A DNA stretch of 64,000 nucleotides from a bacterium (GCA_016125155.1 WGMI01000010.1:1-64000); one strand, 5' to 3'; positions 1 through 64,000 are shown, counted from the first letter of the stretch. Made by a program: numbers and translations. Notes: generated by a model not told the origin, from the letters alone.

Positions 1-116
1 AACACGTGGGCGAAAACGAAGTGAAACTCTCGCTCGGCCACCTGAGCAAGGGCGTCTACACCCTGCGCGTTTCGACGGCCCAAGGCGTCGTAAGCCAGAA
101 AGTCATTCTCGAATAA
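1..116 (+). CDS. T9SS C-terminal sorting domain, 3' fragment of a secreted protein
   Basis: Only the last 37 codons are inside the window, read in frame from base 3 to a TAA at 114-116. The peptide contains HLSKGVYTLRV followed by a short basic strand ending KVILE, which is the usual end of a type IX secretion type-A sorting domain (pattern LxxGxYxLxV...Kxxxx). The rest of the protein, and so its function, lies upstream. A terminator follows at once. The reading is clear, but identification rests on this short tail. Confidence 0.75.
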   Translation, partial: HVGENEVKLSLGHLSKGVYTLRVSTAQGVVSQKVILE

Positions 117-145
117 GGCGGAACCCTCCGCCCCGCGATCCTCGG

Positions 146-179
146 AACCGCCGCGCCCCAAGCGCGGCGGTTTTTTTTT
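146..179 (+). terminator. Rho-independent terminator after the T9SS fragment
   Basis: An 11-bp perfect GC-rich stem (146-156 pairing with 162-172) with a 5-nt loop runs straight into nine T residues. It separates the upstream gene from the next T9SS cargo gene. Confidence 0.92.
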
Positions 180-204
180 GTTCCTGTTGCGAACAAAAGC
201 GAAC

Positions 205-223
205 AATGTGTACATTGTACATT
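205..223. promoter_or_regulatory. Double TGTACA dyad upstream of the T9SS cargo gene
   Basis: Two copies of the self-complementary hexamer TGTACA (209-214 and 216-221), one base apart, form a near-perfect 13-bp palindrome about 27 bases before the ATG at 248. A GAACAA direct repeat with a 10-bp period (191-196 and 201-206) lies just upstream. No TAnnTTTG element is evident here, unlike other genes in the window. The position suits an operator, but the regulator is unknown. Confidence 0.35.
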
Positions 224-247
224 ATCTAACCTAACTCTTTGGAGCAC

Positions 248-2731
248 ATGAAACAACACTTGCTCTTGGGTGCATTTGTAGGACTCTTCGGTTTTGCACA
301 TGCCCAGAACTCGGTCACCTTTCGGGTAGACATGAGCCAACAGTTCTCGATTAGCCCCGATGGGGTGCACATTGCGGGGAACTTTCAAGCCGCGGCGGGC
401 TACCCTTCTGATTGGGATCCTGCGAGCGCCGAAATGCTCGATCCGGACATGGACGGCATCTACGAACTCACGGTAACGCTGCCCAACGGAACCTATCAGT
501 ACAAATTCGTCAATGGCGATGCCTGGGGAACGGACGAAAGCGTTCCGAGTGGTTGCGCGGTGAGCAACAACCGGGAGGTGACCATTTCGGGTAACACCAC
601 CGTTCCAGTGGTGTGTTATGCGCAGTGTACCGCATGCATTGTCAACCCCACGGTAACCTTCCAGGTAGACATGAACCAACAGACCGTGAGCCCGCTCGGG
701 GTGCACGTGGTGGGCAACTGGATGACGGCGGCAGGTTATCCGGCCAACTGGAATCCCGGCATTGCGCAAATGAGCGACAACAACAACGACGGCATCTACG
801 AACTCAGCGTTCAGATTCCATCGGGAACCTATGAGTATAAATACGTCAATGGCGACGACTGGGGCATGGACGAAAACAGCCTGCCCGGAGCCTGCAACTT
901 CTTTGGAAACCGCCAGGTAACCATTGTCAACAGCGTTGCCCTTACGCCTTTCTGCTTCAATACCTGTGCTACCTGCCCCGCTCCGGCCCCGCAGTATATG
1001 ATTACCCTTACCGTCGATGCCACCAACGAATGCGAACTCGATTCCATCGATGTGGCGGGCACGTTTAACGGTTGGACGGGTGGCAACGGCTACGTATTGC
1101 AGCCAACGATGAACGACGGAGAGTATGCCATCACCCTCATGGTCGATTCCGGCTACCACGAATTCAAATTCCGCCGGTATTTCGAGGGCAATTTCAGCTA
1201 CGAAGGCTTCGGTGGCAACCGCAATATCACGGTGAGCGGACCTGGTTCTTTCGGTCCTTATTGCTACAACAGTCTGGGCGCCTGCACCCCCGTTCCCGGT
1301 CCTCAAGACATCACCTTCCGGGTCGATTTGGGCGATTTTGCCGCCGACTCTGCCGGAGTGTTTTTGATGGGCAGTTTTACCATTCCGGCATGGCAAGCAG
1401 GGGCCATTCAACTGACCCAAAACCCCAACTACTGCAATGTGTGGGAAACCACTGTTTCAGGAGTTTGCGAGCAGAATCTGGCCTACTTGTACGTCAATGG
1501 AGACCCCAGTGGTACCGGATTCATCGAATACTTCCCTACAGGCAGCACGGCCTGCTTGGTTCCCAATGGCTTTGGCGGGTGGAACCGCGGTTATACCCGG
1601 GTCAACAGCAACCCCATTGCGCTGGAGCACAGCTTCAATTCGTGCTGGGGCATTTGTGAATACCTCGACCCCCAAGTGAGCTTCAACAACCGCTTTAGTC
1701 ACACCTTTACTTGGAATGCAGACGCCTCCGCCACCCAATACGTGGTCGAATTCCGAGGAGAAGGCGACAGTGTCTACACCACCCGGTTTACGAACAACAC
1801 GGTCTTGACGTTTAGCTTCCCCGGCCCCAACTATTATGAATATAGGGTGGGCGCTTTGGTCAATGGCGTATGGCAGTATTCCTGCTGTCAGTTTATCGAG
1901 GTAGACTGCGTGCCCATGAATGTCGCCATTGTCGAATTCGACGCCCCCTTCTGCGCGGGAGACAATGCTACCTACCGCGCCAACTTCTCGGGTGGTGCCG
2001 GTGCCAAGACCTATTTGTGGAGCACCGGAGCCACGGCCCGTTCTATAACGGTTCAACCGGGTACCTATTGGGTCACGGTGACCGACGCTTACGGTTGCTC
2101 GGCCACGGATACGATTATGGGCGAAACTGCTCAATATTCTGACTACGCGACGACCCTGGTATCTGTGGTCAAGTCCGGAGCTCAGTTTACCGTCAACTGG
2201 AACCCTGCGGTGTTGCCCAACGGTGCCACGGTGTTGGGTTATCGCGCGGGCTATCGCGTTCAGAACACGAGCAATCCTTTTGTGACCAGCGCTTTGCTGT
2301 CAAGCAGCGCCACGAGCCATGTATTTGATTTGAGCGCAGAATGCAATGCCAACTACGAGTTTGTGGTGTATGTGCGCTATCAAGTACCCAACGAACCCGC
2401 TCGTACTTCAGCCCCGAGCTGCCCGATCAGCCGTGGACACAACAACGGCGTTGTTTGCGGTGGTGCGAAGAACGACGGCTTTGCGGCCGGAGTCTCCAGC
2501 GGACTGCTCAATGTGTATCCGAACCCCACCCGCAACTCGGTCTTCGTTTCGATCGAAGGAGCCCATGCCGTGGTGGATGTCCTGGATTTGAGCGGCAAGG
2601 TGTTGAGCACCGCCCAGTACAGTGGTGTGACAGAGGCCCAAATCGAGCTCGGACATCTGCCCTCTGGTTTGTATTTGATCCGCGCCACGACCGACGAAGA
2701 AATTCGTACGGCCCGGATTGTGAAGGAATAA
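248..2731 (+). CDS. Secreted T9SS cargo protein with four E-set/starch-binding-like modules
   Basis: The protein has 827 residues. A Sec signal peptide (MKQHLLLGAFVGLFGFAHA, cut before Q20) is followed by four related modules of about 100-115 residues (roughly 22-130, 134-245, 250-350, 355-470). Each starts with a [VI]TFxVD strand, has GVH[IV].GN or comparable strands, a DGIYEL-type turn, a Y[QE]YK[FY]VNGD strand and conserved cysteines. These resemble E-set/CBM20- or CBM48-like glycan-binding folds. Next come an FN3-like region, a PKD/SprB-like segment (TYLWSTGATA...DAYGCSATD) and a T9SS type-A sorting domain (VYPNPTRNSV...PSGLYLI). No catalytic domain is visible. ATG 248 is preferred over an in-frame TTG at 239 because it starts the signal peptide. 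It is likely exported through the outer membrane as an adhesin or glycan-binding protein; the ligand is unknown. Confidence 0.8.
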   Translation: MKQHLLLGAFVGLFGFAHAQNSVTFRVDMSQQFSISPDGVHIAGNFQAAAGYPSDWDPASAEMLDPDMDGIYELTVTLPNGTYQYKFVNGDAWGTDESVPSGCAVSNNREVTISGNTTVPVVCYAQCTACIVNPTVTFQVDMNQQTVSPLGVHVVGNWMTAAGYPANWNPGIAQMSDNNNDGIYELSVQIPSGTYEYKYVNGDDWGMDENSLPGACNFFGNRQVTIVNSVALTPFCFNTCATCPAPAPQYMITLTVDATNECELDSIDVAGTFNGWTGGNGYVLQPTMNDGEYAITLMVDSGYHEFKFRRYFEGNFSYEGFGGNRNITVSGPGSFGPYCYNSLGACTPVPGPQDITFRVDLGDFAADSAGVFLMGSFTIPAWQAGAIQLTQNPNYCNVWETTVSGVCEQNLAYLYVNGDPSGTGFIEYFPTGSTACLVPNGFGGWNRGYTRVNSNPIALEHSFNSCWGICEYLDPQVSFNNRFSHTFTWNADASATQYVVEFRGEGDSVYTTRFTNNTVLTFSFPGPNYYEYRVGALVNGVWQYSCCQFIEVDCVPMNVAIVEFDAPFCAGDNATYRANFSGGAGAKTYLWSTGATARSITVQPGTYWVTVTDAYGCSATDTIMGETAQYSDYATTLVSVVKSGAQFTVNWNPAVLPNGATVLGYRAGYRVQNTSNPFVTSALLSSSATSHVFDLSAECNANYEFVVYVRYQVPNEPARTSAPSCPISRGHNNGVVCGGAKNDGFAAGVSSGLLNVYPNPTRNSVFVSIEGAHAVVDVLDLSGKVLSTAQYSGVTEAQIELGHLPSGLYLIRATTDEEIRTARIVKE

Positions 2732-2757
2732 CTGAGAGACCCGAATGGTCTTCATCG

Positions 2758-2789
2758 AAGCCGCCTCCTTTGTGGGGCGGCTTTTTTTT
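2758..2789 (+). terminator. Rho-independent terminator after the T9SS cargo gene
   Basis: An 8-bp stem AAGCCGCC/GGCGGCTT (2758-2765 with 2776-2783) is followed by a run of eight Ts, 27 bases after the stop codon. Confidence 0.9.
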
Positions 2790-3280
2790 GGCCTTGAAAA
2801 CGGAGATTTCGGGTATGAAGAACTATACAAACCCCTCTTAAACAGGATTATCCCATATTCGGATTGTGGATATGGAATCAAAAACTACGAGAAAACCAAA
2901 ACGGCTCATTTCTATCGAAATTCACCTATAGTCCTCTAAATTGACGTGGTTTTATTTGCCCATCCAAGAGACACCCTCTAATAGGTCATAGGCGCAATAC
3001 CCTTTCCCCTCGGCATCTCTGGTTCACTCTGCCGAAATCCGTGTATTGACACACTAAAGCACAGTTCCACCATCCTCAATGAACCAATGGGATGACGGAT
3101 CTCCTCCGAATTTTAAACATCCCCCTTTTCTCCAGACTGAAATTCAATCTCGACCCAACTCAAGGGAAATCCCCGCCTACCGGCGTGATTCATCCTCCCA
3201 ACACCCTTCACAACAAAAAAAGGCGATTCGGCGCTAAAAGGCCCAGGATCAAAAAACGGTCGAAAACGGGAGTCAATCCA
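2790..3280. other. Intergenic region with one dispersed-repeat copy
   Basis: No convincing gene is present in these ~490 bases. The stretch lies between convergent transcription units and holds the ~85-nt repeat at 2849-2936. A frame open on the plus strand from 3092 runs into and opposite the aminotransferase gene and looks like no protein family. I could not identify a clear terminator for the long minus-strand operon that ends at 3281. Confidence 0.6.
2849..2936. repeat. Dispersed ~85-nt repeat, copy A
   Basis: It starts with an imperfect hairpin, CCATAT/ATATGG (2853-2858 and 2870-2875, 11-nt loop), and ends with TCGAAATT...TAGTCC (2915-2934). The head and the tail resemble those of two tandem copies near 61.7-61.9 kb, with similar head-to-tail spacing (~82-86 nt). 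Like those copies it lies just past the terminator of a plus-strand T9SS cargo gene. Its nature (REP/MITE-like element or small RNA) is unknown. Confidence 0.5.
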
Positions 3281-4429
3281 TCAATCGAAATAGGCACGCA
3301 AAGCCGCTTCGATACGCTCCCAATCGGACTCGGTGAGATTGGAACCCGACGGCAAGCACAGACCCTGGTCGAACAACCGCTCAGAAACCCCATTCGCATA
3401 CATCGGTGCCGAGGTAAAAATGGGCTGGAGGTGCATGGGCTTCCAAAGCGGACGGGCTTCGATGTTCTCGGTCTCCAACGCCAGACGCAGACCTTCGCGA
3501 CTCTTGCCCCCATTGCGCGCGGGATCAAAGGCCACACAGCTCAACCAGCGATTCGAGAAAGAACGAGTATCTTCCTCCTGATATTCAAAAACATAACCCA
3601 GAGCTTCAAACGACCGAAACAAGGCCACATAGCGCGCGTAGTGGGCGCGACGGGCAGCAATACGATCGTCGAGGACCTCCATCTGACCCAGCCCGATTCC
3701 GGCCAATACATTGCTCATGCGGTAGTTATAGCCTATGTGTGAATGCTGGTAATGAGGAGCGGCATCGCGTGCCTGGGTCGAAAGAAAGCGCGACTTCTCG
3801 ATCAGCGCTGCTTCGTTGCCGATCAGGGCACCACCGCCCGAGGTTGTGATGATTTTGTTGCCGTTAAAGCTCAAAACCCCCAGGCGACCAAAGCTCCCGC
3901 ATTTTTGACCGTCAAACGTACTGCCGAGGGCTTCCGCGGCATCTTCCAACAGGGGCAATCCGTATTGTTCGGCTAAGGTTCCAATGCGATCCATTTGAGC
4001 GGGCATTCCGTACAAATGAACCGGTATAATGGCCTTTACATTCAGTCCCCGGGCGCGGCTCTCGACAATAGCGCGCTCCAGTTGCTCGGGATCCATATTC
4101 CAAGTGCCGGGCTCCGAATCGACGAATACAGGGGTGGCGCCCAGATAGGCCACGGGATTGGCCGAAGCCGAAAAGGTCATGCTCTGCACAATAACGGCAT
4201 CTCCGGGGCCTACGTCGAGTAAAATCAAACCAAGGTGGAGGGCGGCCGTACCCGAACTCAGGGCAGCCGCGTGTCCGACCCCATTGTATTCGGCCAATCG
4301 GCGTTCAAATTCGTTGACATGCGGGCCCAAAGGGGCGATCCAATTGGTCGCAAAGGCTTCTGCCACGTAGTCTTGCTCGCGTCCGCCCATATGCGGAGAA
4401 GAGAGCCAAATCTTGGGTTTCATGCTCAT
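3281..4429 (-). CDS. DegT/DnrJ/EryC1/StrS-family sugar aminotransferase (PglE-like)
   Basis: This 382-residue PLP enzyme aminates a keto-sugar nucleotide. The internal-aldimine lysine is near residue 192 in SFNGNKIITTSGGG, and the PLP-contacting Asp is near 163 in LLEDAAEA. The lysine motif is the PglE/LegC type (UDP-4-keto-6-deoxy-GlcNAc C4 aminotransferases) rather than the WbpE type. It is the last gene of the large operon, 38 bp after a PglD-like acetyltransferase, a pairing typical of bacillosamine-type (diNAcBac) synthesis. The PglF dehydratase expected to feed it is not in the window. ATG 4429 is chosen because an upstream frame extension would overlap the neighbour; ATG 4423 is equally possible. 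Family is certain; the exact substrate is inferred. Confidence 0.88.
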   Translation of the reverse strand: MSMKPKIWLSSPHMGGREQDYVAEAFATNWIAPLGPHVNEFERRLAEYNGVGHAAALSSGTAALHLGLILLDVGPGDAVIVQSMTFSASANPVAYLGATPVFVDSEPGTWNMDPEQLERAIVESRARGLNVKAIIPVHLYGMPAQMDRIGTLAEQYGLPLLEDAAEALGSTFDGQKCGSFGRLGVLSFNGNKIITTSGGGALIGNEAALIEKSRFLSTQARDAAPHYQHSHIGYNYRMSNVLAGIGLGQMEVLDDRIAARRAHYARYVALFRSFEALGYVFEYQEEDTRSFSNRWLSCVAFDPARNGGKSREGLRLALETENIEARPLWKPMHLQPIFTSAPMYANGVSERLFDQGLCLPSGSNLTESDWERIEAALRAYFD

Positions 4430-4467
4430 CGGAATGGTGTAAAGGCCGTTTCGAATGCAAAGGTCGT

Positions 4468-5067
4468 TCAGAGTTCGGAGCGTTGCATCAGGCGAGCCGG
4501 ATTGCCCACCACCTTGGCGCCGTTGGGTACGGTTCGGATGACCACACTTCCGGCTCCGATCACGGCCCATTTTCCCACTTCAACGCCCGGAATCACCACG
4601 GCTCCGGCACCTACATGGGTCCCTTCTCCAACGACAACGTTGCCTGTAAGGGTGGCATTGGGGCTGATGTGGGCAAAGTCGCCAATGCGCGCGTCGTGAT
4701 CGACCACACAGCCGGTATTCAAAATGACGTGCTTCCCTATGCGCGAACCGGGGTTGATGAGCACTCCGGCCATCACCACACTGCCTTCCCCGATCTCGAC
4801 GTCTTCGGCTATTTGGGCCGAAGGATGAATGGCCATTCCAAATCGAAAACCGGAAAAACGCCCGGACAACATCTGGCGAATCCGATTGTTCCCCACCGAT
4901 AGGATGAGTTCCTCGGCCCGCGAAGCATGCGGGGTTTGGAGGACCGGCACCCCCATCAGGAGATTCCCGACAGGCTTGTCGTCCCAAAAAGCTTCGGGTT
5001 CTATCCCCCTTCTTCTCAGGATATCAAGAATTACTTTGCCGTGACCGCTGGCGCCGAACAGAATCAT
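4468..5067 (-). CDS. PglD/NeuD-family sugar O/N-acetyltransferase
   Basis: This 199-residue protein begins with the NeuD/PglD nucleotide-sugar-binding fold (MILFGASGHGKVILDIL) and continues as a left-handed beta-helix of hexapeptide repeats (around residues 85-185), with the catalytic-type His in NTGCVVDHDARIGDF. The family transfers acetyl from acetyl-CoA to an amino group on UDP-sugars (PglD) or to sialic acids (NeuD). Its place directly before a PglE-like aminotransferase argues for the PglD role. The ATG overlaps the stop of the upstream PIG-L gene by 4 bp, so the two are translationally coupled. Confidence 0.87.
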   Translation of the reverse strand: MILFGASGHGKVILDILRRRGIEPEAFWDDKPVGNLLMGVPVLQTPHASRAEELILSVGNNRIRQMLSGRFSGFRFGMAIHPSAQIAEDVEIGEGSVVMAGVLINPGSRIGKHVILNTGCVVDHDARIGDFAHISPNATLTGNVVVGEGTHVGAGAVVIPGVEVGKWAVIGAGSVVIRTVPNGAKVVGNPARLMQRSEL

Positions 5068-5741
5068 CGCACAATGAGGCGTTCGAGTTCAAAAGCTTCG
5101 GCCCGGTGAACGTTGATGGTGGCTCCCCTGAGTTTGGCGAGTGCTTCGAGTGCCTCCAAGGAACGCGAGTGCGGAAAATCCATCAACTGCGAGCCAAAGC
5201 ACTTCATGGCCTCGAGTTTGGCTTCAAAACAACTGCTCACATCGACAAAAACATTCGGCTCGAACCGTTCGTCGCCCTGTACGGGGGCCCATTCGGTTTC
5301 GCTCAAGGTTTCGTAGCAGTAGACTTCGGCCGGACATTGGCTGCGGCCCGGGCGCAAGGCTACGAGGGCGCTTCGATAAATGACGCGGTGGTCTTCGTGC
5401 AGATCGCCAGGATGCGGCAAATAGACCACCTCGGGCGCCAATTCGCGGACTGTTTGACCGATGTGGTTCGAAATGGGATAGGCTGGACTGCTGCTGAGCC
5501 GGGGGGCCGGAAACTCGGCAAAATGGGTCTGGGTTACTCCGAGAACGGCGTGCGCTTTGAGCGCCTCGGCGCGGATGGCTTCGACCTGTTCGGGGCGAAA
5601 CAACTCGGGCGCGCCCACCGATGCATTGGTGGCGATCAATACGTGCACGGCATCGCCTTGGAGCACGTGTTTGCACATCGTCGCTCCACAGCCCAATACC
5701 TCGTCGTCGGCATGAGGGGCAATCACCAAAACGGTCTTCAT
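5064..5741 (-). CDS. PIG-L/LmbE family N-deacetylase
   Basis: At 225 residues this has the zinc-dependent PIG-L fold: a first metal motif PHADDEVLGCG near residue 9 (PHADD instead of the usual HPDD) and a second, PHPGDLHEDHR, near residue 109. The family removes N-acetyl groups from GlcNAc-containing molecules. It sits between the PglD-like acetyltransferase and a formyltransferase-like gene with ATGA overlaps on both sides. It may therefore free an amino group that is then re-acylated, or trim the mature glycan. The true substrate cannot be told from sequence. Confidence 0.85.
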   Translation of the reverse strand: MKTVLVIAPHADDEVLGCGATMCKHVLQGDAVHVLIATNASVGAPELFRPEQVEAIRAEALKAHAVLGVTQTHFAEFPAPRLSSSPAYPISNHIGQTVRELAPEVVYLPHPGDLHEDHRVIYRSALVALRPGRSQCPAEVYCYETLSETEWAPVQGDERFEPNVFVDVSSCFEAKLEAMKCFGSQLMDFPHSRSLEALEALAKLRGATINVHRAEAFELERLIVR

Positions 5742-6700
5742 GGTTGTTCCAGTTTGAGAAGGCGCTCTTTGAGCGCGATCATTTCGTCTTCGAGATTCAG
5801 CCCCAACTTGTCGCCCACCTGAGGAAGCCTTGAAGCCGTGGTTTCAAGATCGCGCAACCACAACAATCCCGTCCCGCACTGCACCAACCAGCCCCGTTCG
5901 GGATGGGTCAGCAATACCCGTCCCGCAACGCCTTTAATGCGCATAGCGGTCTCTATTTCGGACTTCCAGACCACGAGTTTGCGGTCCCTAAACCAGGTGT
6001 AGGCCCCAGGATGCGGGCGGCTACTGGCTTTGATGAGTCGATCGAGCGCCTCCGCACTTCGATTCCAATCGAGCCAACCGTCTTCCGGACCGCGCTTGCC
6101 CAGCCAACTGGCGCGGGCTTCGTCTTGGGGAACGGGGTTCCAAACTCCGTTGATCAAATCGGGCAGCCAACGGTCGAGCGCCCGGTCGATGGCCTCGCCC
6201 AAACGGTGTTCAACCACCCCCGCATCGTCGTCGGGGCCCGGTTGGAAGACTTCCTGAACGAAAATCGGCCCATCGTCGGCCCCCTCACCCATCAAAAAGA
6301 AATTGGCCGCGGCGGGCAATCCATCGTGAACAATCCAGGCCAAAGGTGCCCTTCCCCGCCCTTCTGGCAAGGCGGTAGGGTGGAATCCAACAATGCCCAT
6401 CGGGGGCATGGTGAGCCACTCTGGACCGAGCAGTTGCGAAAAGCCCACGGCAAAGATCAAATCCGGTTGGCGGATGCGCATCCACTCGAGGTGGGTTGCA
6501 TCGCCAATCTTTTGATAGCCCTGATAATCGAGTCCGAGTTGGGCAGACAATGCCTTTAAATCGGCCCATCCACTGACCCGTTCCACCTGGGCCGGTTCAT
6601 GCCCCAAGACCCCGACCACCTCGAAACCGTGGCGAACGAGGGCTTCAAGCGTCAATGCACTGGTACGCACGGCTCCGATCAGACCGACCTTCAGGCTCAT
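5738..6700 (-). CDS. Formyltransferase-like protein (methionyl-tRNA/sugar formyltransferase fold)
   Basis: This 320-residue protein has an N-terminal formyl-transferase domain (GLIGAVRTSALTLEAL, then GFHPTALPEGRGRAPL near residue 104, then EGADDGPIFVQ near 143) and a C-terminal Fmt_C-like barrel. Relatives in glycan loci N-formylate amino sugars using N10-formyl-tetrahydrofolate. The catalytic His and Asp are visible, but the Asn two residues before the His (NxH in classical enzymes) is Gly here, so the reaction is uncertain. It overlaps both neighbours by 4 bp. A housekeeping methionyl-tRNA formyltransferase is unlikely given the context. Confidence 0.75.
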   Translation of the reverse strand: MSLKVGLIGAVRTSALTLEALVRHGFEVVGVLGHEPAQVERVSGWADLKALSAQLGLDYQGYQKIGDATHLEWMRIRQPDLIFAVGFSQLLGPEWLTMPPMGIVGFHPTALPEGRGRAPLAWIVHDGLPAAANFFLMGEGADDGPIFVQEVFQPGPDDDAGVVEHRLGEAIDRALDRWLPDLINGVWNPVPQDEARASWLGKRGPEDGWLDWNRSAEALDRLIKASSRPHPGAYTWFRDRKLVVWKSEIETAMRIKGVAGRVLLTHPERGWLVQCGTGLLWLRDLETTASRLPQVGDKLGLNLEDEMIALKERLLKLEQP

Positions 6701-7320
6701 GATTGGCCGGAAGATGGGGTTCCCGAATCGGTGGCGCTAGGAACGGGTTTGCGGGTAAAGCGCTCTTCGCCCAAAATCACAATCAAAATCGTTTTGAGCA
6801 AAATTCCGAGGTCAAGACCCAAGCTCAGACGCTCTACATAGCGCCGGTCGTAGGCCCAGCGCTCGGGCCAGCTCAAAAAGATGTTTCCATTGACCTGGGC
6901 CAAACCGGTCAAACCGGGACGAACCTCCAAACGCTTTTTTCCATCTTCGTTGAACTCGCTCAGCTGAGTTGGGAGTCCTGGCCGGGGCCCGACCAGCGAC
7001 ATCTCGCCCCGCAATACGTTGAGGATTTGAGGCAATTCGTCCAACTTGGTTCTGCGGAGAACGCCCCCAACCCGAGTGATCTCGGCGTTGCCCTTGAGCA
7101 CCTCGGTGTGCACCGTGCGGGGCTTGTCGGTCATGGTTCTGAGTTTAAACACCTTGAACAACTTGCCATGGCGTCCGAGCCGTTCCTGGTTGTAGAACAC
7201 CGGGCCCCGGCTGTCGATGGCCACCAGGGCCATACACAACAGTAGTACAGGTCCAAACACAATTAAAACCGCCAAGGCGACCCCAAAGTCCAAAACCCGT
7301 TTGAGTGCGTTGCGATACAC
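6697..7320 (-). CDS. Initiating phosphoglycosyl transferase (PglC-like sugar transferase)
   Basis: This 207-residue monotopic phosphoglycosyl transferase has one N-terminal hydrophobic re-entrant helix (residues ~9-32), the FKLRTM motif near residue 58, the catalytic Asp-Glu pair in TKLDELPQ and the LVGPRPG motif. Such enzymes move a phospho-sugar from a UDP-sugar to undecaprenyl phosphate, the first membrane step of repeat-unit assembly. The small PglC form lacks the extra membrane domain of WbaP/WcaJ. With the PglD/PglE-like neighbours it suggests that a bacillosamine-type sugar is the first residue. It overlaps the downstream formyltransferase gene by 4 bp. Confidence 0.9.
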   Translation of the reverse strand: MYRNALKRVLDFGVALAVLIVFGPVLLLCMALVAIDSRGPVFYNQERLGRHGKLFKVFKLRTMTDKPRTVHTEVLKGNAEITRVGGVLRRTKLDELPQILNVLRGEMSLVGPRPGLPTQLSEFNEDGKKRLEVRPGLTGLAQVNGNIFLSWPERWAYDRRYVERLSLGLDLGILLKTILIVILGEERFTRKPVPSATDSGTPSSGQS

Positions 7321-7323
7321 GGT

Positions 7324-8553
7324 TCAAAGATTGGAAAGGTATTCGGCATAGCGACGCGCGAGCACATCGCGGTCGAAGTGATTTTTGGCATAGGCAAATC
7401 CATTGGCCCCATCCTGGATTCTGCGCTCGGGATGATCCCGATAATAGAGAATGCCATCGGCGATCGAACGGGGATTTTCCGGCTCGACAAACAGACCGCA
7501 TTGGGCCGTTTCGACCAATTCGCGGCTCACCCCGTCTATGGCGAGCAAAATAGGCCGCTGGCACGACATATAGTCGAAGGTTTTGTTGGAATAAATCGTC
7601 TTAAACGTATCGACCTTCTTCAACACCGAGGCACCCAAATCGGAGGCCAAAATGTACTTGAACACTTCTTTTTTGGGCACCGGATCGCGGAACAGGACGT
7701 TGTCCAACCCCCGCTTTCGGGCTTCTTCCACCAAGCGCTTTTTCTCCATTCCATCTCCAATCAGTTGGATCAGAATGGGTTCCCCCCTGAGTAATTCGGC
7801 CGTATCGAGCAATTGATCGAGGTGATTGGCCACCCCATGGGCGCCGACATAGGTGACCACAAACAGATTTTCCTGCCCCAGTTCCTTTTTAAAGGCTGCC
7901 GCGTCGAAGGTGTTGAGCAATTCGTCGCTGAGCGAAAAGTCGGCGGCATTGGGGATAAACACAATTTTCTCCGACGGCACCCCCTTTTTCTCGATCAACG
8001 TAGTGCGGAAGGCCGGGGTGAGCACGTTGATCAATTTGGCCTTGCGGTAGATGAAATGCTCGAAGGCATAGGCCATTTTGATGATGAACTTGTTGGTCAC
8101 CACCCCCGTATCGATGGCCGACTCCGGCCACAAATCGCGGATTTCGAATACAAAGGGGGTTCGTTTAAACCACGAGAGCAAAACCCCCGTAATTCCGACG
8201 AATAAAGGCGGAGAAGTAACCAGAATGACGTCGTAGGAACCCTTCACCTTGGTGAGTCCTGCCCACAAACTCGAAAAGACAAAGCTGAAATACCCCCACA
8301 AACGCCCGATAAAACTCTTGTTGTACTGCTCGGAAACATGGCAGCGCCACACTTCGACCGGACCCTGCATTTTGCGCTTGAAGTGGATGCCTTTGTATTC
8401 GGGATATTTTTCGTGCCCATTGTAGTGCATCATTCCGGCCAAGACCGTAACCGTGTGGCCCTGAGAAGACCACACCTTGGTCATCTCGTTAAAGCGCGAG
8501 GCCCCGGGGTCGTTGTCTTCGAGAAAATACTGATGTAGAACGAGGATTCTCAT
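7324..8553 (-). CDS. Glycosyltransferase family 4 (WbuB-like)
   Basis: This 409-residue GT-B enzyme begins MRILVLHQYFLEDNDPGASR, the typical start of the WbuB-like GT4 group. The frame is open further upstream, but ATG 8553 forms a 4-bp ATGA overlap with the stop of the preceding gene and starts at the conserved first strand. In this family it would add the second sugar to the lipid-linked primer made by the adjacent PglC-like enzyme. Acceptor and donor are not deducible. Confidence 0.88.
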   Translation of the reverse strand: MRILVLHQYFLEDNDPGASRFNEMTKVWSSQGHTVTVLAGMMHYNGHEKYPEYKGIHFKRKMQGPVEVWRCHVSEQYNKSFIGRLWGYFSFVFSSLWAGLTKVKGSYDVILVTSPPLFVGITGVLLSWFKRTPFVFEIRDLWPESAIDTGVVTNKFIIKMAYAFEHFIYRKAKLINVLTPAFRTTLIEKKGVPSEKIVFIPNAADFSLSDELLNTFDAAAFKKELGQENLFVVTYVGAHGVANHLDQLLDTAELLRGEPILIQLIGDGMEKKRLVEEARKRGLDNVLFRDPVPKKEVFKYILASDLGASVLKKVDTFKTIYSNKTFDYMSCQRPILLAIDGVSRELVETAQCGLFVEPENPRSIADGILYYRDHPERRIQDGANGFAYAKNHFDRDVLARRYAEYLSNL

Positions 8554-10448
8554 GGGTTCGTGAATTCGAGGGTGGTTCGGATCAGGCGACCGCGGCAGGC
8601 AAAAGACCATTGGGGAACAGACTCTTTGATCCCGTAGCGACGGGAAAACCAACCGTGTTCGTCTCGGCGTTCCAAGAACTGCCCATCGGCGTCTGTGGCG
8701 CGAATGTGGATAGAGTCAATCTTGCCTGGATGCGGGTGCCAACGCTGAACGAGCAAGCGGTCTTGGGTCCCCTCGATGTGGTCGGTAATTTCCCAATGGG
8801 GTCGATTGCGCTTTTTGCGCACACTGCGATGCTGCACAAGGGTTTGTCCCGTGCCTTTAAAGCCCCGCAGCGTCATATCGAGGACCCATTCGTCTTCTTC
8901 CAAACGCCATGGACGGGCCGAAGCCTGGCTCCAATAAAACCAAACAAATCGTGGACCCTTGAGCATCTGATCGGCCCCGTCAATCATGAGGGCATTGTGG
9001 CTTTCGGTACCCGCGAAATACCGGATTTCGGCTTCTGAAGTATTGTATTTGTAGCTGCCCGCGTCGCGCATCCAGTTTTCGTCCATGTACCAAAGATCGA
9101 GGTGGAGGTTGTCGGCCTGAGAGGGACGGTCTTTGTGGGCCCCGCATCGGACAAACGCATACGTCTCGGGTTCGCGCAATCCGTAAAATCCCCCGATGGG
9201 AAAGGCGGTGGCCATGGGTCTTTCCGGAGGGCGAGAAAAGGCTGTAATCGGCTCAATGCCAAACCAATGCGACTCTTCTTGCCAAGGACCAGCGCCCCAG
9301 GGGTTGGCCACCCCCAAGGCGTGGCTCAAACAGCCCAATTGGGGTCGAAAATCGGAATAGTCGGAATCGCTGAATTGGAAGAAGAGGGCCCCGTCATTGG
9401 CTCCGTAGTTGGGCAACCATCCGGTCGAAGGTTCGAGGGCCGAAACCAAAAAGTCGAGAGCCGCACGAGACCTACGGTGAAACGCATCCGAAAATGTCAG
9501 CCCGAACGCCCGCCCTACCGACAAGCACAGGCTGAGTACCTGAACCACTACGCGCTGGTAGTTGGTGCTGAACTGCAGATGGGTGCCGTCTTCGTAGATC
9601 TGGTAGGCCACTTCTTCTTCGAGCCACCGCTTCCCGTCCGCTGCCCAGGTGCGGGTTTCCGGAATAAACGGAAACAACACCCCGCTCAGGGCCAAAAAGG
9701 CGGTTTCGGTAATGGCGTGGTTGTTGCGCACCGCGATGCGCGAAAAATCGATGTGGTCGTAGACATGCTTCAAACTCCAATAAAACACGTTCTGGTAGCG
9801 CGCCCAGCGCTCATCGGTAAACGCCTCGGAATGCGCATAAAACGACAATCCAAACAACCAATTGAAACAGCGCAGCGAAATCTCCTGGCTGCACCGCCAA
9901 TTGGGACCTTGGTTGATGGGGTTGGAGGCAATCCATGAATCGAGTTCGGAGAAAAACCACTCCGCGCTGTCGGTTCCATTGTGGTGGTCGTCCCGGAGCA
10001 CGGTATGGAGGTACGAAAACCGGCTCTTTTCCCAGACAAACTTGATGTCCCCCATGGAGGGGTCGAGGTCGGGAATCCGCGACCAGTGCTTGCTCAGATC
10101 GTAGCGCTTGCCCGTTTCGGGATGCGTAATCCAGTCGAAATGCGGCCCGAGGTCAAACTCGGTGGCGCTAAAAAAGGGAACAAGGCCCGAACGAATGCGG
10201 TCGGCCCGGCGCTTCAAATCGGGATTGGGCTGGGGCTTGAGCCCAAACGAGCCCCTGGGGGGCAGGACAAAGCGCACAGACTGTACCCAGGTGGAACGAG
10301 CGATGAAAAAACGGGTCTCGGGGCGGACAGGGAAGCGCTTTTCGAGCACGCCCAAGCGGGTCTCGAGCATGAGCCGCAGCCGATACAGCATATAGCGGGG
10401 ACCCATGTTCCGCGCCATATCCCACACCAAAGCAGCCTTCCACCCCAT
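8550..10448 (-). CDS. Heparinase II/III-family protein
   Basis: This 632-residue protein has an N-terminal alpha/alpha-toroid and a C-terminal heparinase II/III-like beta-sandwich (SQADNLHLDLWYMDEN...DAGSYKYNTSE...ESHNALMIDG, roughly residues 410-480). Family members are polysaccharide lyases acting on uronic-acid polymers (heparin, heparan sulfate, alginate), and versions without signal peptides occur in bacterial capsule loci. No signal peptide is visible, so it may act in the cytoplasm or have a non-degradative role such as epimerisation or chain handling. It lies between a GT4 and the 2-epimerase gene. The family call is firm; the activity is open. Confidence 0.82.
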   Translation of the reverse strand: MGWKAALVWDMARNMGPRYMLYRLRLMLETRLGVLEKRFPVRPETRFFIARSTWVQSVRFVLPPRGSFGLKPQPNPDLKRRADRIRSGLVPFFSATEFDLGPHFDWITHPETGKRYDLSKHWSRIPDLDPSMGDIKFVWEKSRFSYLHTVLRDDHHNGTDSAEWFFSELDSWIASNPINQGPNWRCSQEISLRCFNWLFGLSFYAHSEAFTDERWARYQNVFYWSLKHVYDHIDFSRIAVRNNHAITETAFLALSGVLFPFIPETRTWAADGKRWLEEEVAYQIYEDGTHLQFSTNYQRVVVQVLSLCLSVGRAFGLTFSDAFHRRSRAALDFLVSALEPSTGWLPNYGANDGALFFQFSDSDYSDFRPQLGCLSHALGVANPWGAGPWQEESHWFGIEPITAFSRPPERPMATAFPIGGFYGLREPETYAFVRCGAHKDRPSQADNLHLDLWYMDENWMRDAGSYKYNTSEAEIRYFAGTESHNALMIDGADQMLKGPRFVWFYWSQASARPWRLEEDEWVLDMTLRGFKGTGQTLVQHRSVRKKRNRPHWEITDHIEGTQDRLLVQRWHPHPGKIDSIHIRATDADGQFLERRDEHGWFSRRYGIKESVPQWSFACRGRLIRTTLEFTNP

Positions 10449-10451
10449 GGT

Positions 10452-11543
10452 TCAGCGGAGACTGAGCAAGTGGTTCACAATGCGCTCAGCGGTCTTTCCA
10501 TCCCAGAGTTCGGGAATGCCCCCTTTTTTCCACTCCCCGGCAAACAGCCGGTTCATGGCGGGTTCGAGCGCCTTGGGATCGGTTCCCAACAATTCGTTGG
10601 TCCCGATGGTGACCGTTTCGGGGCGCTCGGTCGAGTCGCGCAAGGTCATACAGGGAATGCCCATCACCGTGGTTTCTTCGGTAATGCCCCCGCTGTCGGT
10701 TATCACTACTTTGGCCTTGGAAACCAAATAGTTAAACTCCATGTACGACAAGGGCTCGACCAGGTGGAGATGGGAGGGCATAGACCCGAGATCTTGAAGG
10801 TTCTTGGCGGTCCTTGGGTGCACGGGAAACACCAACGGCAAACCGCGGGTAACCCGGACAATTTCGTTGAGCAAATCCTTGAGTTTGCGCTCCCCATCGA
10901 CGTTGGCGGGGCGATGCAGGGTCATCACGGCATATCCGCCTTCCTCCAAACCGGCCTGTGTCCAAATCGGAGGGGCCACAAACCGCGACTTGCTCCACAA
11001 CAAGGTGTCGATCATGGTGTTGCCCACAAAACGAATGCGTTCTGCGGCAATACCGGCCTGGGCCAAATTGGCGTTGGCGACACTGGACGTTGTGTAGAAA
11101 TAGTTGGTAATGCTGTCGGTCACCAGCCGGTTGATCTCTTCGGGCATGGTCCAGTCGCCCGAGCGAATCCCTGCCTCTACGTGGGCCACCTCCACATGGG
11201 CTTTTTGGGCCACAATGGCACAGGCCATGGTCGAGGTTACATCGCCCACGACCAGACACATCCGGGGCTTGCCGTGCTGTTCGAGCAGACTTTCGTAGCC
11301 CAGCATAATCTTGCCCGTTTGTTCGGCCTGACTGCCTCCCCCTGCCCCGAGGTTGTGGTGGGGTTCGGGAATTTCCAGTTCCTCGAAAAAGCGCTCGCTC
11401 ATATTGCGGTCGTAGTGTTGACCCGTGTGGATGAGCCGGAAGTCGATGGGGTCTCCGGCCGATTTGCGCCTTTGGATTTCGCGAATCAGGGGGGCGATTT
11501 TCATGAAGTTGGGGCGGGCTCCCGCAATCAAATCGATCAACAT
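10452..11543 (-). CDS. Non-hydrolysing UDP-N-acetylglucosamine 2-epimerase family (WecB/WbpI-like)
   Basis: The 363-residue protein carries the family signatures GDVTSTMACA, HVEAGIRSGD, FVGNTMIDTL and VITDSGGITEE. WecB converts UDP-GlcNAc to UDP-ManNAc, while its homologue WbpI acts on UDP-GlcNAc(3NAc)A. Because this operon also has WbpA-, WbpB- and WbpD-like genes, a WbpI role making a mannuronic-type sugar is plausible, but sequence alone does not separate the two. It is 4 bp from the heparinase gene. Confidence 0.88.
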   Translation of the reverse strand: MLIDLIAGARPNFMKIAPLIREIQRRKSAGDPIDFRLIHTGQHYDRNMSERFFEELEIPEPHHNLGAGGGSQAEQTGKIMLGYESLLEQHGKPRMCLVVGDVTSTMACAIVAQKAHVEVAHVEAGIRSGDWTMPEEINRLVTDSITNYFYTTSSVANANLAQAGIAAERIRFVGNTMIDTLLWSKSRFVAPPIWTQAGLEEGGYAVMTLHRPANVDGERKLKDLLNEIVRVTRGLPLVFPVHPRTAKNLQDLGSMPSHLHLVEPLSYMEFNYLVSKAKVVITDSGGITEETTVMGIPCMTLRDSTERPETVTIGTNELLGTDPKALEPAMNRLFAGEWKKGGIPELWDGKTAERIVNHLLSLR

Positions 11544-11554
11544 GGGCAGTGGCT

Positions 11555-12598
11555 TTAAGGGGTCGTTAGGCTTTCGAGTTGGTCAAAAATGCGGCGGTGC
11601 ACTGCTTCAGAGTCGAATTCAGCGGCTTTGGCCAAAGCGAGCGGACGGCAGCGTTCAAGGGTGGGGGTATCGAGGGTACGCACCCGCTCAAACAGGGCCT
11701 GTTCGTCTCCCGGTTCGAGGAGCCAACCGCTGCGGTCGTGGTCGACAATTTCGGGCACGTGTTTCCAGCGGGTACTGATGCAGGGAACCCCATGGGCATA
11801 GGCTTCGAGAATAATCCCTGGGTAGCCCTCGCCTTCGTAGCGCGTGGGGAGCATCAACACATCGATGCCCGCCAAAACCTGTTGCACCCCTACAGCATCG
11901 AGGGGCCCGCGGTAGCGCGCATCGCTTTCGATCCACCGCATACCGTCTTCGGCGATCGGTCCATAAACTTCGAGTTGAAACTCGGAACCGAGCCGATCGA
12001 AGACGCGTATCAGTTCGGGCAGGCCTTTGCTTTCTCGAATCTGCCCGATGTAGGCAAAGCGGCGCGCATAGGGACGAGACAGATCGGGGTGGAGCACGGG
12101 CATGTTCCGCACATTCGGAAACCACCCGACCCGGGGATTGAAGGCGCGCACCTGCTCTACCAAGGCCTTGCTTTCTACGTAGACCAAGGGGACCGAGCGC
12201 AAAGCTTTGAACAGCAAACCCGGTGCCTTAGAAGCGCGAATCGAGTCCAACAAATGGGCTCCAAACGCCCTTAAGACCAGCTTTTTTCCCCTTAGGCCGG
12301 CATACAGCCACAAGAGCGGAAACAACACCTGAATGCCCCCTTGGGATGCATTGACCACCCACACCCGATGCCGTTTGGCGGGACCTTCCAATTCCGAAAG
12401 CACGTGTTGAAGGTTTTTGATTTTGCCCCCCAAACCCCCTCGATCATACGGATTGGCCACCACCAGACTGTAATCGCGGTTTTGCTTGCGCGCATCGTCC
12501 ACCATCACCTCAAACAAACGCGTGGCCCCGCCCAGGGTGAGCGGGCGGTCGTTGAACGGCAGGGGGCCTATCAGGGCAAATCCGCGGTTGGGGGCCAT
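11555..12598 (-). CDS. Glycosyltransferase family 4
   Basis: This 347-residue GT-B protein has the C-terminal GT4 nucleotide-sugar motif GEGYPGIILEAYAHGVP (an EX7E-type signature) near residue 270, preceded by FAYIGQIRESKGL. It transfers a sugar from a nucleotide donor onto the growing repeat unit at the cytoplasmic face of the membrane; donor and linkage cannot be predicted. The gene is spaced 11 bp before the epimerase gene in the same operon. Confidence 0.88.
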   Translation of the reverse strand: MAPNRGFALIGPLPFNDRPLTLGGATRLFEVMVDDARKQNRDYSLVVANPYDRGGLGGKIKNLQHVLSELEGPAKRHRVWVVNASQGGIQVLFPLLWLYAGLRGKKLVLRAFGAHLLDSIRASKAPGLLFKALRSVPLVYVESKALVEQVRAFNPRVGWFPNVRNMPVLHPDLSRPYARRFAYIGQIRESKGLPELIRVFDRLGSEFQLEVYGPIAEDGMRWIESDARYRGPLDAVGVQQVLAGIDVLMLPTRYEGEGYPGIILEAYAHGVPCISTRWKHVPEIVDHDRSGWLLEPGDEQALFERVRTLDTPTLERCRPLALAKAAEFDSEAVHRRIFDQLESLTTP

Positions 12599-12607
12599 GG
12601 CGAGGGA

Positions 12608-13483
12608 TTATTTTCCTTTGGACTTTTCTGACTTTTCTGACTTTTCTGAAGACGTCGACTTGCCTTTGGACTCTTTGCGCTCGTCGATTTCGGCTTGGCG
12701 CTGCTGATTGCGCTGCTCGAGCTTCTCGGGCTGCAGCCCTTTGTCGATGCCGTTCTTTTTGTAGCCCTTGCCTTCGCCGAGGGGAGGGGTATCGAAATCG
12801 GGCATCAATTTTTGGTCGCCTTGCACGATGTTGCGGAACTCCATCACGCTGTTGCCAGGATACTTGCCGCTTCGGTAGATGCCACACTTAAAATAAGTGG
12901 CCTTGTTGTCCTGATAAAGGGTCGGGATGTTGTCGAGCTCTACTTTTTGACCGTTGATGACGCATTTGAACTTGCCTTTTTTGGGATCGGACGACCAGGT
13001 GATCCAGATCTCTACTTTGTTCCAGTCTTTTTTGAGCGGTACGTTCTGAACGCGCTTGAGTTCGCCGTTGTTGAGCGGGCGCAGCAAAACCGAAATCTGA
13101 TCTTTCCAGAGGTTAATGGCCACCGGACTGCGGTGCCCCCAGCCTTTTTCGATGTTTTCTCGGCCAACGGCAGAATTCAAATGCCAGTCCGCGATGGAAA
13201 AGAACTCATTCTCCAAATAGGTGAATTCGGTCGGCTTAAACTCAAAGGCGTAATAACTCGCCTTGACGGTATCGCATTTGATCTGCGAACAATTGCCGTT
13301 GTACGCATAGTCGTCGGGGCGCACCTCGAATCGGATTACTTCTCCGTTTTGCTGGAGGGCATGGGGCGCACTAACACATACCCGGGGCACCTTGAGCACA
13401 GGAAGAGAAGCGGGCTGTTTTTGGGCGACAACCCCCGTGCTTCCCAAGAGGATGCAGCCGAAAATAACGATCGAATGGTTCAT
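12608..13483 (-). CDS. Secreted polysaccharide-lyase-like protein with a charged repeat tail
   Basis: The protein has 291 residues. A Sec signal peptide (MNHSIVIFGCILLGSTGVVA, cut before Q) is followed by a beta-sandwich domain of about 210 residues that resembles the Polysacc_lyase (heparin lyase I-like) fold, with FEVRPDDYAYNGNCSQ, a central WGHRSPVAINLW and late FKCGIYRSGKYPG strands. The tail is Glu/Lys/Ser rich and ends in a SEK repeat. As the only periplasmic or secreted enzyme-like product of the operon it could trim the polymer during export. ATG 13483 is chosen for the signal peptide and lies 1 bp from the upstream stop. The lyase assignment is by pattern only. Confidence 0.6.
   Translation of the reverse strand: MNHSIVIFGCILLGSTGVVAQKQPASLPVLKVPRVCVSAPHALQQNGEVIRFEVRPDDYAYNGNCSQIKCDTVKASYYAFEFKPTEFTYLENEFFSIADWHLNSAVGRENIEKGWGHRSPVAINLWKDQISVLLRPLNNGELKRVQNVPLKKDWNKVEIWITWSSDPKKGKFKCVINGQKVELDNIPTLYQDNKATYFKCGIYRSGKYPGNSVMEFRNIVQGDQKLMPDFDTPPLGEGKGYKKNGIDKGLQPEKLEQRNQQRQAEIDERKESKGKSTSSEKSEKSEKSKGK
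12621..12647 (-). repeat. Three tandem 9-nt repeats in the lyase-like gene
   Basis: GACTTTTCT on the plus strand occurs three times in a row and encodes the Ser-Glu-Lys tail of the minus-strand gene. The unit is a multiple of three, so copy-number change would lengthen or shorten the charged tail without shifting frame. Confidence 0.8.
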
Positions 13484-13484
13484 C

Positions 13485-14612
13485 TCAAGTCTTCTTAAGT
13501 TCCTGAAAAAGTTGAATATAGGACTGAGCACAACTCCGCATACTGTAGCGCTCGGCATAGCGTCGATACAGGGCGTCGGTTCGTTCTGCGCGCTCGTCGG
13601 CACTCAGATTGAGGGCTGAGCGCAGGGCATCGCCATAGGAGGACTCTTCGGCCGTTTCGCTCAAGACTCCGTAAGGGGCAATCATTTCGGGGATGCCGCC
13701 TACAGGGGTTGAAACGGGCAGGGCTTTGCACGCCATGGCCTCGATGATGCTGATGGGCATGCCCTCATACAGCGAGCTCAGGGCGAAAAAATCGGCGCAT
13801 TGCACATAGTCGGTGGCGTTCGATTTGCCGCCCAACCAAACAATTCGATCGCCCAAATGCGGTGCCATTTCGGCCAAAATAGGGGTGCTGACCGGTGCGC
13901 GCTCAGTGCCCAAAATCCACAAGACCCCGTTGTGTCCTTCGGCCAAAATCTGGGCAAAGGCAGACACCAACATCGCCTGATTCTTCTGAGGGGTGATGCG
14001 GCCAATATTGACCCAAATGCGCACTTCGTCTCCGAATTGCGCCTTGAGCCGGGATACCTCGGCTTGTACTGCGGGCATTTGGACGCTCGATCGCGGCTCC
14101 ATGCGCCCGTTGTCTATGCGCCGGACCCTTTTGAGACCGTAGTACTCGAGAAACGAAGCATGGCTGGTCTCCGAAATGGTAACCGGAAAAACCCGGCCTG
14201 TGGAAAATAAAAACCGTCTGAGCCGGAATTCCTTGTCGCCGCTGACCTCTTTGCGCGCATCGTTGTGGATGGTATGGACCACGGGCACCTTGGGCAAGCC
14301 TAAAAATCCCGCCATCGCCAGATAGTTAACCACGCGCAAATGGGTATGGATGTAGTCGGGGCGCTCTTGCCATAAGGTTTTTCGCAACCGAAGAATCACC
14401 TTGGCATCGAAACCGAGCTTTTTGTCGAGAAAAACCAGCCGAATTCGGGGATCGAGATCGGGGAAGTACTTCAGCCCTTCCTCATTGCGCGGAAACAGCG
14501 AAATCACAACGACTTCGTGGCCCTGATGGACCAGTTCGTTGGACAGATCGACCAGGAAGCGTTCTGCTCCACCGTCGATCAGCATGGGGATGAGCTGGAG
14601 AAACTTAGCCAC
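13485..14612 (-). CDS. Glycosyltransferase family 4
   Basis: This 375-residue GT-B enzyme starts with FLQLIPMLIDGGAERFLVDL, the donor-clamping N-terminal loop of GT4 enzymes, and carries YEGMPISIIEAMACKALPVS near residue 270. It is the third GT4 of the operon. It lies 1 bp upstream of the lyase-like gene and 3 bp downstream of a hexapeptide acetyltransferase gene. Donor and acceptor are unknown. Confidence 0.88.
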   Translation of the reverse strand: MAKFLQLIPMLIDGGAERFLVDLSNELVHQGHEVVVISLFPRNEEGLKYFPDLDPRIRLVFLDKKLGFDAKVILRLRKTLWQERPDYIHTHLRVVNYLAMAGFLGLPKVPVVHTIHNDARKEVSGDKEFRLRRFLFSTGRVFPVTISETSHASFLEYYGLKRVRRIDNGRMEPRSSVQMPAVQAEVSRLKAQFGDEVRIWVNIGRITPQKNQAMLVSAFAQILAEGHNGVLWILGTERAPVSTPILAEMAPHLGDRIVWLGGKSNATDYVQCADFFALSSLYEGMPISIIEAMACKALPVSTPVGGIPEMIAPYGVLSETAEESSYGDALRSALNLSADERAERTDALYRRYAERYSMRSCAQSYIQLFQELKKT

Positions 14613-14615
14613 GGC

Positions 14616-15056
14616 TTACCAGAACTCTTTGGGGTCGATGTTTTCGCGGATCACCTTGGCGGGAACGCCCGCGGCTACACAATTGGCCGGAATATCGCCG
14701 ATCACAACGGCTCCGGCCCCGATCACCGAGTTGTCTCCAATGGTCAGGTCGCCCAGAATCGTGACGTTGTGGCTGATCAACACATTGTTTCCGATCCGCG
14801 GAACCCGGGGCTGCTTGCTCCTGCCCCCCACGACCAAATGGATGCCCAAATTGCAGTTTTCGCCCACTTCGACGTGCTTGTGCAAGGCCACCGACAACCC
14901 CTTGTAGGCAAACAAAGTGCCCTTGCCCAACTTGACGTGGGTGCCGATGTAGGAGTTGTAGATGACAAATTCATAAAACTGAACCAAGCGCGGAATGAGC
15001 GGAATTCTGCGCTGGGTGAACCAATAGCCGAAGCGATGGACGTGTGCGAGATTCAT
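14616..15056 (-). CDS. Hexapeptide-repeat acetyltransferase (serine acetyltransferase-like)
   Basis: This short 146-residue protein has left-handed beta-helix repeats through residues ~45-135, including ISHNVTILGDLTIGDNSVIG and the usual closing VAAGVPAKVI. It resembles the CysE C-terminal domain without the helical N-terminal domain, a form common in polysaccharide loci where it O-acetylates sugars. The upstream in-frame extension would overlap the sulfotransferase gene; ATG 15056 gives a 19-bp gap and a compact domain. Confidence 0.82.
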   Translation of the reverse strand: MNLAHVHRFGYWFTQRRIPLIPRLVQFYEFVIYNSYIGTHVKLGKGTLFAYKGLSVALHKHVEVGENCNLGIHLVVGGRSKQPRVPRIGNNVLISHNVTILGDLTIGDNSVIGAGAVVIGDIPANCVAAGVPAKVIRENIDPKEFW

Positions 15057-15075
15057 AGGGTGCGTTCTCTTGAGA

Positions 15076-15975
15076 TTAGGTTGCTGGGTTTTGGTCTTTT
15101 TCGAGCCATTTGAGGGCCGGCTCAAACCCGTGTTGTTCGGCCAGCTTCCGGCTGTCGCGCTCAAAGCGCTTCCGGAGCGCTCGGCGCAATTCAGGGGAGG
15201 CTTCTACTGGCTTGGAAACGCCCTTTTCGGTATTCCATTCGATGAGCTTTTCCTTGAGCTTTCTCCGGTTTTCCGGACTCAAAATCCGACTCGCCAGGGT
15301 GCGCATCCAGGAGGCGCCTTTGCCCGCCGAAAGCAGTTCTTGAACCGAATCGCTGCGCACCTCGCCGGTGATGTTCCGGTCTTCGTATTGGATGGAATTC
15401 GAATCGGGAAGGGCGAGAAAGTCAAAGATTTTCCGCATAAATCCAGCCCTGTCCCTCCGGAGTTGACCGTAGTCGAGAATCAACAGTCTTTCTCTCGGAA
15501 ACACGGCCAAAATCCGTTCGATCTGTTCGGCATACAAACCGTGTTCGATATAGGTAAAGTCGTTGTTGAAGAAGCTAAAATCTTCGATGGCCCTGGGTTC
15601 GTAGTCCAAGGCTTCCTCGATGCTTCGCTTTTCCTTCCGAAGTTTTTGAAAGTAATTGTAGGCCGATACCGCTCGGTCCACCGGATCGCGGAGAACCGCC
15701 ATCAATTGGAGGTCTGGAATCTGTGCCAGCCCTTCGATGGCCTGTCGATAAATCAGGTAGTTGACGTGGGTGTGGAGTCTGTAGCGCTGGCCTGTATAGG
15801 ATTTGAAATAAGGTTCCATGGCGCGTTCGGGATGCACGCGGCGCTCGGGATGGCTGTAGAAGTCGCGGTCTTTGATCTCGGGAATCGAGAAAATGTCCGG
15901 ATGCTGGCTCAACCAATCGTGCAAACTGGTGGTTCCGGCCTTTTGGGCGCCGAGCAAGACGAGATTAGGCTGCAT
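15076..15975 (-). CDS. Sulfotransferase (PAPS-dependent, Sulfotransfer_1-like)
   Basis: This 299-residue protein has the 5'-phosphosulfate loop LLGAQKAGTTSLHDWL at residues ~6-21 and a 3'-phosphate site LRDPVDRAVSAYNYF near residue 116. It would transfer sulfate from PAPS to a hydroxyl or amino group of a sugar. It is the closest of the five sulfotransferases here to the classical bacterial/heparan sulfotransferase pattern. It overlaps the upstream polymerase gene by 11 bp, tying sulfation to assembly of this glycan. Confidence 0.9.
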   Translation of the reverse strand: MQPNLVLLGAQKAGTTSLHDWLSQHPDIFSIPEIKDRDFYSHPERRVHPERAMEPYFKSYTGQRYRLHTHVNYLIYRQAIEGLAQIPDLQLMAVLRDPVDRAVSAYNYFQKLRKEKRSIEEALDYEPRAIEDFSFFNNDFTYIEHGLYAEQIERILAVFPRERLLILDYGQLRRDRAGFMRKIFDFLALPDSNSIQYEDRNITGEVRSDSVQELLSAGKGASWMRTLASRILSPENRRKLKEKLIEWNTEKGVSKPVEASPELRRALRKRFERDSRKLAEQHGFEPALKWLEKDQNPAT

Positions 15976-17329
15976 GGGCTAGCGCATTGCGTTCTTCGAT
16001 CCAAAAGCGGTGCAAACTGCCGATGGCCCCAGTCAAACAGAGGTGATACCACAGCAGCGAACTCCATAACCAACTGACAAACAAACTGGAGAACACCAAG
16101 GAGAAATAGGCCAAAAACGGCACCAAAAAAAGTCCATATTCCCGCAGCGCACCCCCTCGAATCCGCTTTCGGATGGAGCGGTAGTTGAGCCAAACCCTTC
16201 TCTGAATCAGGAAGTACATAAACAGTCCGATCAGGCCATACTGAATCGCCATTTCGAGGGCCGTGTTGTGAATTACGCTGTCGTGGCCGCTGTGGTCGCG
16301 GGAATAGCGACGGGTTAGGCTGGGGTCTCCGCCTTGTCCGGTCAATGGGCGTTCGAGGAACCCGAGGAACCCACCGGTCCACAATTCGTTGCGCCCGCTG
16401 GACACCTCCTCCAAATCGCGGGTTTCCCCTCCCAATCCGCCGAGACGGCGAAACACCGGATTGTCTTGGTTGAAGAAAATAAACAAGGCAATGGCAGCCA
16501 AAAACCCAAAGAGCACCCCAAAATTGCGCAGATTGAGCCGGAGGCCCACGTAGACCGAGTAGAACAAAAAGCCAATGAGCAAGAACGAAAACAACCCGTT
16601 CCGAGAGCCCGAATTGAGGATGATCCACAAGACCATGAGCAGGGAAGCCCCCGCCCCAAGTCGATACACCGGTTTGTTGCCCGGCTGGAACAACATCAAC
16701 ATGGCATAGGCGCTGATCCCCACCAGCGAAGCGGTGAAGGTGCCATGCCGGCTGTCGCCGAAGTTGAGGTACTCTTGATACCCCTGTGTTACCCCCTTTA
16801 AATTCATATAGAGGAACATGATGAAGAGAAAGGGCACTATGATGTTCTTCATGATTTCGAGGCTGTTGCGAATTCCCCCAACCCCTCTTTGGACAAAAAA
16901 GGCGTAGATCAAGAAGAAAAAGGCAATCTGGGCAAGGTTGGTGATGTTGTTGACGATGATGTTGGCCGCCGGGATATCGCCATAGATGTTGCTCAAGGCT
17001 ATGGCGGTTCCAAAAATGACCATGGCCGTGTATCCGAGAAAAAAGTGCACCATGCGCTTTTCGGCTTTCAAACCCTTAAAAAACAGATCATAACCAATAA
17101 TAGGCGCTATAAAAATGAGGCTAAGCGTTTCGGTCGGAATGGGGAAATTGTCGGTAAACCCCCCTTCGATGGTCGGAATCAGAAAAAGCGTGGGCATGAG
17201 GAAATCCCGGTTCATCATTACGAACGGGATACAAGCCGCAATCAGGGCTGGGGTAGAGCCCAAGAACAGCGCTACGCCTATGGCCGAAACGAATAGAAAA
17301 GATTCTATGTTCTTATATTTCAGCCTCAT
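15965..17329 (-). CDS. O-antigen ligase/polymerase-like membrane protein (Wzy-type)
   Basis: This 454-residue protein has many hydrophobic segments throughout and a large loop (about residues 310-360) after GGLGGETRDLEEVSSGRNEL, matching the O-antigen ligase/Wzy (Wzy_C) pattern with GRNELW...GFLGFLERPLTGQG. It probably polymerises repeat units at the outer face of the inner membrane. The WaaL-type ligase role is an alternative. It sits directly after the flippase gene with a 4-bp overlap, the usual Wzx-Wzy pairing. Confidence 0.82.
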   Translation of the reverse strand: MRLKYKNIESFLFVSAIGVALFLGSTPALIAACIPFVMMNRDFLMPTLFLIPTIEGGFTDNFPIPTETLSLIFIAPIIGYDLFFKGLKAEKRMVHFFLGYTAMVIFGTAIALSNIYGDIPAANIIVNNITNLAQIAFFFLIYAFFVQRGVGGIRNSLEIMKNIIVPFLFIMFLYMNLKGVTQGYQEYLNFGDSRHGTFTASLVGISAYAMLMLFQPGNKPVYRLGAGASLLMVLWIILNSGSRNGLFSFLLIGFLFYSVYVGLRLNLRNFGVLFGFLAAIALFIFFNQDNPVFRRLGGLGGETRDLEEVSSGRNELWTGGFLGFLERPLTGQGGDPSLTRRYSRDHSGHDSVIHNTALEMAIQYGLIGLFMYFLIQRRVWLNYRSIRKRIRGGALREYGLFLVPFLAYFSLVFSSLFVSWLWSSLLWYHLCLTGAIGSLHRFWIEERNALAHAA

Positions 17330-18804
17330 GGCTTAATTCGAATTCCCGTTTTTTTCCGGATCAATTTCGCCAAACGATCGAGGATCTCACAAGCGGGTTC
17401 GCCCAACCATCGGGGGGCGACCCGATAGAGCACGAGCACCACCCCGGCCGACAAGATCAGACTGAGCGAAGCCGCGAGCAGTCCCCTCCACAAACCACTC
17501 CCTTGCAAGCCATATTGGAGCAAAACGCCGGAAGCGGCAAAGACCGCCATGAGCGGGAGTGACGGCAAAAAGGGACGGTATTGAACCGCCCAGTCCATCC
17601 CCACCCTGCGGATGGCCAAGGCCGACATATTGAAAAATTGAAAGACCGAAGTGGCCAGAATGGTCCAGGCCACCGCCGAGAGCCCCCAACGAGCGGTCCC
17701 GATCAGCGCTGAAAACAAAACCACGGTGTAGAGAAACTTCTGGAGGGCGCTCCGGTACACAAGTCCTTTGGCGCGGATGATGGAGTCCGTAAGCCGGATG
17801 CACACCCGGAACGGAATGGCCAAAAACAAAATGCCGAGGGTGGGAATGGCCTCGGTCCATTCGGAGCCCAAGAGCAAGAGGACCACGGGCTCGGCGTGGA
17901 TAGCGAGCCAGACCGAAATGGGTAGGGTGAGGAGCAAACTATAGCTCAAATTGCGTTCGTACATCCCAACGAGGCGCTCGTTTTCGTCCTGGATGCGCGA
18001 CATGGCGGGAAACATCACCTTGTCGATCACGTCGCCCAGCATTTTGCCGGGAATCATCATAATGCGATACGAGCGTTCGAACACCCCGAGCATGTTCAAA
18101 GGCATGAGCTTGCCGAGCAGCAAGTTGAGCCCCGAATTGGTCAGATAGTTGTTGATCCGAATCAGGGTGAGCCCCGCTCCGAAGTGAAAGAGCTCGCGGA
18201 ACTCCGCCTGGCCAAATCCGGCCCCCAAGCGGAGCGGCGTACGACTCAGGACGATGGCCAGTTGAACAAACTGATAGGCAAGGGTGCCGTACACCAAAGA
18301 CCACACCCCAGAGCCGGTCAGTGCCGTGACGACCCCTACCCCCATCCCGATCAAATGGGATAGGTTCTCGACCCAAAAGAGATACTTAAAGTCCATCGCC
18401 CTTTGGATGAGGCTCATAGAGCTACTGGCCGCCGCCGATAGGATAAAACTGAGACACAGTATGGGCAAAATGCCGACCAATTCGGGGCTGTCAAAAAAGT
18501 GGGCAATGCCCCCGGCTCCCAAGGCCGTCGCGGCGTACAAAACCAATCCGACTCCGAGGTTGACATAAAACGAAGTAGAGATGTGCCGAGCGCTCGGATC
18601 GCGGTGTTGAATGAGGGCCGGACCCATGCCGATCTGCGAAAAGAGCTGGGCGAAATTGACAAAGGAGTTGGCAATGGCCATAAGACCAAAATCTCGGGGA
18701 TCGAGAATGCGCGCCAAAACGGCGTAATAGACCAACTGAATTACCGCCAAACCGAGGACGTTGTACAGTTGCCAAAACAGCGAATTGCGCAAGCCTTTGC
18801 CCAT
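17326..18804 (-). CDS. Lipopolysaccharide/exopolysaccharide flippase (WzxC-like)
   Basis: The protein has 492 residues from ATG 18804 (an earlier in-frame start at 18837 would overlap the upstream gene by 28 bp). It has many hydrophobic helices and the WzxC N-terminal pattern SLFWQLYNVLGLA...VLARILDPRDFGLMAIANSF. The family moves undecaprenyl-linked repeat units across the inner membrane. The gene lies between a sulfotransferase (5-bp gap) and the Wzy-like polymerase (overlap). Confidence 0.9.
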   Translation of the reverse strand: MGKGLRNSLFWQLYNVLGLAVIQLVYYAVLARILDPRDFGLMAIANSFVNFAQLFSQIGMGPALIQHRDPSARHISTSFYVNLGVGLVLYAATALGAGGIAHFFDSPELVGILPILCLSFILSAAASSSMSLIQRAMDFKYLFWVENLSHLIGMGVGVVTALTGSGVWSLVYGTLAYQFVQLAIVLSRTPLRLGAGFGQAEFRELFHFGAGLTLIRINNYLTNSGLNLLLGKLMPLNMLGVFERSYRIMMIPGKMLGDVIDKVMFPAMSRIQDENERLVGMYERNLSYSLLLTLPISVWLAIHAEPVVLLLLGSEWTEAIPTLGILFLAIPFRVCIRLTDSIIRAKGLVYRSALQKFLYTVVLFSALIGTARWGLSAVAWTILATSVFQFFNMSALAIRRVGMDWAVQYRPFLPSLPLMAVFAASGVLLQYGLQGSGLWRGLLAASLSLILSAGVVLVLYRVAPRWLGEPACEILDRLAKLIRKKTGIRIKP

Positions 18805-18809
18805 CCTGT

Positions 18810-19697
18810 TCAGACTTTGACGTTCTTTTCCAACCAACGGGCGTAGGCCGACAGCAGAGGATGACTGTCAAAATAGGGCTTACTCTTGTCGTCGTACACA
18901 ATCGGGCGGCGCTCGAAGCGGGAGGGCGTGCCGCCAATGCTATGGCTCGAGAGCGGTTCCATATGGGTTGGCAGTCCGGTGGCAGGGGCTTTTTGACCGA
19001 GAAAATCAAGCAAAGCCTGCAAGGTCGATGCGGTTTCGGTTGCCAGATCCCGATAGTGCAAAGCGAATTTGGCGGCCTCGGGAATGCGGTCCACGACGGC
19101 ATCGGCAAAGCGATTCTGCAGGGCCACCGAGGTGAGGTATTGGAACATCTGAAGCGACGAACCCACCCCGCCTTTGCGGTGTCCAATTTTGGAATAGGCG
19201 ATTTCGGGAATCGAACGCTTGAGGTGAACCACCCGTACCGAATCGGGGCGGGCCTTGTACAGAAAATAACCCTGAAGCGCATCCTTGGAACTGTCGACCA
19301 AAACGCGGGCTCCAGAAACCCGACCAAATTCGTCGAGTATCCGAAGGCTGTCTTGGGCCACTTCCATGCCCGCAATCGAGAGTTTTGCGATGGCCGCATC
19401 GACCGCCTTGGCCACGGGTTCAAACAAGGCCGGTCCGCTTTCGCGGTGGTCGAGACGGGTGCGGAGTTCGTCGAGTTGGATGGTCTGATGTACCACTCCC
19501 CACACGGCGCACGCCCGCACCTCTTGGGCACACGAGCACTTCCACCCCCATTTTTCGCCCGGGCCTTCGTGCTTCAAATGCCCCTGGAGCATGCGCAATT
19601 CGCCCACCGAACCAAAACCTTCCAATTGCCCGAGAAGGTTCTCGAGCAGGGTAGAGCCTGTGCGCCGATCGGATACGATATACAGTATCTGACTCAT
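18810..19697 (-). CDS. Sulfotransferase family protein
   Basis: This 295-residue protein has a PAPS 5'-loop of the Arg type, IVSDRRTGSTLLENLL (residues ~6-21), and a 3'-site VVHLKRSIPEIAYSKIG near residue 155. Instead of the lysine seen in Sulfotransfer_1 enzymes it has Arg-Arg before TGST, as in Sulfotransfer_3/Stf0-like groups. A Cys-containing stretch WGWKCSCAQEVRAC near residues 52-65 is unusual. It is the first of four consecutive sulfotransferase genes and lies 2 bp from the next. Confidence 0.8.
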   Translation of the reverse strand: MSQILYIVSDRRTGSTLLENLLGQLEGFGSVGELRMLQGHLKHEGPGEKWGWKCSCAQEVRACAVWGVVHQTIQLDELRTRLDHRESGPALFEPVAKAVDAAIAKLSIAGMEVAQDSLRILDEFGRVSGARVLVDSSKDALQGYFLYKARPDSVRVVHLKRSIPEIAYSKIGHRKGGVGSSLQMFQYLTSVALQNRFADAVVDRIPEAAKFALHYRDLATETASTLQALLDFLGQKAPATGLPTHMEPLSSHSIGGTPSRFERRPIVYDDKSKPYFDSHPLLSAYARWLEKNVKV

Positions 19698-19699
19698 TT

Positions 19700-20428
19700 C
19701 TAGGGGTTTTTATCCTGAAAACGCTCCCTTAAAACGGCTTCGTTGGTCAATATCAAACCCCGTTTCTGATCGCTCAGCTTTTCGAGCGTCATCTCCAAAG
19801 GTTGTTGGGCGACCTCTAAATGACTGTTGAGTTCGGCGACAAACCGATCCCATTGGGTGGTCATGTGTTCGTAGGTCAATACCGGGGCATTGCGCTTGGT
19901 GGCAAAATCGAGCAGGCGATCGCGCTCGGCTCGGGCCAAGTCGTACAAGGTCCTAAAGCGATCTTCGGGCACGGAAGCGGAACGGGGCGCCCCCGATGCC
20001 AACCCTGAATCGCTGTGGTAGGTGCCGCTCAACTGGGCTTTAGCCGCGGACAGCGCACTCGCAAAGGCGTCTTGCCGAACCAGCACCAAAAAACGCGGAT
20101 TCCGCGCTTCGAGGGCAGGGAGCAAGGCGGGGTTCCATTTGATTTGAGACAGCATGAGCTTAAACCCACACGCCTTGACCCCTCGAGCCGCTTCGGTGTA
20201 AAAGCGATCGAGGTGCGCTTTGATGCGGCCTTGGGCTGCGATTTTGTTCAGGGGCAAATCGAGCTTGCGGAACCCGGTCTGCCAATACCGAAACCGGTAT
20301 TCTTCGTGGTGAATGCCGGGGGCGTAGTGAAAGAGCTCTCCGGCAGCAAAGACTTCCGGATGCGTATCGAGCGAGCGAATCAACAGTGTTGAACCCGTTC
20401 TCTGGCTGCTCAAGAGCGCGAATTCCAT
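19700..20428 (-). CDS. Sulfotransferase, Stf0-like
   Basis: The protein has 242 residues and starts at the 5'-loop LLSSQRTGSTLLIRSLDTHP (residues 5-24), with GELFHY soon after, as in Stf0/trehalose 2-sulfotransferase relatives. A 3'-site-like stretch FLVLVRQDAFASALSAAKAQ is near residue 133. It is among the smaller sulfotransferases and probably sulfates one particular sugar position. It is 2-3 bp from each neighbour. The family call is good, the acceptor unknown. Confidence 0.82.
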   Translation of the reverse strand: MEFALLSSQRTGSTLLIRSLDTHPEVFAAGELFHYAPGIHHEEYRFRYWQTGFRKLDLPLNKIAAQGRIKAHLDRFYTEAARGVKACGFKLMLSQIKWNPALLPALEARNPRFLVLVRQDAFASALSAAKAQLSGTYHSDSGLASGAPRSASVPEDRFRTLYDLARAERDRLLDFATKRNAPVLTYEHMTTQWDRFVAELNSHLEVAQQPLEMTLEKLSDQKRGLILTNEAVLRERFQDKNP

Positions 20429-20431
20429 GGA

Positions 20432-21331
20432 TCAGGCGCGTTTCCAGGTACCGAGGTCGCGCCCAATTCGGGTTTCGAGCGCCTCGATCATCGGGCGGTA
20501 GTAGTCCACCAACACGGCCCGATCCTCCGGGCTCATTCTGGGCTTGACGTCTTCTCGGGTCAAAGAACCGGCAAGGCGGGAGCGCAAGGGCTTGGGCAGG
20601 GCGCGGAGCAGGGCTTTGGAGCGCGGGTGGTTGACCGCGTACAGCAACCACGAAAATCGGGCCTTGCGATAGGTGTTTCGCTCGCTTTGCACGGGGATGA
20701 CAAAGTCTTGGTCGACCCCGATCCAGCGGTAGATCTGACGCAGATTCCCGAGCAGATCTTTGCGCAGGTCTTCGGTGAGCACAAAGTGAATTTGCTCCTT
20801 GGGGAACAGCGATTCGTAGATATCGAGAACGCGCCCATAGTCGCCCCCTTCCAAATAGGTACGGATGATCTCGCCCGGTTTGTGCGTTCCCTCCAAATGC
20901 TCCCGGACCCAGGCTTGCTCGAAGTTCGGGTCGTCAAAATTGAGCCCTTGTTCGCGGTTGGCCCGGATGGCATCGGCAAAGCCGAGCTTTTCGCTTCCGT
21001 TTTCTTTGCGCATCAACCAACCCGAAAAAGCCCGCTCGGCGGGGTCGCGAAAGCTAAAAATGATCTGAGCCTGAGGGAAATGATGAGCAATGCGCTCGGC
21101 GGCGAACCGCAAAAAGGCATAGCTCGGAGTTGCCTCGCCAGCGGCTTTCACCCCTTGCCGCTCGGGGAATTGGGTTTCGAGATAATGCTCCAGACCGTGG
21201 GCATATTCGTTCGAAAAAAACCGGGTCTCCTTGCGCACCGACATCTGGATTTCCGGGTGCTGACTCAAGTAGAAATACAGCGAGCTCGAAGCGCACTTGG
21301 GCGGTCCGGCAACAAAAAAAGTGGGTTTCAT
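20432..21331 (-). CDS. Sulfotransferase (Sulfotransfer_1/heparan-sulfotransferase-like)
   Basis: This 299-residue protein has the 5'-loop VAGPPKCASSSLYFYLSQHP (residues ~6-25) and the 3'-site SFRDPAERAFSGWLM near residue 92. The loop keeps the lysine but has CASSS in place of GTTS. Middle and C-terminal regions resemble N- or O-sulfotransferases of the heparan type. The frame is open far upstream of ATG 21331, but this ATG forms a 4-bp overlap with the preceding stop and starts at the first strand, so it is preferred. Confidence 0.87.
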   Translation of the reverse strand: MKPTFFVAGPPKCASSSLYFYLSQHPEIQMSVRKETRFFSNEYAHGLEHYLETQFPERQGVKAAGEATPSYAFLRFAAERIAHHFPQAQIIFSFRDPAERAFSGWLMRKENGSEKLGFADAIRANREQGLNFDDPNFEQAWVREHLEGTHKPGEIIRTYLEGGDYGRVLDIYESLFPKEQIHFVLTEDLRKDLLGNLRQIYRWIGVDQDFVIPVQSERNTYRKARFSWLLYAVNHPRSKALLRALPKPLRSRLAGSLTREDVKPRMSPEDRAVLVDYYRPMIEALETRIGRDLGTWKRA

Positions 21332-22242
21332 TCGAGGGAGGAGCCCAAGGCTCTGGGTTTTACAATGCCGTGAATGGCCTCTACTTGATCGGGGGTAAAG
21401 TAGTCGGTATCGGGCCGCACATCGTTGCGGACGGGGTTGTTGCGCAGATAGCGATCGATCCAAACCGAGGGCTTCAGCCCTGTAAAATGAAGCATCTCTG
21501 CCATCGAGCCCCCCGGATCGCGGACAAAGTCCTCGTAGCGCACTTCGAGCAAGGCGGGGCGCCAACGGGCCGCTTCCATTTCAAAAATCTGGTTCAGCTT
21601 TCGGTATTGCAGGGCCCCGAGCAATTCAGGCTTGCCTGCCAAGGAGTCAGCAAACTGCTGTTCTTCGGGAGAATACGCCCCCTGCCACCACAACTGATCC
21701 ATGCCCTTGTCTTGCCAAAATTCCACCTTGAGCCAGCTGCTGATGGTAGGCACCGGGGCTCTGCGGATGTGGATAAACAGGGCGTCGGGAAACAAATCGA
21801 GCAAAAAACCCATCCGTGCCGGACCCGTGAGCTTAAACGCCAATTGCCGGCGCCCCTGCAAACGGACCATCGAATCGAAAAATCCCAAGACCGCTTCTTT
21901 TCGGGGTTCGCTTAAGCGCTCGTCCAATAAAAATCCCCTCGAAAAATCGACCTCGTTTGCGGTCAAGGCCTCCCACATCGAATAGCTCTCTCCTGGTTTG
22001 AAGGCATATCGGTTTAGGAACCCAGCCTTGTGGAGCTGTTCTTTTTTGCCTTCGTAGCGGTACAAAGGGTTGTCAAAGACCCATCGCACCAATGAGGCCG
22101 CGGTTTTTCCTGGAAACAGGTGGTCGTAATTGCTCGGCCACGCCAAGTGCGGATGCCGAAAGAGGGCCTCAGAGATGATCGTGGTCCCCGAACGCCCGGT
22201 GCCAAAAACCACAATGGGTCTCGATAGTCGGTGTCTGGCCAT
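21328..22242 (-). CDS. Sulfotransferase family protein
   Basis: From ATG 22242 the protein has 304 residues, with the 5'-loop VVFGTGRSGTTIISEALFRH (residues ~11-30) and a 3'-site LFIHIRRAPVPTISSWL near 165. The Arg-Ser-Gly-Thr-Thr form belongs to the Sulfotransfer_3 type. A TTG at 22263 would make a TTGA overlap with the upstream stop; ATG 22242 seems likelier but the TTG cannot be ruled out. It is the fourth sulfotransferase in an unbroken row. Confidence 0.83.
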   Translation of the reverse strand: MARHRLSRPIVVFGTGRSGTTIISEALFRHPHLAWPSNYDHLFPGKTAASLVRWVFDNPLYRYEGKKEQLHKAGFLNRYAFKPGESYSMWEALTANEVDFSRGFLLDERLSEPRKEAVLGFFDSMVRLQGRRQLAFKLTGPARMGFLLDLFPDALFIHIRRAPVPTISSWLKVEFWQDKGMDQLWWQGAYSPEEQQFADSLAGKPELLGALQYRKLNQIFEMEAARWRPALLEVRYEDFVRDPGGSMAEMLHFTGLKPSVWIDRYLRNNPVRNDVRPDTDYFTPDQVEAIHGIVKPRALGSSLE

Positions 22243-22259
22243 GGTTCCCGAATGAGCGA

Positions 22260-23558
22260 TCAAAGACGGGCGTCTACCATTGCCGGATCCAAGAAGGATT
22301 TAATGTCGAACACCACGTTTTCAGGCTTTTTGAGCTTGGCTAAATCGAGGTCGGCAAACTGATCGTGGGAAACGGCCAAAACAATGCCGTCGTAGCGCTC
22401 TTCAGGCAAGGTCGAAAGCAGTTCCACCCCATATTCGTGGCGCACTTCTTCGGGATCGGCCCAGGGATCGTACAGGGTGGTATTGACCCCGAACTCTCCG
22501 AATTCCCTGTAAATGTCGATGACCCGCGTATTGCGAATGTCGGGGCAGTTCTCTTTAAAGGTGAATCCCAACAACAGCACCTTGGAGCCGTTGATACGGA
22601 TCCCTTTGTGAATCATCATTTTGATGACTTTGTTCGCGACAAAATGCCCCATATTGTCGTTGACCCGACGCCCAGATAAAATTACATCGGGCTGATAGCC
22701 AAGGGCCTGCGCTTTAAAGGCGAGATAATACGGATCGACCCCGATGCAGTGCCCACCCACCAAACCGGGCTTGTATTTCAGAAAATTCCACTTGGTCCCC
22801 GCGGCGTCGAGGACGGCCTGGGTATCGATGCCCATGCGGTCGAACATCAAGGCGAGTTCGTTGACAAAGGAAATGTTGACGTCCCGCTGGGCATTTTCGA
22901 TGGCCTTGCTCGCTTCGGCCACCTTCATGCTCGGTGCTTTGTGGGTTCCGGCTGTAATGATGGAGGCGTACAAAGCGTCGACAAAATCGGCCGCTTCCGG
23001 GGTAGAACCCGAGGTTACTTTTTTGATTTTCGTCAAGGTGTTGACCTTGTCTCCCGGGTTGATGCGTTCAGGCGAATAACCGCAATAGAAATCGCGGTTG
23101 AACTGTAGTCCGCTGTTCTTTTCGAGCACGGGAACGCAGTCTTCTTCGGTGCAACCGGGATAGGTCGTCGATTCGTAAATCACCACATCGCCCTTGGAGA
23201 GCACCTTGCCCAAGGCCGTTGAAGCGCTGATCAAGGGGCGCAAATCGGGGGTTTTGAAATCGTCAATGGGGGTTGGTACCGTGACGATGTACACATTGCA
23301 AGCGCTGACCTCTTCGAGGCGGTCGGTCAAGTACAGCCCCGGGCCCGATTGGGGCGTCAAGACCCCAGGAGCGAGACAGGCTTTGAGCTCGGCCTCGTCT
23401 ACTTCGAGCGTATGGTCCTTGCCCGATCGCAGTTCTTCGACCCTTTTGGTGGAAATGTCGTAGCCCACACAAGGGTATTTATGACTGAATTCCAGCGCCA
23501 ATGGCAGCCCGACATAACCGAGCCCTACTACGCAGATCCGGGCTTCTTTGACATCCAT
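22260..23558 (-). CDS. Nucleotide-sugar 6-dehydrogenase (WbpA/WbpO/TviB-type)
   Basis: This 432-residue NAD-dependent enzyme oxidises C6 of a UDP-HexNAc to a uronate. It has the Rossmann motif VVGLGYVGLPLALEF at the N-terminus, the proton-shuttling region TVPTP, and the catalytic Cys in GLVGGHCIGVDPYYL near residue 257. The sequence fits the UDP-GlcNAc/UDP-GalNAc dehydrogenase group rather than UDP-glucose dehydrogenase. ATG 23558 overlaps the upstream stop as TGATG; an ATG 12 bp earlier is possible. It supplies the uronic acid expected from the lyase and sulfotransferase context. Confidence 0.9.
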   Translation of the reverse strand: MDVKEARICVVGLGYVGLPLALEFSHKYPCVGYDISTKRVEELRSGKDHTLEVDEAELKACLAPGVLTPQSGPGLYLTDRLEEVSACNVYIVTVPTPIDDFKTPDLRPLISASTALGKVLSKGDVVIYESTTYPGCTEEDCVPVLEKNSGLQFNRDFYCGYSPERINPGDKVNTLTKIKKVTSGSTPEAADFVDALYASIITAGTHKAPSMKVAEASKAIENAQRDVNISFVNELALMFDRMGIDTQAVLDAAGTKWNFLKYKPGLVGGHCIGVDPYYLAFKAQALGYQPDVILSGRRVNDNMGHFVANKVIKMMIHKGIRINGSKVLLLGFTFKENCPDIRNTRVIDIYREFGEFGVNTTLYDPWADPEEVRHEYGVELLSTLPEERYDGIVLAVSHDQFADLDLAKLKKPENVVFDIKSFLDPAMVDARL

Positions 23559-24088
23559 CACTCGCTCCATAACAACAAGGGTTTGTAGTCCAGTTTTTCC
23601 AAATGTCCTTTAAGTTCCTCAGGCCTCAGCAACAAATACCTGATTTTTCTGTGCACAATGGGTTCGGCCTTCTCAATGAGGCGAACAAGATAATTGGTAT
23701 CGATTTCGGAACCGACAAAGACCAGATCGATGACATCGGAGGCGATGCCGCGCGCAAAACTGCCTTCGAGATACAATTGCTTCAATCCGCCTATTTTTTC
23801 GACAATGCGCACAATGACTTGATCGAGTCCGATGAACTTCTGGACAATAGACTGCAAATCGCCAAACAAGGGGTGCTTGTGGTTGGCCTTGTAGAGTTTC
23901 TTGTTGCCTTCGAAGTGAGAAACGAGTAAGTCTGCCTCTTCAAATCGGTTCAACTCGATGCGAATGGCATTGGTGCTTTCGCCGAATTCTTGCTCCAAAT
24001 TCCTCAGATAAGCGCTGTTGCTCCCATTCAAAAAGAACTTGAGCAAGAGTTTGAGCCGGGTTTTGGAGGTAATGAGTGTGTCGAGCAA
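23558..24088 (-). CDS. Winged-helix regulator with nucleotidyltransferase-like domain
   Basis: In 176 residues this protein combines an ArsR-like winged helix-turn-helix (residues ~1-75: LLKFFLNGSNSAYLRNLEQEFG...NAIRIELNRFEEADLL) with a C-terminal MNT-like nucleotidyltransferase fold (KQLYLEGSFARGIAS, then DLVFVG; the GSF/GSxARG and aspartate pattern). It sits immediately before the dehydrogenase gene in the operon, overlapping it by one base. It may be a cluster-specific regulator, or a transferase that modifies a partner. Function is not established from sequence. Confidence 0.7.
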   Translation of the reverse strand: MLDTLITSKTRLKLLLKFFLNGSNSAYLRNLEQEFGESTNAIRIELNRFEEADLLVSHFEGNKKLYKANHKHPLFGDLQSIVQKFIGLDQVIVRIVEKIGGLKQLYLEGSFARGIASDVIDLVFVGSEIDTNYLVRLIEKAEPIVHRKIRYLLLRPEELKGHLEKLDYKPLLLWSE

Positions 24089-24155
24089 GTTGCGCCAATT
24101 AACTACTCAAAATTACACCCGTAGAGTTATCCGATTGTTAAATCTTCAAAGTCGA

Positions 24156-25193
24156 TCAAACCCCTGCCCCGCTCGCGAAATCGCCTTGGCGCAACCGGTA
24201 CACTTTTTCGATAAATTCCACCACCTTCATCCCTTCGAGGGCGGTGGTCCCCACGGCGGCTTCCGCGCGCAATACCTCGAGGACATTGCGGTGCACGGCG
24301 GCCCGGTTCTGCACTTGTACCCCGTCTCGACCCGCCGCTTCGCGCACCTGGGCAAACTCGCCCGGATGGACCTCGGGGAGACTGCAGAAATCGAGTTTCT
24401 CGAGGTATTGACCGCTGACGCGCAGCGCCCCTTTTGAGCCGATGAGCGAAAGCGAGCTCTCAAAATTGGATTCGGGCACAGCCGTGGTGTAGGCGAGACT
24501 CCCGAGGGCGCCTTGGGCGAGGTCAAAATGAATCAAGCCGCTGTCTTCAAACTCGGTATTGTTCCGGTGGGCGTAGTTTGCAAATACGGGGGTACCGATC
24601 AGCTTCAGGGGACCAAACAGCCAATACAGGGTGTCGATAAAGTGGCTGAATTGCGTAAACAGTGGCCCGCCATCTCGATCGAGGCTTCCGTGCCACCCCG
24701 CCCGGGTCCGGTCTGCTCCATAATAGCGCTCGTCTCGGTTCCAATAACAGCGCACATCGGCCATACGCAGGGTTCCGAGCCGCCCTTGCTGCACGACGCC
24801 CCGCAACCAAATCGCCATGGGGCTGTAGCGATTTTGCATCACCACAAAAACCTGTCGGCTCTGCTCGAGTGCCACCTGGAGCACCCGTTCTGCGCTCGAT
24901 CGGCTCGTGGTCATGGGCTTTTCGATGACGGCGTGCAGCCCTTGTTTAAGGGCGGCAATCGCCAATTCTGCGTGTTGTCCGTTGGGAGCTGCAATCAAGG
25001 CTACATCGGCCCCGAGGGCGCCGAGCCCGCTCAAGTCTCGAATGGAGGGGGCCGAATAGGGGAAGCAATCGAGGGCTTCAGCAGAAGGGTCGTAGAGGCC
25101 GGCCAATTCCATTTCAGGGTGCGCATCAATCAGTGCGGCATGCGCCTGACCGATGCGGCCACAACCCAAGATCACCCAGCGCAGTTTCTTCAT
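24156..25193 (-). CDS. Gfo/Idh/MocA-family oxidoreductase (WbpB/WlbA-like)
   Basis: This 345-residue protein has an N-terminal NAD-binding fold (WVILGCGRIGQAHAALIDAHP), the EKPM motif near residue 94 with its catalytic Lys, and a C-terminal Gfo/Idh domain. In WbpB/WlbA it oxidises C3 of UDP-GlcNAc-uronate to a 3-keto sugar for amination. The adjacent WbpD-like gene, joined by a 4-bp overlap, makes that role likely. ATG 25193 is chosen for this overlap, although the frame is open for 28 codons upstream. Confidence 0.83.
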   Translation of the reverse strand: MKKLRWVILGCGRIGQAHAALIDAHPEMELAGLYDPSAEALDCFPYSAPSIRDLSGLGALGADVALIAAPNGQHAELAIAALKQGLHAVIEKPMTTSRSSAERVLQVALEQSRQVFVVMQNRYSPMAIWLRGVVQQGRLGTLRMADVRCYWNRDERYYGADRTRAGWHGSLDRDGGPLFTQFSHFIDTLYWLFGPLKLIGTPVFANYAHRNNTEFEDSGLIHFDLAQGALGSLAYTTAVPESNFESSLSLIGSKGALRVSGQYLEKLDFCSLPEVHPGEFAQVREAAGRDGVQVQNRAAVHRNVLEVLRAEAAVGTTALEGMKVVEFIEKVYRLRQGDFASGAGV

Positions 25194-25816
25194 TCTGCCG
25201 TGCGGGTGCCCACCGCAATCACCCGGTCGTCGGGCGAGCGATAATACCAATCCGATCCTTCCGGGCATTGCGCCCAACCCCCGGCATCAAACTCGAGGCG
25301 GTGCCCGGCTTTGCTCATCCAACCGATGCGGCGGGCAGGCACGCCGACCACCAACTCAAAGGGGGCGACGTCGCGGTGCACCACGGCTCCAGCTCCCACA
25401 AAGGCATACTCGCCCAATTCGACACCGCACACCAAGGTGGCGTTGGCCCCAATGCTCACCCCGCGGTGCAGGCGGGTAGGTCGGTATTCGCCCCGGCGCA
25501 CTACGCCCGAGCGAGGATTCAAGACATTGGTAAACACACAGGAAGGCCCCAAAAAAACCTCGTCTCCCACCTCGACCCCTTCATAGAGCGATACGTTGTT
25601 TTGCACCTTGACTCCCCGGCCCAAACGGACCCCGGAAGCGACAAAGACGTTTTGACCCAAGGAGCAGTCGGGGCCAATCTCAGCCCCCGGCATAATGTGG
25701 CAAAAATGCCAAATCTTAGAGCCCGATCCAATGTGTACACCCGGGTCGACCACGGCGGTGGGGTGTACAAAGGGCTCGGCATACCCGCCCGAAGCCGATG
25801 GGCTCTGTGGGCTCAA
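25190..25816 (-). CDS. WbpD-like UDP-amino-sugar-uronate N-acetyltransferase
   Basis: This left-handed beta-helix acyltransferase closely follows the WbpD pattern: VKVQNNVSLYEGV, VFLGPSCVFTNVLNPRS, IGANATLVCGVELGEYAFVGAG and VVGVPARRIGWMS. WbpD acetylates the 3-amino group of UDP-GlcNAc3N-uronate. No ATG exists near the start. A TTG at 25816 gives a TTGA overlap with the preceding stop (208 residues) in the style of the other junctions, while a GTG at 25846 gives 218 residues. Together with the WbpA- and WbpB-like genes it outlines a 2,3-diacetamido-uronic acid pathway. Confidence 0.85.
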   Translation of the reverse strand: MSPQSPSASGGYAEPFVHPTAVVDPGVHIGSGSKIWHFCHIMPGAEIGPDCSLGQNVFVASGVRLGRGVKVQNNVSLYEGVEVGDEVFLGPSCVFTNVLNPRSGVVRRGEYRPTRLHRGVSIGANATLVCGVELGEYAFVGAGAVVHRDVAPFELVVGVPARRIGWMSKAGHRLEFDAGGWAQCPEGSDWYYRSPDDRVIAVGTRTAE

Positions 25817-28275
25817 GCCTTGTGGCGCTTTTTCCGACCAAACCACTTGCGGCGATCGGCTCCGTCTTCGTCTTCGTAATAGCCGTATCCATAGCCATAC
25901 CCGTACCCATAGCCGTAGCCGTAGCTGCCTTTGGTATTGTAGTCGTTGATGACGATTGATATGTTCTTGACCGCTCCTTTGCGCGATTGCTCGTGAATGT
26001 GCTGGAGCAATTCTTTGTTGGTGTAGTTCTGGCGCACCACATACAAACTGAGGTCGGCGAACTTGATCATGTCAAAAGGATCGCTTACCAGCCCTACCGG
26101 GGGGGTGTCGAGAACGATGTAAGCATAGCGCTTGCGCAAGTCTTCGATCATTTTGCTGAAGTTCTCGCCCATGATCAACTCACTCGGGTTCGGGGGAATC
26201 GGCCCCCCTGAAATGACATCGAGGTGGGGGTGTTCGGTGCGCTGAATGGCTTCGTCCAAGGTGCATTGACCTGAGAGCAAACTCGAAACGCCCACGCTGT
26301 TGTTCAGTCCAAAGTCATTGTAAATCTTGGGCTTGCGCATATCCATCCCAACGATGAGCGACTTTTTGCCCGTGATGGCCAAAACCAAGGCCAAGTTGGT
26401 CGAGCAAAAGGTCTTGCCCTCTCCACCCACACTCGAGGTCACCAAAAACACCGTTCCGCTGTCGTCTTTTTCGCGAATCAGGAATTTGAGGTTCGAGCGA
26501 ATGGCGCGGAACGATTCGGCAATCGACGATTTGGGGTGGCGCGTCACCACCAGCGTGGTGTCTCGGTCGTTGTGGCCCACAATACCCAGAATCGGGATGT
26601 TGGTGATCTTCTGAATGTCTTGACGCGACATGATCTTGTCGTTGGTCAGGTCTCGGGCCACAAAAAACACCGTAGGCAGCAACAGCGCCAAGACGAGTGC
26701 ACCTGCAAAATTCAATCCCTTGCGGGGCGAGAGCGGATCCTTCGCCGTAAGCGCAGAATCCACCACCTGGTTGTCGGGCAAATTCGAGGCCTTGGCGATT
26801 CCCGTCTCGGCCCTTTTTTGCATCATGAAGACAAATAAATTCTCGTTGAGTTGATACTGCCGCTCGATGTTCAGGTAGTTGCGCTCAACCTCGGGCAATC
26901 GCTTTAGCTCGTTTTCCAGACCGCGGATTCGGACATCGAGGTCGCGCATTTTGAGTTTGCTCTGGGCAAAGGCGCCCTGTAAATTCTCTTTCAGCAAACC
27001 CGAAACGCTGCGCATTTGCTCCTCGATGCGCTTGAGTTCGGGGTTGCCCGGGCGCAGTTCGAGCCGCATGGTGCTGTAGCGGGTCGAGATTTCGTTCAAT
27101 TGACCGATGAGGCTGACGGTCGACGGGTCGGTGATTCCCACTGTATACGGGGCCACGACACCGGTCAGGGCATCGCCTTTGTCGAGGTAGTTCACTAAAT
27201 ACTCGATGTATTCGAGCCGCATTTTCTCTTCGCTCCGCTGGCCTTCGAGCAACGTAAATTGCTCGAAGAGCGAACGGCCCTCTTCCGAGAGATCCACCAC
27301 CTGTTCTTCGGTGCGGAAGGCCTGCCGCAACCCTTCCACCAGCCGCAGAGAATCCTGGAGCTTGACCAATTCGCCCTCGATAAAGTTCAAGGTGTTTTCG
27401 GCCATCACATTTTTCTGTTCCAAGCCAAATTGGATGTATTGCTCGATGAAGGTGTTCAGAAAGTCCCGATCCTTGGCGGGCACGCTGCCCACAATTGACA
27501 AAACCGCTCCCGACGACCCTTCGGCCGCGGCTTCGATGGTCAAACGCTTGCTGTATTCTTCGAGCAAATTGGCGTTTGAACGAAAGCGGAACTGCATGGG
27601 TTCGTCTTTGACCTTCACGTGTTCGGTCCGCACCACGCGAAAACGGCAACCCGCTGTTTCAATCCACTCCCCGTAGCGGAATGTGCCCCGCACCTTCTCG
27701 AACGATGCCCGGCTCTCTGCGCTCATCTCGACCCCGTCGCGTTTTTCAAAAGAATAAAAGCGTTCGGGTTTTTCGAGGGGCTTGAGGACAAATCGGTCCT
27801 TGTCTTTGGGTTGAAGCGAATACAGCAGGCCGACGGCTTGAGGATGCGCTGGATCGTACTCGACCCGAATGGGGCTGTTGGGATAGACCTCGTTGGCCAA
27901 AAACTTGCCTTCGCTGTAGTAGGCCACTTCAAAGTGCAACTGGTCGAGGGCGCGCTGCAGCATCTGATGCGACTTCATGACCAAAAGCTCGTTCTCAAAA
28001 TCGAGGCGGGGATTGTAGTAGCCAATGGCGCTCATCACAGACTCCAAGCCCGCATTGACGCCGCTGTTGTCGGTATTGATGAGCAACAAAGCCTTGGTTT
28101 TGTACTTGGGCGTGGTATACCGGTTGATGAGGTAGGCCCCCAAAATGCAAAGGATAGCGCTGATCAAATAAACGGGCCATTGACCGACAATTCTCGACCA
28201 AAGCTGTTTGAGATCGAGGCCTTCGTCTTCTTTGTTTTGGCCGCGTTCGACCGGGGTAATTCCTTCTGGGCTCAT
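25813..28275 (-). CDS. Wzc-type polysaccharide co-polymerase and tyrosine autokinase
   Basis: The protein has 820 residues: an N-terminal Wzz domain with a hydrophobic segment (VYLISAILCILGAYLI), a long periplasmic coiled-coil region, a second membrane segment (LNFAGALVLALLLPTVFFVA), then a cytoplasmic BY-kinase with Walker A SSVGGEGKT, Walker A' VGMDMRKP and Walker B VLDTPPVG. The C-terminus is a tyrosine cluster built as a Gly-Tyr repeat followed by acidic and basic residues, probably the autophosphorylation tail. It controls chain length and export together with the Wza-like protein encoded directly upstream. ATG 28275 is preferred to GTG 28281. Confidence 0.92.
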   Translation of the reverse strand: MSPEGITPVERGQNKEDEGLDLKQLWSRIVGQWPVYLISAILCILGAYLINRYTTPKYKTKALLLINTDNSGVNAGLESVMSAIGYYNPRLDFENELLVMKSHQMLQRALDQLHFEVAYYSEGKFLANEVYPNSPIRVEYDPAHPQAVGLLYSLQPKDKDRFVLKPLEKPERFYSFEKRDGVEMSAESRASFEKVRGTFRYGEWIETAGCRFRVVRTEHVKVKDEPMQFRFRSNANLLEEYSKRLTIEAAAEGSSGAVLSIVGSVPAKDRDFLNTFIEQYIQFGLEQKNVMAENTLNFIEGELVKLQDSLRLVEGLRQAFRTEEQVVDLSEEGRSLFEQFTLLEGQRSEEKMRLEYIEYLVNYLDKGDALTGVVAPYTVGITDPSTVSLIGQLNEISTRYSTMRLELRPGNPELKRIEEQMRSVSGLLKENLQGAFAQSKLKMRDLDVRIRGLENELKRLPEVERNYLNIERQYQLNENLFVFMMQKRAETGIAKASNLPDNQVVDSALTAKDPLSPRKGLNFAGALVLALLLPTVFFVARDLTNDKIMSRQDIQKITNIPILGIVGHNDRDTTLVVTRHPKSSIAESFRAIRSNLKFLIREKDDSGTVFLVTSSVGGEGKTFCSTNLALVLAITGKKSLIVGMDMRKPKIYNDFGLNNSVGVSSLLSGQCTLDEAIQRTEHPHLDVISGGPIPPNPSELIMGENFSKMIEDLRKRYAYIVLDTPPVGLVSDPFDMIKFADLSLYVVRQNYTNKELLQHIHEQSRKGAVKNISIVINDYNTKGSYGYGYGYGYGYGYGYYEDEDGADRRKWFGRKKRHKA
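25877..25925 (-). repeat. Hexanucleotide repeat coding the (Gly-Tyr)n tail of Wzc
   Basis: A run of degenerate 6-nt units (AGCCGT, AGCCAT, ACCCGT, ACCCAT on the plus strand) encodes about eight consecutive Gly-Tyr pairs near the Wzc C-terminus. In-frame slippage would change the number of phosphorylatable tyrosines. Confidence 0.8.
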
Positions 28276-28288
28276 TCCCACAACGGGG

Positions 28289-29092
28289 TTAATCGATTCG
28301 CGACAAGGTGTAGATCAGGGTCGCCGTACTGGCGAGTACGGTGATGACAGAAGCAAATGTGGCAAAACCGGTGGTGCCGATGCCCCAAGATTTGGCGCGG
28401 AGCGGATAGACATTGATGACGTCGTTGGGCTGAATAAACCACTCAGGGCTTTGAACGGCCTTGTGGTCGGTGAGGTCGATGGTAAAGAATTGCACTCCCC
28501 CGTTGGTCTGGCGGACAATTTGCACCTCCTGCCGATTGCCCACCATGGTGATGTCGCCCGCCATGGCGAGGGCATCGATGATGGTCGCTTGGTTTTGATA
28601 GATGACGTATTTGCCGGGACGGGCCACCTCGCCGATGGCCGTAAACCTAAGCCCCGCCAATTGAACCGTTACATTGACCGCATCTTTGGAAAAATAACCA
28701 TCCATCAAGGTTTGAATTTCAGCCTTGAGCTCAGACACCGTTTTTCCGACCACATTCACCGGACCGATGACGGGCAGATCGATGTTGCCTTCCATATCGA
28801 CCGAATATCCCTGGAGGTAGAAAATAACGTCGCCTGCATTGAGGTTGCCGTAGTTTTCTTCTTTGTTGAACAAGGTCTGGGTCTCTGGATTCAAGGTAGT
28901 CACCTTGACATTCACGATGTCGTTTTGTTGAAGCCGATAGTCGGCGCGTTGGGTAGGAACCGACAAACTGTCGGAATCCGAGTCGTCTCTGTCGAGATAG
29001 GTCAGCTTGCTGAGCGGGATGCAAGCGCTTGCCGCAGCCAGCACAAAAACGATCGAGGCGGCAAGCGCGGGCCGAAACGCAAATGAACTCAT
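28289..29092 (-). CDS. Wza-like polysaccharide export lipoprotein
   Basis: The protein has 267 residues. A lipoprotein signal (VFVLAAASAC) is followed by a Poly_export domain (YRLQQNDIVNVKV near residue 50), an SLBB-type segment (GEVARPGKYVIYQNQ near 165) and a C-terminal hydrophobic segment (FATFASVITVLASTATLIY). This is the outer-membrane/periplasmic part of the exporter partnered with Wzc. It is the first gene of the 26-kb operon, about 50 bases after a matching promoter. ATG 29092 is chosen over an earlier TTG because it gives a proper lipoprotein signal. Confidence 0.9.
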   Translation of the reverse strand: MSSFAFRPALAASIVFVLAAASACIPLSKLTYLDRDDSDSDSLSVPTQRADYRLQQNDIVNVKVTTLNPETQTLFNKEENYGNLNAGDVIFYLQGYSVDMEGNIDLPVIGPVNVVGKTVSELKAEIQTLMDGYFSKDAVNVTVQLAGLRFTAIGEVARPGKYVIYQNQATIIDALAMAGDITMVGNRQEVQIVRQTNGGVQFFTIDLTDHKAVQSPEWFIQPNDVINVYPLRAKSWGIGTTGFATFASVITVLASTATLIYTLSRID

Positions 29093-29147
29093 CGGACAGA
29101 AGGTGGTTGACAATGCCTGTATCCCGATTCCTGTGTGGAATTGGGGG

Positions 29148-29155
29148 CAAATATA
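29148..29155 (-). promoter_or_regulatory. TAnnTTTG promoter element of the large polysaccharide operon
   Basis: TATATTTG on the minus strand is an exact Bacteroidota -7 consensus 56 bases before the Wza-like start. No clear -33 TTG at the usual spacing was found. The long chain of overlapping genes downstream suggests this is the main promoter for the locus. Confidence 0.6.
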
Positions 29156-29216
29156 ACGTGTCGGTTCTTGGGAGCGCCGACCGAAAGAAAGGGGGTTACC
29201 CGATCTGTCGCACCCT

Positions 29217-30395
29217 TTATTTGAAGGCCGAAATTCCGGTTACATCCATACCGGTTATGAGCAAATGGATGTCGTGCGTGCCTTCATAGGTAATGACCGA
29301 CTCGAGGTTCATCATATGGCGCATGATGCTGAAATCGCCGGTAATCCCCATACCGCCCAGCATTTGACGCGCGTCCCTGGCAATCTGGCTCGCCATGGCC
29401 ACGTTGTTGCGCTTGGCCATCGAAATCTGCGCGCTGCTCGCCCTTCCTTCGTTTTTCAACTGCCCCAAACGGTAGGTCAAAGCCTGGGCCTTGGTGATTT
29501 CGGTAATCATTTCGGCCAGTTTCTTTTGTTGGAGTTGGAACCCGGCGATGGGTCGGCCAAACTGTTGCCGTTGAAGACTGTAGCGCAAAGCTGTATCGTA
29601 GCAATCCATGGCCGCTCCAAGGGCTCCCCACGCGATTCCATAGCGGGCCGAGTCCAAACAGCCCAGGGGTGCGCCCAATCCACTCTTGTTGGGCAGTAGA
29701 TTCTCTTTGGGAACCTTGACATTCTCGAACACCAATTCGCCGGTGGCACTGGCGCGCAAACTCCATTTGTTGTGGGTCTCCGGGGTGGTGAATCCTTCCA
29801 TGCCCCTTTCGACAATCAGTCCGTGGATGCGGCCCTCTTCGTTTTTGGCCCAAACCACCGCGACATCCGCATAGGGCGCGTTCGAAATCCACAACTTGGC
29901 TCCATTCAAAAGATAGTGGTCGCCCATGTCCTTGAAATGGGTCACCATGCCACCGGGATTCGAACCGTGGTCGGGCTCGGTCAATCCAAAACAACCGAGA
30001 AACTCCCCGCTCGCCAGTTTGGGCAGGTATTTCTTGCGCTGATCTTCGCTTCCGTAGGCGTAAATAGGATACATCACCAGCGAGCTCTGCACCGAACACG
30101 TGCTCCGTACCCCACTGTCGCCGCGTTCGATTTCTTGCATCATGAGCCCGTAGCTGATCTGATCGAGTCCCGCCCCTCCGTACTCGGTCGGGATGTAGGG
30201 GCCAAAGGCACCGATTTCGGCCAAACCCTGAATGAGCTGGGTCGGAAACTCCGCCTTTTGGGCATAGTCTTCGATGATCGGACTTACGGCGCGCTTGACC
30301 CATTCCCGAGTGGCCTCACGGACCAGTTTGTGCTCTTCGCTGAGCCATTCGTCGAGGAAGTAATAGTCGGGCGATTGGAACACGTCTTGGGCCAT
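29217..30395 (-). CDS. Acyl-CoA dehydrogenase, glutaryl-CoA dehydrogenase-like
   Basis: This 392-residue flavoprotein has the acyl-CoA dehydrogenase motifs FGLTEPDHGSNPGGM (FAD/substrate region near residue 135) and a C-terminal TYEGTHDIH containing the catalytic Glu position of glutaryl-CoA dehydrogenases. It likely oxidises and decarboxylates glutaryl-CoA in lysine/tryptophan degradation. It is transcribed away from the stress-protein gene from its own TAnnTTTG promoter. ATG 30395 is chosen as the start of the conserved N-terminus. Confidence 0.87.
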   Translation of the reverse strand: MAQDVFQSPDYYFLDEWLSEEHKLVREATREWVKRAVSPIIEDYAQKAEFPTQLIQGLAEIGAFGPYIPTEYGGAGLDQISYGLMMQEIERGDSGVRSTCSVQSSLVMYPIYAYGSEDQRKKYLPKLASGEFLGCFGLTEPDHGSNPGGMVTHFKDMGDHYLLNGAKLWISNAPYADVAVVWAKNEEGRIHGLIVERGMEGFTTPETHNKWSLRASATGELVFENVKVPKENLLPNKSGLGAPLGCLDSARYGIAWGALGAAMDCYDTALRYSLQRQQFGRPIAGFQLQQKKLAEMITEITKAQALTYRLGQLKNEGRASSAQISMAKRNNVAMASQIARDARQMLGGMGITGDFSIMRHMMNLESVITYEGTHDIHLLITGMDVTGISAFK

Positions 30396-30450
30396 GAGAT
30401 TCGCGATGGGTTTGGTGGAAGATCGGCTGTAGGTGATCAACAAAATCGGG

Positions 30451-30458
30451 CAAAGTTA
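30451..30458 (-). promoter_or_regulatory. TAnnTTTG promoter element of the acyl-CoA dehydrogenase gene
   Basis: TAACTTTG on the minus strand is an exact -7 match 55 bases before ATG 30395. No convincing -33 element was found. Confidence 0.55.
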
Positions 30459-30592
30459 GTTTGCGCGGGGTTCAGTGAAATGGGAGGATGGCCTGGAACA
30501 CCTCGCGTAAAAAACTACTTCCGGCATTTGTTCCAAGTCGAAGTGCCTCTTTGGTTTATGACATTTAACAGGATGTACCCGAGCGACGGAGA

Positions 30593-30615
30593 TTAACTTC
30601 GTGGACTCTTGTTAA
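30593..30615. promoter_or_regulatory. TTAAC-N13-GTTAA inverted repeat before the stress-protein gene
   Basis: TTAAC at 30593-30597 and GTTAA at 30611-30615 form an inverted repeat that ends 10 bases before the ATG at 30626. A one-mismatch -7 element (TAACTTCG, 30594-30601) overlaps its left arm. It could be an operator, but may be chance. Confidence 0.25.
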
Positions 30616-30625
30616 GCGAGCGGTT

Positions 30626-31459
30626 ATGACCCATCCTGCCTCCATTCTCGTTCCCACCGATTTTTCAGCAGCTTCGTCGAAAGCTGCTTTTTTGGGTGCC
30701 GATATGGCCTTGAGTTCGGGTGCAATGCTGCGCTTATTTCACGTCGTCAACGCCGATTCCGCGCGGTACTTGCGCGCAGCGGGAACACGGGAATCCACTC
30801 CCGAGGAGGCTTTGGCTGCGCTCGGAGCCCGGCTGGAACAACAACACCAAGGACTCCAGATTGACCTTCGAACGGGAGCGGGCTCAGTTGCAGAGCAGTT
30901 GATTGCCGAAACCCGAGACCCCGCTTGCTCCATGATGGTGATGACCACCCATGGCACCCGAGGACTGAGGCAGAACCTCTTCGGAGCCGATGCGCTGCGC
31001 ATCGCTCAGGGATCAGCGATTCCGGTGCTTACCGTCCCGGACCAAAGCGACGAATCTTACCGAGGCAAAACCCTGATCTTGCCGTACAGCGCCCACGAGG
31101 CCTACGCAGCCTTGGTTCGCACCGCAGCACGGATCGCGCAATGGCTGGATGCACAGGTGGTCGTGTTCGGCATAAAAAAAAGCGGTGAGGTGCTGTCCGA
31201 GCAAACCCGTCGCAACGTAGTCGAGGCCATGGACTACCTCGGTTCCCGACAGATTCAGGCTCGGGAAGTGCTGCGGGAAGCATCGCACTTTAGCGTGGGT
31301 TTTGCCGGAGAACTGCTGCACTTTGCCCGAGAAGTGGACGCCCGGTGGATTGGGTTGATGGCTGAAGCGGCCGACGAACACGCCTATTTTGCCAAAACGG
31401 ATCGGGAGCGGTTGTTGAACAACGAGCAGGGCATCGGGCTGTTCTTTTCTTCAGGATAA
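30626..31459 (+). CDS. Universal stress protein (two UspA-like domains)
   Basis: At 277 residues this is about twice a single UspA domain. The first domain starts ASILVPTDFSAASSKAAFLG and has the nucleotide-loop-like MVMTTHGTRGLRQNLFGADA (residues ~100-119); the second domain is more divergent. Tandem UspA proteins are common in Bacteroidota and are usually linked to stationary phase, low oxygen or stress. The gene stands alone, divergent from the acyl-CoA dehydrogenase. Confidence 0.85.
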   Translation: MTHPASILVPTDFSAASSKAAFLGADMALSSGAMLRLFHVVNADSARYLRAAGTRESTPEEALAALGARLEQQHQGLQIDLRTGAGSVAEQLIAETRDPACSMMVMTTHGTRGLRQNLFGADALRIAQGSAIPVLTVPDQSDESYRGKTLILPYSAHEAYAALVRTAARIAQWLDAQVVVFGIKKSGEVLSEQTRRNVVEAMDYLGSRQIQAREVLREASHFSVGFAGELLHFAREVDARWIGLMAEAADEHAYFAKTDRERLLNNEQGIGLFFSSG

Positions 31460-31498
31460 CCCCGTTGCCAAGCTGCTCCCCCTGAGAAGCCTCAGAGG

Positions 31499-31532
31499 TT
31501 GAAAGCGCGCTGCGCATCCACGACTAACTTTG
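31499..31532 (+). promoter_or_regulatory. Promoter of the DUF4271-hemD-rnpA unit
   Basis: TTG at 31499-31501, a 23-bp spacer, and an exact TAACTTTG at 31525-31532. Initiation about 5 bases downstream would begin the RNA around 31537, leaving a leader of only about ten bases before ATG 31546, or none if the in-frame GTG at 31537 is used. Confidence 0.6.
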
Positions 31533-31545
31533 ACGCGTGGATCGA

Positions 31546-32217
31546 ATGCCGCATCATTCGGATTGGAGCTTCCTCGTATTGGTGCTGACCTACGGGGCCT
31601 ATCTGGGCATGAGGCTGGGCTATCCCAAAAAATTCGCCGCATTCCGAGCGTCGATTTCAAGCGCAGGCCACCTGATGGGTCCGGGGCGACGTGAAGAGGT
31701 GCTTACCGATCGATTCAATTTGCTCCGCAACCTGACCTATTTCGGCTTGGTGCCTTTGAGCTTACTCCTGGCCCTGAGGGCTTCCGAAGGCGAACGCATT
31801 CTCGCTTCCGATTGGAAATGGTATTTGATCTTGTTGATTCTGGTCGGGAGTGTCATCAGTCTGCAGCGGGTGTTCAGCCTGCTTTTTGCGTGGGTATTGG
31901 ACAGGGCGGAACAATTTGTCGAACACTTCTCGGTGCGCGATCACATCGGGCAGTGGGTTCTGGTTCCGCTTCTCCCCCTCAGCGTATTGGGGGTGTTTTA
32001 CGACCCCTTGAGTCCCGCCATCGCGCTCGTTTCGATTGCAGGTATTGGGGCGTTTCACGTATGGGGGCTGCTTCGGTCGCTTTCGGTTCTCGACATTCGC
32101 ACCCCTGTCGGCCTCGGTTGGGTTTTGTTGTACCTTTGCGCCTCGGAAATCCTGCCTTGGTGGATGGTGGTAGAAGCCATCCAAAGCCACTGGGGATTGG
32201 CCCGCTTCGATCTCTGA
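31546..32217 (+). CDS. DUF4271 integral membrane protein
   Basis: This 223-residue protein is made of several hydrophobic helices (for example SFLVLVLTYGAYLGMRLGY, YLILLILVGSVISL, WVLVPLLPLSVLGVFY). Its length, the N-terminal pattern and the position directly before hemD and rnpA fit the DUF4271 family of Bacteroidota, whose role is unknown. ATG 31546 is preferred over GTG 31537 because of the promoter position. Family membership is recalled from pattern and context, not from a search. Confidence 0.7.
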   Translation: MPHHSDWSFLVLVLTYGAYLGMRLGYPKKFAAFRASISSAGHLMGPGRREEVLTDRFNLLRNLTYFGLVPLSLLLALRASEGERILASDWKWYLILLILVGSVISLQRVFSLLFAWVLDRAEQFVEHFSVRDHIGQWVLVPLLPLSVLGVFYDPLSPAIALVSIAGIGAFHVWGLLRSLSVLDIRTPVGLGWVLLYLCASEILPWWMVVEAIQSHWGLARFDL

Positions 32218-32235
32218 ACGCCCCCCATTACAGAC

Positions 32236-32988
32236 GTGAAGATCAAGAACATACTGGTTTCTCAACCCGAACCCAAGGTAGACGGGCATTCTCCGTACAA
32301 GGAGTTGGCAGACAAACACAAACTGCGCATAGACTTTCGTCACTTTATCAAAGTGGAGGGCGTGCCGAGTGCTGATTTTCGAAAGGATAAAATCAACATT
32401 GCCGAGCATACAGCGGTGATCATGACGAGCCGAAATGCCGTCGATCACTTTTTCCGTATGTGCGAGGAAATGCGGGTTCCGATCAATCAAGATTTGAAGT
32501 ATTTCTGTCAAACCGAGGCCATCGCTTACTACTTGCAGAAATACGTCATCTACCGCAAGCGGAAAGTGTACCACGGCAAATCGAGCTTTGCCGATTTGAT
32601 GGCCGTGATCAAAAAGCACAAGGACGAGCGCTATTTGTTGCCGAGCTCCGACGTTCAAAAAACCGACGTTCCCCAGTTGCTGCACGAAGGCAAAATCAAA
32701 TACACCCGCGCAATACTGTATCGGACCGTAAGCAACGATTTGAGCGAGGTGAACATCGGCGACTACGAAATGCTGGTATTTTTTAGCCCGGCCGGAATCA
32801 AGTCGCTGTATCAGAACTTCCCGACTTTTGTCCAAGGGGAAACCCACATTGCCGTATTCGGATCGAGTACTTTGCAAGCGGCTCAAGAAGCGGGTTTGGA
32901 AGTGCAAGTGGTCGCGCCCAGCATCGAGTTTCCCTCGATGACCATGGCGTTGGAAGACCATATAAAGCGCAACCACAAAGCCAAATAA
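32236..32988 (+). CDS. hemD: Uroporphyrinogen-III synthase
   Basis: The 250-residue protein begins MKIKNILVSQPEPKVDGHSP and has the two-domain HemD layout with FFSPAGIKSLYQNFP and a C-terminal VAVFGSSTLQAA-like switch region (here IAVFGSSTLQAAQEAG). It closes hydroxymethylbilane into uroporphyrinogen III in haem synthesis. The start is a GTG at 32236, 18 bp after the DUF4271 stop. Gene order DUF4271-hemD-rnpA-S41 protease supports the call. Confidence 0.85.
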   Translation: MKIKNILVSQPEPKVDGHSPYKELADKHKLRIDFRHFIKVEGVPSADFRKDKINIAEHTAVIMTSRNAVDHFFRMCEEMRVPINQDLKYFCQTEAIAYYLQKYVIYRKRKVYHGKSSFADLMAVIKKHKDERYLLPSSDVQKTDVPQLLHEGKIKYTRAILYRTVSNDLSEVNIGDYEMLVFFSPAGIKSLYQNFPTFVQGETHIAVFGSSTLQAAQEAGLEVQVVAPSIEFPSMTMALEDHIKRNHKAK

Positions 32989-32992
32989 GGCT

Positions 32993-33412
32993 TTGGCGGA
33001 ATCGGATAGCCCAAAGGCCGATTTGAGGTTCAACCTGCCCCATAGAGTCAAATCAGAACGGGTCATTGCCCGTTTGTTCGAAGAGGGATGGGTAGAGGGA
33101 AAAAGACCGCTGACCCTCCGCATGCTGCCCGTTCCAAACCTCCCGAGTTCCCAGTTTCTCTTTTCGGCCCCCAAGCGTCGTTTTCGACAGGCCTCGGTGC
33201 GCAATCAGGTCAAACGACGCATGAAAGAGGCGCTGCGGCTCGAATGGGCCTCGGCCCCTGAATCGCTCAAAAGCGGATACGTCTTTGGACTGCTCTGCGT
33301 GTCGTCTCCGCCCCCTTCGGTGGCCACCCTTCGCGCCGCGCTTCGGGGGGTTTGGCCCAAACTCGAACATCGGCACGGGGCGCAGGGAGCAGCCAATCGA
33401 TTTGAACAATAG
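32993..33412 (+). CDS. rnpA: Ribonuclease P protein component
   Basis: This small basic protein carries the RnpA signature SVRNQVKRRMKEALR near residue 67 and an early FNLPHRVKSERVIARLFEEG. It assists the RNase P RNA in maturing tRNA 5' ends. The first possible start is a TTG at 32993, 4 bp after hemD; another TTG at 33023 also fits. No ATG exists before the conserved core, so a non-ATG start is needed. The RNA subunit gene is not in the window. Confidence 0.87.
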   Translation: MAESDSPKADLRFNLPHRVKSERVIARLFEEGWVEGKRPLTLRMLPVPNLPSSQFLFSAPKRRFRQASVRNQVKRRMKEALRLEWASAPESLKSGYVFGLLCVSSPPPSVATLRAALRGVWPKLEHRHGAQGAANRFEQ

Positions 33413-33458
33413 CTTTGGGGAAAGTGCCCTTATCCCCAATTGTTTCTAAGGCTTCTGC

Positions 33459-35129
33459 ATGAAACCCGATAAAGTCCACCGAGTTCTGACGCCCAGAACG
33501 GTCCCTTCCCTTCGCTCGTTTGGAGCCGCAATTGTGCTGTTGGCCTTGGGTTTGGGCGCTCGGTCCGATCATTTCGAGATCAACAAACAGCTCGAAATCT
33601 TCACGGATGTGTATCGCGAAGTCCACCAGCACTACGTAGACCCAGTGTCTTCTTCCAAACTCATGGAAACGGCCCTGCATGCCATGCTGGCGACGTTGGA
33701 CCCCTACACCAACTACATTCCCGAATCGGCCGTTGAAGATTTTCGTTCGGAGAACACGGGTCAATATGGAGGCATTGGCGCCAGTCTGAGTCCACGGGGC
33801 AAAAGCATGGTAGTGAGTTCGATTCATCCGGGCGCCTCGGCTGATCTGGCCGGTTTGCACATCGGCGATGAGCTGCTCGACATCGACGGCACCCCGCTCG
33901 AAGGACTGGATATGAACCAGGTATTCCGATTGATCAAAGGAAGCCCGGGTACATCTCTGGATGTGACCTACGAACGCAAGGGAAAAAAGACCAAGACTTC
34001 GCTCAAGCGGGTCGAAGTGCGTGCGTTCAACGTAGCTTACAGCGGCTTTGTAGCCGATGGGGTAGGCTATATCTACCTCGCGAATTTCATGAACAAGGCC
34101 TCGGACGAAATCAAAACGGCCTATTACGAACTCTTGAAACAAGGGCCCGTGAAGAGCTTGGTCCTCGACCTGAGGGGCAATCCCGGAGGGCTGTTGGACG
34201 AGGCCGTCCGCACCTGCAACTTGTTTTTGCCCAAGGGACAAGAGGTGGTGCGCACCAAGGGGCGCGACCGGGCTTCAGAAGAAATTTTCCGAACCACAGC
34301 CAACCCCATGGATGCCGAAATCCCCTTGGTGGTGCTGATCAATTCCGGCTCGGCCTCGGCCAGCGAAATTGTGGCGGGCACCTTGCAGGATCTGGACCGG
34401 GCGGTGGTCCTGGGGCAGCGTTCGTTTGGAAAAGGCCTGGTCCAACAGAGCAAACCCATCAGCTATGGCAGCCAGATTAAAATCACCATCGCCAAATATT
34501 ACACCCCTTCCGGTCGGTGTATTCAGGCGCTCAACTATGCCGATCGGGCCGAAGACGGGAGTGTGCGCGCGGTGCCCGACAGTGTGCGCAGTCGGTTCAG
34601 CACCCGTGGAGGGCGGACGGTCTACGACGGCGGCGGCATCGATCCCGACGTGGTGGTTCCCGAACCAAAAGGTTCGGCTTTGCTCGATGGATTGGAAGAT
34701 CAATGGACCGTATTCGATTTCGCCAACGAAGTAGCCGAAAACAAACCCGAGTCGTTTCAACCGGGCAAGTTCGAGGTAGACGACCGGCTCTATGCTCGAT
34801 TTGTCGATTTTGCCCAGAAGCGCGGATTTGCCCACCAGTCTTATTCCGAGCAACTCATGGCCCGGCTGGACACCGTCTTGCGTCTGGAAGGCTATGGAGA
34901 CCTCTCGAAAGAATTGGAAAGTCTGCGCCAGCAAACGTTGAAAATGAAGTCGAACGACCTCGATCGTCAAAGGGCGCGTTTGGCGCCGTGGATTGGAGCC
35001 GAGCTGTGCGAGCGGTGGGGGTATTTGCCGGGGCGCATCGAATATGTCCTGAAACACGACGAGGAGACCCAAAAAGCCGTAGAACTCCTCCGTAAGCCCG
35101 AAGTCTATTCTAAGGTATTGAAGCCCTGA
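33459..35129 (+). CDS. S41 carboxy-terminal processing protease (CtpA-like)
   Basis: This 556-residue protein has an N-terminal signal/anchor (LRSFGAAIVLLALGLGA), a PDZ domain (residues ~95-175; HPGASADLAGLHIGDELLDI) and the peptidase core with catalytic Ser in INSGSASASEIVAG and Lys in SFGKGLVQQS. It cleaves unfolded or tagged proteins in the periplasm. A C-terminal extension of ~170 residues follows the core. It forms a CTGA junction with the next gene. Confidence 0.92.
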   Translation: MKPDKVHRVLTPRTVPSLRSFGAAIVLLALGLGARSDHFEINKQLEIFTDVYREVHQHYVDPVSSSKLMETALHAMLATLDPYTNYIPESAVEDFRSENTGQYGGIGASLSPRGKSMVVSSIHPGASADLAGLHIGDELLDIDGTPLEGLDMNQVFRLIKGSPGTSLDVTYERKGKKTKTSLKRVEVRAFNVAYSGFVADGVGYIYLANFMNKASDEIKTAYYELLKQGPVKSLVLDLRGNPGGLLDEAVRTCNLFLPKGQEVVRTKGRDRASEEIFRTTANPMDAEIPLVVLINSGSASASEIVAGTLQDLDRAVVLGQRSFGKGLVQQSKPISYGSQIKITIAKYYTPSGRCIQALNYADRAEDGSVRAVPDSVRSRFSTRGGRTVYDGGGIDPDVVVPEPKGSALLDGLEDQWTVFDFANEVAENKPESFQPGKFEVDDRLYARFVDFAQKRGFAHQSYSEQLMARLDTVLRLEGYGDLSKELESLRQQTLKMKSNDLDRQRARLAPWIGAELCERWGYLPGRIEYVLKHDEETQKAVELLRKPEVYSKVLKP

Positions 35130-36439
35130 AACCCGAACTCTTCGAACGCATTAAAGAAGGCGGGTACGGACTGGCGCTCTGTTATTTCGCTTTCTTTTTG
35201 CCGTTTCAAGCTCCTTGGGCCCCTACGGCTCTGGGGTTGATGCTTTTTGGGTTCTTCTGGACCCTGCGGTCGGACTGGGCTGACCTGCCGGCTCAGCTGT
35301 GGGGCAATCCGGCATTTCGATGGGCGCTGTGGTTCTTCATCGCCACCCTGGCATCGGTATTTTGGAGCGACAACCGTTCGGAGGCCTGGCGGCTATTCGC
35401 GCTTAAAATACCCTTGCTGGCCTGGCCTTTGGCCTTGGCCGGGGTCGAAACGCCCTATCGATTTCGGATCTCTGTCCTGCTCGATGTGTTTGTACTCGGG
35501 CTGTCTTTGAGCTGCCTATCCTTGTTGGGAATGGCGCTCTACCAAAGCTTAGTCCTCGGGGCCCAGGAGGCCTTTTTCTACCACAATTTGATGCGGTGGC
35601 CCCTGTTGCCGGGGCATTATTTCTCGCTCTATCTCGTCTTTGGAGCCGGATGGACGCTCCATAGACTATTGCGCGATTTTAATACAGCCTCTGGTGGAGT
35701 TTTGGTGCTGCGCACGGCCGCTCTGGCCTTATTTGTGCTGGTCCTTTCGCTCACTGCGGTGCGCATTGCCGCGCTGGGGTTGGTCGCTGCCCTGCTGTTT
35801 GCGCTCTCCGACGCCCTGCCCAAGATTCCGCTGCGCAATTGGGGGATCGCCCTGAGCGGTCTGGGGGTTTTTGGATTGCTCATGCTCTCTCCCGAGACCC
35901 GCCGCAGGGCGACCGAAACCTGGGACGAATGGAAGAGCTTCAACCGCCTCGAGACCGAGAAACAGACCAATGCGCGGGTGTATTTGTGGAAACACGGTTG
36001 GAGTGTATTGAACGAACGCCCTTGGTTGGGGCACGGATTGGGCGATGCAGACGACCGCCTCCAAGAACAACTCAAACAAGAAACCGCGCTGTTTTGGGAC
36101 GGTAGCGGACACTACCGATTGAGCGACCGCCGCTTGAACTACCACAATACCTTTCTTCAAACCGCGGCCCAAATGGGATGGCTGGGGTTGGTTATATTGG
36201 TATTTCTCTTTGCGACCCTGCTCCACAGCAGAGCGGGGTTTGCCTCACGGCTGCTCGGGCTGGTCTGCCTGATTTCGTTCAGTACCGAATCCATGCTCGA
36301 ACGACAGGCCGGAGTATTCTTTTTCGGCTTTATGTTCGCTTTGCTTGCGGTAGAGGCCGAGCGGACGAAGCGGAAAGCGCCAACAGCAGCACCGCGGCAA
36401 ACAACACCCCTTTTTGACGGTCGATCAGAGACTCTGTAA
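35126..36439 (+). CDS. O-antigen ligase-like membrane protein
   Basis: Frame analysis shows unbroken coding from the S41 stop: the peptide LKPELFERIKEGGYGLALCY precedes the first obvious start (TTG 35198) and completes the first membrane helix. A CTG at 35126 overlapping the upstream stop (CTGA) is therefore the likely start, giving 437 residues. Multiple hydrophobic segments, a Wzy_C-like loop (RLETEKQTNARVYLWKHGWS...RPWLGHG) and a late FSTESMLERQAGVFFF motif mark it as an O-antigen ligase/polymerase family protein. Its last 110 bp overlap the convergent ligase-like gene. Confidence 0.78.
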   Translation: MKPELFERIKEGGYGLALCYFAFFLPFQAPWAPTALGLMLFGFFWTLRSDWADLPAQLWGNPAFRWALWFFIATLASVFWSDNRSEAWRLFALKIPLLAWPLALAGVETPYRFRISVLLDVFVLGLSLSCLSLLGMALYQSLVLGAQEAFFYHNLMRWPLLPGHYFSLYLVFGAGWTLHRLLRDFNTASGGVLVLRTAALALFVLVLSLTAVRIAALGLVAALLFALSDALPKIPLRNWGIALSGLGVFGLLMLSPETRRRATETWDEWKSFNRLETEKQTNARVYLWKHGWSVLNERPWLGHGLGDADDRLQEQLKQETALFWDGSGHYRLSDRRLNYHNTFLQTAAQMGWLGLVILVFLFATLLHSRAGFASRLLGLVCLISFSTESMLERQAGVFFFGFMFALLAVEAERTKRKAPTAAPRQTTPLFDGRSETL

Positions 36440-37610
36440 GTCCACTTAGCGCGAAAAACACCACGGCGGCGAACAACAAGGGATCGCGGTTTTTCCAGCC
36501 CCGGCGCCCGAGTCCGATCAAAAACCACAACAGCAGCGCCAGCCCCGCCCAACCGCCTTGGAGCAGGATTTGGTAGTACATATTGTGGGCATTGTAGCGG
36601 TTTTGAACCCCCAACACAAATCCGATGTCGGCATACGAGCGCTCGAGCTCTCTCTGGGCATCGGCTCCAAAACCGTACCAAGGTGCCCTTTGTAGGGCAT
36701 GGCGAACGCCCTCCCACTCGGCCAGTCGAATGGTGAAACCGCTAAAGGCTTCGATGCGGTCTGCGTCCAAATCGTATTCGAGCGAAAATCCTTGGGTCCA
36801 GCGCGATCGGATCGATTCGGGCCCCTTCCACAACAGCCATCCCAGCGAGAGCAGCAAGCCACCGCCAAAGGCCCCCAAACGGATCCAGGGAATCCCCCCG
36901 GGCATCAAGGTGCGGATAAACAATACCAGCGTAAGCGGCAGGGTCACACCCAAGGCGATCCAGTTCATGCGGCCTTGCAGGATAAAAAACAGGACCACCA
37001 TCGACAACAGCGCCCCCCCGGTGGCCCATTTCGGCCAGGCTGGGGTGCCCGGGGTCAAAAATCGCTCTAAACCAGAGGCCATTATCAACAAGCCTGCGAA
37101 CAGGCTCATATAGGCGGGGTGCCAGCCGAGTGGAAAGCTGTAATGGTCGTAGAAGAAATAGGCGGCATAAGCCTGCCCGGGTTCGGCTTGATGCTCGGCC
37201 CTCCACCAAGACAAACCCAGCCCATACAGCGCGGTGGCGAACAATCCGAGCCACGTTGCCGCCAATAGAACCCGGCGCCCGGGCAACCGCTCGGGCCCCA
37301 AGAGCAGCAATACGAGGGGAAAAACCACAAAGGCAGAGCGCACCTGCATCAAATTGGCTGTGTTCTTGGGATCCGAAAACAGCCCGAAGGATGCTGTGAG
37401 CGCGAACAAGGCCATCGAAGGCCAGAGCCACCTGGTCGACGGGCGCATCCCGCGCTTGACCCAAGCCGCTTTCCAGAGACTCGGGTCAAAAATGACCAAG
37501 GCGGCGAGTGCGACCAGAGGTCCATTTCCCAGGCGTTCGCCCGTAGACATCCAAAAAAAGGACAGCAACAGCAGCCCATGGCGCACAGTATCGATGGGGC
37601 GCGGGTTCAT
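36330..37610 (-). CDS. O-antigen ligase-like membrane protein, convergent partner
   Basis: This 426-residue polytopic protein has the Wzy_C-type region (RLAEWEGVRHALQRAPWYGFG near residue 305) and LTESLIDRQKGVLF near the C-terminus, the same late motif as its convergent neighbour. It is the last gene of the tdk-murF/alr operon and overlaps the WecA-like gene by 4 bp at ATG 37610. It likely polymerises or ligates a lipid-linked glycan at the periplasmic face of the inner membrane. Its product and that of 35126-36439 appear distantly paralogous. Confidence 0.8.
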   Translation of the reverse strand: MNPRPIDTVRHGLLLLSFFWMSTGERLGNGPLVALAALVIFDPSLWKAAWVKRGMRPSTRWLWPSMALFALTASFGLFSDPKNTANLMQVRSAFVVFPLVLLLLGPERLPGRRVLLAATWLGLFATALYGLGLSWWRAEHQAEPGQAYAAYFFYDHYSFPLGWHPAYMSLFAGLLIMASGLERFLTPGTPAWPKWATGGALLSMVVLFFILQGRMNWIALGVTLPLTLVLFIRTLMPGGIPWIRLGAFGGGLLLSLGWLLWKGPESIRSRWTQGFSLEYDLDADRIEAFSGFTIRLAEWEGVRHALQRAPWYGFGADAQRELERSYADIGFVLGVQNRYNAHNMYYQILLQGGWAGLALLLWFLIGLGRRGWKNRDPLLFAAVVFFALSGLTESLIDRQKGVLFAAVLLLALSASSARPLPQAKRT

Positions 37611-38680
37611 GCTTCGGGCTCGGGTCTGAGCAATTTGGTCCAACGGGGAATTTGGCTGAGCACCAGGGCCAGCACCACGTACAACAGGAGCTGGTATTTG
37701 GGGAGCATGCGCCCTTTCAAGGCCGTGGCCAGCGCGGCAAAAAGCGCAGCGGTGGTCACCAAAACGGCCGTCCCTTGCCGGTGGCTCAACCCGGCATCGA
37801 GGAGCAAGTGATGGATGTGATTTCGATCCGGACTAAAGGGAGATCGGCCCCGCATCAACCGCAAGACCACGACCCGAACGGTATCAAATACGGGGATCAG
37901 GACCAAGGCAAAAGCATATACAGCGGAACCAATGGCATAAAAGAAATTGGGCTCGGCCACTACGCTTTTTTGGATGAAGAACACGGTAATAACCGCGAGG
38001 TTGAACCCGAGGATCATGCTGCCGCTGTCGCCCATAAAAATCTTGGCCTTGCGCCGGTAGTTGTAGGGTAAAAAGCCGAGGAGGGCACCGGCATAACTCA
38101 GACACAAGATGAGGAACAGCGCCTCGTTCATTCGGTAAAACCAATAGGCATAGATGAGCAAGATCAACACCCCCAGACCAGAGCTCAGCCCGTTGATGCC
38201 ATCGATAAAATTGAAAGAGTTGATCAGCATCAAAAACAAAACCACAGAACCCAGCACGCTGACGGCATAAGGCAATTCCCCGATCCCAAACAAACCGTAC
38301 AGGCTTTCCATGCGCACGTTCCCGACCAAGACCACGAGCAACACCGCGAGCAATTGACCCACGATTTTCTTGCTGGGACTTAAAGGGAACAAATCGTCTT
38401 TGATCCCCATCGAAAACAAGATGATGTAGGCCGCGAGGATCGAATTCTGTTGCGGATAATCCAGACCTGCAGAAAACAGCACAAAGCTGAACAAAAAGGC
38501 CCCGAAGATGGGAATGCCCCCAAGCGCCCCGATGCGCCGGGTATGGACTTTGCGCGCGTCGGGCTCGTCGTAGAGTCGCTTGACCAGACTGAGCTGAATC
38601 ATGGCCGGAATGGCCGCGTAGCACACCGCAAAGGACAGCGCCGCGCTTAAAACCGGAAACCATGTGGTCCAAGCATTCAC
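37607..38680 (-). CDS. Undecaprenyl-phosphate sugar-1-phosphate transferase (WecA/TagO/MraY family)
   Basis: This 357-residue polytopic enzyme has the family motifs FNFIDGINGLSS, IFMGDSGSMILG and DRNHIHHLLLDAG (the HIHH loop of the WecA/TagO/WbpL branch, absent from MraY). It transfers GlcNAc-1-phosphate or a similar sugar to undecaprenyl phosphate. The frame is open ~97 codons further upstream, but a GTG at 38680 forms a GTGA overlap with the upstream stop and begins at the first membrane helix, so it is the likely start. Confidence 0.88.
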   Translation of the reverse strand: MNAWTTWFPVLSAALSFAVCYAAIPAMIQLSLVKRLYDEPDARKVHTRRIGALGGIPIFGAFLFSFVLFSAGLDYPQQNSILAAYIILFSMGIKDDLFPLSPSKKIVGQLLAVLLVVLVGNVRMESLYGLFGIGELPYAVSVLGSVVLFLMLINSFNFIDGINGLSSGLGVLILLIYAYWFYRMNEALFLILCLSYAGALLGFLPYNYRRKAKIFMGDSGSMILGFNLAVITVFFIQKSVVAEPNFFYAIGSAVYAFALVLIPVFDTVRVVVLRLMRGRSPFSPDRNHIHHLLLDAGLSHRQGTAVLVTTAALFAALATALKGRMLPKYQLLLYVVLALVLSQIPRWTKLLRPEPEA

Positions 38681-39507
38681 GACAATGGGGTATAGCGCGC
38701 TTTGCGGTTCAACCGAGTCCGTCCCGCATCGAACCACCAGCCCCATTTGTCGAAATAGGCCTTGGCGGAACGCAGATGGAGCTGTAATGCCGAAGTGCTC
38801 TTGTATGACGCTTTTTGATAGTCGTGCACGATCTCGAATTCGGGTCTGTGGTGATTGGTGGCCATTTCCGCTGCCCTTCTGCAAAAGTCCACATCTTCGA
38901 GATACAGAAAAAAGCGTTCGTCGAATCCGCCGAGGGCCTGGAGCAGTCGGTCGTCGAACCACATAAAACAACCCGAAAGCACAGGTACTTCCATGGGCTT
39001 CAAATAATCGGCCTGCCGAAATTCGTAACGGTCGAAACAGAACCGCAATCCCCGCTTGAGTGCGTCGGGCAAAAACCGCCGACCGAGCAGGTCAAAGGGC
39101 GTGGGCAGTCTTTTGCATAGGTATTGGATGCAGCCATCGGGATAGCGAATCAGAGGGGTCACCACGCCGGGTTGGTCCCATTGGGGCCACAAAGTGGCCA
39201 ATCCGCGAAGCACTTCGGGTCCAAACCGTACATCGGGGTTGAGCACGAGGTGGAAGTCGAATCGGTGGACCGAGCTGCGGAGCACGAGGTTATGCGCAGC
39301 CCCAAAACCGAGATTCCGACCGGGGTCGAGGTATTCGAGTCCCATCGAATCGGCCCATGCCTTTACCCCTGTTTCTGAACGGTTGTCGACCAGAACGAGC
39401 CTGAGCGGGCCCTCCCACGATTGCCGAACACTGTCGACCGCTTGGGTCAAAAGCGAAATCGAATGCCCGTAGGTCACAATGGAACACGAAAGAGAAGGTC
39501 TGTTCAC
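38677..39507 (-). CDS. Glycosyltransferase family 2 (rhamnosyltransferase-like)
   Basis: The 276-residue GT-A enzyme has CSIVTYGHSISLL at the start, LVDNRSETG, a metal-binding-type FHLVLNPDVRFG (near residue 85) and FFLYLEDVDFCRRAAEM, as in WbbL-like rhamnosyltransferases. It would extend the lipid-linked sugar made by the WecA-like enzyme. It overlaps both neighbours by 4 bp. Confidence 0.88.
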   Translation of the reverse strand: MNRPSLSCSIVTYGHSISLLTQAVDSVRQSWEGPLRLVLVDNRSETGVKAWADSMGLEYLDPGRNLGFGAAHNLVLRSSVHRFDFHLVLNPDVRFGPEVLRGLATLWPQWDQPGVVTPLIRYPDGCIQYLCKRLPTPFDLLGRRFLPDALKRGLRFCFDRYEFRQADYLKPMEVPVLSGCFMWFDDRLLQALGGFDERFFLYLEDVDFCRRAAEMATNHHRPEFEIVHDYQKASYKSTSALQLHLRSAKAYFDKWGWWFDAGRTRLNRKARYTPLS

Positions 39508-40790
39508 GGCGGCAAATTAGAACCTTCGCCAGCCGAATCCACAGAAGCGGGCTCGGGGTGCGTTTTTCTCAGTTCGAGCATAGAACGGATCAGCAAGACC
39601 ACTTCGACGGCATAAACGGTTATCAGGACCCACCCCCAGCCCCCTTCTTGCGTACCAAAGGCCGTCAGAATCCACTGAATTAGGCTCATAACCACGGCGG
39701 TCCGCGCATAGCTGCGCGCATTCCCTTGGGCAATCTGGGCGACCTCGGCCAAATGCCGGTAGGCGAACAGAAAAGGAATACCCGCAGAGGCCACGAGCAT
39801 AGGCACAAAAGCCGGTCCCAAGGCTGCGCTCAACTGGGGGCGCGCCCACCAGAGCAACATCCCAAAAACCAACAAAAACAAGGCATACAATCCGAGCGAC
39901 CCCCCCACAGCCCGGTACAATTCCCCACGGCGAACCATGGATCCCTTTTGTGACCAGCGCAAACTGAGCCGGGGCAAGAGCACCGTACCCAGGGCCTGTA
40001 TGCCCAATTTGAGCGCGAGGATAAACTTGTCTACAAAGGCAAACGCACTGACTGTGGAAGCGGGTTGGAAGGCGCCGATCATCAGCATTGGTGCTTGGGC
40101 AAAGCTGGCGTTGGCTGCGGAAATCCAAAACAGCCCCGCGCTTTCTCGCAGATAGCGCCATACCGCGCCGGTCGAAAACCGAACCCAGCGCATCCCCAAA
40201 TGGGACAGTCTCCACCAGGACCACACCCCTACCGAACTGACGCAGAGCGCACTGAATGTCGGGACGAGCCAATCGTGACCGGGCTTGCGCACCATGGTAA
40301 ACACCAGAATTGTATACGCCAGCCGTTGAAGAGATTGGGCAATATTGATTTCCGCAAAACGACCCATGCCCTGAAAAACCCCAATGGGCAAGGAAGAATT
40401 CGCGGGTACAAAGAGATAGCTCAATCCAAACAACAGGGCGTACGCCCGATAGGCCGGAACCGCATAGACGATGAGAAAAAAGGGTAGCGCCAAAACCAGA
40501 CTCAGCCCGAACCGGGCCCATTGCACCCCCGCCACCAAATGGGGGCGATTTCCTTCGGCTGTGCGCACCCATTCTCGGGTCCAGAAGGAATGAAACCCGA
40601 AATCGGCCACAACAGAAAAGAGACCGTTGAGGGCCTGGGCAATCATCAAGGCCCCGAAGCGCGCCTCGCCCAATACGGTATACAGATAGGGAAGGGTGAG
40701 CAAGGGCAAAAGCATCCATATACCCTGCAAACCCCCTACCCAGGCAAAGTCGCGCAGCAAAGACGAAGGAAGGGCTGAGGACTTCTTCAC
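39504..40790 (-). CDS. Oligosaccharide flippase family protein (Wzx-like)
   Basis: The 428-residue protein has about a dozen hydrophobic segments and the Polysacc_synt N-terminal pattern (RDFAWVGGLQGIWMLLPLLTLPYLYTVLG read in parts). It differs from the WzxC-like flippase in the large operon. It probably moves the product of the GT2 and WecA-like enzymes across the membrane. It overlaps MurF-Alr by 4 bp, placing a glycan flippase directly in a peptidoglycan operon. Confidence 0.85.
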   Translation of the reverse strand: MKKSSALPSSLLRDFAWVGGLQGIWMLLPLLTLPYLYTVLGEARFGALMIAQALNGLFSVVADFGFHSFWTREWVRTAEGNRPHLVAGVQWARFGLSLVLALPFFLIVYAVPAYRAYALLFGLSYLFVPANSSLPIGVFQGMGRFAEINIAQSLQRLAYTILVFTMVRKPGHDWLVPTFSALCVSSVGVWSWWRLSHLGMRWVRFSTGAVWRYLRESAGLFWISAANASFAQAPMLMIGAFQPASTVSAFAFVDKFILALKLGIQALGTVLLPRLSLRWSQKGSMVRRGELYRAVGGSLGLYALFLLVFGMLLWWARPQLSAALGPAFVPMLVASAGIPFLFAYRHLAEVAQIAQGNARSYARTAVVMSLIQWILTAFGTQEGGWGWVLITVYAVEVVLLIRSMLELRKTHPEPASVDSAGEGSNLPP

Positions 40791-43246
40791 CCTTGGAGGT
40801 ACACCCTTTTAATCCGGGACGACAACCCCGTGAGCACTTCGTACGGGATGGTGTCCAAACTCCGCGCCCATTCGGCGACATCGAGGTGTTCTCCGAATAT
40901 TTCGACGGGATCTCCTTCGGCACAGTCGATGCCGGTTACGTCGACCATGCACAAATCCATACAGACCTTTCCTATCACCGGGGCGAATTTCCCACGGATC
41001 CACACCCGGCCTTTTCCGTTCGAAAAACGGCGATCGAATCCGTCGGCATAGCCTATGGCAATGGTGGCGGAGCGCAGGTCTCGCTCGGCCACATAGCTGT
41101 AGTTGTAGCCGACGCTCTCGCCTTTGCGCACAAATTTGATTTGGCTGATGTGGGTTTTTAGTCCCAATGCCCGATGGGACGAACCCGGTCCCATACCATA
41201 GAGACCCAGCCCGATGCGCACCATTTCGAAAGCGTATTCGGGATAGTGTTCGATTCCCGCCGTATTGAGCGCGTGTCGATCAAACCGCTGCCCTGTTGAT
41301 TGAGCCAAACGGGTGCACATCTGCTCGAATCGCTTGATTTGAATCAGGGTGCGCTTGCGCTCGTCCATGTCTTCGGTGGCGGCCAAATGCGTAAAGACGC
41401 TTGCGATCCGCAACCGATGTTGGTCGCCGAGTTCTTCGCACAGGGCTTCGACGTCTTGCTCGGCAAAACCCAGGCGGTGCATTCCCGTATCCATCTTGAG
41501 GTGAATGGGATAAGCTTCCGATCGGCCATCGCTGCGCAGCAAAGCCTTGACAAACAGCCCCAGCATCCGGAACGAATAGATCTCAGGCTCTAAGCGGTGT
41601 TCGATAAGCCGGTCGAGGGCTTCTTCTTCTGGATTCATCACCATGATGGGCAGACCTATGCCCGCTTCGCGCAATTCGATGCCCTCGTCGGTATAGGCCA
41701 CAGCCAGATAGTCCACCTTCTGGAATTGGAGCATTGAAGCGACTTCCACCCCACCCACGCCGTAGGCGAAGGCCTTGACCACCGCCATGATCTTGACCGA
41801 GCGGTCGAGCTTGCTCCGCACTGCATTCAGATTCGCGGCCATGGCGTCCAGATCGATCTGGAGCTCGGTTTGATGCCGCTTGACAACCCATTGTTCGGCC
41901 AGTTTTTCAAATCCAAAGCTGCGGGCGCCCTTGAGTAGGACCAAGTGCCCTGCGGGCGGCAATTGGGGCTCGGCGCGCCCCAAACTCCGCGCATCGGGAT
42001 AAAAAGACCCCTGTGGCAAATAGCCTTCGCCCGAACTGCTCCAAACAGGACCCACCCCGATAACCCGCTCCAACCCGTGGGGTCGGACGAGTTTTTCGAC
42101 CGCTTTAAGCCATTGGGCGGGCTCCATTCCGGTCTGCTCGAGGTCGGACAAAATCAGCATGGCCGGGCGCTTTTTCCGCTGGGCCGACACAAAATCGAGG
42201 GCGATGCGGAGCGATTCGAGGTCGGAGTTGTAGCTGTCGTTGATGAGCAGGCTGCCCCGCCGACCGGGTTCGAGCGAGAGCCGCATCACCACGGGTTCGA
42301 GCAATTCGAGCCTGCGTTTGATACACGCTCGATCTACTCCGAGTACAGCCATCAATGCGATGAGATGCCGTGCGTTTTCGAGCGAAGCAGCGTCGATAAA
42401 GGGCAGTTGCACCCTAAAGGCCGGACCATATCCGTGCACTTTGAACGAGACCCGGGCATGCTTGTGTTCCAGACCGTCGAACCATATCCGGGCTTTTTCT
42501 CGGGCCGACCAACCCCATAAGTCGAGGTGCTCCTTCTTCTTGAGCCGCTTTTCGACCCCGGGTTGATCCGCGCAGTACACCATTGTTTGGGCGTGGTCGA
42601 ACAGCGACAACTTTTCCCCGAGCTTGTGGTCCATGCTCCGAAAATGCTCCTGATGGGCGCTGCCCAGGTTGGTGAACAGACCGATGTCCGGGCGCACCAT
42701 GACCTGCTGGCGCTGCATTTCTCCGGGCTGAGAAATCCCCACTTCGATCAGTGCGAGTTCGTGTTGGGGTTCAAGATTCCACAGCGACAGGGGTACGCCG
42801 ATCTGGGAGTTGTAGCTCTTCGGACTGCGCACCGTATCAAAATCGGGCTGGAGCAATTGAAACGCCCACTCTTTGACAATCGTTTTTCCATTGGAACCCG
42901 CGATAGCCACCACGCGTCCCTTGAACCGATCGCGGCTCCATGCCCCCAACCGCTGCAGGGCATCGACGCTGCTTTCGACCCGGCAGAATCCGACGCCCTC
43001 GGGTAGGTGGGTCGGGCGCTTCTCTACGACAAAAAGCCTCATACCCAGGCGTATGAGTTCCTGAATATGGTCGTGACCGTTGTGTACGGCACCGGTAAGC
43101 GCAAAAAAAACCGCATCGGTTTCGCCCCGATAGCTGCGGCTGTCGGTGATCAGGGTGCGCACCGGGGCGGGGCCTGGAAGGCCGTAAAGAGTGCCCTGAA
43201 CAACGCTACACAGGGTGGGGAAGTCGAGCTTGGCGTGGGCCGTCAT
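40787..43246 (-). CDS. Bifunctional MurF ligase / alanine racemase
   Basis: In this 819-residue fusion, typical of Bacteroidota, residues ~1-450 form UDP-MurNAc-tripeptide:D-Ala-D-Ala ligase (ATP loop AIAGSNGKTIVKEW near residue 115), and residues ~455-819 form alanine racemase with PLP Lys in VVKAFAYGVGG and a late IAIGYADGFDRR. One protein thus makes D-Ala and adds D-Ala-D-Ala to the wall precursor. ATG 43246 makes an ATGA overlap with the upstream thymidine kinase; upstream in-frame codons lie inside that gene. Confidence 0.95.
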   Translation of the reverse strand: MTAHAKLDFPTLCSVVQGTLYGLPGPAPVRTLITDSRSYRGETDAVFFALTGAVHNGHDHIQELIRLGMRLFVVEKRPTHLPEGVGFCRVESSVDALQRLGAWSRDRFKGRVVAIAGSNGKTIVKEWAFQLLQPDFDTVRSPKSYNSQIGVPLSLWNLEPQHELALIEVGISQPGEMQRQQVMVRPDIGLFTNLGSAHQEHFRSMDHKLGEKLSLFDHAQTMVYCADQPGVEKRLKKKEHLDLWGWSAREKARIWFDGLEHKHARVSFKVHGYGPAFRVQLPFIDAASLENARHLIALMAVLGVDRACIKRRLELLEPVVMRLSLEPGRRGSLLINDSYNSDLESLRIALDFVSAQRKKRPAMLILSDLEQTGMEPAQWLKAVEKLVRPHGLERVIGVGPVWSSSGEGYLPQGSFYPDARSLGRAEPQLPPAGHLVLLKGARSFGFEKLAEQWVVKRHQTELQIDLDAMAANLNAVRSKLDRSVKIMAVVKAFAYGVGGVEVASMLQFQKVDYLAVAYTDEGIELREAGIGLPIMVMNPEEEALDRLIEHRLEPEIYSFRMLGLFVKALLRSDGRSEAYPIHLKMDTGMHRLGFAEQDVEALCEELGDQHRLRIASVFTHLAATEDMDERKRTLIQIKRFEQMCTRLAQSTGQRFDRHALNTAGIEHYPEYAFEMVRIGLGLYGMGPGSSHRALGLKTHISQIKFVRKGESVGYNYSYVAERDLRSATIAIGYADGFDRRFSNGKGRVWIRGKFAPVIGKVCMDLCMVDVTGIDCAEGDPVEIFGEHLDVAEWARSLDTIPYEVLTGLSSRIKRVYLQG

Positions 43247-43824
43247 GTCCGGCGCCGAATTTGGGCAAACACCGCGCGAGAAACGGGCTCGTAGGCATCG
43301 CTGTGTCCGAGTTGAATCAACTGTCCTTCGGGGTCTTTGCGCAGCGAATAGTGCGCCAGCCCACCGGTTCGCACGCAAATGGCGTGCACCTTGGTCACAA
43401 ATTCGGCCGTGGCCATCAAATTCGGCATGGGGCCAAAAGGCCGTCCCAGGTGGTCGAGATCCAGACCCGCAACCACCACCCTTTGGCCCCGGTCGGCCAA
43501 CGCATTGGCGACTTCAACAAGCTCTGGTCCGAAGAACTGGGCCTCGTCAATGCCCACCACTTTGTAGGAGGCGGCCTGCTCGAGCAACTCCTCGGCGCGC
43601 TCCACGGCTATTGAAGGCAGCGAACGGGCGTCGTGGGAGACCACCTCTTCGGGGTGGTAGCGCACGTCGATACCAGGTTTGAATATGCCAACGGCCTGCC
43701 CGGCAATCAGCGCCCGGCGCAATCGGCGAATGAGTTCCTCGGTTTTACCCGAAAACATCGGGCCACTGATGACTTCAATCCAGCCGGCATCGGGCATTGT
43801 GGCAGCGCCTTGTTCCAAAAACAT
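43243..43824 (-). CDS. tdk: Thymidine kinase
   Basis: From ATG 43824 the protein has 193 residues and the type II thymidine kinase P-loop ISGPMFSGKTEELIRRLRRA (residues ~20-39), VVGIDEAQFFGPEL with the catalytic region, and a lasso region with AICVRTGGLAHYSLR. Two cysteines often found in the zinc knuckle are not all present. The start MFLEQ matches the usual Bacteroidota start. It phosphorylates thymidine for salvage and heads the operon with MurF-Alr. Confidence 0.92.
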   Translation of the reverse strand: MFLEQGAATMPDAGWIEVISGPMFSGKTEELIRRLRRALIAGQAVGIFKPGIDVRYHPEEVVSHDARSLPSIAVERAEELLEQAASYKVVGIDEAQFFGPELVEVANALADRGQRVVVAGLDLDHLGRPFGPMPNLMATAEFVTKVHAICVRTGGLAHYSLRKDPEGQLIQLGHSDAYEPVSRAVFAQIRRRT

Positions 43825-43857
43825 CGAAGAATCATGGGGCAAATGGTGCCCAATGCT

Positions 43858-43865
43858 CAAAACTA
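43858..43865 (-). promoter_or_regulatory. TAnnTTTG promoter element of the tdk operon
   Basis: TAGTTTTG on the minus strand, an exact -7 match 33 bases before ATG 43824, with a TTG about 24 bases further upstream. It probably drives the whole tdk-murF/alr-wzx-GT2-wecA-ligase unit. Confidence 0.55.
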
Positions 43866-43903
43866 ACGAATTTCGGGGCGGTTCTCTTTCAATCACACAC
43901 GGC

Positions 43904-44620
43904 ATGCCCACTGACCCCACTTCCCACCCGATCTCCATTCAAGAGCGCCGGTTGCTCGTCGAAGCGCAATTCGATCGGTTGCGCGCTCAGTTCCGCGATC
44001 CCGGTCAGCGCTCGGCCTTGGTGAGCGGGTTGCGCGCGCTCTATGCCGAAGTCCTGTTGCTGGATTTTCTCGAACGCGAAGCCGAGGCCCGGCTGGAGAT
44101 GGAACACGCGATTCGGGCCCGGATGATGCAAGCCCTCGAATCCAGCGTTTCCGAAACAGCGGTACCCACCAGTACCCCCGAGACGGTCCCACCCTCAGCA
44201 CCAGCAGCCGAAACCACTTTACGACCCGAAATTGTCGTTGTTCCCGTTCCCCAAGGCCCGCCCGTGGTCCGCAGAGAAGAACCTCAACCCGAGGCCCCTC
44301 GTCCCGAAATCGCCGCTTCCACCGCTTCAACCCATGCGAAAGAGGCGGAAAAGCCCGAGCGACCCCATCACACCCCGAGACCGCCCGCATCTTGGGAGCT
44401 GGGGCTCAACGACCGAATTGCCTTTACGCAACAACTCTTTGGCGGCCAAGCCGAAGACTACCACCGGGCACTCTCCCAACTCGGCACCTTGGCATCTGCT
44501 GCCGAAGCCCGAAAGTTTGTCAACGAGCAATTGCGGCCCGACTACAACTGGACGAGTCTCGAAGCCCAAGAACAACTCGAACGACTGTTTGAACTGATCG
44601 AGGCCCGATTTGGTGGCTAA
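43904..44620 (+). CDS. Conserved Bacteroidota protein of unknown function with Pro-rich linker
   Basis: This 238-residue protein is divergent from tdk. The N-terminus (~1-85) is helical and charged; residues ~85-165 are rich in Pro, Glu, Thr and Ala and probably disordered; the C-terminus (~168-238) forms a compact helical domain starting LNDRIAFTQQLFGGQAEDYH and ending LFELIEARFGG. I recall this C-terminal pattern in unnamed Bacteroidota proteins but know no function. No signal peptide or membrane segment, so probably cytoplasmic. The stop lies 2 bp from the convergent lipoprotein gene. ATG 43904 is chosen since earlier in-frame codons run opposite tdk. Confidence 0.65.
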   Translation: MPTDPTSHPISIQERRLLVEAQFDRLRAQFRDPGQRSALVSGLRALYAEVLLLDFLEREAEARLEMEHAIRARMMQALESSVSETAVPTSTPETVPPSAPAAETTLRPEIVVVPVPQGPPVVRREEPQPEAPRPEIAASTASTHAKEAEKPERPHHTPRPPASWELGLNDRIAFTQQLFGGQAEDYHRALSQLGTLASAAEARKFVNEQLRPDYNWTSLEAQEQLERLFELIEARFGG

Positions 44621-44622
44621 AC

Positions 44623-45150
44623 CTACTGCCGCTCGAGGGTAAACTCGATGTCTGAAGTCAGGGTGAGCCCAGTGCCCGGAATGCTGAAGGGGACCTCGGA
44701 AGCCCACACCTGCCGATTGGGCTCGTTGACGAGCACATCGTAAAGAATCAGCTCGCCGCTGTTGGCATCTTCCACAATGACCCGTTTTTCGTCTCCGGTT
44801 ACGGTCCAGGTACCCGAGCGCGCAATATTGATTGGAACGCCGCCCACCAAAGGCGGAGGAAGGGTAACGCTGAAAATCAAGGTGTAGTCGACTTCGTTTG
44901 GATTTTGGGTTACCGTAAAATCTCCGCTGACGTTGTCGGCATTCCCGCTCAAAGGAATGGTCGTACCCGGAACCGCAGGATTCGGGATTTCCGTGTCGTA
45001 AAAGAGCTCGGTCATAGTCCACTCTCCGACCAATCGCTCCTCGAGCGTTTGGGGAGGCGTATTGTTGTTGTCCGAGTCTTCCTTGCATCCGGTCAATCCG
45101 CCAATCACCGCCGTGATCGAGAGCAGTGCCGAGAGAAATGGTGTTTTCAT
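44623..45150 (-). CDS. Lipocalin-like lipoprotein of unknown function
   Basis: This 175-residue lipoprotein has signal MKTPFLSALLSITAVIGGLTGC, then an Asp/Asn-rich spacer (KEDSDNNNTPP) and a beta-rich domain beginning RLVGEWTMTELFYD, similar to lipocalin-like (DUF5004-type) domains of Bacteroidota. No catalytic residues are evident. ATG 45150 is chosen for the lipobox. It follows the TrkA gene by 20 bp and may be co-transcribed. Confidence 0.65.
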   Translation of the reverse strand: MKTPFLSALLSITAVIGGLTGCKEDSDNNNTPPQTLEERLVGEWTMTELFYDTEIPNPAVPGTTIPLSGNADNVSGDFTVTQNPNEVDYTLIFSVTLPPPLVGGVPINIARSGTWTVTGDEKRVIVEDANSGELILYDVLVNEPNRQVWASEVPFSIPGTGLTLTSDIEFTLERQ

Positions 45151-45170
45151 AGAGTCGAAATTACTGAGAA

Positions 45171-45839
45171 TCAACGGTTGATTTCAATAAACCGATCGAT
45201 GTATTTCCGCTTTCCAAAAATCACAATCAAATCGTCCGCCACCAGTTGGGTATGGGCGTCGGGAATGCCTTGTATGTGGTAGCCCTCTTCCGACTTGCGC
45301 AGGAGGGTGATGAGGTTGAGCTGGTATTTCTCCCGGAGTCCAATGTCGCCGAGGGTGCGGCCGAGCACGGCCTTGGGCGCCTTGATTTCGATGATCTCGA
45401 AGTCGTCCGGTAGCGTCATGCACATCAAAATACCCGGATTGGTCAACTGCTCAGCCACGTTGTTGGCCACCTCTTCTTCGGGCTGAAGAATCTCGTTGAT
45501 CCCCATCTTCTCGAGGATGCAGCGCTGGGTTGAGCCCTGTGCCCGGGCGATGATCCGCTTGACCCCGAGCTCTTGTAAAATAAACGTGGTGAGCAACATG
45601 GCCTGAAAATTGGCACCGATGCACACCACCACCGCATCCATATCAGTGATGTTCTGAGCATCAAGGGCCCTTTTATCGGTCGAGTCGAGTGTCACGGCAT
45701 AGGCCACGTCGTCCTTGATGGCCTCAATCTTTTCCTCGTCGTTGTCGATGGCCAAGACCTCAGAGCCTTTTTCGGTCAACCGGCGGGCAATGGCCCCACC
45801 GAATTGCCCCATTCCGATAACCGCCAGTTTTTGTGCCAT
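45171..45839 (-). CDS. TrkA/KtrA-type potassium channel/transporter regulatory subunit
   Basis: The 222-residue protein has an RCK_N domain with nucleotide motif AVIGMGQFGGAIARRL at the start, the acidic LAIDNDEEKIE after the second strand, and an RCK_C domain (~residues 137-220). It gates a membrane K+ transporter in response to ATP/ADP or NAD(H). The membrane subunit is not in this window. It lies 3 bp downstream of the cystathionine synthase/lyase gene. Confidence 0.9.
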   Translation of the reverse strand: MAQKLAVIGMGQFGGAIARRLTEKGSEVLAIDNDEEKIEAIKDDVAYAVTLDSTDKRALDAQNITDMDAVVVCIGANFQAMLLTTFILQELGVKRIIARAQGSTQRCILEKMGINEILQPEEEVANNVAEQLTNPGILMCMTLPDDFEIIEIKAPKAVLGRTLGDIGLREKYQLNLITLLRKSEEGYHIQGIPDAHTQLVADDLIVIFGKRKYIDRFIEINR

Positions 45840-45842
45840 GGA

Positions 45843-47027
45843 TTAGAGCTTATCGAGCGCTTGTTGCAAATCGGCCAACAGATCTTCCGGGTCTTCAATC
45901 CCGACGCTGAGCCTGATCAGCGAGTCTTCCAGACCGCTCTTGAGGCGTTCTTCTCTTGGAATGGAAGCGTGGGTCATGCTGGCCGGATGACCACAGAGCG
46001 ATTCTACGCCCCCCAGCGATTCGGCCAGGGTAAAGACCTGCAGAGTAGAAACCAGATGGAAGGCCTTTTCTAAAGCGTCGTCCTTGAGCGTAAACGACAA
46101 CATCCCCCCAAAATTGCGCATTTGGCGCGAAGCGACTTCGTGACCGGGGTGGTCGGGAAATCCGGGCCAGTGCACCTTTTTCACCTTGGGATGCGATTTG
46201 AGAAACGCTGCCACCACCCGGCCATTGGTGCCGTGGCGCTCCATGCGGAGGTGAAGGGTTTTGATGCCCCTGAGTACCAAAAAACAGTCGAGGGGCCCGG
46301 GCACGGCTCCAGAGGCATTCTGAACAAACCGGAGACGCTCTGCCAAATGTTCGCTTTTCGCCACCAAGGCCCCCAAGACCACATCGCTGTGTCCGCCGAG
46401 ATATTTGGTCGCACTGTGCATCACCAAATCGGCTCCAAGCGCCAAAGGCTGCTGTACATAGGGACTGGCAAAGGTGTTGTCGACCACGAGCATGGCTCCG
46501 CTCCGCTTTTTGATTTCGGCCAAGGCGGCGATGTCGGCAATGTGCAACATCGGATTGGTGGGCGTTTCGCACCATATGAGCCGGGTGCGCTCGTTTACGG
46601 CCCGTTCTACCTGGAGGGGCTGGCTCATATCGACAAAGCGAAACACCAGACCGAAGTGCTGAAAAATTTTGGTAAACAAACGATAGGTCCCTCCGTAGAG
46701 GTCGTTGCTCGCCACCACTTCGTCCCCGGGCAAGAGCAATTTGAGCACGGCATCGATGGCCGCCATTCCGCTGGCAAAAGCAAGCCCTTCAACGCCTCCC
46801 TCCAACGAAGCCAGGCTGTTCTGAAGCGCCGTCCGGGTCGGGTTGTGGGTTCGGCTGTATTCGTACCCCAGGTGTTGGCCAGGAGCCGATTGAGCATAGG
46901 TACTGGTGAGGTAGACCGGAGGCATTACAGCGCCGGTGGAGGGATCGTGCTGTTGCCCTCCGTGTATGGCCCGGGTGCCGAAGCCTTGTTGTGCCCCGTG
47001 GTCGGGGGCCTTGTCGTCCTGATTCAT
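45843..47027 (-). CDS. Cystathionine gamma-synthase / gamma-lyase family enzyme
   Basis: This 394-residue PLP enzyme of the Cys/Met metabolism family has SRTHNPTRTALQNSLASLEG, the PLP-contacting VVDNTFASPY (Asp ~183) and Schiff-base Lys ~208 in HSATKYLGGHSDVV. It either makes cystathionine or cleaves it, and sequence alone does not settle which. ATG 47027 is chosen; a promoter element lies 24 bases upstream and earlier codons belong to the divergent promoter region. Confidence 0.9.
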   Translation of the reverse strand: MNQDDKAPDHGAQQGFGTRAIHGGQQHDPSTGAVMPPVYLTSTYAQSAPGQHLGYEYSRTHNPTRTALQNSLASLEGGVEGLAFASGMAAIDAVLKLLLPGDEVVASNDLYGGTYRLFTKIFQHFGLVFRFVDMSQPLQVERAVNERTRLIWCETPTNPMLHIADIAALAEIKKRSGAMLVVDNTFASPYVQQPLALGADLVMHSATKYLGGHSDVVLGALVAKSEHLAERLRFVQNASGAVPGPLDCFLVLRGIKTLHLRMERHGTNGRVVAAFLKSHPKVKKVHWPGFPDHPGHEVASRQMRNFGGMLSFTLKDDALEKAFHLVSTLQVFTLAESLGGVESLCGHPASMTHASIPREERLKSGLEDSLIRLSVGIEDPEDLLADLQQALDKL

Positions 47028-47050
47028 GGGGGACGTAAAATAATGGGATG

Positions 47051-47058
47051 CAAAAGTA
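47051..47058 (-). promoter_or_regulatory. TAnnTTTG promoter element of the cystathionine enzyme gene
   Basis: TACTTTTG on the minus strand, an exact -7 match 24 bases before ATG 47027. It faces away from the valS promoter 45 bp to the right, so the two genes share a compact divergent control region. Confidence 0.55.
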
Positions 47059-47095
47059 GTGCGCTCCCTTTCCACTGCCCTCCCCCGCTAGTGAG

Positions 47096-47103
47096 TAGTT
47101 TTG
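47096..47103 (+). promoter_or_regulatory. TAnnTTTG promoter element of valS
   Basis: TAGTTTTG, an exact -7 match 17 bases before the valS ATG, implies a leader of only about a dozen bases. Confidence 0.55.
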
Positions 47104-47120
47104 CGGCTCGATTCCCCACT

Positions 47121-49745
47121 ATGTCGCTCGAGACCACCTACCAGCCCGCGCAGATCGAAGACAAATGGTATGCGTATTGGCTGGAGCACAAGCTGTTTGC
47201 CGCCAGGCCCAATCCGGACAAGGAGCCCTACTCCATCGTAATTCCCCCGCCCAATGTCACCGGGGTGTTGCATATGGGGCATATGCTCAACAACACGCTC
47301 CAAGACGTCCTCATTCGTCGGGCCCGGATGCGGGGGTACGAAGCCTGCTGGGTGCCCGGTACCGACCACGCCTCGATTGCCACGGAAGCCAAGGTCGTGG
47401 CCTTGCTCAAAGAACAGGGATTGAGCAAGGAAAGCCTGGGTCGCGAAGCCTTTCTCGAACACGCCTTCGCGTGGAAAGAAAAATATGGGGGCATCATTCT
47501 CGAACAACTCAAAAAGCTCGGAGCCAGTTGCGATTGGGACCGCACCCGCTTTACGATGGAGCCCGAGTTGTATCAGTCCGTTGTCGATGTTTTTGTGGAT
47601 TTGTACGACAAGGGCCGGATTTACCGCGGCATCCGCATGGTCAACTGGGATCCCCAGGGGCGAACGGCTTTGAGCGACGACGAGGTCCTGCACAAAGAGG
47701 TCGAGCGCAAGATGTACTACGTCCGCTATCGCTTTGCCGAGGGCGAAGGATTTTTAACGGTGGCCACGGTGCGCCCCGAAACGATTATGGCGGACGTGGC
47801 CGTGGCCGTGCACCCCACCGACGAGCGCTATGCAGGGTTGATTGGTCGGAAGGTCCTCATTCCGCTGATCGACAAACCCATTCCTATTATCGCCGACGAT
47901 TATGTCGACCCGGCCTTTGGAACGGGTTGCCTCAAGGTTACCCCGGCCCACGATCCCAACGACTACGCGATTGGGATGCGGCATGGCCTCGAGGTAATCG
48001 ATCTGTTGAACGAAGACGGAACGCTCAACGAACAGGCCCAAATTCACGTCGGCGAAGACCGTTTTGCCGCCCGCAAGAGCATTGCCCTCGAACTCGAAGC
48101 CTCGGGTTTGTTGGAGAAAACCGAATCGGTCCGCAGCTCGGTCGGGTTTTCGGAGCGCACCGACGCCGTGGTCGAACCTCGGCTCTCGACCCAGTGGTTT
48201 CTGAAAATCGGCGATTTGGTGCCCCCGGCGCTCGAAAGAGTCCTCGACGACACCATTCAGTTGCACCCGCCCAAGTTCAAAAACATGTACCGGGTCTGGA
48301 TGGAAAATGTCCGCGACTGGTGCATTTCCCGTCAGCTGTGGTGGGGGCACCGCATACCGGCCTGGCACGGACCCGACGGACGCGTGGTCGTGGCCCGAAA
48401 CGAAGCCGAAGCCCGGTCTCGTTGGCAAGCCGAGTACGGTCCGCTCGACGGCCCCCTCGTTCAAGATCCGGATGTGCTCGATACGTGGTTTAGTTCGTGG
48501 CTCTGGCCCATAAGCGTTTTTGATCCCCAGGTATTCCGCACCGGAAAGCCCAATGAAACACTGCGCTATTTCTATCCCACGCGCGACTTGATTACCGCTC
48601 CGGAAATCTTGTTTTTCTGGGTGGCGCGCATGGTAATGGCAGGGTACGAATACCTCGACGAGGCTCCGTTTAAAAACGTCTATTTGACCGGCATTGTCCG
48701 GGACAAACTCGGGCGCAAAATGTCCAAATCGCTCGGAAACTCTCCCGACCCCCTCCAACTCATCGAGCAGTTTGGAGCCGATGGGGTGCGCACGGGTATG
48801 CTTTTCAGCAGCCCTGCGGGCAACGACCTGCTCTACGATGAAAAGCTCGTGGAACAAGGACGGAATTTTGCCAACAAAGTTTGGAATGCTTTTCGGCTGG
48901 TGGACGGCTGGCCATCGGCCACAGTGGAGGTGGGTCAAGCTGAACTCGAGGCCATGGCGTGGTTTGAAGCAAGGATGGCCCAAGGCCTGAGCGAAATAGA
49001 CCGCTGTTTTGAAGAATACCGTCTGGCCGATGCACTGATGGCGGTGTACAAGCTGGTGTGGGACGATTTCTGCGCCTGGTATTTGGAAGCCGTCAAGCCT
49101 CCCTTTGGCGCCCCCATTGCAGCATCGGTGCTGGAGCACACCCGGCATTTCTTCGAAGTATTGCTCAGGATAATGCACCCCTTTATGCCCTTTCTCACCG
49201 AAGAATTGTGGCACAGGATCGGGTCGCGTGCGGCCGGAGAAAGCATATGCACCAGTCCCTGGCCCGTTTTGGGATCGTTCAATCCTGAGCTCATTGCACG
49301 CTTCGAAACCGATCGAGCAATTGTGGTGGGCGTACGGGCTTTGAGAAACGAAAAGAACCTGAGCCCGAAAGAAAGCCTGAGGTTGTTCCACAGCCCGGGA
49401 GCCGACTTCGACCGGGGATTGGTGACCAAAATGGCGCACGTATCCGAACCCGAAGCTACCGATACAGCCCCCGAACAGTCGGCGAGTTTCCGGGTAGGGC
49501 AGCACGAATTTTACGTTCCCCTGAGCGGCTTGATCGATCCAGAAGCCGAAATCAAAAAGCTCAAATCGGAGAAAGACTACCTAGAAGGGTTTAAGCGCAG
49601 CGTCCAAGCCAAGCTCCAGAACGAGCGCTTTGTGGGCAGCGCCCCGGCCGAAGTAGTCCAGCGCGAGCGAGACAAACTGGCCGATGCCGATTCCAAGATC
49701 TCGGCCATCGACGCGTTGGTTCACGCCCTAGAGGCCTCAAAATAA
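47121..49745 (+). CDS. valS: Valyl-tRNA synthetase
   Basis: This 874-residue class I synthetase has the HIGH motif as HMGH at residues 51-54, KMSKS as RKMSKSLGNSPDP near residue 533, the CP1 editing domain between them, the anticodon-binding domain, and a C-terminal coiled coil ending ...DALVHALEASK. It charges tRNA-Val. The reading frame continues 333 codons upstream opposite another gene; that part has no synthetase similarity, and ATG 47121 begins the conserved N-terminus just after the promoter. Confidence 0.97.
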   Translation: MSLETTYQPAQIEDKWYAYWLEHKLFAARPNPDKEPYSIVIPPPNVTGVLHMGHMLNNTLQDVLIRRARMRGYEACWVPGTDHASIATEAKVVALLKEQGLSKESLGREAFLEHAFAWKEKYGGIILEQLKKLGASCDWDRTRFTMEPELYQSVVDVFVDLYDKGRIYRGIRMVNWDPQGRTALSDDEVLHKEVERKMYYVRYRFAEGEGFLTVATVRPETIMADVAVAVHPTDERYAGLIGRKVLIPLIDKPIPIIADDYVDPAFGTGCLKVTPAHDPNDYAIGMRHGLEVIDLLNEDGTLNEQAQIHVGEDRFAARKSIALELEASGLLEKTESVRSSVGFSERTDAVVEPRLSTQWFLKIGDLVPPALERVLDDTIQLHPPKFKNMYRVWMENVRDWCISRQLWWGHRIPAWHGPDGRVVVARNEAEARSRWQAEYGPLDGPLVQDPDVLDTWFSSWLWPISVFDPQVFRTGKPNETLRYFYPTRDLITAPEILFFWVARMVMAGYEYLDEAPFKNVYLTGIVRDKLGRKMSKSLGNSPDPLQLIEQFGADGVRTGMLFSSPAGNDLLYDEKLVEQGRNFANKVWNAFRLVDGWPSATVEVGQAELEAMAWFEARMAQGLSEIDRCFEEYRLADALMAVYKLVWDDFCAWYLEAVKPPFGAPIAASVLEHTRHFFEVLLRIMHPFMPFLTEELWHRIGSRAAGESICTSPWPVLGSFNPELIARFETDRAIVVGVRALRNEKNLSPKESLRLFHSPGADFDRGLVTKMAHVSEPEATDTAPEQSASFRVGQHEFYVPLSGLIDPEAEIKKLKSEKDYLEGFKRSVQAKLQNERFVGSAPAEVVQRERDKLADADSKISAIDALVHALEASK

Positions 49746-49788
49746 ACCCATTCCCACTTTTGGGAAGGCTGGTTTGGGCGGGGCCCTA

Positions 49789-50310
49789 CTATTGATAACG
49801 GGCCACGGGGCTCAACCGAATTCGATCGAATCGGGATGAAAGACTGTCGTATTGCTCTTGGAGAGACGTGGATCCGCGGTATTCAATCTGAAAATAAACC
49901 GACAGCGAAAATTTGCCCGGATTGTTGTCGAAGGCATTGCGCAGGGGAATGGGTGGACTGAGGGCCTTCCACTGCCGTTGACCTGTTGGGTCGAGTTCAA
50001 AAAAGAGCGGATCGGCCCCTGAAAAGCGAATCCGAGCGCGAACGCGTTCAAACGCGCCATCGACGGTCATTCCCAATTGGGTGTTGGATGCTGTACAAAT
50101 CGATTCATAATCAGGGGCCAACCAACGCAATACCAAACGGCCAGCCTCTGGATTGTACTCCAAAGTTTGAAATTGTTCAAAGGGCGGAATGGTATTGAAA
50201 GTCTGCTCAGGCAAACGCGGACCGCACGTCTCGGTTTCTTCCAGACTGCATCCCCCTGTCCCGAGAATTACCAAGGCCCACAGGAGGTTGAGGACGTTGT
50301 TTTGTTTCAT
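49789..50310 (-). CDS. Lipoprotein, member 1 of a three-gene paralogous family
   Basis: This 173-residue lipoprotein has lipobox LVILGTGGC. The mature part starts CGPRLPEQTFNTIPPF, has a second conserved Cys (ESICTASNT), a shared FDNNPGKFSLSVYF segment and ends PVARYQ. It is similar in plan to the next two genes upstream. The fold appears beta-rich; no known family is recognised. Last of the three tandem genes. Confidence 0.7.
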   Translation of the reverse strand: MKQNNVLNLLWALVILGTGGCSLEETETCGPRLPEQTFNTIPPFEQFQTLEYNPEAGRLVLRWLAPDYESICTASNTQLGMTVDGAFERVRARIRFSGADPLFFELDPTGQRQWKALSPPIPLRNAFDNNPGKFSLSVYFQIEYRGSTSLQEQYDSLSSRFDRIRLSPVARYQ

Positions 50311-50466
50311 AGAATTCAGCTGATCAATGGTCAAAAGTCTTAAGTAGAACTTGAGCCTTCATCAATGGAAAATGAAGAAATGCGACTCAAGCCCAAAATC
50401 ATGGGATTGGGCTAGGCCCTTTCGGACAAAGAACACGGCCCTCTCAATTGCGCAAAAGGAAAGAAG

Positions 50467-50964
50467 CTATTGATAGCGTGCAATGGGTGCGATGGTACAC
50501 GATTGAAAGCGCGTGGCAAAATGATCGTATAGGGTCTGAATCGCTCCCGAACCGGCCCCGGAGAAATAGAAATCGATGGAAAACCCGAACGAGCCCGGAT
50601 TGTTGTCGAAGGTCGCCTGCAAGGGGAGTTCTTCTCCTGAACCTTTCCAACGATCAGATACTACTTCGTCGAGGGCAAATCGAAAAACCCGACCGTCCCG
50701 CCATTCAACGCGACCGATAACAGAATCCGCCGTTCCCAAATAGAGCAGGTCCATGCGGGTTCCGGCCGAACTGCACAAGGCTTCGTACCCCTCGGTTTGC
50801 CAGCGCAAGCCCAAGCCATTGCCCAATACGGAAAACGATCCGATGGGCGGAAGGGTGTCGTAGACCGCTTCGGGCAGACGGGCACCGCAGACCGAGGTCT
50901 CATTCCCCTTGGAGCATGCCAAAGACATTCCCATGAGGGTAAAACAAATCAGGGTACTTTTCAT
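50467..50964 (-). CDS. Lipoprotein, member 2 of a three-gene paralogous family
   Basis: The 165-residue lipoprotein has lipobox LMGMSLAC. It shares with its downstream neighbour CGARLPEAVYDTLPP, a second Cys in ALCSSAGT, FDNNPGSFGFSIDF and the C-terminal ending PIARYQ. The shared ends and the paired cysteines suggest a disulfide-linked beta fold. ATG 50964 is chosen for the lipoprotein signal; a start at 50979 is possible. Function unknown. Confidence 0.7.
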   Translation of the reverse strand: MKSTLICFTLMGMSLACSKGNETSVCGARLPEAVYDTLPPIGSFSVLGNGLGLRWQTEGYEALCSSAGTRMDLLYLGTADSVIGRVEWRDGRVFRFALDEVVSDRWKGSGEELPLQATFDNNPGSFGFSIDFYFSGAGSGAIQTLYDHFATRFQSCTIAPIARYQ

Positions 50965-51006
50965 ACCCCAAATGTCCATCGCAGTTCTCAACACCGAGCA
51001 CTGGGC

Positions 51007-51522
51007 TCACAAATGCATATAAGCTTGAGGGAGAATCTCGAATTCGATGAGTTGGGCCTCAAGGGCGTCGATGATCGCGCCCAAATCGTCGGGGCCGGTG
51101 TATGCAAAACGAAAATCGACCTCCACCCAGGCTGAAGCGGGTCCATTGCCAAAATCGACGTCGAAGTATCGAGGGACCGATTCTCCAGTCCATCGGTTTC
51201 CTTGTTGAGCGAGGGCCAGATTCGAAAGACCGTTTTCTCTCCAGCGCACGCGCGCCTCTTCGATGTCAAAATTGCCGGCGGCCTCAAGGACAAAAGCCGA
51301 CGGAGCAAACGTGCACATTCCGGTCAATTTGGAAGAGCGGTAGCGCAACAGCACTTGACCTTGCCCAGCATCGTAATTCAACACAGAGAATTCAGAATCC
51401 TTGAAAGCAGTTACGGGCATAGATTCGATCGAAGGGCCGCATTTTTGTTCGTCGACAGCAGTGCAAGCAGCCATCAAAATGAGCAGTACAAACAGGGAAG
51501 AAAGACGTAGCAGACGGTTCAT
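51007..51522 (-). CDS. Lipoprotein, member 3 of a three-gene paralogous family
   Basis: This 171-residue lipoprotein has lipobox LLILMAAC. It is the most divergent of the three but keeps the CGPSIES start, the second Cys (GMCTFAPS), an ARVRWRENGL stretch matching the middle strand of the others, and an FxxxDFGNGPASAWVEVDF segment where the paralogues have FDNNPG. First gene of the tandem set, it has its own promoter 21 bases upstream. Function unknown. Confidence 0.68.
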   Translation of the reverse strand: MNRLLRLSSLFVLLILMAACTAVDEQKCGPSIESMPVTAFKDSEFSVLNYDAGQGQVLLRYRSSKLTGMCTFAPSAFVLEAAGNFDIEEARVRWRENGLSNLALAQQGNRWTGESVPRYFDVDFGNGPASAWVEVDFRFAYTGPDDLGAIIDALEAQLIEFEILPQAYMHL

Positions 51523-51542
51523 TGGGTTTCATTTTGTTATAG

Positions 51543-51572
51543 CAAATATACTACAACATTTGAAACACGCAA
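51543..51572 (-). promoter_or_regulatory. Full -33/-7 promoter of the lipoprotein trio
   Basis: On the minus strand TTG (51570-51572), a 19-bp spacer and an exact TATATTTG (51543-51550), with the ATG 21 bases further on. The spacing matches the Bacteroidota consensus. The -33 element sits just before the rlmB stop codon. Confidence 0.7.
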
Positions 51573-51575
51573 CCC

Positions 51576-52349
51576 CTATCCTTCAGATTGAGGTCCGCGT
51601 TGTCGAATAACCTCGGCCAAGAAAATTCCCGCGGACACCGATACATTGAGCGAAGCCGTTTGACCGAGCATGGGGATGGCGCAGCGCTCGTCGCAGAGGT
51701 CCAAATAGGCTTCAGAAATGCCGTCTTCTTCCGAACCCAGCACCAGTGCCAGGGGTCCGGTTAAATCCGCCTCGAACAAAGTGGCTTGTGCCTTCTCGGT
51801 ACAGGCCACCAAACGAAGCCCGCTTTGCTTGAGATCGGACAAAGCGCGTTTGAGGTTGTCTTCCCGACAAATGGGAATGCGCTGTAGCGCACCCGCCGAT
51901 GTTTTCAGCGCATCGGCACCCACCGGAGAAGCGCCCCGAGAAGGCAAGAGGATGGCATGGGCACCGAGGCATTCCGCCGAACGAACAATGGCGCCGAAGT
52001 TGCGCACATCGGTGATGCGGTCCAACACCACGATGAGCGGATCTCGGCCCGACTCGAAGAGCGTAGGGAGCAACTGGAACAAAGACGCGTACTCCACCTC
52101 GGCCAAAAAGGCGAACACGCCTTGATGGTTTTTGCGGGTCAGGCGGTTGAGCTTTTCGAGGGGGACGCTCTGAAAAGGGATGTTTCGCTCTTTGAGCAAA
52201 CGCATCAGTTGCTTGGCCAAATCACCTTGCAAACCTCTCTGGATCATCACTTTGTCAACCTCTTTTCCCGCCTCTATGGCTTCGATGACGGGCCTAATAC
52301 CAAAAACCGGGCGACTGCCGCTGGATTCGGAGCTGTGCGTCTCGGGCAT
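51576..52349 (-). CDS. rlmB: 23S rRNA 2'-O-methyltransferase, TrmH family (RlmB-like)
   Basis: The 257-residue SPOUT methyltransferase has an N-terminal substrate-binding domain (FGIRPVIEAIEAGKEVDKV), then motif 1 NFGAIVRSAE, motif 2 LVLGSEEDGIS and motif 3 SLNVSVSAGIFLAE. RlmB methylates the 2'-OH of G2251 in 23S rRNA. The start ATG lies 56 bp inside the preceding GWxTD gene in another frame, a neighbour pair I recall from other Bacteroidota. Confidence 0.88.
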   Translation of the reverse strand: MPETHSSESSGSRPVFGIRPVIEAIEAGKEVDKVMIQRGLQGDLAKQLMRLLKERNIPFQSVPLEKLNRLTRKNHQGVFAFLAEVEYASLFQLLPTLFESGRDPLIVVLDRITDVRNFGAIVRSAECLGAHAILLPSRGASPVGADALKTSAGALQRIPICREDNLKRALSDLKQSGLRLVACTEKAQATLFEADLTGPLALVLGSEEDGISEAYLDLCDERCAIPMLGQTASLNVSVSAGIFLAEVIRQRGPQSEG

Positions 52350-53637
52350 CTTGTTCTCGTTTTATATCTGCACTTCCATACACCTTGCCCGACCTCCATC
52401 CGGCTATGGCCTGTTGCCATCCGTAGCGGTGGTCGGCCAAGCGCACCAGCGAATAGTCTTGATCGGTAAAGGGGTTCTCTACCCGAACAAACTCAAAGGC
52501 ATAACTGAGGGCCGATTGTCGGTTCCCGTAATACCAGCGCTCCCGGTCTCCAAGATCGAGCACTTCGTCCGGAGGTCCATACACCACGTACAGGATGCCT
52601 CGATCGGTCCTCCACCCCGGGGTGTAGGACGTAAAACGCTCGTTCGCTTCTTCGACCCTGCGGTAAAACGCCTCGATCAAGGTCCGGGCCCGTTCGGGGC
52701 TGCCGCCTATTTTGAGCCAAAATCGATCGACTTCGCGCTTTATGGAATCGGGATTCCCCGACTGGGCCAAGGTTTCGTACTCCTTTTTGGTCGTCAGATA
52801 ACGCAAGGGGGGCGCCAGCTCCGTTCGGAGCGAAAGCCGGGGATAGTCCGGTCCCAGCGCAAAAGCGGTAAAGCCCGAGAGTCCGGCGCTGTCGACCTGG
52901 AAATGATACAGCCCCGGTCGATCAAAAGTCAGCGTGTCAGACAGACGCACAAGGCCAACGCTGTCGCCGGAAAAATCGAAACTGCCGGATTCGTTCGACG
53001 CAAAAGGAGGAGTGGCCAAGGGGTATTCGGTGCCGAAATAGCGCACAAAAAGCCGATCTGGACAGCGACCGCATTCGAGGGTATAGGCTGCCCTAGGTCG
53101 AACCCAAGGGGTTTCGATCCAGGTTTGACCAGACACATCGCGAAGCCGGAAGTACTGCCGATTTTGGGCATCTGCACCATCGAGCCGTGCAGCGACCTTG
53201 GCTTCCGAACCCCGTTGGGGATCGCGAACGACCATATCGAGGGTGTACTCACCGCCTGCCCCCTCCGCGGTGGGCCGGAGCAGCCCCCATTCGAACAAGA
53301 GCTTTCCCCCGTCGACCCCTGATTTATAATCTCGAAACTTCAGGGTCCCCGAATCGACCAAAACCCCGTTGACTTGGTTGAGCAAACGATACTCGATCTC
53401 GATCAGGGCGCGAAAATCGGCGCCCACGGCCTCGGTCTTGTACAGCAAATCGGACCGGTCGAGAACAAGGCGGATCCAACTGCTGTCTACCGATGGGTGA
53501 TAGACCGATACCGAAGGGCGCAAACCCGTGGCATCGTCTCGGTATTTATAGGCCAAATTTTGAGCCGTCTCGGTCCGGGGACTGCTGCACCCGCCGATTA
53601 TACCCATCAAGACCCAAACCCACCTCTGTTGGCGCAT
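52294..53637 (-). CDS. GWxTD-domain lipoprotein
   Basis: This 447-residue protein has lipobox GIIGGC and a C-terminal GWxTD domain with YTPGWRTDRGILYVVYGPPDEV near residue 345, which names the family. The N-terminal two thirds is beta-rich and possibly binds an extracytoplasmic ligand. Function of the family is unknown. A TAnnTTTG element ends only 4 bases before the ATG, so the mRNA may be leaderless. The last 56 bp overlap rlmB. Confidence 0.85.
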   Translation of the reverse strand: MRQQRWVWVLMGIIGGCSSPRTETAQNLAYKYRDDATGLRPSVSVYHPSVDSSWIRLVLDRSDLLYKTEAVGADFRALIEIEYRLLNQVNGVLVDSGTLKFRDYKSGVDGGKLLFEWGLLRPTAEGAGGEYTLDMVVRDPQRGSEAKVAARLDGADAQNRQYFRLRDVSGQTWIETPWVRPRAAYTLECGRCPDRLFVRYFGTEYPLATPPFASNESGSFDFSGDSVGLVRLSDTLTFDRPGLYHFQVDSAGLSGFTAFALGPDYPRLSLRTELAPPLRYLTTKKEYETLAQSGNPDSIKREVDRFWLKIGGSPERARTLIEAFYRRVEEANERFTSYTPGWRTDRGILYVVYGPPDEVLDLGDRERWYYGNRQSALSYAFEFVRVENPFTDQDYSLVRLADHRYGWQQAIAGWRSGKVYGSADIKREQDARDAQLRIQRQSPGFWY

Positions 53638-53641
53638 CCTA

Positions 53642-53649
53642 CAAATTTA
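53642..53649 (-). promoter_or_regulatory. TAnnTTTG element abutting the GWxTD start codon
   Basis: TAAATTTG on the minus strand, an exact -7 match, ends four bases from the ATG at 53637. With the usual spacing, transcription would begin at or next to the start codon. Confidence 0.5.
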
Positions 53650-53693
53650 ACCCCTGAACGCCGCATTGCGCTCAAGCGTGTCTCGTTGGCTTT

Positions 53694-55277
53694 TCAAAAC
53701 AACGTTTCGAATCGAATGTGCAAGGCCGTCAATCGGACATCGAACCCCTGAGTGTCGGTTCCAGGAACCCAGGCTTCGACAGCCAACTCGGCCTTGCCCA
53801 AAGCCAGACTCAGCCCTAACCCAAGCCCCCCCCTGATAGACAAGGCCCCCGGTCGCTCGTCGGACACCATTCCGTCGGCCAGGATGGCAAAGAGCGTTTG
53901 CCGATCGAGTTGTCGGCGATACTCCAAGGTCCCCAGGGCAAAGTGGGCGGCAAAAACCGAAAGCGGGGGTATGCCCCTCAAACTGCCGGGACCGCCCAGC
54001 CGAAAGCGCTCGTTGGGCGCGGGAACGGCCCCGGGCATACTCCCTGCCTTAAGGGCAGCAAAACCCGCGTTCCGCTTTCTGAAGACCCGCTGCTTCTCGA
54101 GTTCGAGTTCGAGGCGGTACTGGGACTCAACCGTTCCTGTTCGCCTCCGGCTTCCCGCGAGGGCTTTGAGCCGAAAATACGCTTCCGGATAGAGTCCAAA
54201 CCGGGCGTCGCGCTCGTCGATGCCAACTTCAATGCCGAGCAGTTCTTTGGAGTAGTCGGAAAAATCGGAGGTCTCTAAGGGAACTCTGGAGCGTTCCAGA
54301 AGCAGGACGGCTCCAAGCCAAGCAGACCGATTGAGCAGGTAGTCGATGCCCGCATCGGTCTTGAACGTGGCAAAGCTGCTGTCTTGGCGCAAAAACTGAA
54401 ACGAGGCATTTAAACGAACCGGCGTAGCCCACACATAGGGAAGGCTGAGTCGAAGATCCAGCTGCTGCGATTGCTCGGGCAAGGCCTCCCAGAAAATTCG
54501 AATCTGCTCTCCGCTCCGGAACAAATCGACCCATTTGAGGTCAAAACGACCGGTCACTACAGTGCGGCCATCGGCTTGGGTACTCAGTCCCAAGAGGGCA
54601 TCGAGCCGGTTTGAAGGCAGTTTGGAAGGATAGAGATAGAGCGTGGTTTTTTGCTCCCCGTAGAGAACGGCCGGGGGTTGAGTGAATGCACACAATCCGC
54701 TTTTGAGCGCATCTTGTTCAAGGGTTTTGATGCGGTCATAGGGGAGCGGCTGTCCGAGGCGGAGGTCAAAATAGTGTTTGAGCCAACCCCTTGGAATTCG
54801 ATAGGTTCCTTTCTGAACCAAGCTATCGAGGGCCACGGCTGGCCCGGGGTCCCAGCGGCCCGAAATTTCGACCGCCTCTCCTTGAAAACCGATGCTCTGA
54901 GGCTCAAACTGCGCAAAGGGAAATCCCCGGGCATCCCATTCTGTCCAGGTCTGTGCCCAATCGACCACCGACGCCCCTGTGGAGTCCCGAACGCTGCGGC
55001 GCATGAGCGGACCGGGCGCGATGCGGTAGGTTACGGTATCCGAACGCAGGCTGCGCTCCGTTCTTCTCAACCAATAACCTTGTTGATCCAGAGCGGCCTC
55101 CAACGCCTCCCGCTCGGTCTCCCACCCCAGGCTGTCGGTCAAAAACTGTGGGCTTGCTCCCGGAACCAAAGACGCGATGCGGTAGACCCGAGGGGCAGGA
55201 CGCCCTTGGGCGGATACCGACAAAACGGTGGCTAGCCACCATCCCAACGCGATCGCCCATCGCCCTACAGCGTCCAT
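53694..55277 (-). CDS. BamA/TamA (Omp85)-family outer-membrane protein
   Basis: This 527-residue protein has a signal peptide (WAIALGWWLATVLSVSA, then QG), POTRA-like beta-alpha segments to about residue 200 and a beta-barrel domain. Near residue 435 it has FRLGGPGSLRGIPPLSVFA, the Omp85 loop-6 region with the LRG motif. It ends with aromatic RFETLF, as outer-membrane barrels do. It is shorter than the essential BamA, so is probably an accessory family member. The start overlaps the ung gene by 13 bp. Confidence 0.82.
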   Translation of the reverse strand: MDAVGRWAIALGWWLATVLSVSAQGRPAPRVYRIASLVPGASPQFLTDSLGWETEREALEAALDQQGYWLRRTERSLRSDTVTYRIAPGPLMRRSVRDSTGASVVDWAQTWTEWDARGFPFAQFEPQSIGFQGEAVEISGRWDPGPAVALDSLVQKGTYRIPRGWLKHYFDLRLGQPLPYDRIKTLEQDALKSGLCAFTQPPAVLYGEQKTTLYLYPSKLPSNRLDALLGLSTQADGRTVVTGRFDLKWVDLFRSGEQIRIFWEALPEQSQQLDLRLSLPYVWATPVRLNASFQFLRQDSSFATFKTDAGIDYLLNRSAWLGAVLLLERSRVPLETSDFSDYSKELLGIEVGIDERDARFGLYPEAYFRLKALAGSRRRTGTVESQYRLELELEKQRVFRKRNAGFAALKAGSMPGAVPAPNERFRLGGPGSLRGIPPLSVFAAHFALGTLEYRRQLDRQTLFAILADGMVSDERPGALSIRGGLGLGLSLALGKAELAVEAWVPGTDTQGFDVRLTALHIRFETLF

Positions 55278-55975
55278 ACTACGGGAGAAACCCCACGGGC
55301 TTCCAATAAGCGATTGGCTTCAGAAAAATGCCCGCAGCCCAAAAAGCCGCGGTGGGCGCTCAAGGGCGATGGATGCGATGCCCTCAGCACGGGATGCCCC
55401 AGGGGGTTGTAGCGGTCGATGCGCGCTTGAGCGGGTTGGCCCCAGCCCAAGAAAACCTTGGGGGACGGATCGTCCATCAAAAAAGCCAAAACCGCATCGG
55501 TGAGTCGCTCCCATTTCCAGTGGGCATGGGCCAAAGCGCGGCCCGGAGCCGTGCTCCAATGGGTGTTGATCAGCAGCACCCCCGATCGGGCCCAAGGCGT
55601 TAAATCGCCTAAAGCGTTGCCGCTGAGCGGATCAGAAAAGGCGTCGGGAAGATCGCGCCGAAGCTCTTTGAGGATATTGCGCAAACTGGGAGGCAAGGCT
55701 TGCCCCCCTTGAACCGAAAAAGCCAAACCGCAGGCTTGACCCGGTCCGTGATAGGGATCTTGCCCCAAGACCACCGCCTTGACCGCATCTGGAGGACAGA
55801 GTTCCAAAGCGCGGAATACGAAATCCGGGGGTGGACACAGTCCCTCTCCCTTGAGAGCCTGCTGGACCGAGCTTTCCCAAAACGCCCAATCGTCCGGATG
55901 GAGGCGCGCCGCCAAGACCCGTGCCCAAAAAAAGGGCATGCGTTCGAGAAACAACTCAGCTGGGGTTTTCAACAC
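55265..55975 (-). CDS. ung: Uracil-DNA glycosylase
   Basis: This family 1 UDG has the water-activating GQDPYHGPGQACGLAFS near residue 90 and the DNA-intercalating loop ASHPSPLSAHRGFLG near 203. It removes uracil from DNA. The region equivalent to VFLLWGxxA reads VFLGWGQPA, a mild change. The start is uncertain: GTG 55975 gives 236 residues, ATG 55939 gives 224. No promoter of the standard type is visible upstream. Confidence 0.9.
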   Translation of the reverse strand: MLKTPAELFLERMPFFWARVLAARLHPDDWAFWESSVQQALKGEGLCPPPDFVFRALELCPPDAVKAVVLGQDPYHGPGQACGLAFSVQGGQALPPSLRNILKELRRDLPDAFSDPLSGNALGDLTPWARSGVLLINTHWSTAPGRALAHAHWKWERLTDAVLAFLMDDPSPKVFLGWGQPAQARIDRYNPLGHPVLRASHPSPLSAHRGFLGCGHFSEANRLLEARGVSPVVWTL

Positions 55976-56026
55976 AACACTCGTTAAACTTCTGCGTTAA
56001 TAACCTCACAACGCCTGGTTCTATTG

Positions 56027-56034
56027 TAATTTTG
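56027..56034 (+). promoter_or_regulatory. TAnnTTTG promoter element of the small lipoprotein-ytxJ-lipA unit
   Basis: TAATTTTG, an exact -7 match 19 bases before ATG 56053, in the region divergent from ung. Confidence 0.5.
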
Positions 56035-56052
56035 TGTTCAAACTTCGCACCA

Positions 56053-56184
56053 ATGAAACGCAGCATTGCATGGCTCATTTTGGCATTTTGCGCAGGTTTG
56101 TTGATTCAATCGTGCGGATCGGCTGAAAAGTGTCCGGCGTACGGATCGACCCCTCCGAGCCCGGAGTGGTCGGACAAGGTATGA
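56053..56184 (+). CDS. Small lipoprotein (43 residues)
   Basis: This tiny protein has a lipoprotein signal (MKRSIAWLILAFCAGLLIQSC) and a short mature part with CGSAEKCPAYGSTPP. The KCPAYG motif recurs in tiny Bacteroidota lipoproteins I recall from similar settings, but no role is known. Its stop overlaps the start of the ytxJ-like gene as ATGA, so it is part of that operon. Having a promoter, a good signal peptide and coupling makes it a real gene despite its size. Confidence 0.75.
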   Translation: MKRSIAWLILAFCAGLLIQSCGSAEKCPAYGSTPPSPEWSDKV

Positions 56185-56546
56185 ACCGAACCGGCGAAGC
56201 GTTGCGCTGGATCGATTCCAAAGATCAGCTCCACGCGCTGTTTTCTGAGTCCTCGACCCAGGTGTTGTTGCTCAAGCACAGTACCCAGTGTCCCATCAGC
56301 GCCCGTGCTTTGAGACAATTGAACTCAGTAGCCCCTGCGCTGGAAGACGTTGAATGCTGGGCCCTCGACTTGCTCCGGCACCGCGATTGGTCGAACTGGA
56401 TTGCCGAACACAGCGGAGTGGTGCACGAATCGCCTCAACTGCTGTATCTTCATAACGGAATTTGCCGTTCATCGCTCTCGCATTTTGAAATCGAAACCGT
56501 CCGCATCGCCCAACTACTCGAAAGACCTTCGGAGGTCCGGCCTTAA
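56181..56546 (+). CDS. ytxJ: YtxJ-like bacillithiol-system redox protein
   Basis: This 121-residue thioredoxin-fold protein has LLKHSTQCPISARALRQLN (single active-site Cys in a CPxS-type motif, near residue 36) and late HESPQLLYLHNG, both typical of YtxJ (formerly DUF2847). The family is thought to act in bacillithiol-linked thiol exchange. ATG 56181 is fixed by the ATGA overlap with the small lipoprotein gene. Confidence 0.85.
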   Translation: MNRTGEALRWIDSKDQLHALFSESSTQVLLLKHSTQCPISARALRQLNSVAPALEDVECWALDLLRHRDWSNWIAEHSGVVHESPQLLYLHNGICRSSLSHFEIETVRIAQLLERPSEVRP

Positions 56547-56580
56547 CACGGGCAAGGGGCATTCCCGATGGTTTGTTGTG

Positions 56581-57315
56581 ATGGGGCTGGCTTTGGGGTT
56601 GTTGCGTCCCCAACAGGCCGAGGCTCAATTGGATACCGAAATCGATTTCAAGCGCACGGTCTACCTCAACGAATTTTCGATGGGCCCCTTGTTTCACACC
56701 AGGGGCTACGGGGTCAATTTCCGGCGTTCCTACTACCTCGATGGATATACCAAACAAGGCTGGGAAATCGATGCCGTCAACATCCGGCATCCCAAAGAGG
56801 TGAATTCGTACAACCAATTTGACAACAGCGCACGGGGCTACGTCCAGCAAAAAATCAACAGCTTTTACAGCCTCCGCGGCGGGTATACCCGAGAATACAC
56901 CTTGGTCGACAAAACGGATCAAGGAACGGTGGCGCTCAGCCTGGTCGTAGCCGGGGGTGCCTCATTGGGCTTGTTGAAGCCCGTATATGTTGAAGTATTT
57001 GACAATCAAGGATTTCTTAGGGTTGAACGCTACGATCCCGCGATTCACGACTACGGGGAAATCTACGGTCGCTCGGGTTTTTTTACGGGATTCGACGAAA
57101 TCACTTTGCGCCCGGGGCTCTATGCCAAAACCGGCGCCTCATTCGACTTCAACTTGCTGGACGAGCGCATTACTACGTTGGAAGTGGGCCTGATTACCGA
57201 CTACTTTTTTGAACCGGTTCCCATTATGTACGTTCCACCGGGGTCTGAATCCACGAACAAAGCCTGGTTTTTTCAGCTTTACTTGTCGGTCAACTTTGGT
57301 AAGAAATGGAATTGA
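56581..57315 (+). CDS. Conserved envelope protein, probable outer-membrane beta-barrel
   Basis: At 244 residues it has a short hydrophobic start ([16 protein letters not shown], cut before Q), then [21 protein letters not shown] and [21 protein letters not shown], alternating aromatic strands and a final [15 protein letters not shown], typical of a small beta-barrel. The signal peptide is too short from ATG 56581; a GTG at 56578 adds one residue, and in-frame sequence upstream (RWFVV) would lengthen it but has no usual start codon. It overlaps lipA by 10 bp. Function unknown. Confidence 0.68.
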
Positions 57316-58199
57316 ATACAGCGGAGCCGGCGGCGGTTGAACCCCAGCGGTCCGAACCTGTGCGCAAGCCCCAGTGGCTGCGTGTAAAATTGCCTACGGG
57401 AACGGGCTACCAGTCGGTGCGCAAACTGGTCGACGACTACCAACTGCACACCATTTGCGAAAGCGGACACTGCCCGAATATGGGTGAGTGCTGGGGGGCT
57501 GGAACGGCCACGTTCATGATCCTTGGGAATACCTGTACGCGCAGTTGCGGATTTTGCTCTGTAGCCACGGGCCGTCCCGATCCGGTAGACTGGCAGGAGC
57601 CCGACCGCGTGGCGCGTTCGGTGCGGTTGATGAAGGTAAAGCACTGTGTGATTACCTCGGTAGACCGAGACGACCTGGCCGACGGAGGTTCGATTATTTG
57701 GGCAGAGACCATCCGGGCCGTGCGTCGATTGAGCCCGGGAACTACACTGGAAACCCTGATTCCGGATTTCAAGGGGGAACGACACAACATTGATCGCCTT
57801 GTCGAGGTGGCTCCGGAAATCATCAGCCACAATATGGAAACGGTGGCCCGACTTACGCGAAAAGTGCGGATCCAGGCGCGGTACGAACGGAGTCTCGAGG
57901 TGCTGCGGTATATGAAAGAGCAAGGGCAAAAGCGTACCAAAACCGGGATTATGCTCGGATTGGGAGAGCGCTTTGAGGAGGTGGTCGATACCATGAAAGA
58001 CCTGCGCAGCGCCGAGGTCGATATTTTGACCTTGGGGCAGTATCTCCAGCCCACTCCCAAACACCTGGGCGTGGTTGAGTTTATCGCTCCGGCTGTGTTC
58101 GACGAGCTCAAGGAGATCGGGCTGGGACTGGGATTTCGCTATGTGGAGAGCGGTCCGCTGGTGCGCTCGTCCTACCACGCCGAGCGCCATCTCTTCTAG
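57306..58199 (+). CDS. lipA: Lipoyl synthase
   Basis: The 297-residue radical-SAM enzyme has the auxiliary-cluster cysteines [12 protein letters not shown] (near residue 43), the SAM-cluster CTRSCGFC (near 74) and the C-terminal RSSYHAE serine ligand. It inserts two sulfurs into octanoyl groups on E2/GcvH proteins. It is the last gene of the operon from 56053. Confidence 0.95.
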
Positions 58200-58242
58200 A
58201 TCGATTCAGCGGAAACCGGGGTGTTGGGAGTTTAACCTTTTG

Positions 58243-58273
58243 TTGGCAATACGGCCCCTGCCCCGTACTTTTA
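58243..58273 (+). promoter_or_regulatory. Candidate promoter of the BNR-repeat T9SS protein
   Basis: TTG at 58243-58245, a 20-bp spacer and TACTTTTA (58266-58273), one base from the TAnnTTTG consensus. The predicted leader to ATG 58390 is about 110 nt. Confidence 0.4.
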
Positions 58274-58389
58274 GCCATTCAAACCTTCGCCCCCAAATCT
58301 GCGTTATCAATGCAACAGACCTGTTGCGTCCCAGATTGGGTCAGGTCCAACATTAGAAGGTGAATCGCTAAAATACAATGCGTTACAGC

Positions 58390-61300
58390 ATGAAGAAGTC
58401 GATTGTAGGAGGAGTTTTGCTCGGTGTTTCGCTGGGCTCGTTGGCGTGGTTTGTCGTCCCTCAAAAGCCGGCTGAACCAACCTACACACCGCGTACGGCA
58501 GCGCAACGGAATGCGGAAAGCGCCAAGGGATCTGCAGAATGGCTGCATCGCTTGCGCGCCAACCAAGAAACAGGAGAAATCAACACTGCTGACGTACTCG
58601 CGGCCCGCGCTGCCTTGGAACAAGGACAGAGCTTCAAACAGAGCGGGGTCCTCAACCTCGTTTGGGAAGAGCGGGGGCCGGACAACTATGGAGGCCGCAC
58701 CCGGACCTTGTACATTGACCCGAGCAATCCGCAGTTCATGCTGACAGGCTCGGTATCAGGAGGTTTGTACCGCACTGTGAACGGCGGAAGCAGTTGGCAA
58801 ATTGTCGACAACGATGCCCCGAACAATGCGGTGACCTCGGTGATTCGCGCCGGCAATGGCGATTTGTACTACGGCACCGGAGAAGGGATGCACTACTTCG
58901 CCAGCGGAACAGGCACCGGTGGAATTATTGGAGGCGGCATTTTTAAATCGACCGACAACGGACAGACCTTCTCGTCGTTGACCGCCACGGTCCCCCAGCC
59001 GAACAGCAATTCGACCGAATGGGCGGCTATTAGCTTCTTGGGTGCCGATCCCAACAATGGACAGCGCATTTACGCTGCCACCAACCGCGGACTGCGCCGC
59101 ACCGATGATGGAGGCGCATCCTGGGTCAATCCGATTTCGGGAGGCTCGGGCGTTGGTCAGGCCACCGATATGACGGTTTCTCCTTCGGGTGCCGTGTGGA
59201 TGAAACTGGGCGCCGCCGTTTGGTATTCTCCCAACGGAGACGATGGCAGTTTTGCCCTAGTCGGGGGTGGACTGCCTCCCAATGGAGGACGGTCCCGGAT
59301 TGCCGTATCGCCGACCAACGAAGACGTGGTTTTTGTGTGCAACGTGACTGGCGCGGGCGGTTTGGGAACCATTTACCAAACCAAGGACCGCGGATTGAGC
59401 TGGAATTTGGTGGCTCAAGGGACGTCGAATTTCAACCCCATGAACAATCAAGGCGACTACGATTTGTTGTTGACCGTTGACCCGAAAGACGAAGACCGGA
59501 TTATTGTCGGTGGGGTTGAATTGTGGGAATGGTCGGCTACCGGGGGCTGGGTGCAGATTCACTCGCGCTTTGATTCTCCCAACAATCCGTTCTACGTCCA
59601 CGTCGACCAACACGAAGGCGTATTCCACCCGACCAATCCCAACATCCTGTATGTGACCAACGACGGAGGTATTTTCCGCTCCTCGAACAACGGATTTACC
59701 TGGGATCGGGTCAACAACAACTACATCAGCTTGCAGTTGTATTCTGCCTTTGGAAACGACTTAGGCCAGTTCATCGGCGGATCTCAAGACAACGGCACCA
59801 TTGGCATTCTCGGAACGGGCAATACCCCTAAAGCCGGTGTGCGGACGCCGGGCATCAACTACCAAGTGTCGGCCAACGGAACAGCGACGCTCGACGGCGA
59901 CGGTGGCTATGTGGCCGTTTCCCAACTCAACCCAAACATGTTGTTCAAAGAGATGCAGTACGGCATCCTTGGACGTTCGTTTACGGGGGGAGAAATTTTC
60001 TCTTCGTTCTACGACTTTCCGCGCATGGACCCGACGTATATCAGTGGAGGAATTACAGCGGCCTTCTCTGAGTTCGTCACCCCCTTCGAATTGTGGGAAA
60101 GCTACGATGACCCCTTCAGCACGGACTCGGTGTACTTCAAAGCGGAAAAAGCCCTCGAAGCCCTGGGCTTTGCCACTCCGGCCGATACAGCGAGTCGGGG
60201 CATTATCCCGCTGCCTCAGCCTGCAGCCTCGTTCGTGGTTCCCTCCTTCAAAGTAACCCACGGCCCGCTGGTGCTTACCTCCGATGCCTCGGGCAATTTG
60301 ACCGGAGACGGTAGCGGTACTTTCAATCCGACCACAGGCCAATTCGTGGCCCGTTTCAACCAATACTTCGCCTTGGAAGTAATCGCTACCTGCGATGTGC
60401 GGTACGATCCAGGAGATGTGGTGGGCGTGACCAGTCTCATTAACGAAAACAGCTTCAACTACACCGTGACCCAGACGTTGGTGTCGGGCGACAGCGTACG
60501 TCTGCAGGATCCACAGCAGAGCATTTTTGCCATTGGGCTCCGCTCTCGGACCCTTACAGGTCAGAGCCAGTTGTACGGAGGGCTGTGGATAACCCGGAGG
60601 GCGCACGACATCTCGACCGATCGACCCGAGTGGTTCCAGATCTATACGCCTGCAGCGGGCAACACGATCACGGCCATCGCCATTGCTGAAGATGGGAACA
60701 CGATTTTTTGCGGGGTGAGCAACGGACAATTGATTCGGATATCGAATTTGTCCAGCAGCCGCGACTTCGCCTCGTGCGATGTGTCTTCGGCCACGCGCAC
60801 TACGACCCAAGCCACCGCAGGTCAATGGAGCAACCGAACCATTACCGATATCGCCATCGACCCGAACAATGCCAACCGGGTCTTGGTAACCCTCGGCAAC
60901 TACGGAAACACGACCAACGTGTTTTTCTCTTCCAATGCGTTGGGGACCACCCCGACGTTTACGAGCAGACAAGGCAACCTGCCCGCCATGCCTTGCTACT
61001 CGGGTCTGTTGCACATCTTCGACGGAGCCGTGGCGTTGGTGGGTACCGACTATGGGGTATTCAGCACCGACAACATCAACTCGACCAGCCCGGTTTGGAC
61101 CAAAGAAGAGAACGGATTGGCCGATGTGCCCGTGTTCTCGATTCACCAAGCCAACAACAAACGGCTGAGCTGGGACGGAGACACCCTTTATTCGGGCACC
61201 ATTACTTTGGGAACCCACGGACGGGGCTTTGTTCAAAGTACCACACTCCGTCAGCCGAATGCGTTCAGCACTCCAGAAGTGCCGGTAGCGCAAAAGGCAG

Positions 61301-61554
61301 AGGAGGGACTCAAACTCTTCCCCAACCCCGCCCGCGACTACTGTTCAGTCGAACTGGAACTGTCCTCTCGCTCCCATGTTTATTTGAGCGTGATTGATCT
61401 TAACGGACGCGTGGTGCGACAGGTAGAGCTCAAAGGTCTGGCGGCCGGTGCCCACCGTCTGCCCGTGGACGTGGCCGGTCTGTCGACGGGGGTCTACGTT
61501 GTCAAGGCCCAAGCGGGTTCTCTGAAAAAGACCGGACGGTTGGTGGTGCGCTAA
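58390..61554 (+). CDS. Secreted BNR/sialidase-like beta-propeller protein with T9SS sorting domain
   Basis: The protein has 1054 residues. A signal peptide (VGGVLLGVSLGSLAWFV) is followed by ERGPDNYGGRTRTLYIDP, a start pattern of Bacteroidota BNR-repeat proteins. Asp-box motifs TVNGGSSW, STDNGQTF, RTDDGGASW, TKDRGLSW and SSNNGFTW point to a beta-propeller as in Vps10/sialidase/xyloglucanase-type folds. The C-terminus is a type-A sorting domain (LFPNPARDY...LSTGVYVVKA). No sialidase catalytic set is evident, so an enzymatic role is not claimed. ATG 58378 is also possible; 58390 fits the signal peptide better. Confidence 0.85.
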   Translation: MKKSIVGGVLLGVSLGSLAWFVVPQKPAEPTYTPRTAAQRNAESAKGSAEWLHRLRANQETGEINTADVLAARAALEQGQSFKQSGVLNLVWEERGPDNYGGRTRTLYIDPSNPQFMLTGSVSGGLYRTVNGGSSWQIVDNDAPNNAVTSVIRAGNGDLYYGTGEGMHYFASGTGTGGIIGGGIFKSTDNGQTFSSLTATVPQPNSNSTEWAAISFLGADPNNGQRIYAATNRGLRRTDDGGASWVNPISGGSGVGQATDMTVSPSGAVWMKLGAAVWYSPNGDDGSFALVGGGLPPNGGRSRIAVSPTNEDVVFVCNVTGAGGLGTIYQTKDRGLSWNLVAQGTSNFNPMNNQGDYDLLLTVDPKDEDRIIVGGVELWEWSATGGWVQIHSRFDSPNNPFYVHVDQHEGVFHPTNPNILYVTNDGGIFRSSNNGFTWDRVNNNYISLQLYSAFGNDLGQFIGGSQDNGTIGILGTGNTPKAGVRTPGINYQVSANGTATLDGDGGYVAVSQLNPNMLFKEMQYGILGRSFTGGEIFSSFYDFPRMDPTYISGGITAAFSEFVTPFELWESYDDPFSTDSVYFKAEKALEALGFATPADTASRGIIPLPQPAASFVVPSFKVTHGPLVLTSDASGNLTGDGSGTFNPTTGQFVARFNQYFALEVIATCDVRYDPGDVVGVTSLINENSFNYTVTQTLVSGDSVRLQDPQQSIFAIGLRSRTLTGQSQLYGGLWITRRAHDISTDRPEWFQIYTPAAGNTITAIAIAEDGNTIFCGVSNGQLIRISNLSSSRDFASCDVSSATRTTTQATAGQWSNRTITDIAIDPNNANRVLVTLGNYGNTTNVFFSSNALGTTPTFTSRQGNLPAMPCYSGLLHIFDGAVALVGTDYGVFSTDNINSTSPVWTKEENGLADVPVFSIHQANNKRLSWDGDTLYSGTITLGTHGRGFVQSTTLRQPNAFSTPEVPVAQKAEEGLKLFPNPARDYCSVELELSSRSHVYLSVIDLNGRVVRQVELKGLAAGAHRLPVDVAGLSTGVYVVKAQAGSLKKTGRLVVR

Positions 61555-61577
61555 ACGCCCGCTTCTTCTTTGAGTAG

Positions 61578-61608
61578 AAAAGGCCCTCGATCTCGGGGGC
61601 CTTTTTTT
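61578..61608 (+). terminator. Rho-independent terminator after the BNR-repeat gene
   Basis: Stem AAAGGCCC/GGGCCTTT (61578-61585 with 61597-61604), GC-rich loop, then a run of seven Ts, 24 bases after the stop. Confidence 0.88.
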
Positions 61609-61708
61609 GGTGATAGACTCCCTTCGCGGATTCTGGGTGCACAGGGCAAGGATTTTGGGGTACCAAAACTTTGGAAAAAGCAAGGTCTCCTCAACGTTCC
61701 ATCAAATT

Positions 61709-61792
61709 ATCATCCTATTTCCGCATTCTGGATAGGGATAAAGCGGGAAGTCAAGAGAATAAAGGATTATTCCGACGAAAATTGTAGTCCAG
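61709..61792. repeat. Dispersed ~85-nt repeat, copy B
   Basis: Begins with an imperfect hairpin (ATCCTAT at 61712-61718 against ATAGGGAT at 61732-61739, around TTCCGCATTCTGG) and ends with GACGAAAATTGTAGTCC. It aligns along its length with copy C and at both ends with copy A at 2849. Confidence 0.55.
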
Positions 61793-61806
61793 ACGTCGGC
61801 CCTAGT

Positions 61807-61893
61807 CTTCATCCCCCTTCCGAACTCTGGAAATGGTATAATACTGGAGGTTAATAAAATAAAAGTTTCTTTCGTTGAAGATTGTCGTCTCCA
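61807..61893. repeat. Dispersed ~85-nt repeat, copy C
   Basis: Aligned with copy B at a 98-bp offset: shared TCATCC, CCGAACTCTGGA/CCGCATTCTGGA, AATAAA and GAAGATTGTCGTC/GAAAATTGTAGTC blocks. The hairpin stem is weaker than in A and B, suggesting decay. Confidence 0.55.
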
Positions 61894-62016
61894 CCACAGC
61901 CCCAATCCACACCCTATATTCCCTATTCGACCATGAGAAAATCCCGAGGCCTAGGAGGATCCGATGATGTACCTCAATACGAACCGACCCATCTCTAAAC
62001 AAACCCAACCCCAAGG

Positions 62017-62340
62017 CTAGGAGTCTTCCAAACCAGCTCTGCGATGGACATCCAACAAAAAATCGCGCTCCAACTCCAGCCTCGCCTTTTCTCTTTTCAA
62101 CGATTCAATATCTTATTCTGTAGTGGATTGTCTACGCTTCGAATCGGAAGAAATACCCTCCGCTGTGTCCAAAACTTGTTGTTTCCAATAGAGCAGGGTG
62201 GTCACTTCCACGCGATATCGCGCGGCGATGGCCTCGACTGGCTCCTTTTCTTTGAGTACTTCGATGACGGCTTGAGCTTTGATTTTGTTGGAAAAGGCAG
62301 AATCGTTCAAGAGGAGTGTTTTGGTTTGTTTATCGCTCAA
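62017..62340 (-). pseudogene. IS3-type transposase OrfA remnant
   Basis: The minus strand encodes an HTH-like segment IKAQAVIEVLKEKEPVEAIAARY and YWKQQVLDTAEG, as in OrfA of IS3-family elements. A TAA at 62113-62115 interrupts the frame, which then continues with a coiled-coil-like stretch (IESLKREKARLELERDFLL) to a TAG at 62017. No OrfB catalytic domain and no terminal inverted repeats were found, and the first possible start is a TTG. It looks like a dead fragment of an insertion sequence. Confidence 0.65.
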
Positions 62341-62345
62341 AGAAG

Positions 62346-62384
62346 GGCCTTAGACAGTCATCGAAAGGCCATAGACAGTCATCG
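62346..62384. repeat. Two copies of a 21-bp tandem repeat
   Basis: GGCC[T/A]TAGACAGTCATCG occurs twice (62346-62363 and 62367-62384) with a 21-bp period, at the start side of the transposase remnant. It could be a scar of the insertion. Confidence 0.5.
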
Positions 62385-62465
62385 CCACAGGATTGAGATT
62401 TTTAACGCTCCGGCTCCCGCTGTGAAGGTCCAGTGCCCTAATCGAAAAAGACACAACGCTATCCA

Positions 62466-63818
62466 TCAAAACATGAAAAAGGCCACCAACCATGAAATTA
62501 CAAAAAAGAGCGGTGGTCCCACGAGACTGAAATAGGTACCAGAGACCTGAAAGTCCCGCTGACCCACCAAACCCGTGCTGAATGCAATGGCATTGGGTGG
62601 GGTCGAAACGGGCAAATAGAGCGCGCAAGAGGTCGTTAAGGCAATGGCGATGGGCAACGCCAATCCGTAGGGCGCGGGCAGACCTGAAACGAGCGGAATC
62701 ATCAGAGCCGAAGCGGCTGTATTGGACATGATGTTGCTCAAGGCCAAGGCCAAAACGATCAGCACAAAGGCGAGGAGCCACAAGGGCAAGTGCAGCGAAT
62801 CCAACTTCGACAAGACTTCCTTCGCCAAGCCCACATCCACCAAAGCCCGCCCCAGGGCCAATCCTCCGGCCACCAACATAAGCGAATCCCAGGGCAGCCC
62901 GCGTACTTCTTCGGCCGAGACCACCCGAGAAAGCGTTAACAGTACGATGGGCACTGCGGAGGTGGCCGCCAATGGGATGCCGTGTAAGGACTCTGTGCTC
63001 CACAGAACCACGGTGGCTAAAAACGTCAACAGCACCACCCTGCGCTCCTTTTGACCGAATTTGGGCTCTTCTCCCTTTTGATCCAGAATACCCTGAATTT
63101 CATCTGCCTCAAAGTTCAATCCATTGCGCAGGTAGCGCCGACCGAGGTAGCGCGCAAATCCCATGACCAGCACAAACGCCAAAGGCAAGCCAAAGAGCAT
63201 CCATTCGGCGAAATTCAACTCAACACCGATGTCCTTGAGGGCGCCAACGGCAATGGCATTGGGGGCGCTGCCAATAATGGTCGCGATTCCTCCAACCGAA
63301 GCTGCTGCCGGAATACCAATCAAAATGCTCTTGCTCAACGGATCGTTCTCCGAGCGTGCATGCAATAAAGGCAACACACTGGAAATCATCATGGCGGTGG
63401 TGGCGGTGTTCGACATAAACGAACTGGCTAAGGCAGTGAGCAGCATAAGTCCCGTGAGCAGTGCCTCGGGTTTGTGGCCGAATCTGCGCAGGGCAAATCG
63501 AAACAAATCGCGATCGAGCCCGACGCTTTTCATGCCTTGGGCCAAAAAGAACCCCCCGAGCAAGAGCCAGATGACATCACTGGTCCAGGTACTTACATAA
63601 GGCTCGACATCCTTGGGCTCAGGAAGAAAAAAATCGGAACCGAGCACGAAGACCAAATAGGCGATGATGAAAATTCCCACCGCAAACGGAGGAATGGCTT
63701 CGGTGAGCCACAAACCCACCGAAAGCAACAACAAAAACAACACGTAGTTGATGGCCGGACCCTGATCGCTAAACGCGAAGAAATAGGCCAAAATTCCCGG
63801 CGAGGACAAAATTGCCAA
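62466..63818 (-). CDS. DASS-family sodium:dicarboxylate/sulfate symporter (SLC13-like)
   Basis: This 450-residue polytopic transporter has the two inverted-repeat signature motifs SNTATTAMM and SNTAASALM, the paired IIGSAPNAIA and VSTPPNAIA loops, and the early LTEAIPPFAVG. The family takes up dicarboxylates or sulfate with Na+; the substrate cannot be decided. Sulfate uptake would suit a sulfated polymer, but this is inference. No ATG fits the start: TTG 63818 is the first usual codon, while the frame stays open to 63869, so the N-terminus is uncertain. Confidence 0.85.
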   Translation of the reverse strand: MAILSSPGILAYFFAFSDQGPAINYVLFLLLLSVGLWLTEAIPPFAVGIFIIAYLVFVLGSDFFLPEPKDVEPYVSTWTSDVIWLLLGGFFLAQGMKSVGLDRDLFRFALRRFGHKPEALLTGLMLLTALASSFMSNTATTAMMISSVLPLLHARSENDPLSKSILIGIPAAASVGGIATIIGSAPNAIAVGALKDIGVELNFAEWMLFGLPLAFVLVMGFARYLGRRYLRNGLNFEADEIQGILDQKGEEPKFGQKERRVVLLTFLATVVLWSTESLHGIPLAATSAVPIVLLTLSRVVSAEEVRGLPWDSLMLVAGGLALGRALVDVGLAKEVLSKLDSLHLPLWLLAFVLIVLALALSNIMSNTAASALMIPLVSGLPAPYGLALPIAIALTTSCALYLPVSTPPNAIAFSTGLVGQRDFQVSGTYFSLVGPPLFFVISWLVAFFMF

Positions 63819-64000
63819 GAAAGGTGGAAGTGTTGAATAAATGCCTGAATTGGCGGGGCTTATAGTTCTTTAGCGCCCACCACCGGCTGTCGTTGTCTGC
63901 CATGCCCGAAAGCTACTGCATCGGATCAAGGCAAGACCCTGTCCAAAATCAGTTTCTGCTCTGGAGGGGTGGCTACAAACTCTTTTGAATGGCCTGCTCG
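63819..64000. other. End-of-window region, no supported gene
   Basis: A short minus-strand frame starts at ATG 63903 and runs out of frame into the transporter start, so it may be chance or a sign of a frameshift in the transporter N-terminus. Nothing else is recognisable. Confidence 0.4.

Follow-up and report, generated by a model that had tools for sequence, protein, structure and literature searches.

Organization of the Locus

The window, which is the whole 64,000-nucleotide stretch of DNA analyzed here (GCA_016125155.1, WGMI01000010.1:1-64000), is part of contig C22 of a 2.45-Mb MAG of the Bacteroidota that is 90% complete. A complete Wzx/Wzy exopolysaccharide operon lies at positions 3281–29113, with all its main genes on the minus strand and small gaps or overlaps between them (Table 1, in operon order from the 29113 end); part of the overlaps in this gene list comes from upstream alternative starts. 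The cluster combines Wzx, Wzy, a co-polymerase, an export protein, a priming transferase, and glycosyltransferases (GTs) with sulfotransferase (ST) genes. The sequence-only reading had placed four consecutive ST genes at 18810–22242 and a fifth at 15076, and our analysis agrees: ST-D, ST-C, ST-B, and ST-A follow one another head to tail on the minus strand at spacings of −4 (D/C), +3 (C/B), and +2 (B/A) bases, and Wzx and then Wzy lie between ST-A and ST-E. Each of the five genes starts with ATG and contains no internal stop.

Table 1. Genes of the exopolysaccharide operon in the window (scores in bits; cut-offs in parentheses).
Feature	Coordinates	Strand	Length, motifs, and matches
Wza-type outer-membrane export protein	28289..29113	-	PF02563
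Wzc-type chain-length regulator/tyrosine kinase	25813..28281	-	PF02706, PF13807, PF13614
Hexapeptide acetyltransferase	25190..25846	-	hexapeptide-family matches under cut-off
Gfo/Idh/MocA sugar oxidoreductase	24156..25277	-	PF01408, PF22725
Small HTH-like protein
UDP-HexNAc 6-dehydrogenase (TviB-like), uronic acid-forming	22260..23570	-	NDP-sugDHase TIGR03026 above cut-off; TviB model 555.8, slightly under cut-off (592)
ST-D	21328..22242	-	304 aa; PAPS loop GTGRSGTT; 3'-phosphate site IHIRRAPVPTISSWLK; PF13469 67.6 (27)
ST-C	20432..21331	-	299 aa; PAPS loop GPPKCASSS; PF13469 49.3 (27), PF00685 37.3 (22)
ST-B	19700..20428	-	242 aa, short, Stf0-like; PAPS loop SSQRTGST; PF13469 30.3 (27), PF09037 27.3 (22)
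ST-A	18810..19697	-	295 aa; PAPS loop SDRRTGST; conserved VDSSKD motif; PF13469 40.8 (27)
Wzx flippase	17326..18837	-	PF13440 282.7; 55% to G031 copy, 37% to SZAS-22 copy
Wzy polymerase/O-antigen ligase family	15965..17329	-	PF04932 54; adjoins ST-E in G031 and G022
ST-E	15076..15975	-	299 aa; PAPS loop GAQKAGTT; PF00685 65 (22); predicted heparan sulfate ST fold
Hexapeptide acyltransferase	14616..15164	-	PF00132
Glycosyltransferase GT-c (GT4 type)	13485..14612	-	PF13439, PF13692; 52% to G031
Polysaccharide lyase-like protein	12608..13603	-	PF14099 37.4 (29.9); kept in G031
Glycosyltransferase GT-b	11555..12598	-	PF13692, PF00534
UDP-GlcNAc 2-epimerase (WecB)	10452..11543	-	TIGR00236 302 (210)
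Heparinase II/III-like protein	8550..10448	-	PF07940 86.7, PF16889 62.4
Glycosyltransferase GT4a	7324..8652	-	PF13579, PF00534
Priming sugar-phosphate transferase (PglC/EPS type)	6697..7320	-	PF02397 195
Amino-sugar tailoring (four genes): formyltransferase, PIG-L deacetylase, NeuD/PglD acetyltransferase, DegT aminotransferase	3281..6700	-

Families and Motifs of the Five Sulfotransferases

All five proteins scored above the curated cut-offs of Pfam ST models. A 5'-phosphosulfate loop with Lys or Arg near the N-terminus was found in each of them and in their orthologues, and in each of the five STs this PAPS loop lies no farther than ~20 residues from the N-terminus. The Arg...Ser of the 3'-phosphate site is present in all the window STs and is kept by classes A, B, C, and E; at the class D site, the orthologue in the distant Bacteroidetes MAG SZAS-22 aligns as IVRDPYFTIQS. 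No class has lost PAPS-site residues according to the alignments, and the structural model of ST-E, the one usable model, agrees.

Pairwise global alignment of the five STs gave mutual identities of 20–28%, with no highly identical pair. In BLAST searches, only the C/E pair produced a significant domain-long match (25%, 3e-13), and the other pairs matched in short stretches such as the P-loop. Recent duplication is rejected at this level of identity, as the earlier reading had proposed, and only C and E are recognizably related. Its assignment of the genes to different subfamilies largely stands, with the exception that C and E are not wholly different, both being heparan sulfate 3-O-/N-sulfotransferase-like. 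Judged by sequence, these are five dissimilar genes of the PAPS-dependent sulfotransferase superfamily. Five of the eight ST genes found in the 2.45-Mb assembly are packed into 7.2 kb, and other genomes share the arrangement (see below), so the clustering is not attributable to chance.

ST-C and ST-E matched the human heparan sulfate 3-O- and N-sulfotransferases (3-OST and NST) and the bacterial structure 3rnl. In comparisons with the PDB, ST-C gave values of 6.9e-26 for 3rnl and 3.5e-8 for 1nst and 1t8t, and its GEATPSY aligned with the EKTPSY of 3-OST, keeping the catalytic-base Glu. With both the family match and this Glu, ST-C is classified from its sequence as heparan sulfate 3-OST/NST-like. 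ST-E matched 1t8t at 1e-12, and its predicted model (pLDDT 88) was matched by Foldseek to 3rnl (E = 1.8e-12) and also to human NDST1/3-OST; according to this model, ST-E has the heparan sulfate ST fold. ST-B was considered as a trehalose 2-sulfotransferase and rejected, because it scored 14 bits against the NCBIfam equivalog (cut-off 400) despite its score above the Pfam Stf0 cut-off. The predicted structure of ST-A, made from two sequences, had a pLDDT of 38 and was unusable.

Conservation of the Set in Other Genomes

One counterpart was found in G031, a genome of the same family and another genus. Its contig C67 ends with D, C, and the start of B, and its contig C258 carries the end of B followed by A, Wzx, Wzy, E, GT-c, the lyase-like gene, a hexapeptide gene, GT-b, and a heparinase-like gene. 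The order D-C-B/A-Wzx-Wzy-E is that of the window, with the contig break inside ST-B; the two contigs have the middle of ST-B in common and were left unjoined. The full-length STs of G031 were 47–57% identical to those of the window. The heparinase II/III-like gene at the end of the G031 cluster contig has a counterpart of the same kind in the window cluster.

Orthologues of all five STs also occur in one cluster of SZAS-22, in the order Wza-Wzc-D-A-Wzx-B-C-Wzy-GT-CysQ-CysC-CysD-CysN-E, followed by a GT, a second C-type ST, and a dehydrogenase. Smaller sets were found in G678, from another order of the class (CysQ-GT-A-E-B-C-dehydrogenase), in a Parafilimonas MAG, where B and A adjoin CysC and a sulfate adenylyltransferase, and in G022 (Wzc-C-A-Wzx-Wzy-E), where C, A, and E are the only STs at the Wzx/Wzy locus and a search of the genome gave no ST-D match. 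By class, ST-D orthologues were found in G031 (57%; L015:10339-11247) and SZAS-22 (48%; L114:6673-7581), ST-C orthologues in five other genomes, ST-B orthologues in G031, SZAS-22, G678, and the Parafilimonas MAG, and ST-A orthologues in five other genomes (31–50%). The ST-E gene was present in all five genomes in which the cluster was readable around its place. All-against-all BLAST paired each ST most closely with a member of its own class from another genome, and all other classes ranked lower.

STs in general are ordinary in this family, with a PF13469 match in 86 of 88 genomes. Strong ST-A matches were limited to three of these 88 genomes and, at E ≤ 1e-20, to two of 395 in the class sample, the window's own genome being included in both counts; in these searches, ST-A is the best marker of the set. 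A contig search with ST-D as the sole query gave no match. The only match in a plasmid search was 326 bases long and lay inside a dehydrogenase gene, and the Deinococcus region reached from it has no annotated sulfotransferase.

The persistence of the set though gene order differs argues for a shared function, and its conservation across genomes makes one polymer the likely target. The recurrence of the set in one Wzx/Wzy cluster of a distant genome, together with PAPS synthesis genes, likewise points to a single polymer as the likely substrate.

Supply of the Sulfate Donor

Contig C32 of the window's genome carries CysC, CysD, and CysN as an operon, with a permease-like ORF of 601 residues next to it, and PAPS would be made by these enzymes, encoded away from the exopolysaccharide operon. 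No PAPS reductase was found in the assembled genome, of which ~10% is missing, PF01507 matching only CysD; in the assembled part, PAPS would therefore seem to be used for sulfation. A reductase may lie in the ~10% that is unassembled.

Proposed Function and Alternative Readings

We consider it likely that the five PAPS-dependent carbohydrate STs jointly decorate the repeat unit of one Wzx/Wzy exopolysaccharide. Starting from the families, motifs, operon, conserved set, and donor pathway described above, we infer that the enzymes act in the cytosol, that the lipid-linked unit is sulfated before Wzx, and that each enzyme takes a different position. PAPS is cytosolic, and a PAPS loop within the first ~20 residues leaves no room for a signal peptide, so cytosolic action on the lipid-linked repeat unit is the most likely arrangement. 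In the proposed mechanism, CysC-CysD-CysN would supply PAPS, the priming transferase and three GTs would build an undecaprenyl-linked oligosaccharide, and the STs would act on it during its assembly, each modifying its own hydroxyl or amino group. Wzx would then flip the finished unit for polymerization by Wzy and export by Wzc/Wza.

With three GTs and one priming transferase, the repeat would have about four sugars and up to five sulfates, provided that no GT is encoded elsewhere. The presence of WecB, of the TviB-like dehydrogenase, and of two lyase-like genes points to an amino sugar and a uronate in what would be an acidic polymer. Five STs in one operon, and the same set beside sulfate-donor genes in a distant relative, make a heavily sulfated polymer at the cell surface the probable product. 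The sulfation patterns of animal heparan sulfate are variable. Cytosolic sulfation of a lipid-linked repeat in the Wzx/Wzy pathway would instead be expected to give a uniform pattern, fixed for each repeat unit. The "sulfation code" of the sequence-only reading thus finds partial support: that the set is kept together points to a single polymer, and a fixed pattern rather than a variable, heparan-like code is predicted. In a fuller version that we put forward tentatively, five regiospecific STs, inherited as a unit across Bacteroidota, may sulfate a lipid-linked amino-sugar/uronate repeat at five positions, giving a polymer of heparin density with an exact repeat-by-repeat pattern, ST-E using a base other than Glu.

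It is also conceivable, if rather unlikely, that the STs serve one polymer with overlapping or hierarchical specificities, some redundant and some sequential, so that fewer than five positions are distinct. The kinship of C and E, both heparan-sulfate-ST-like, the second C-type ST of SZAS-22, and the G022 locus with A, C, and E alone, in a genome where D was not found, are consistent with this reading; the resemblance of A, B, and D in short stretches only, and the separation of the five classes across genomes, speak against it.

In ST-E, His68 occupies the column of the catalytic Glu of 3-OST, and ST-E is therefore not classed as a member of the 3-OST/NST family, which it resembles in sequence and fold. 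The ST-E proteins of the window, G031, and G022 have His in this column, and those of SZAS-22 and G678 have Gln; of 93 C/E-type sequences, 58 carry Glu there and 16 carry Asp. The absence of the usual Glu makes its activity less certain: either another residue, perhaps His, serves as the base or the enzyme is altered. These substitutions would also suit a catalytically degenerate protein that keeps the PAPS fold as a scaffold or specificity subunit. We consider this improbable because STs of other families are known to use His as the base, a review giving the catalytic base of STs as His or Glu (PMC11625862), because the PAPS-site residues K12, R96, and S104 do not vary within the ST-E clade, and because the gene is retained in every genome whose cluster is readable at this place. 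The missing Glu of ST-E and the three-ST locus of G022 are among the observations that count against joint decoration by all five enzymes.

That the STs serve different products (the exopolysaccharide and a glycolipid, protein, or small molecule), their adjacency being historical, is the least probable reading: ST-B is like Stf0, a family known for glycolipid sulfation, and STs are ubiquitous in the family, but the same classes recur next to polysaccharide genes, variously arranged, in genomes from different families and orders, and ST-B falls far below the trehalose 2-sulfotransferase cut-off.

In animals, several Golgi enzymes write the sulfation patterns of heparan sulfate, with a heterogeneous outcome. 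If the joint decoration proposed here acts on a defined repeat unit, a bacterial operon could yield sulfated glycans that are uniform and can be programmed genetically, together with a small group of enzymes that each sulfate a specific position. The clusters with three and five STs offer a natural comparison, and the operon adds to the case that, among bacteria, sulfated polysaccharides are not confined to cyanobacteria.

Comparison With Known Systems

Wzx/Wzy clusters with more than one ST are already known from synechan and Actinoplanes wps-1. A conserved five-ST set or a Bacteroidota cluster of this kind was not found in the literature searched, a weak absence because most subscription journals lay outside it. 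The synechan (xss) cluster of Synechocystis PCC 6803 is a Wzx/Wzy exopolysaccharide cluster with two STs of distinct subfamilies; the measured composition has two sulfates per eight sugars, and the sulfate content "roughly fits" the number of ST genes (PMC8205485). Deletion of xssE, one of these two STs, changed bloom formation and the amount of EPS little (PMC8205485), so the loss of an ST from such a cluster can have little visible effect. The likeness lies in the Wzx/Wzy exopolysaccharide cluster with STs of distinct subfamilies; synechan, whose sulfation is established by chemistry, involves two STs and eight GTs in a cyanobacterium, whereas five STs, three GTs, and a priming transferase are encoded here, in Bacteroidota. 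In Actinoplanes missouriensis, deletion of either ST of wps-1 lowers spore release, and this cluster is also of the Wzx/Wzy type, its STs belonging to two families and one of the two resembling heparan sulfate STs (PMC13390465); it differs in having two STs rather than five and in serving an actinomycete sporangium.

In Vibrio KMM 8419 and Cobetia KMM 1449, the clusters for sulfated capsules contain STs with cysC/cysN/cysD (PMC11641403, PMC11766843) and thereby resemble SZAS-22, in which STs and cys genes share one polysaccharide cluster. They depend on ABC transporters, the Vibrio ST genes lie in separate regions, and the cys genes are within the cluster, whereas those of the window's genome are on another contig. 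Of three STs in Pontiella that putatively act on glycosaminoglycans, one is encoded in an exopolymer cluster (PMC7356697). Stf0 is the mycobacterial trehalose 2-sulfotransferase; ST-B scores above the cut-off of the Pfam Stf0 model and below that of the trehalose 2-sulfotransferase model, and it differs from Stf0 in lying in an exopolysaccharide operon. Finally, the animal heparan sulfate 3-O-/N-sulfotransferases and 3rnl (Alicyclobacillus) are matched by ST-C and ST-E in sequence, by ST-E in predicted fold, and by ST-C in the catalytic Glu; in contrast to the animal enzymes, the STs described here are bacterial and have no signal peptide, and ST-E carries His in place of Glu.

Additional genes in and beside the cluster, and sulfotransferases at other loci

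The biosynthetic operon holds two lyase-like genes, and genes of both types, PF14099 and heparinase II/III, are also present in the cluster of G031, a relative from another genus of the same family. The operon also contains a gene for a small HTH-like protein, which has a GC content of 46%, below that of the adjoining genes. Its product showed a weak ArsR-type match (14 bits) and no match in a Pfam search, and is a possible regulator of the cluster.

Next to the exopolysaccharide cluster is a gene whose product ends in a sorting tail for type IX secretion, and homologues also border the cluster in G031 and in a second relative, G022. The product is possibly a surface protein tied to the polymer.

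Features in and outside the window (A, C and E refer to the window's ST-A, ST-C and ST-E)
Feature	Location	Strand
Lyase-like, PF14099	12608-13603	-
Lyase-like, heparinase II/III	8550-10448	-
Small HTH-like protein	23558-24088	-
Sorting-tail protein, repeated CBM48/AMPK-type starch-binding-like domains	239-2731	+
Its homologue, G031	L015:1-2906	
Its homologue, G022	L046:1999-4503	
Further sulfotransferases (three), window's genome	C19:24990, C13:75419, C5:1594	
Three tandem C-type, plus A-like and E-like, sulfotransferases, one contig (Bacteroidetes Ww573)	L066:5804-8689	
Three tandem PF13469 sulfotransferases (G018)	L108:4599-8550	

No CysC, CysD, CysN or CysQ homologues were found in the regions around the three further sulfotransferases of the window's genome. 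In another genome, G018, the tandem sulfotransferases adjoin the gene of a large protein. Their loops (GRxRSGTTLLQ) are very similar in all three. These genes look like paralogues, unlike the window's sulfotransferase set.
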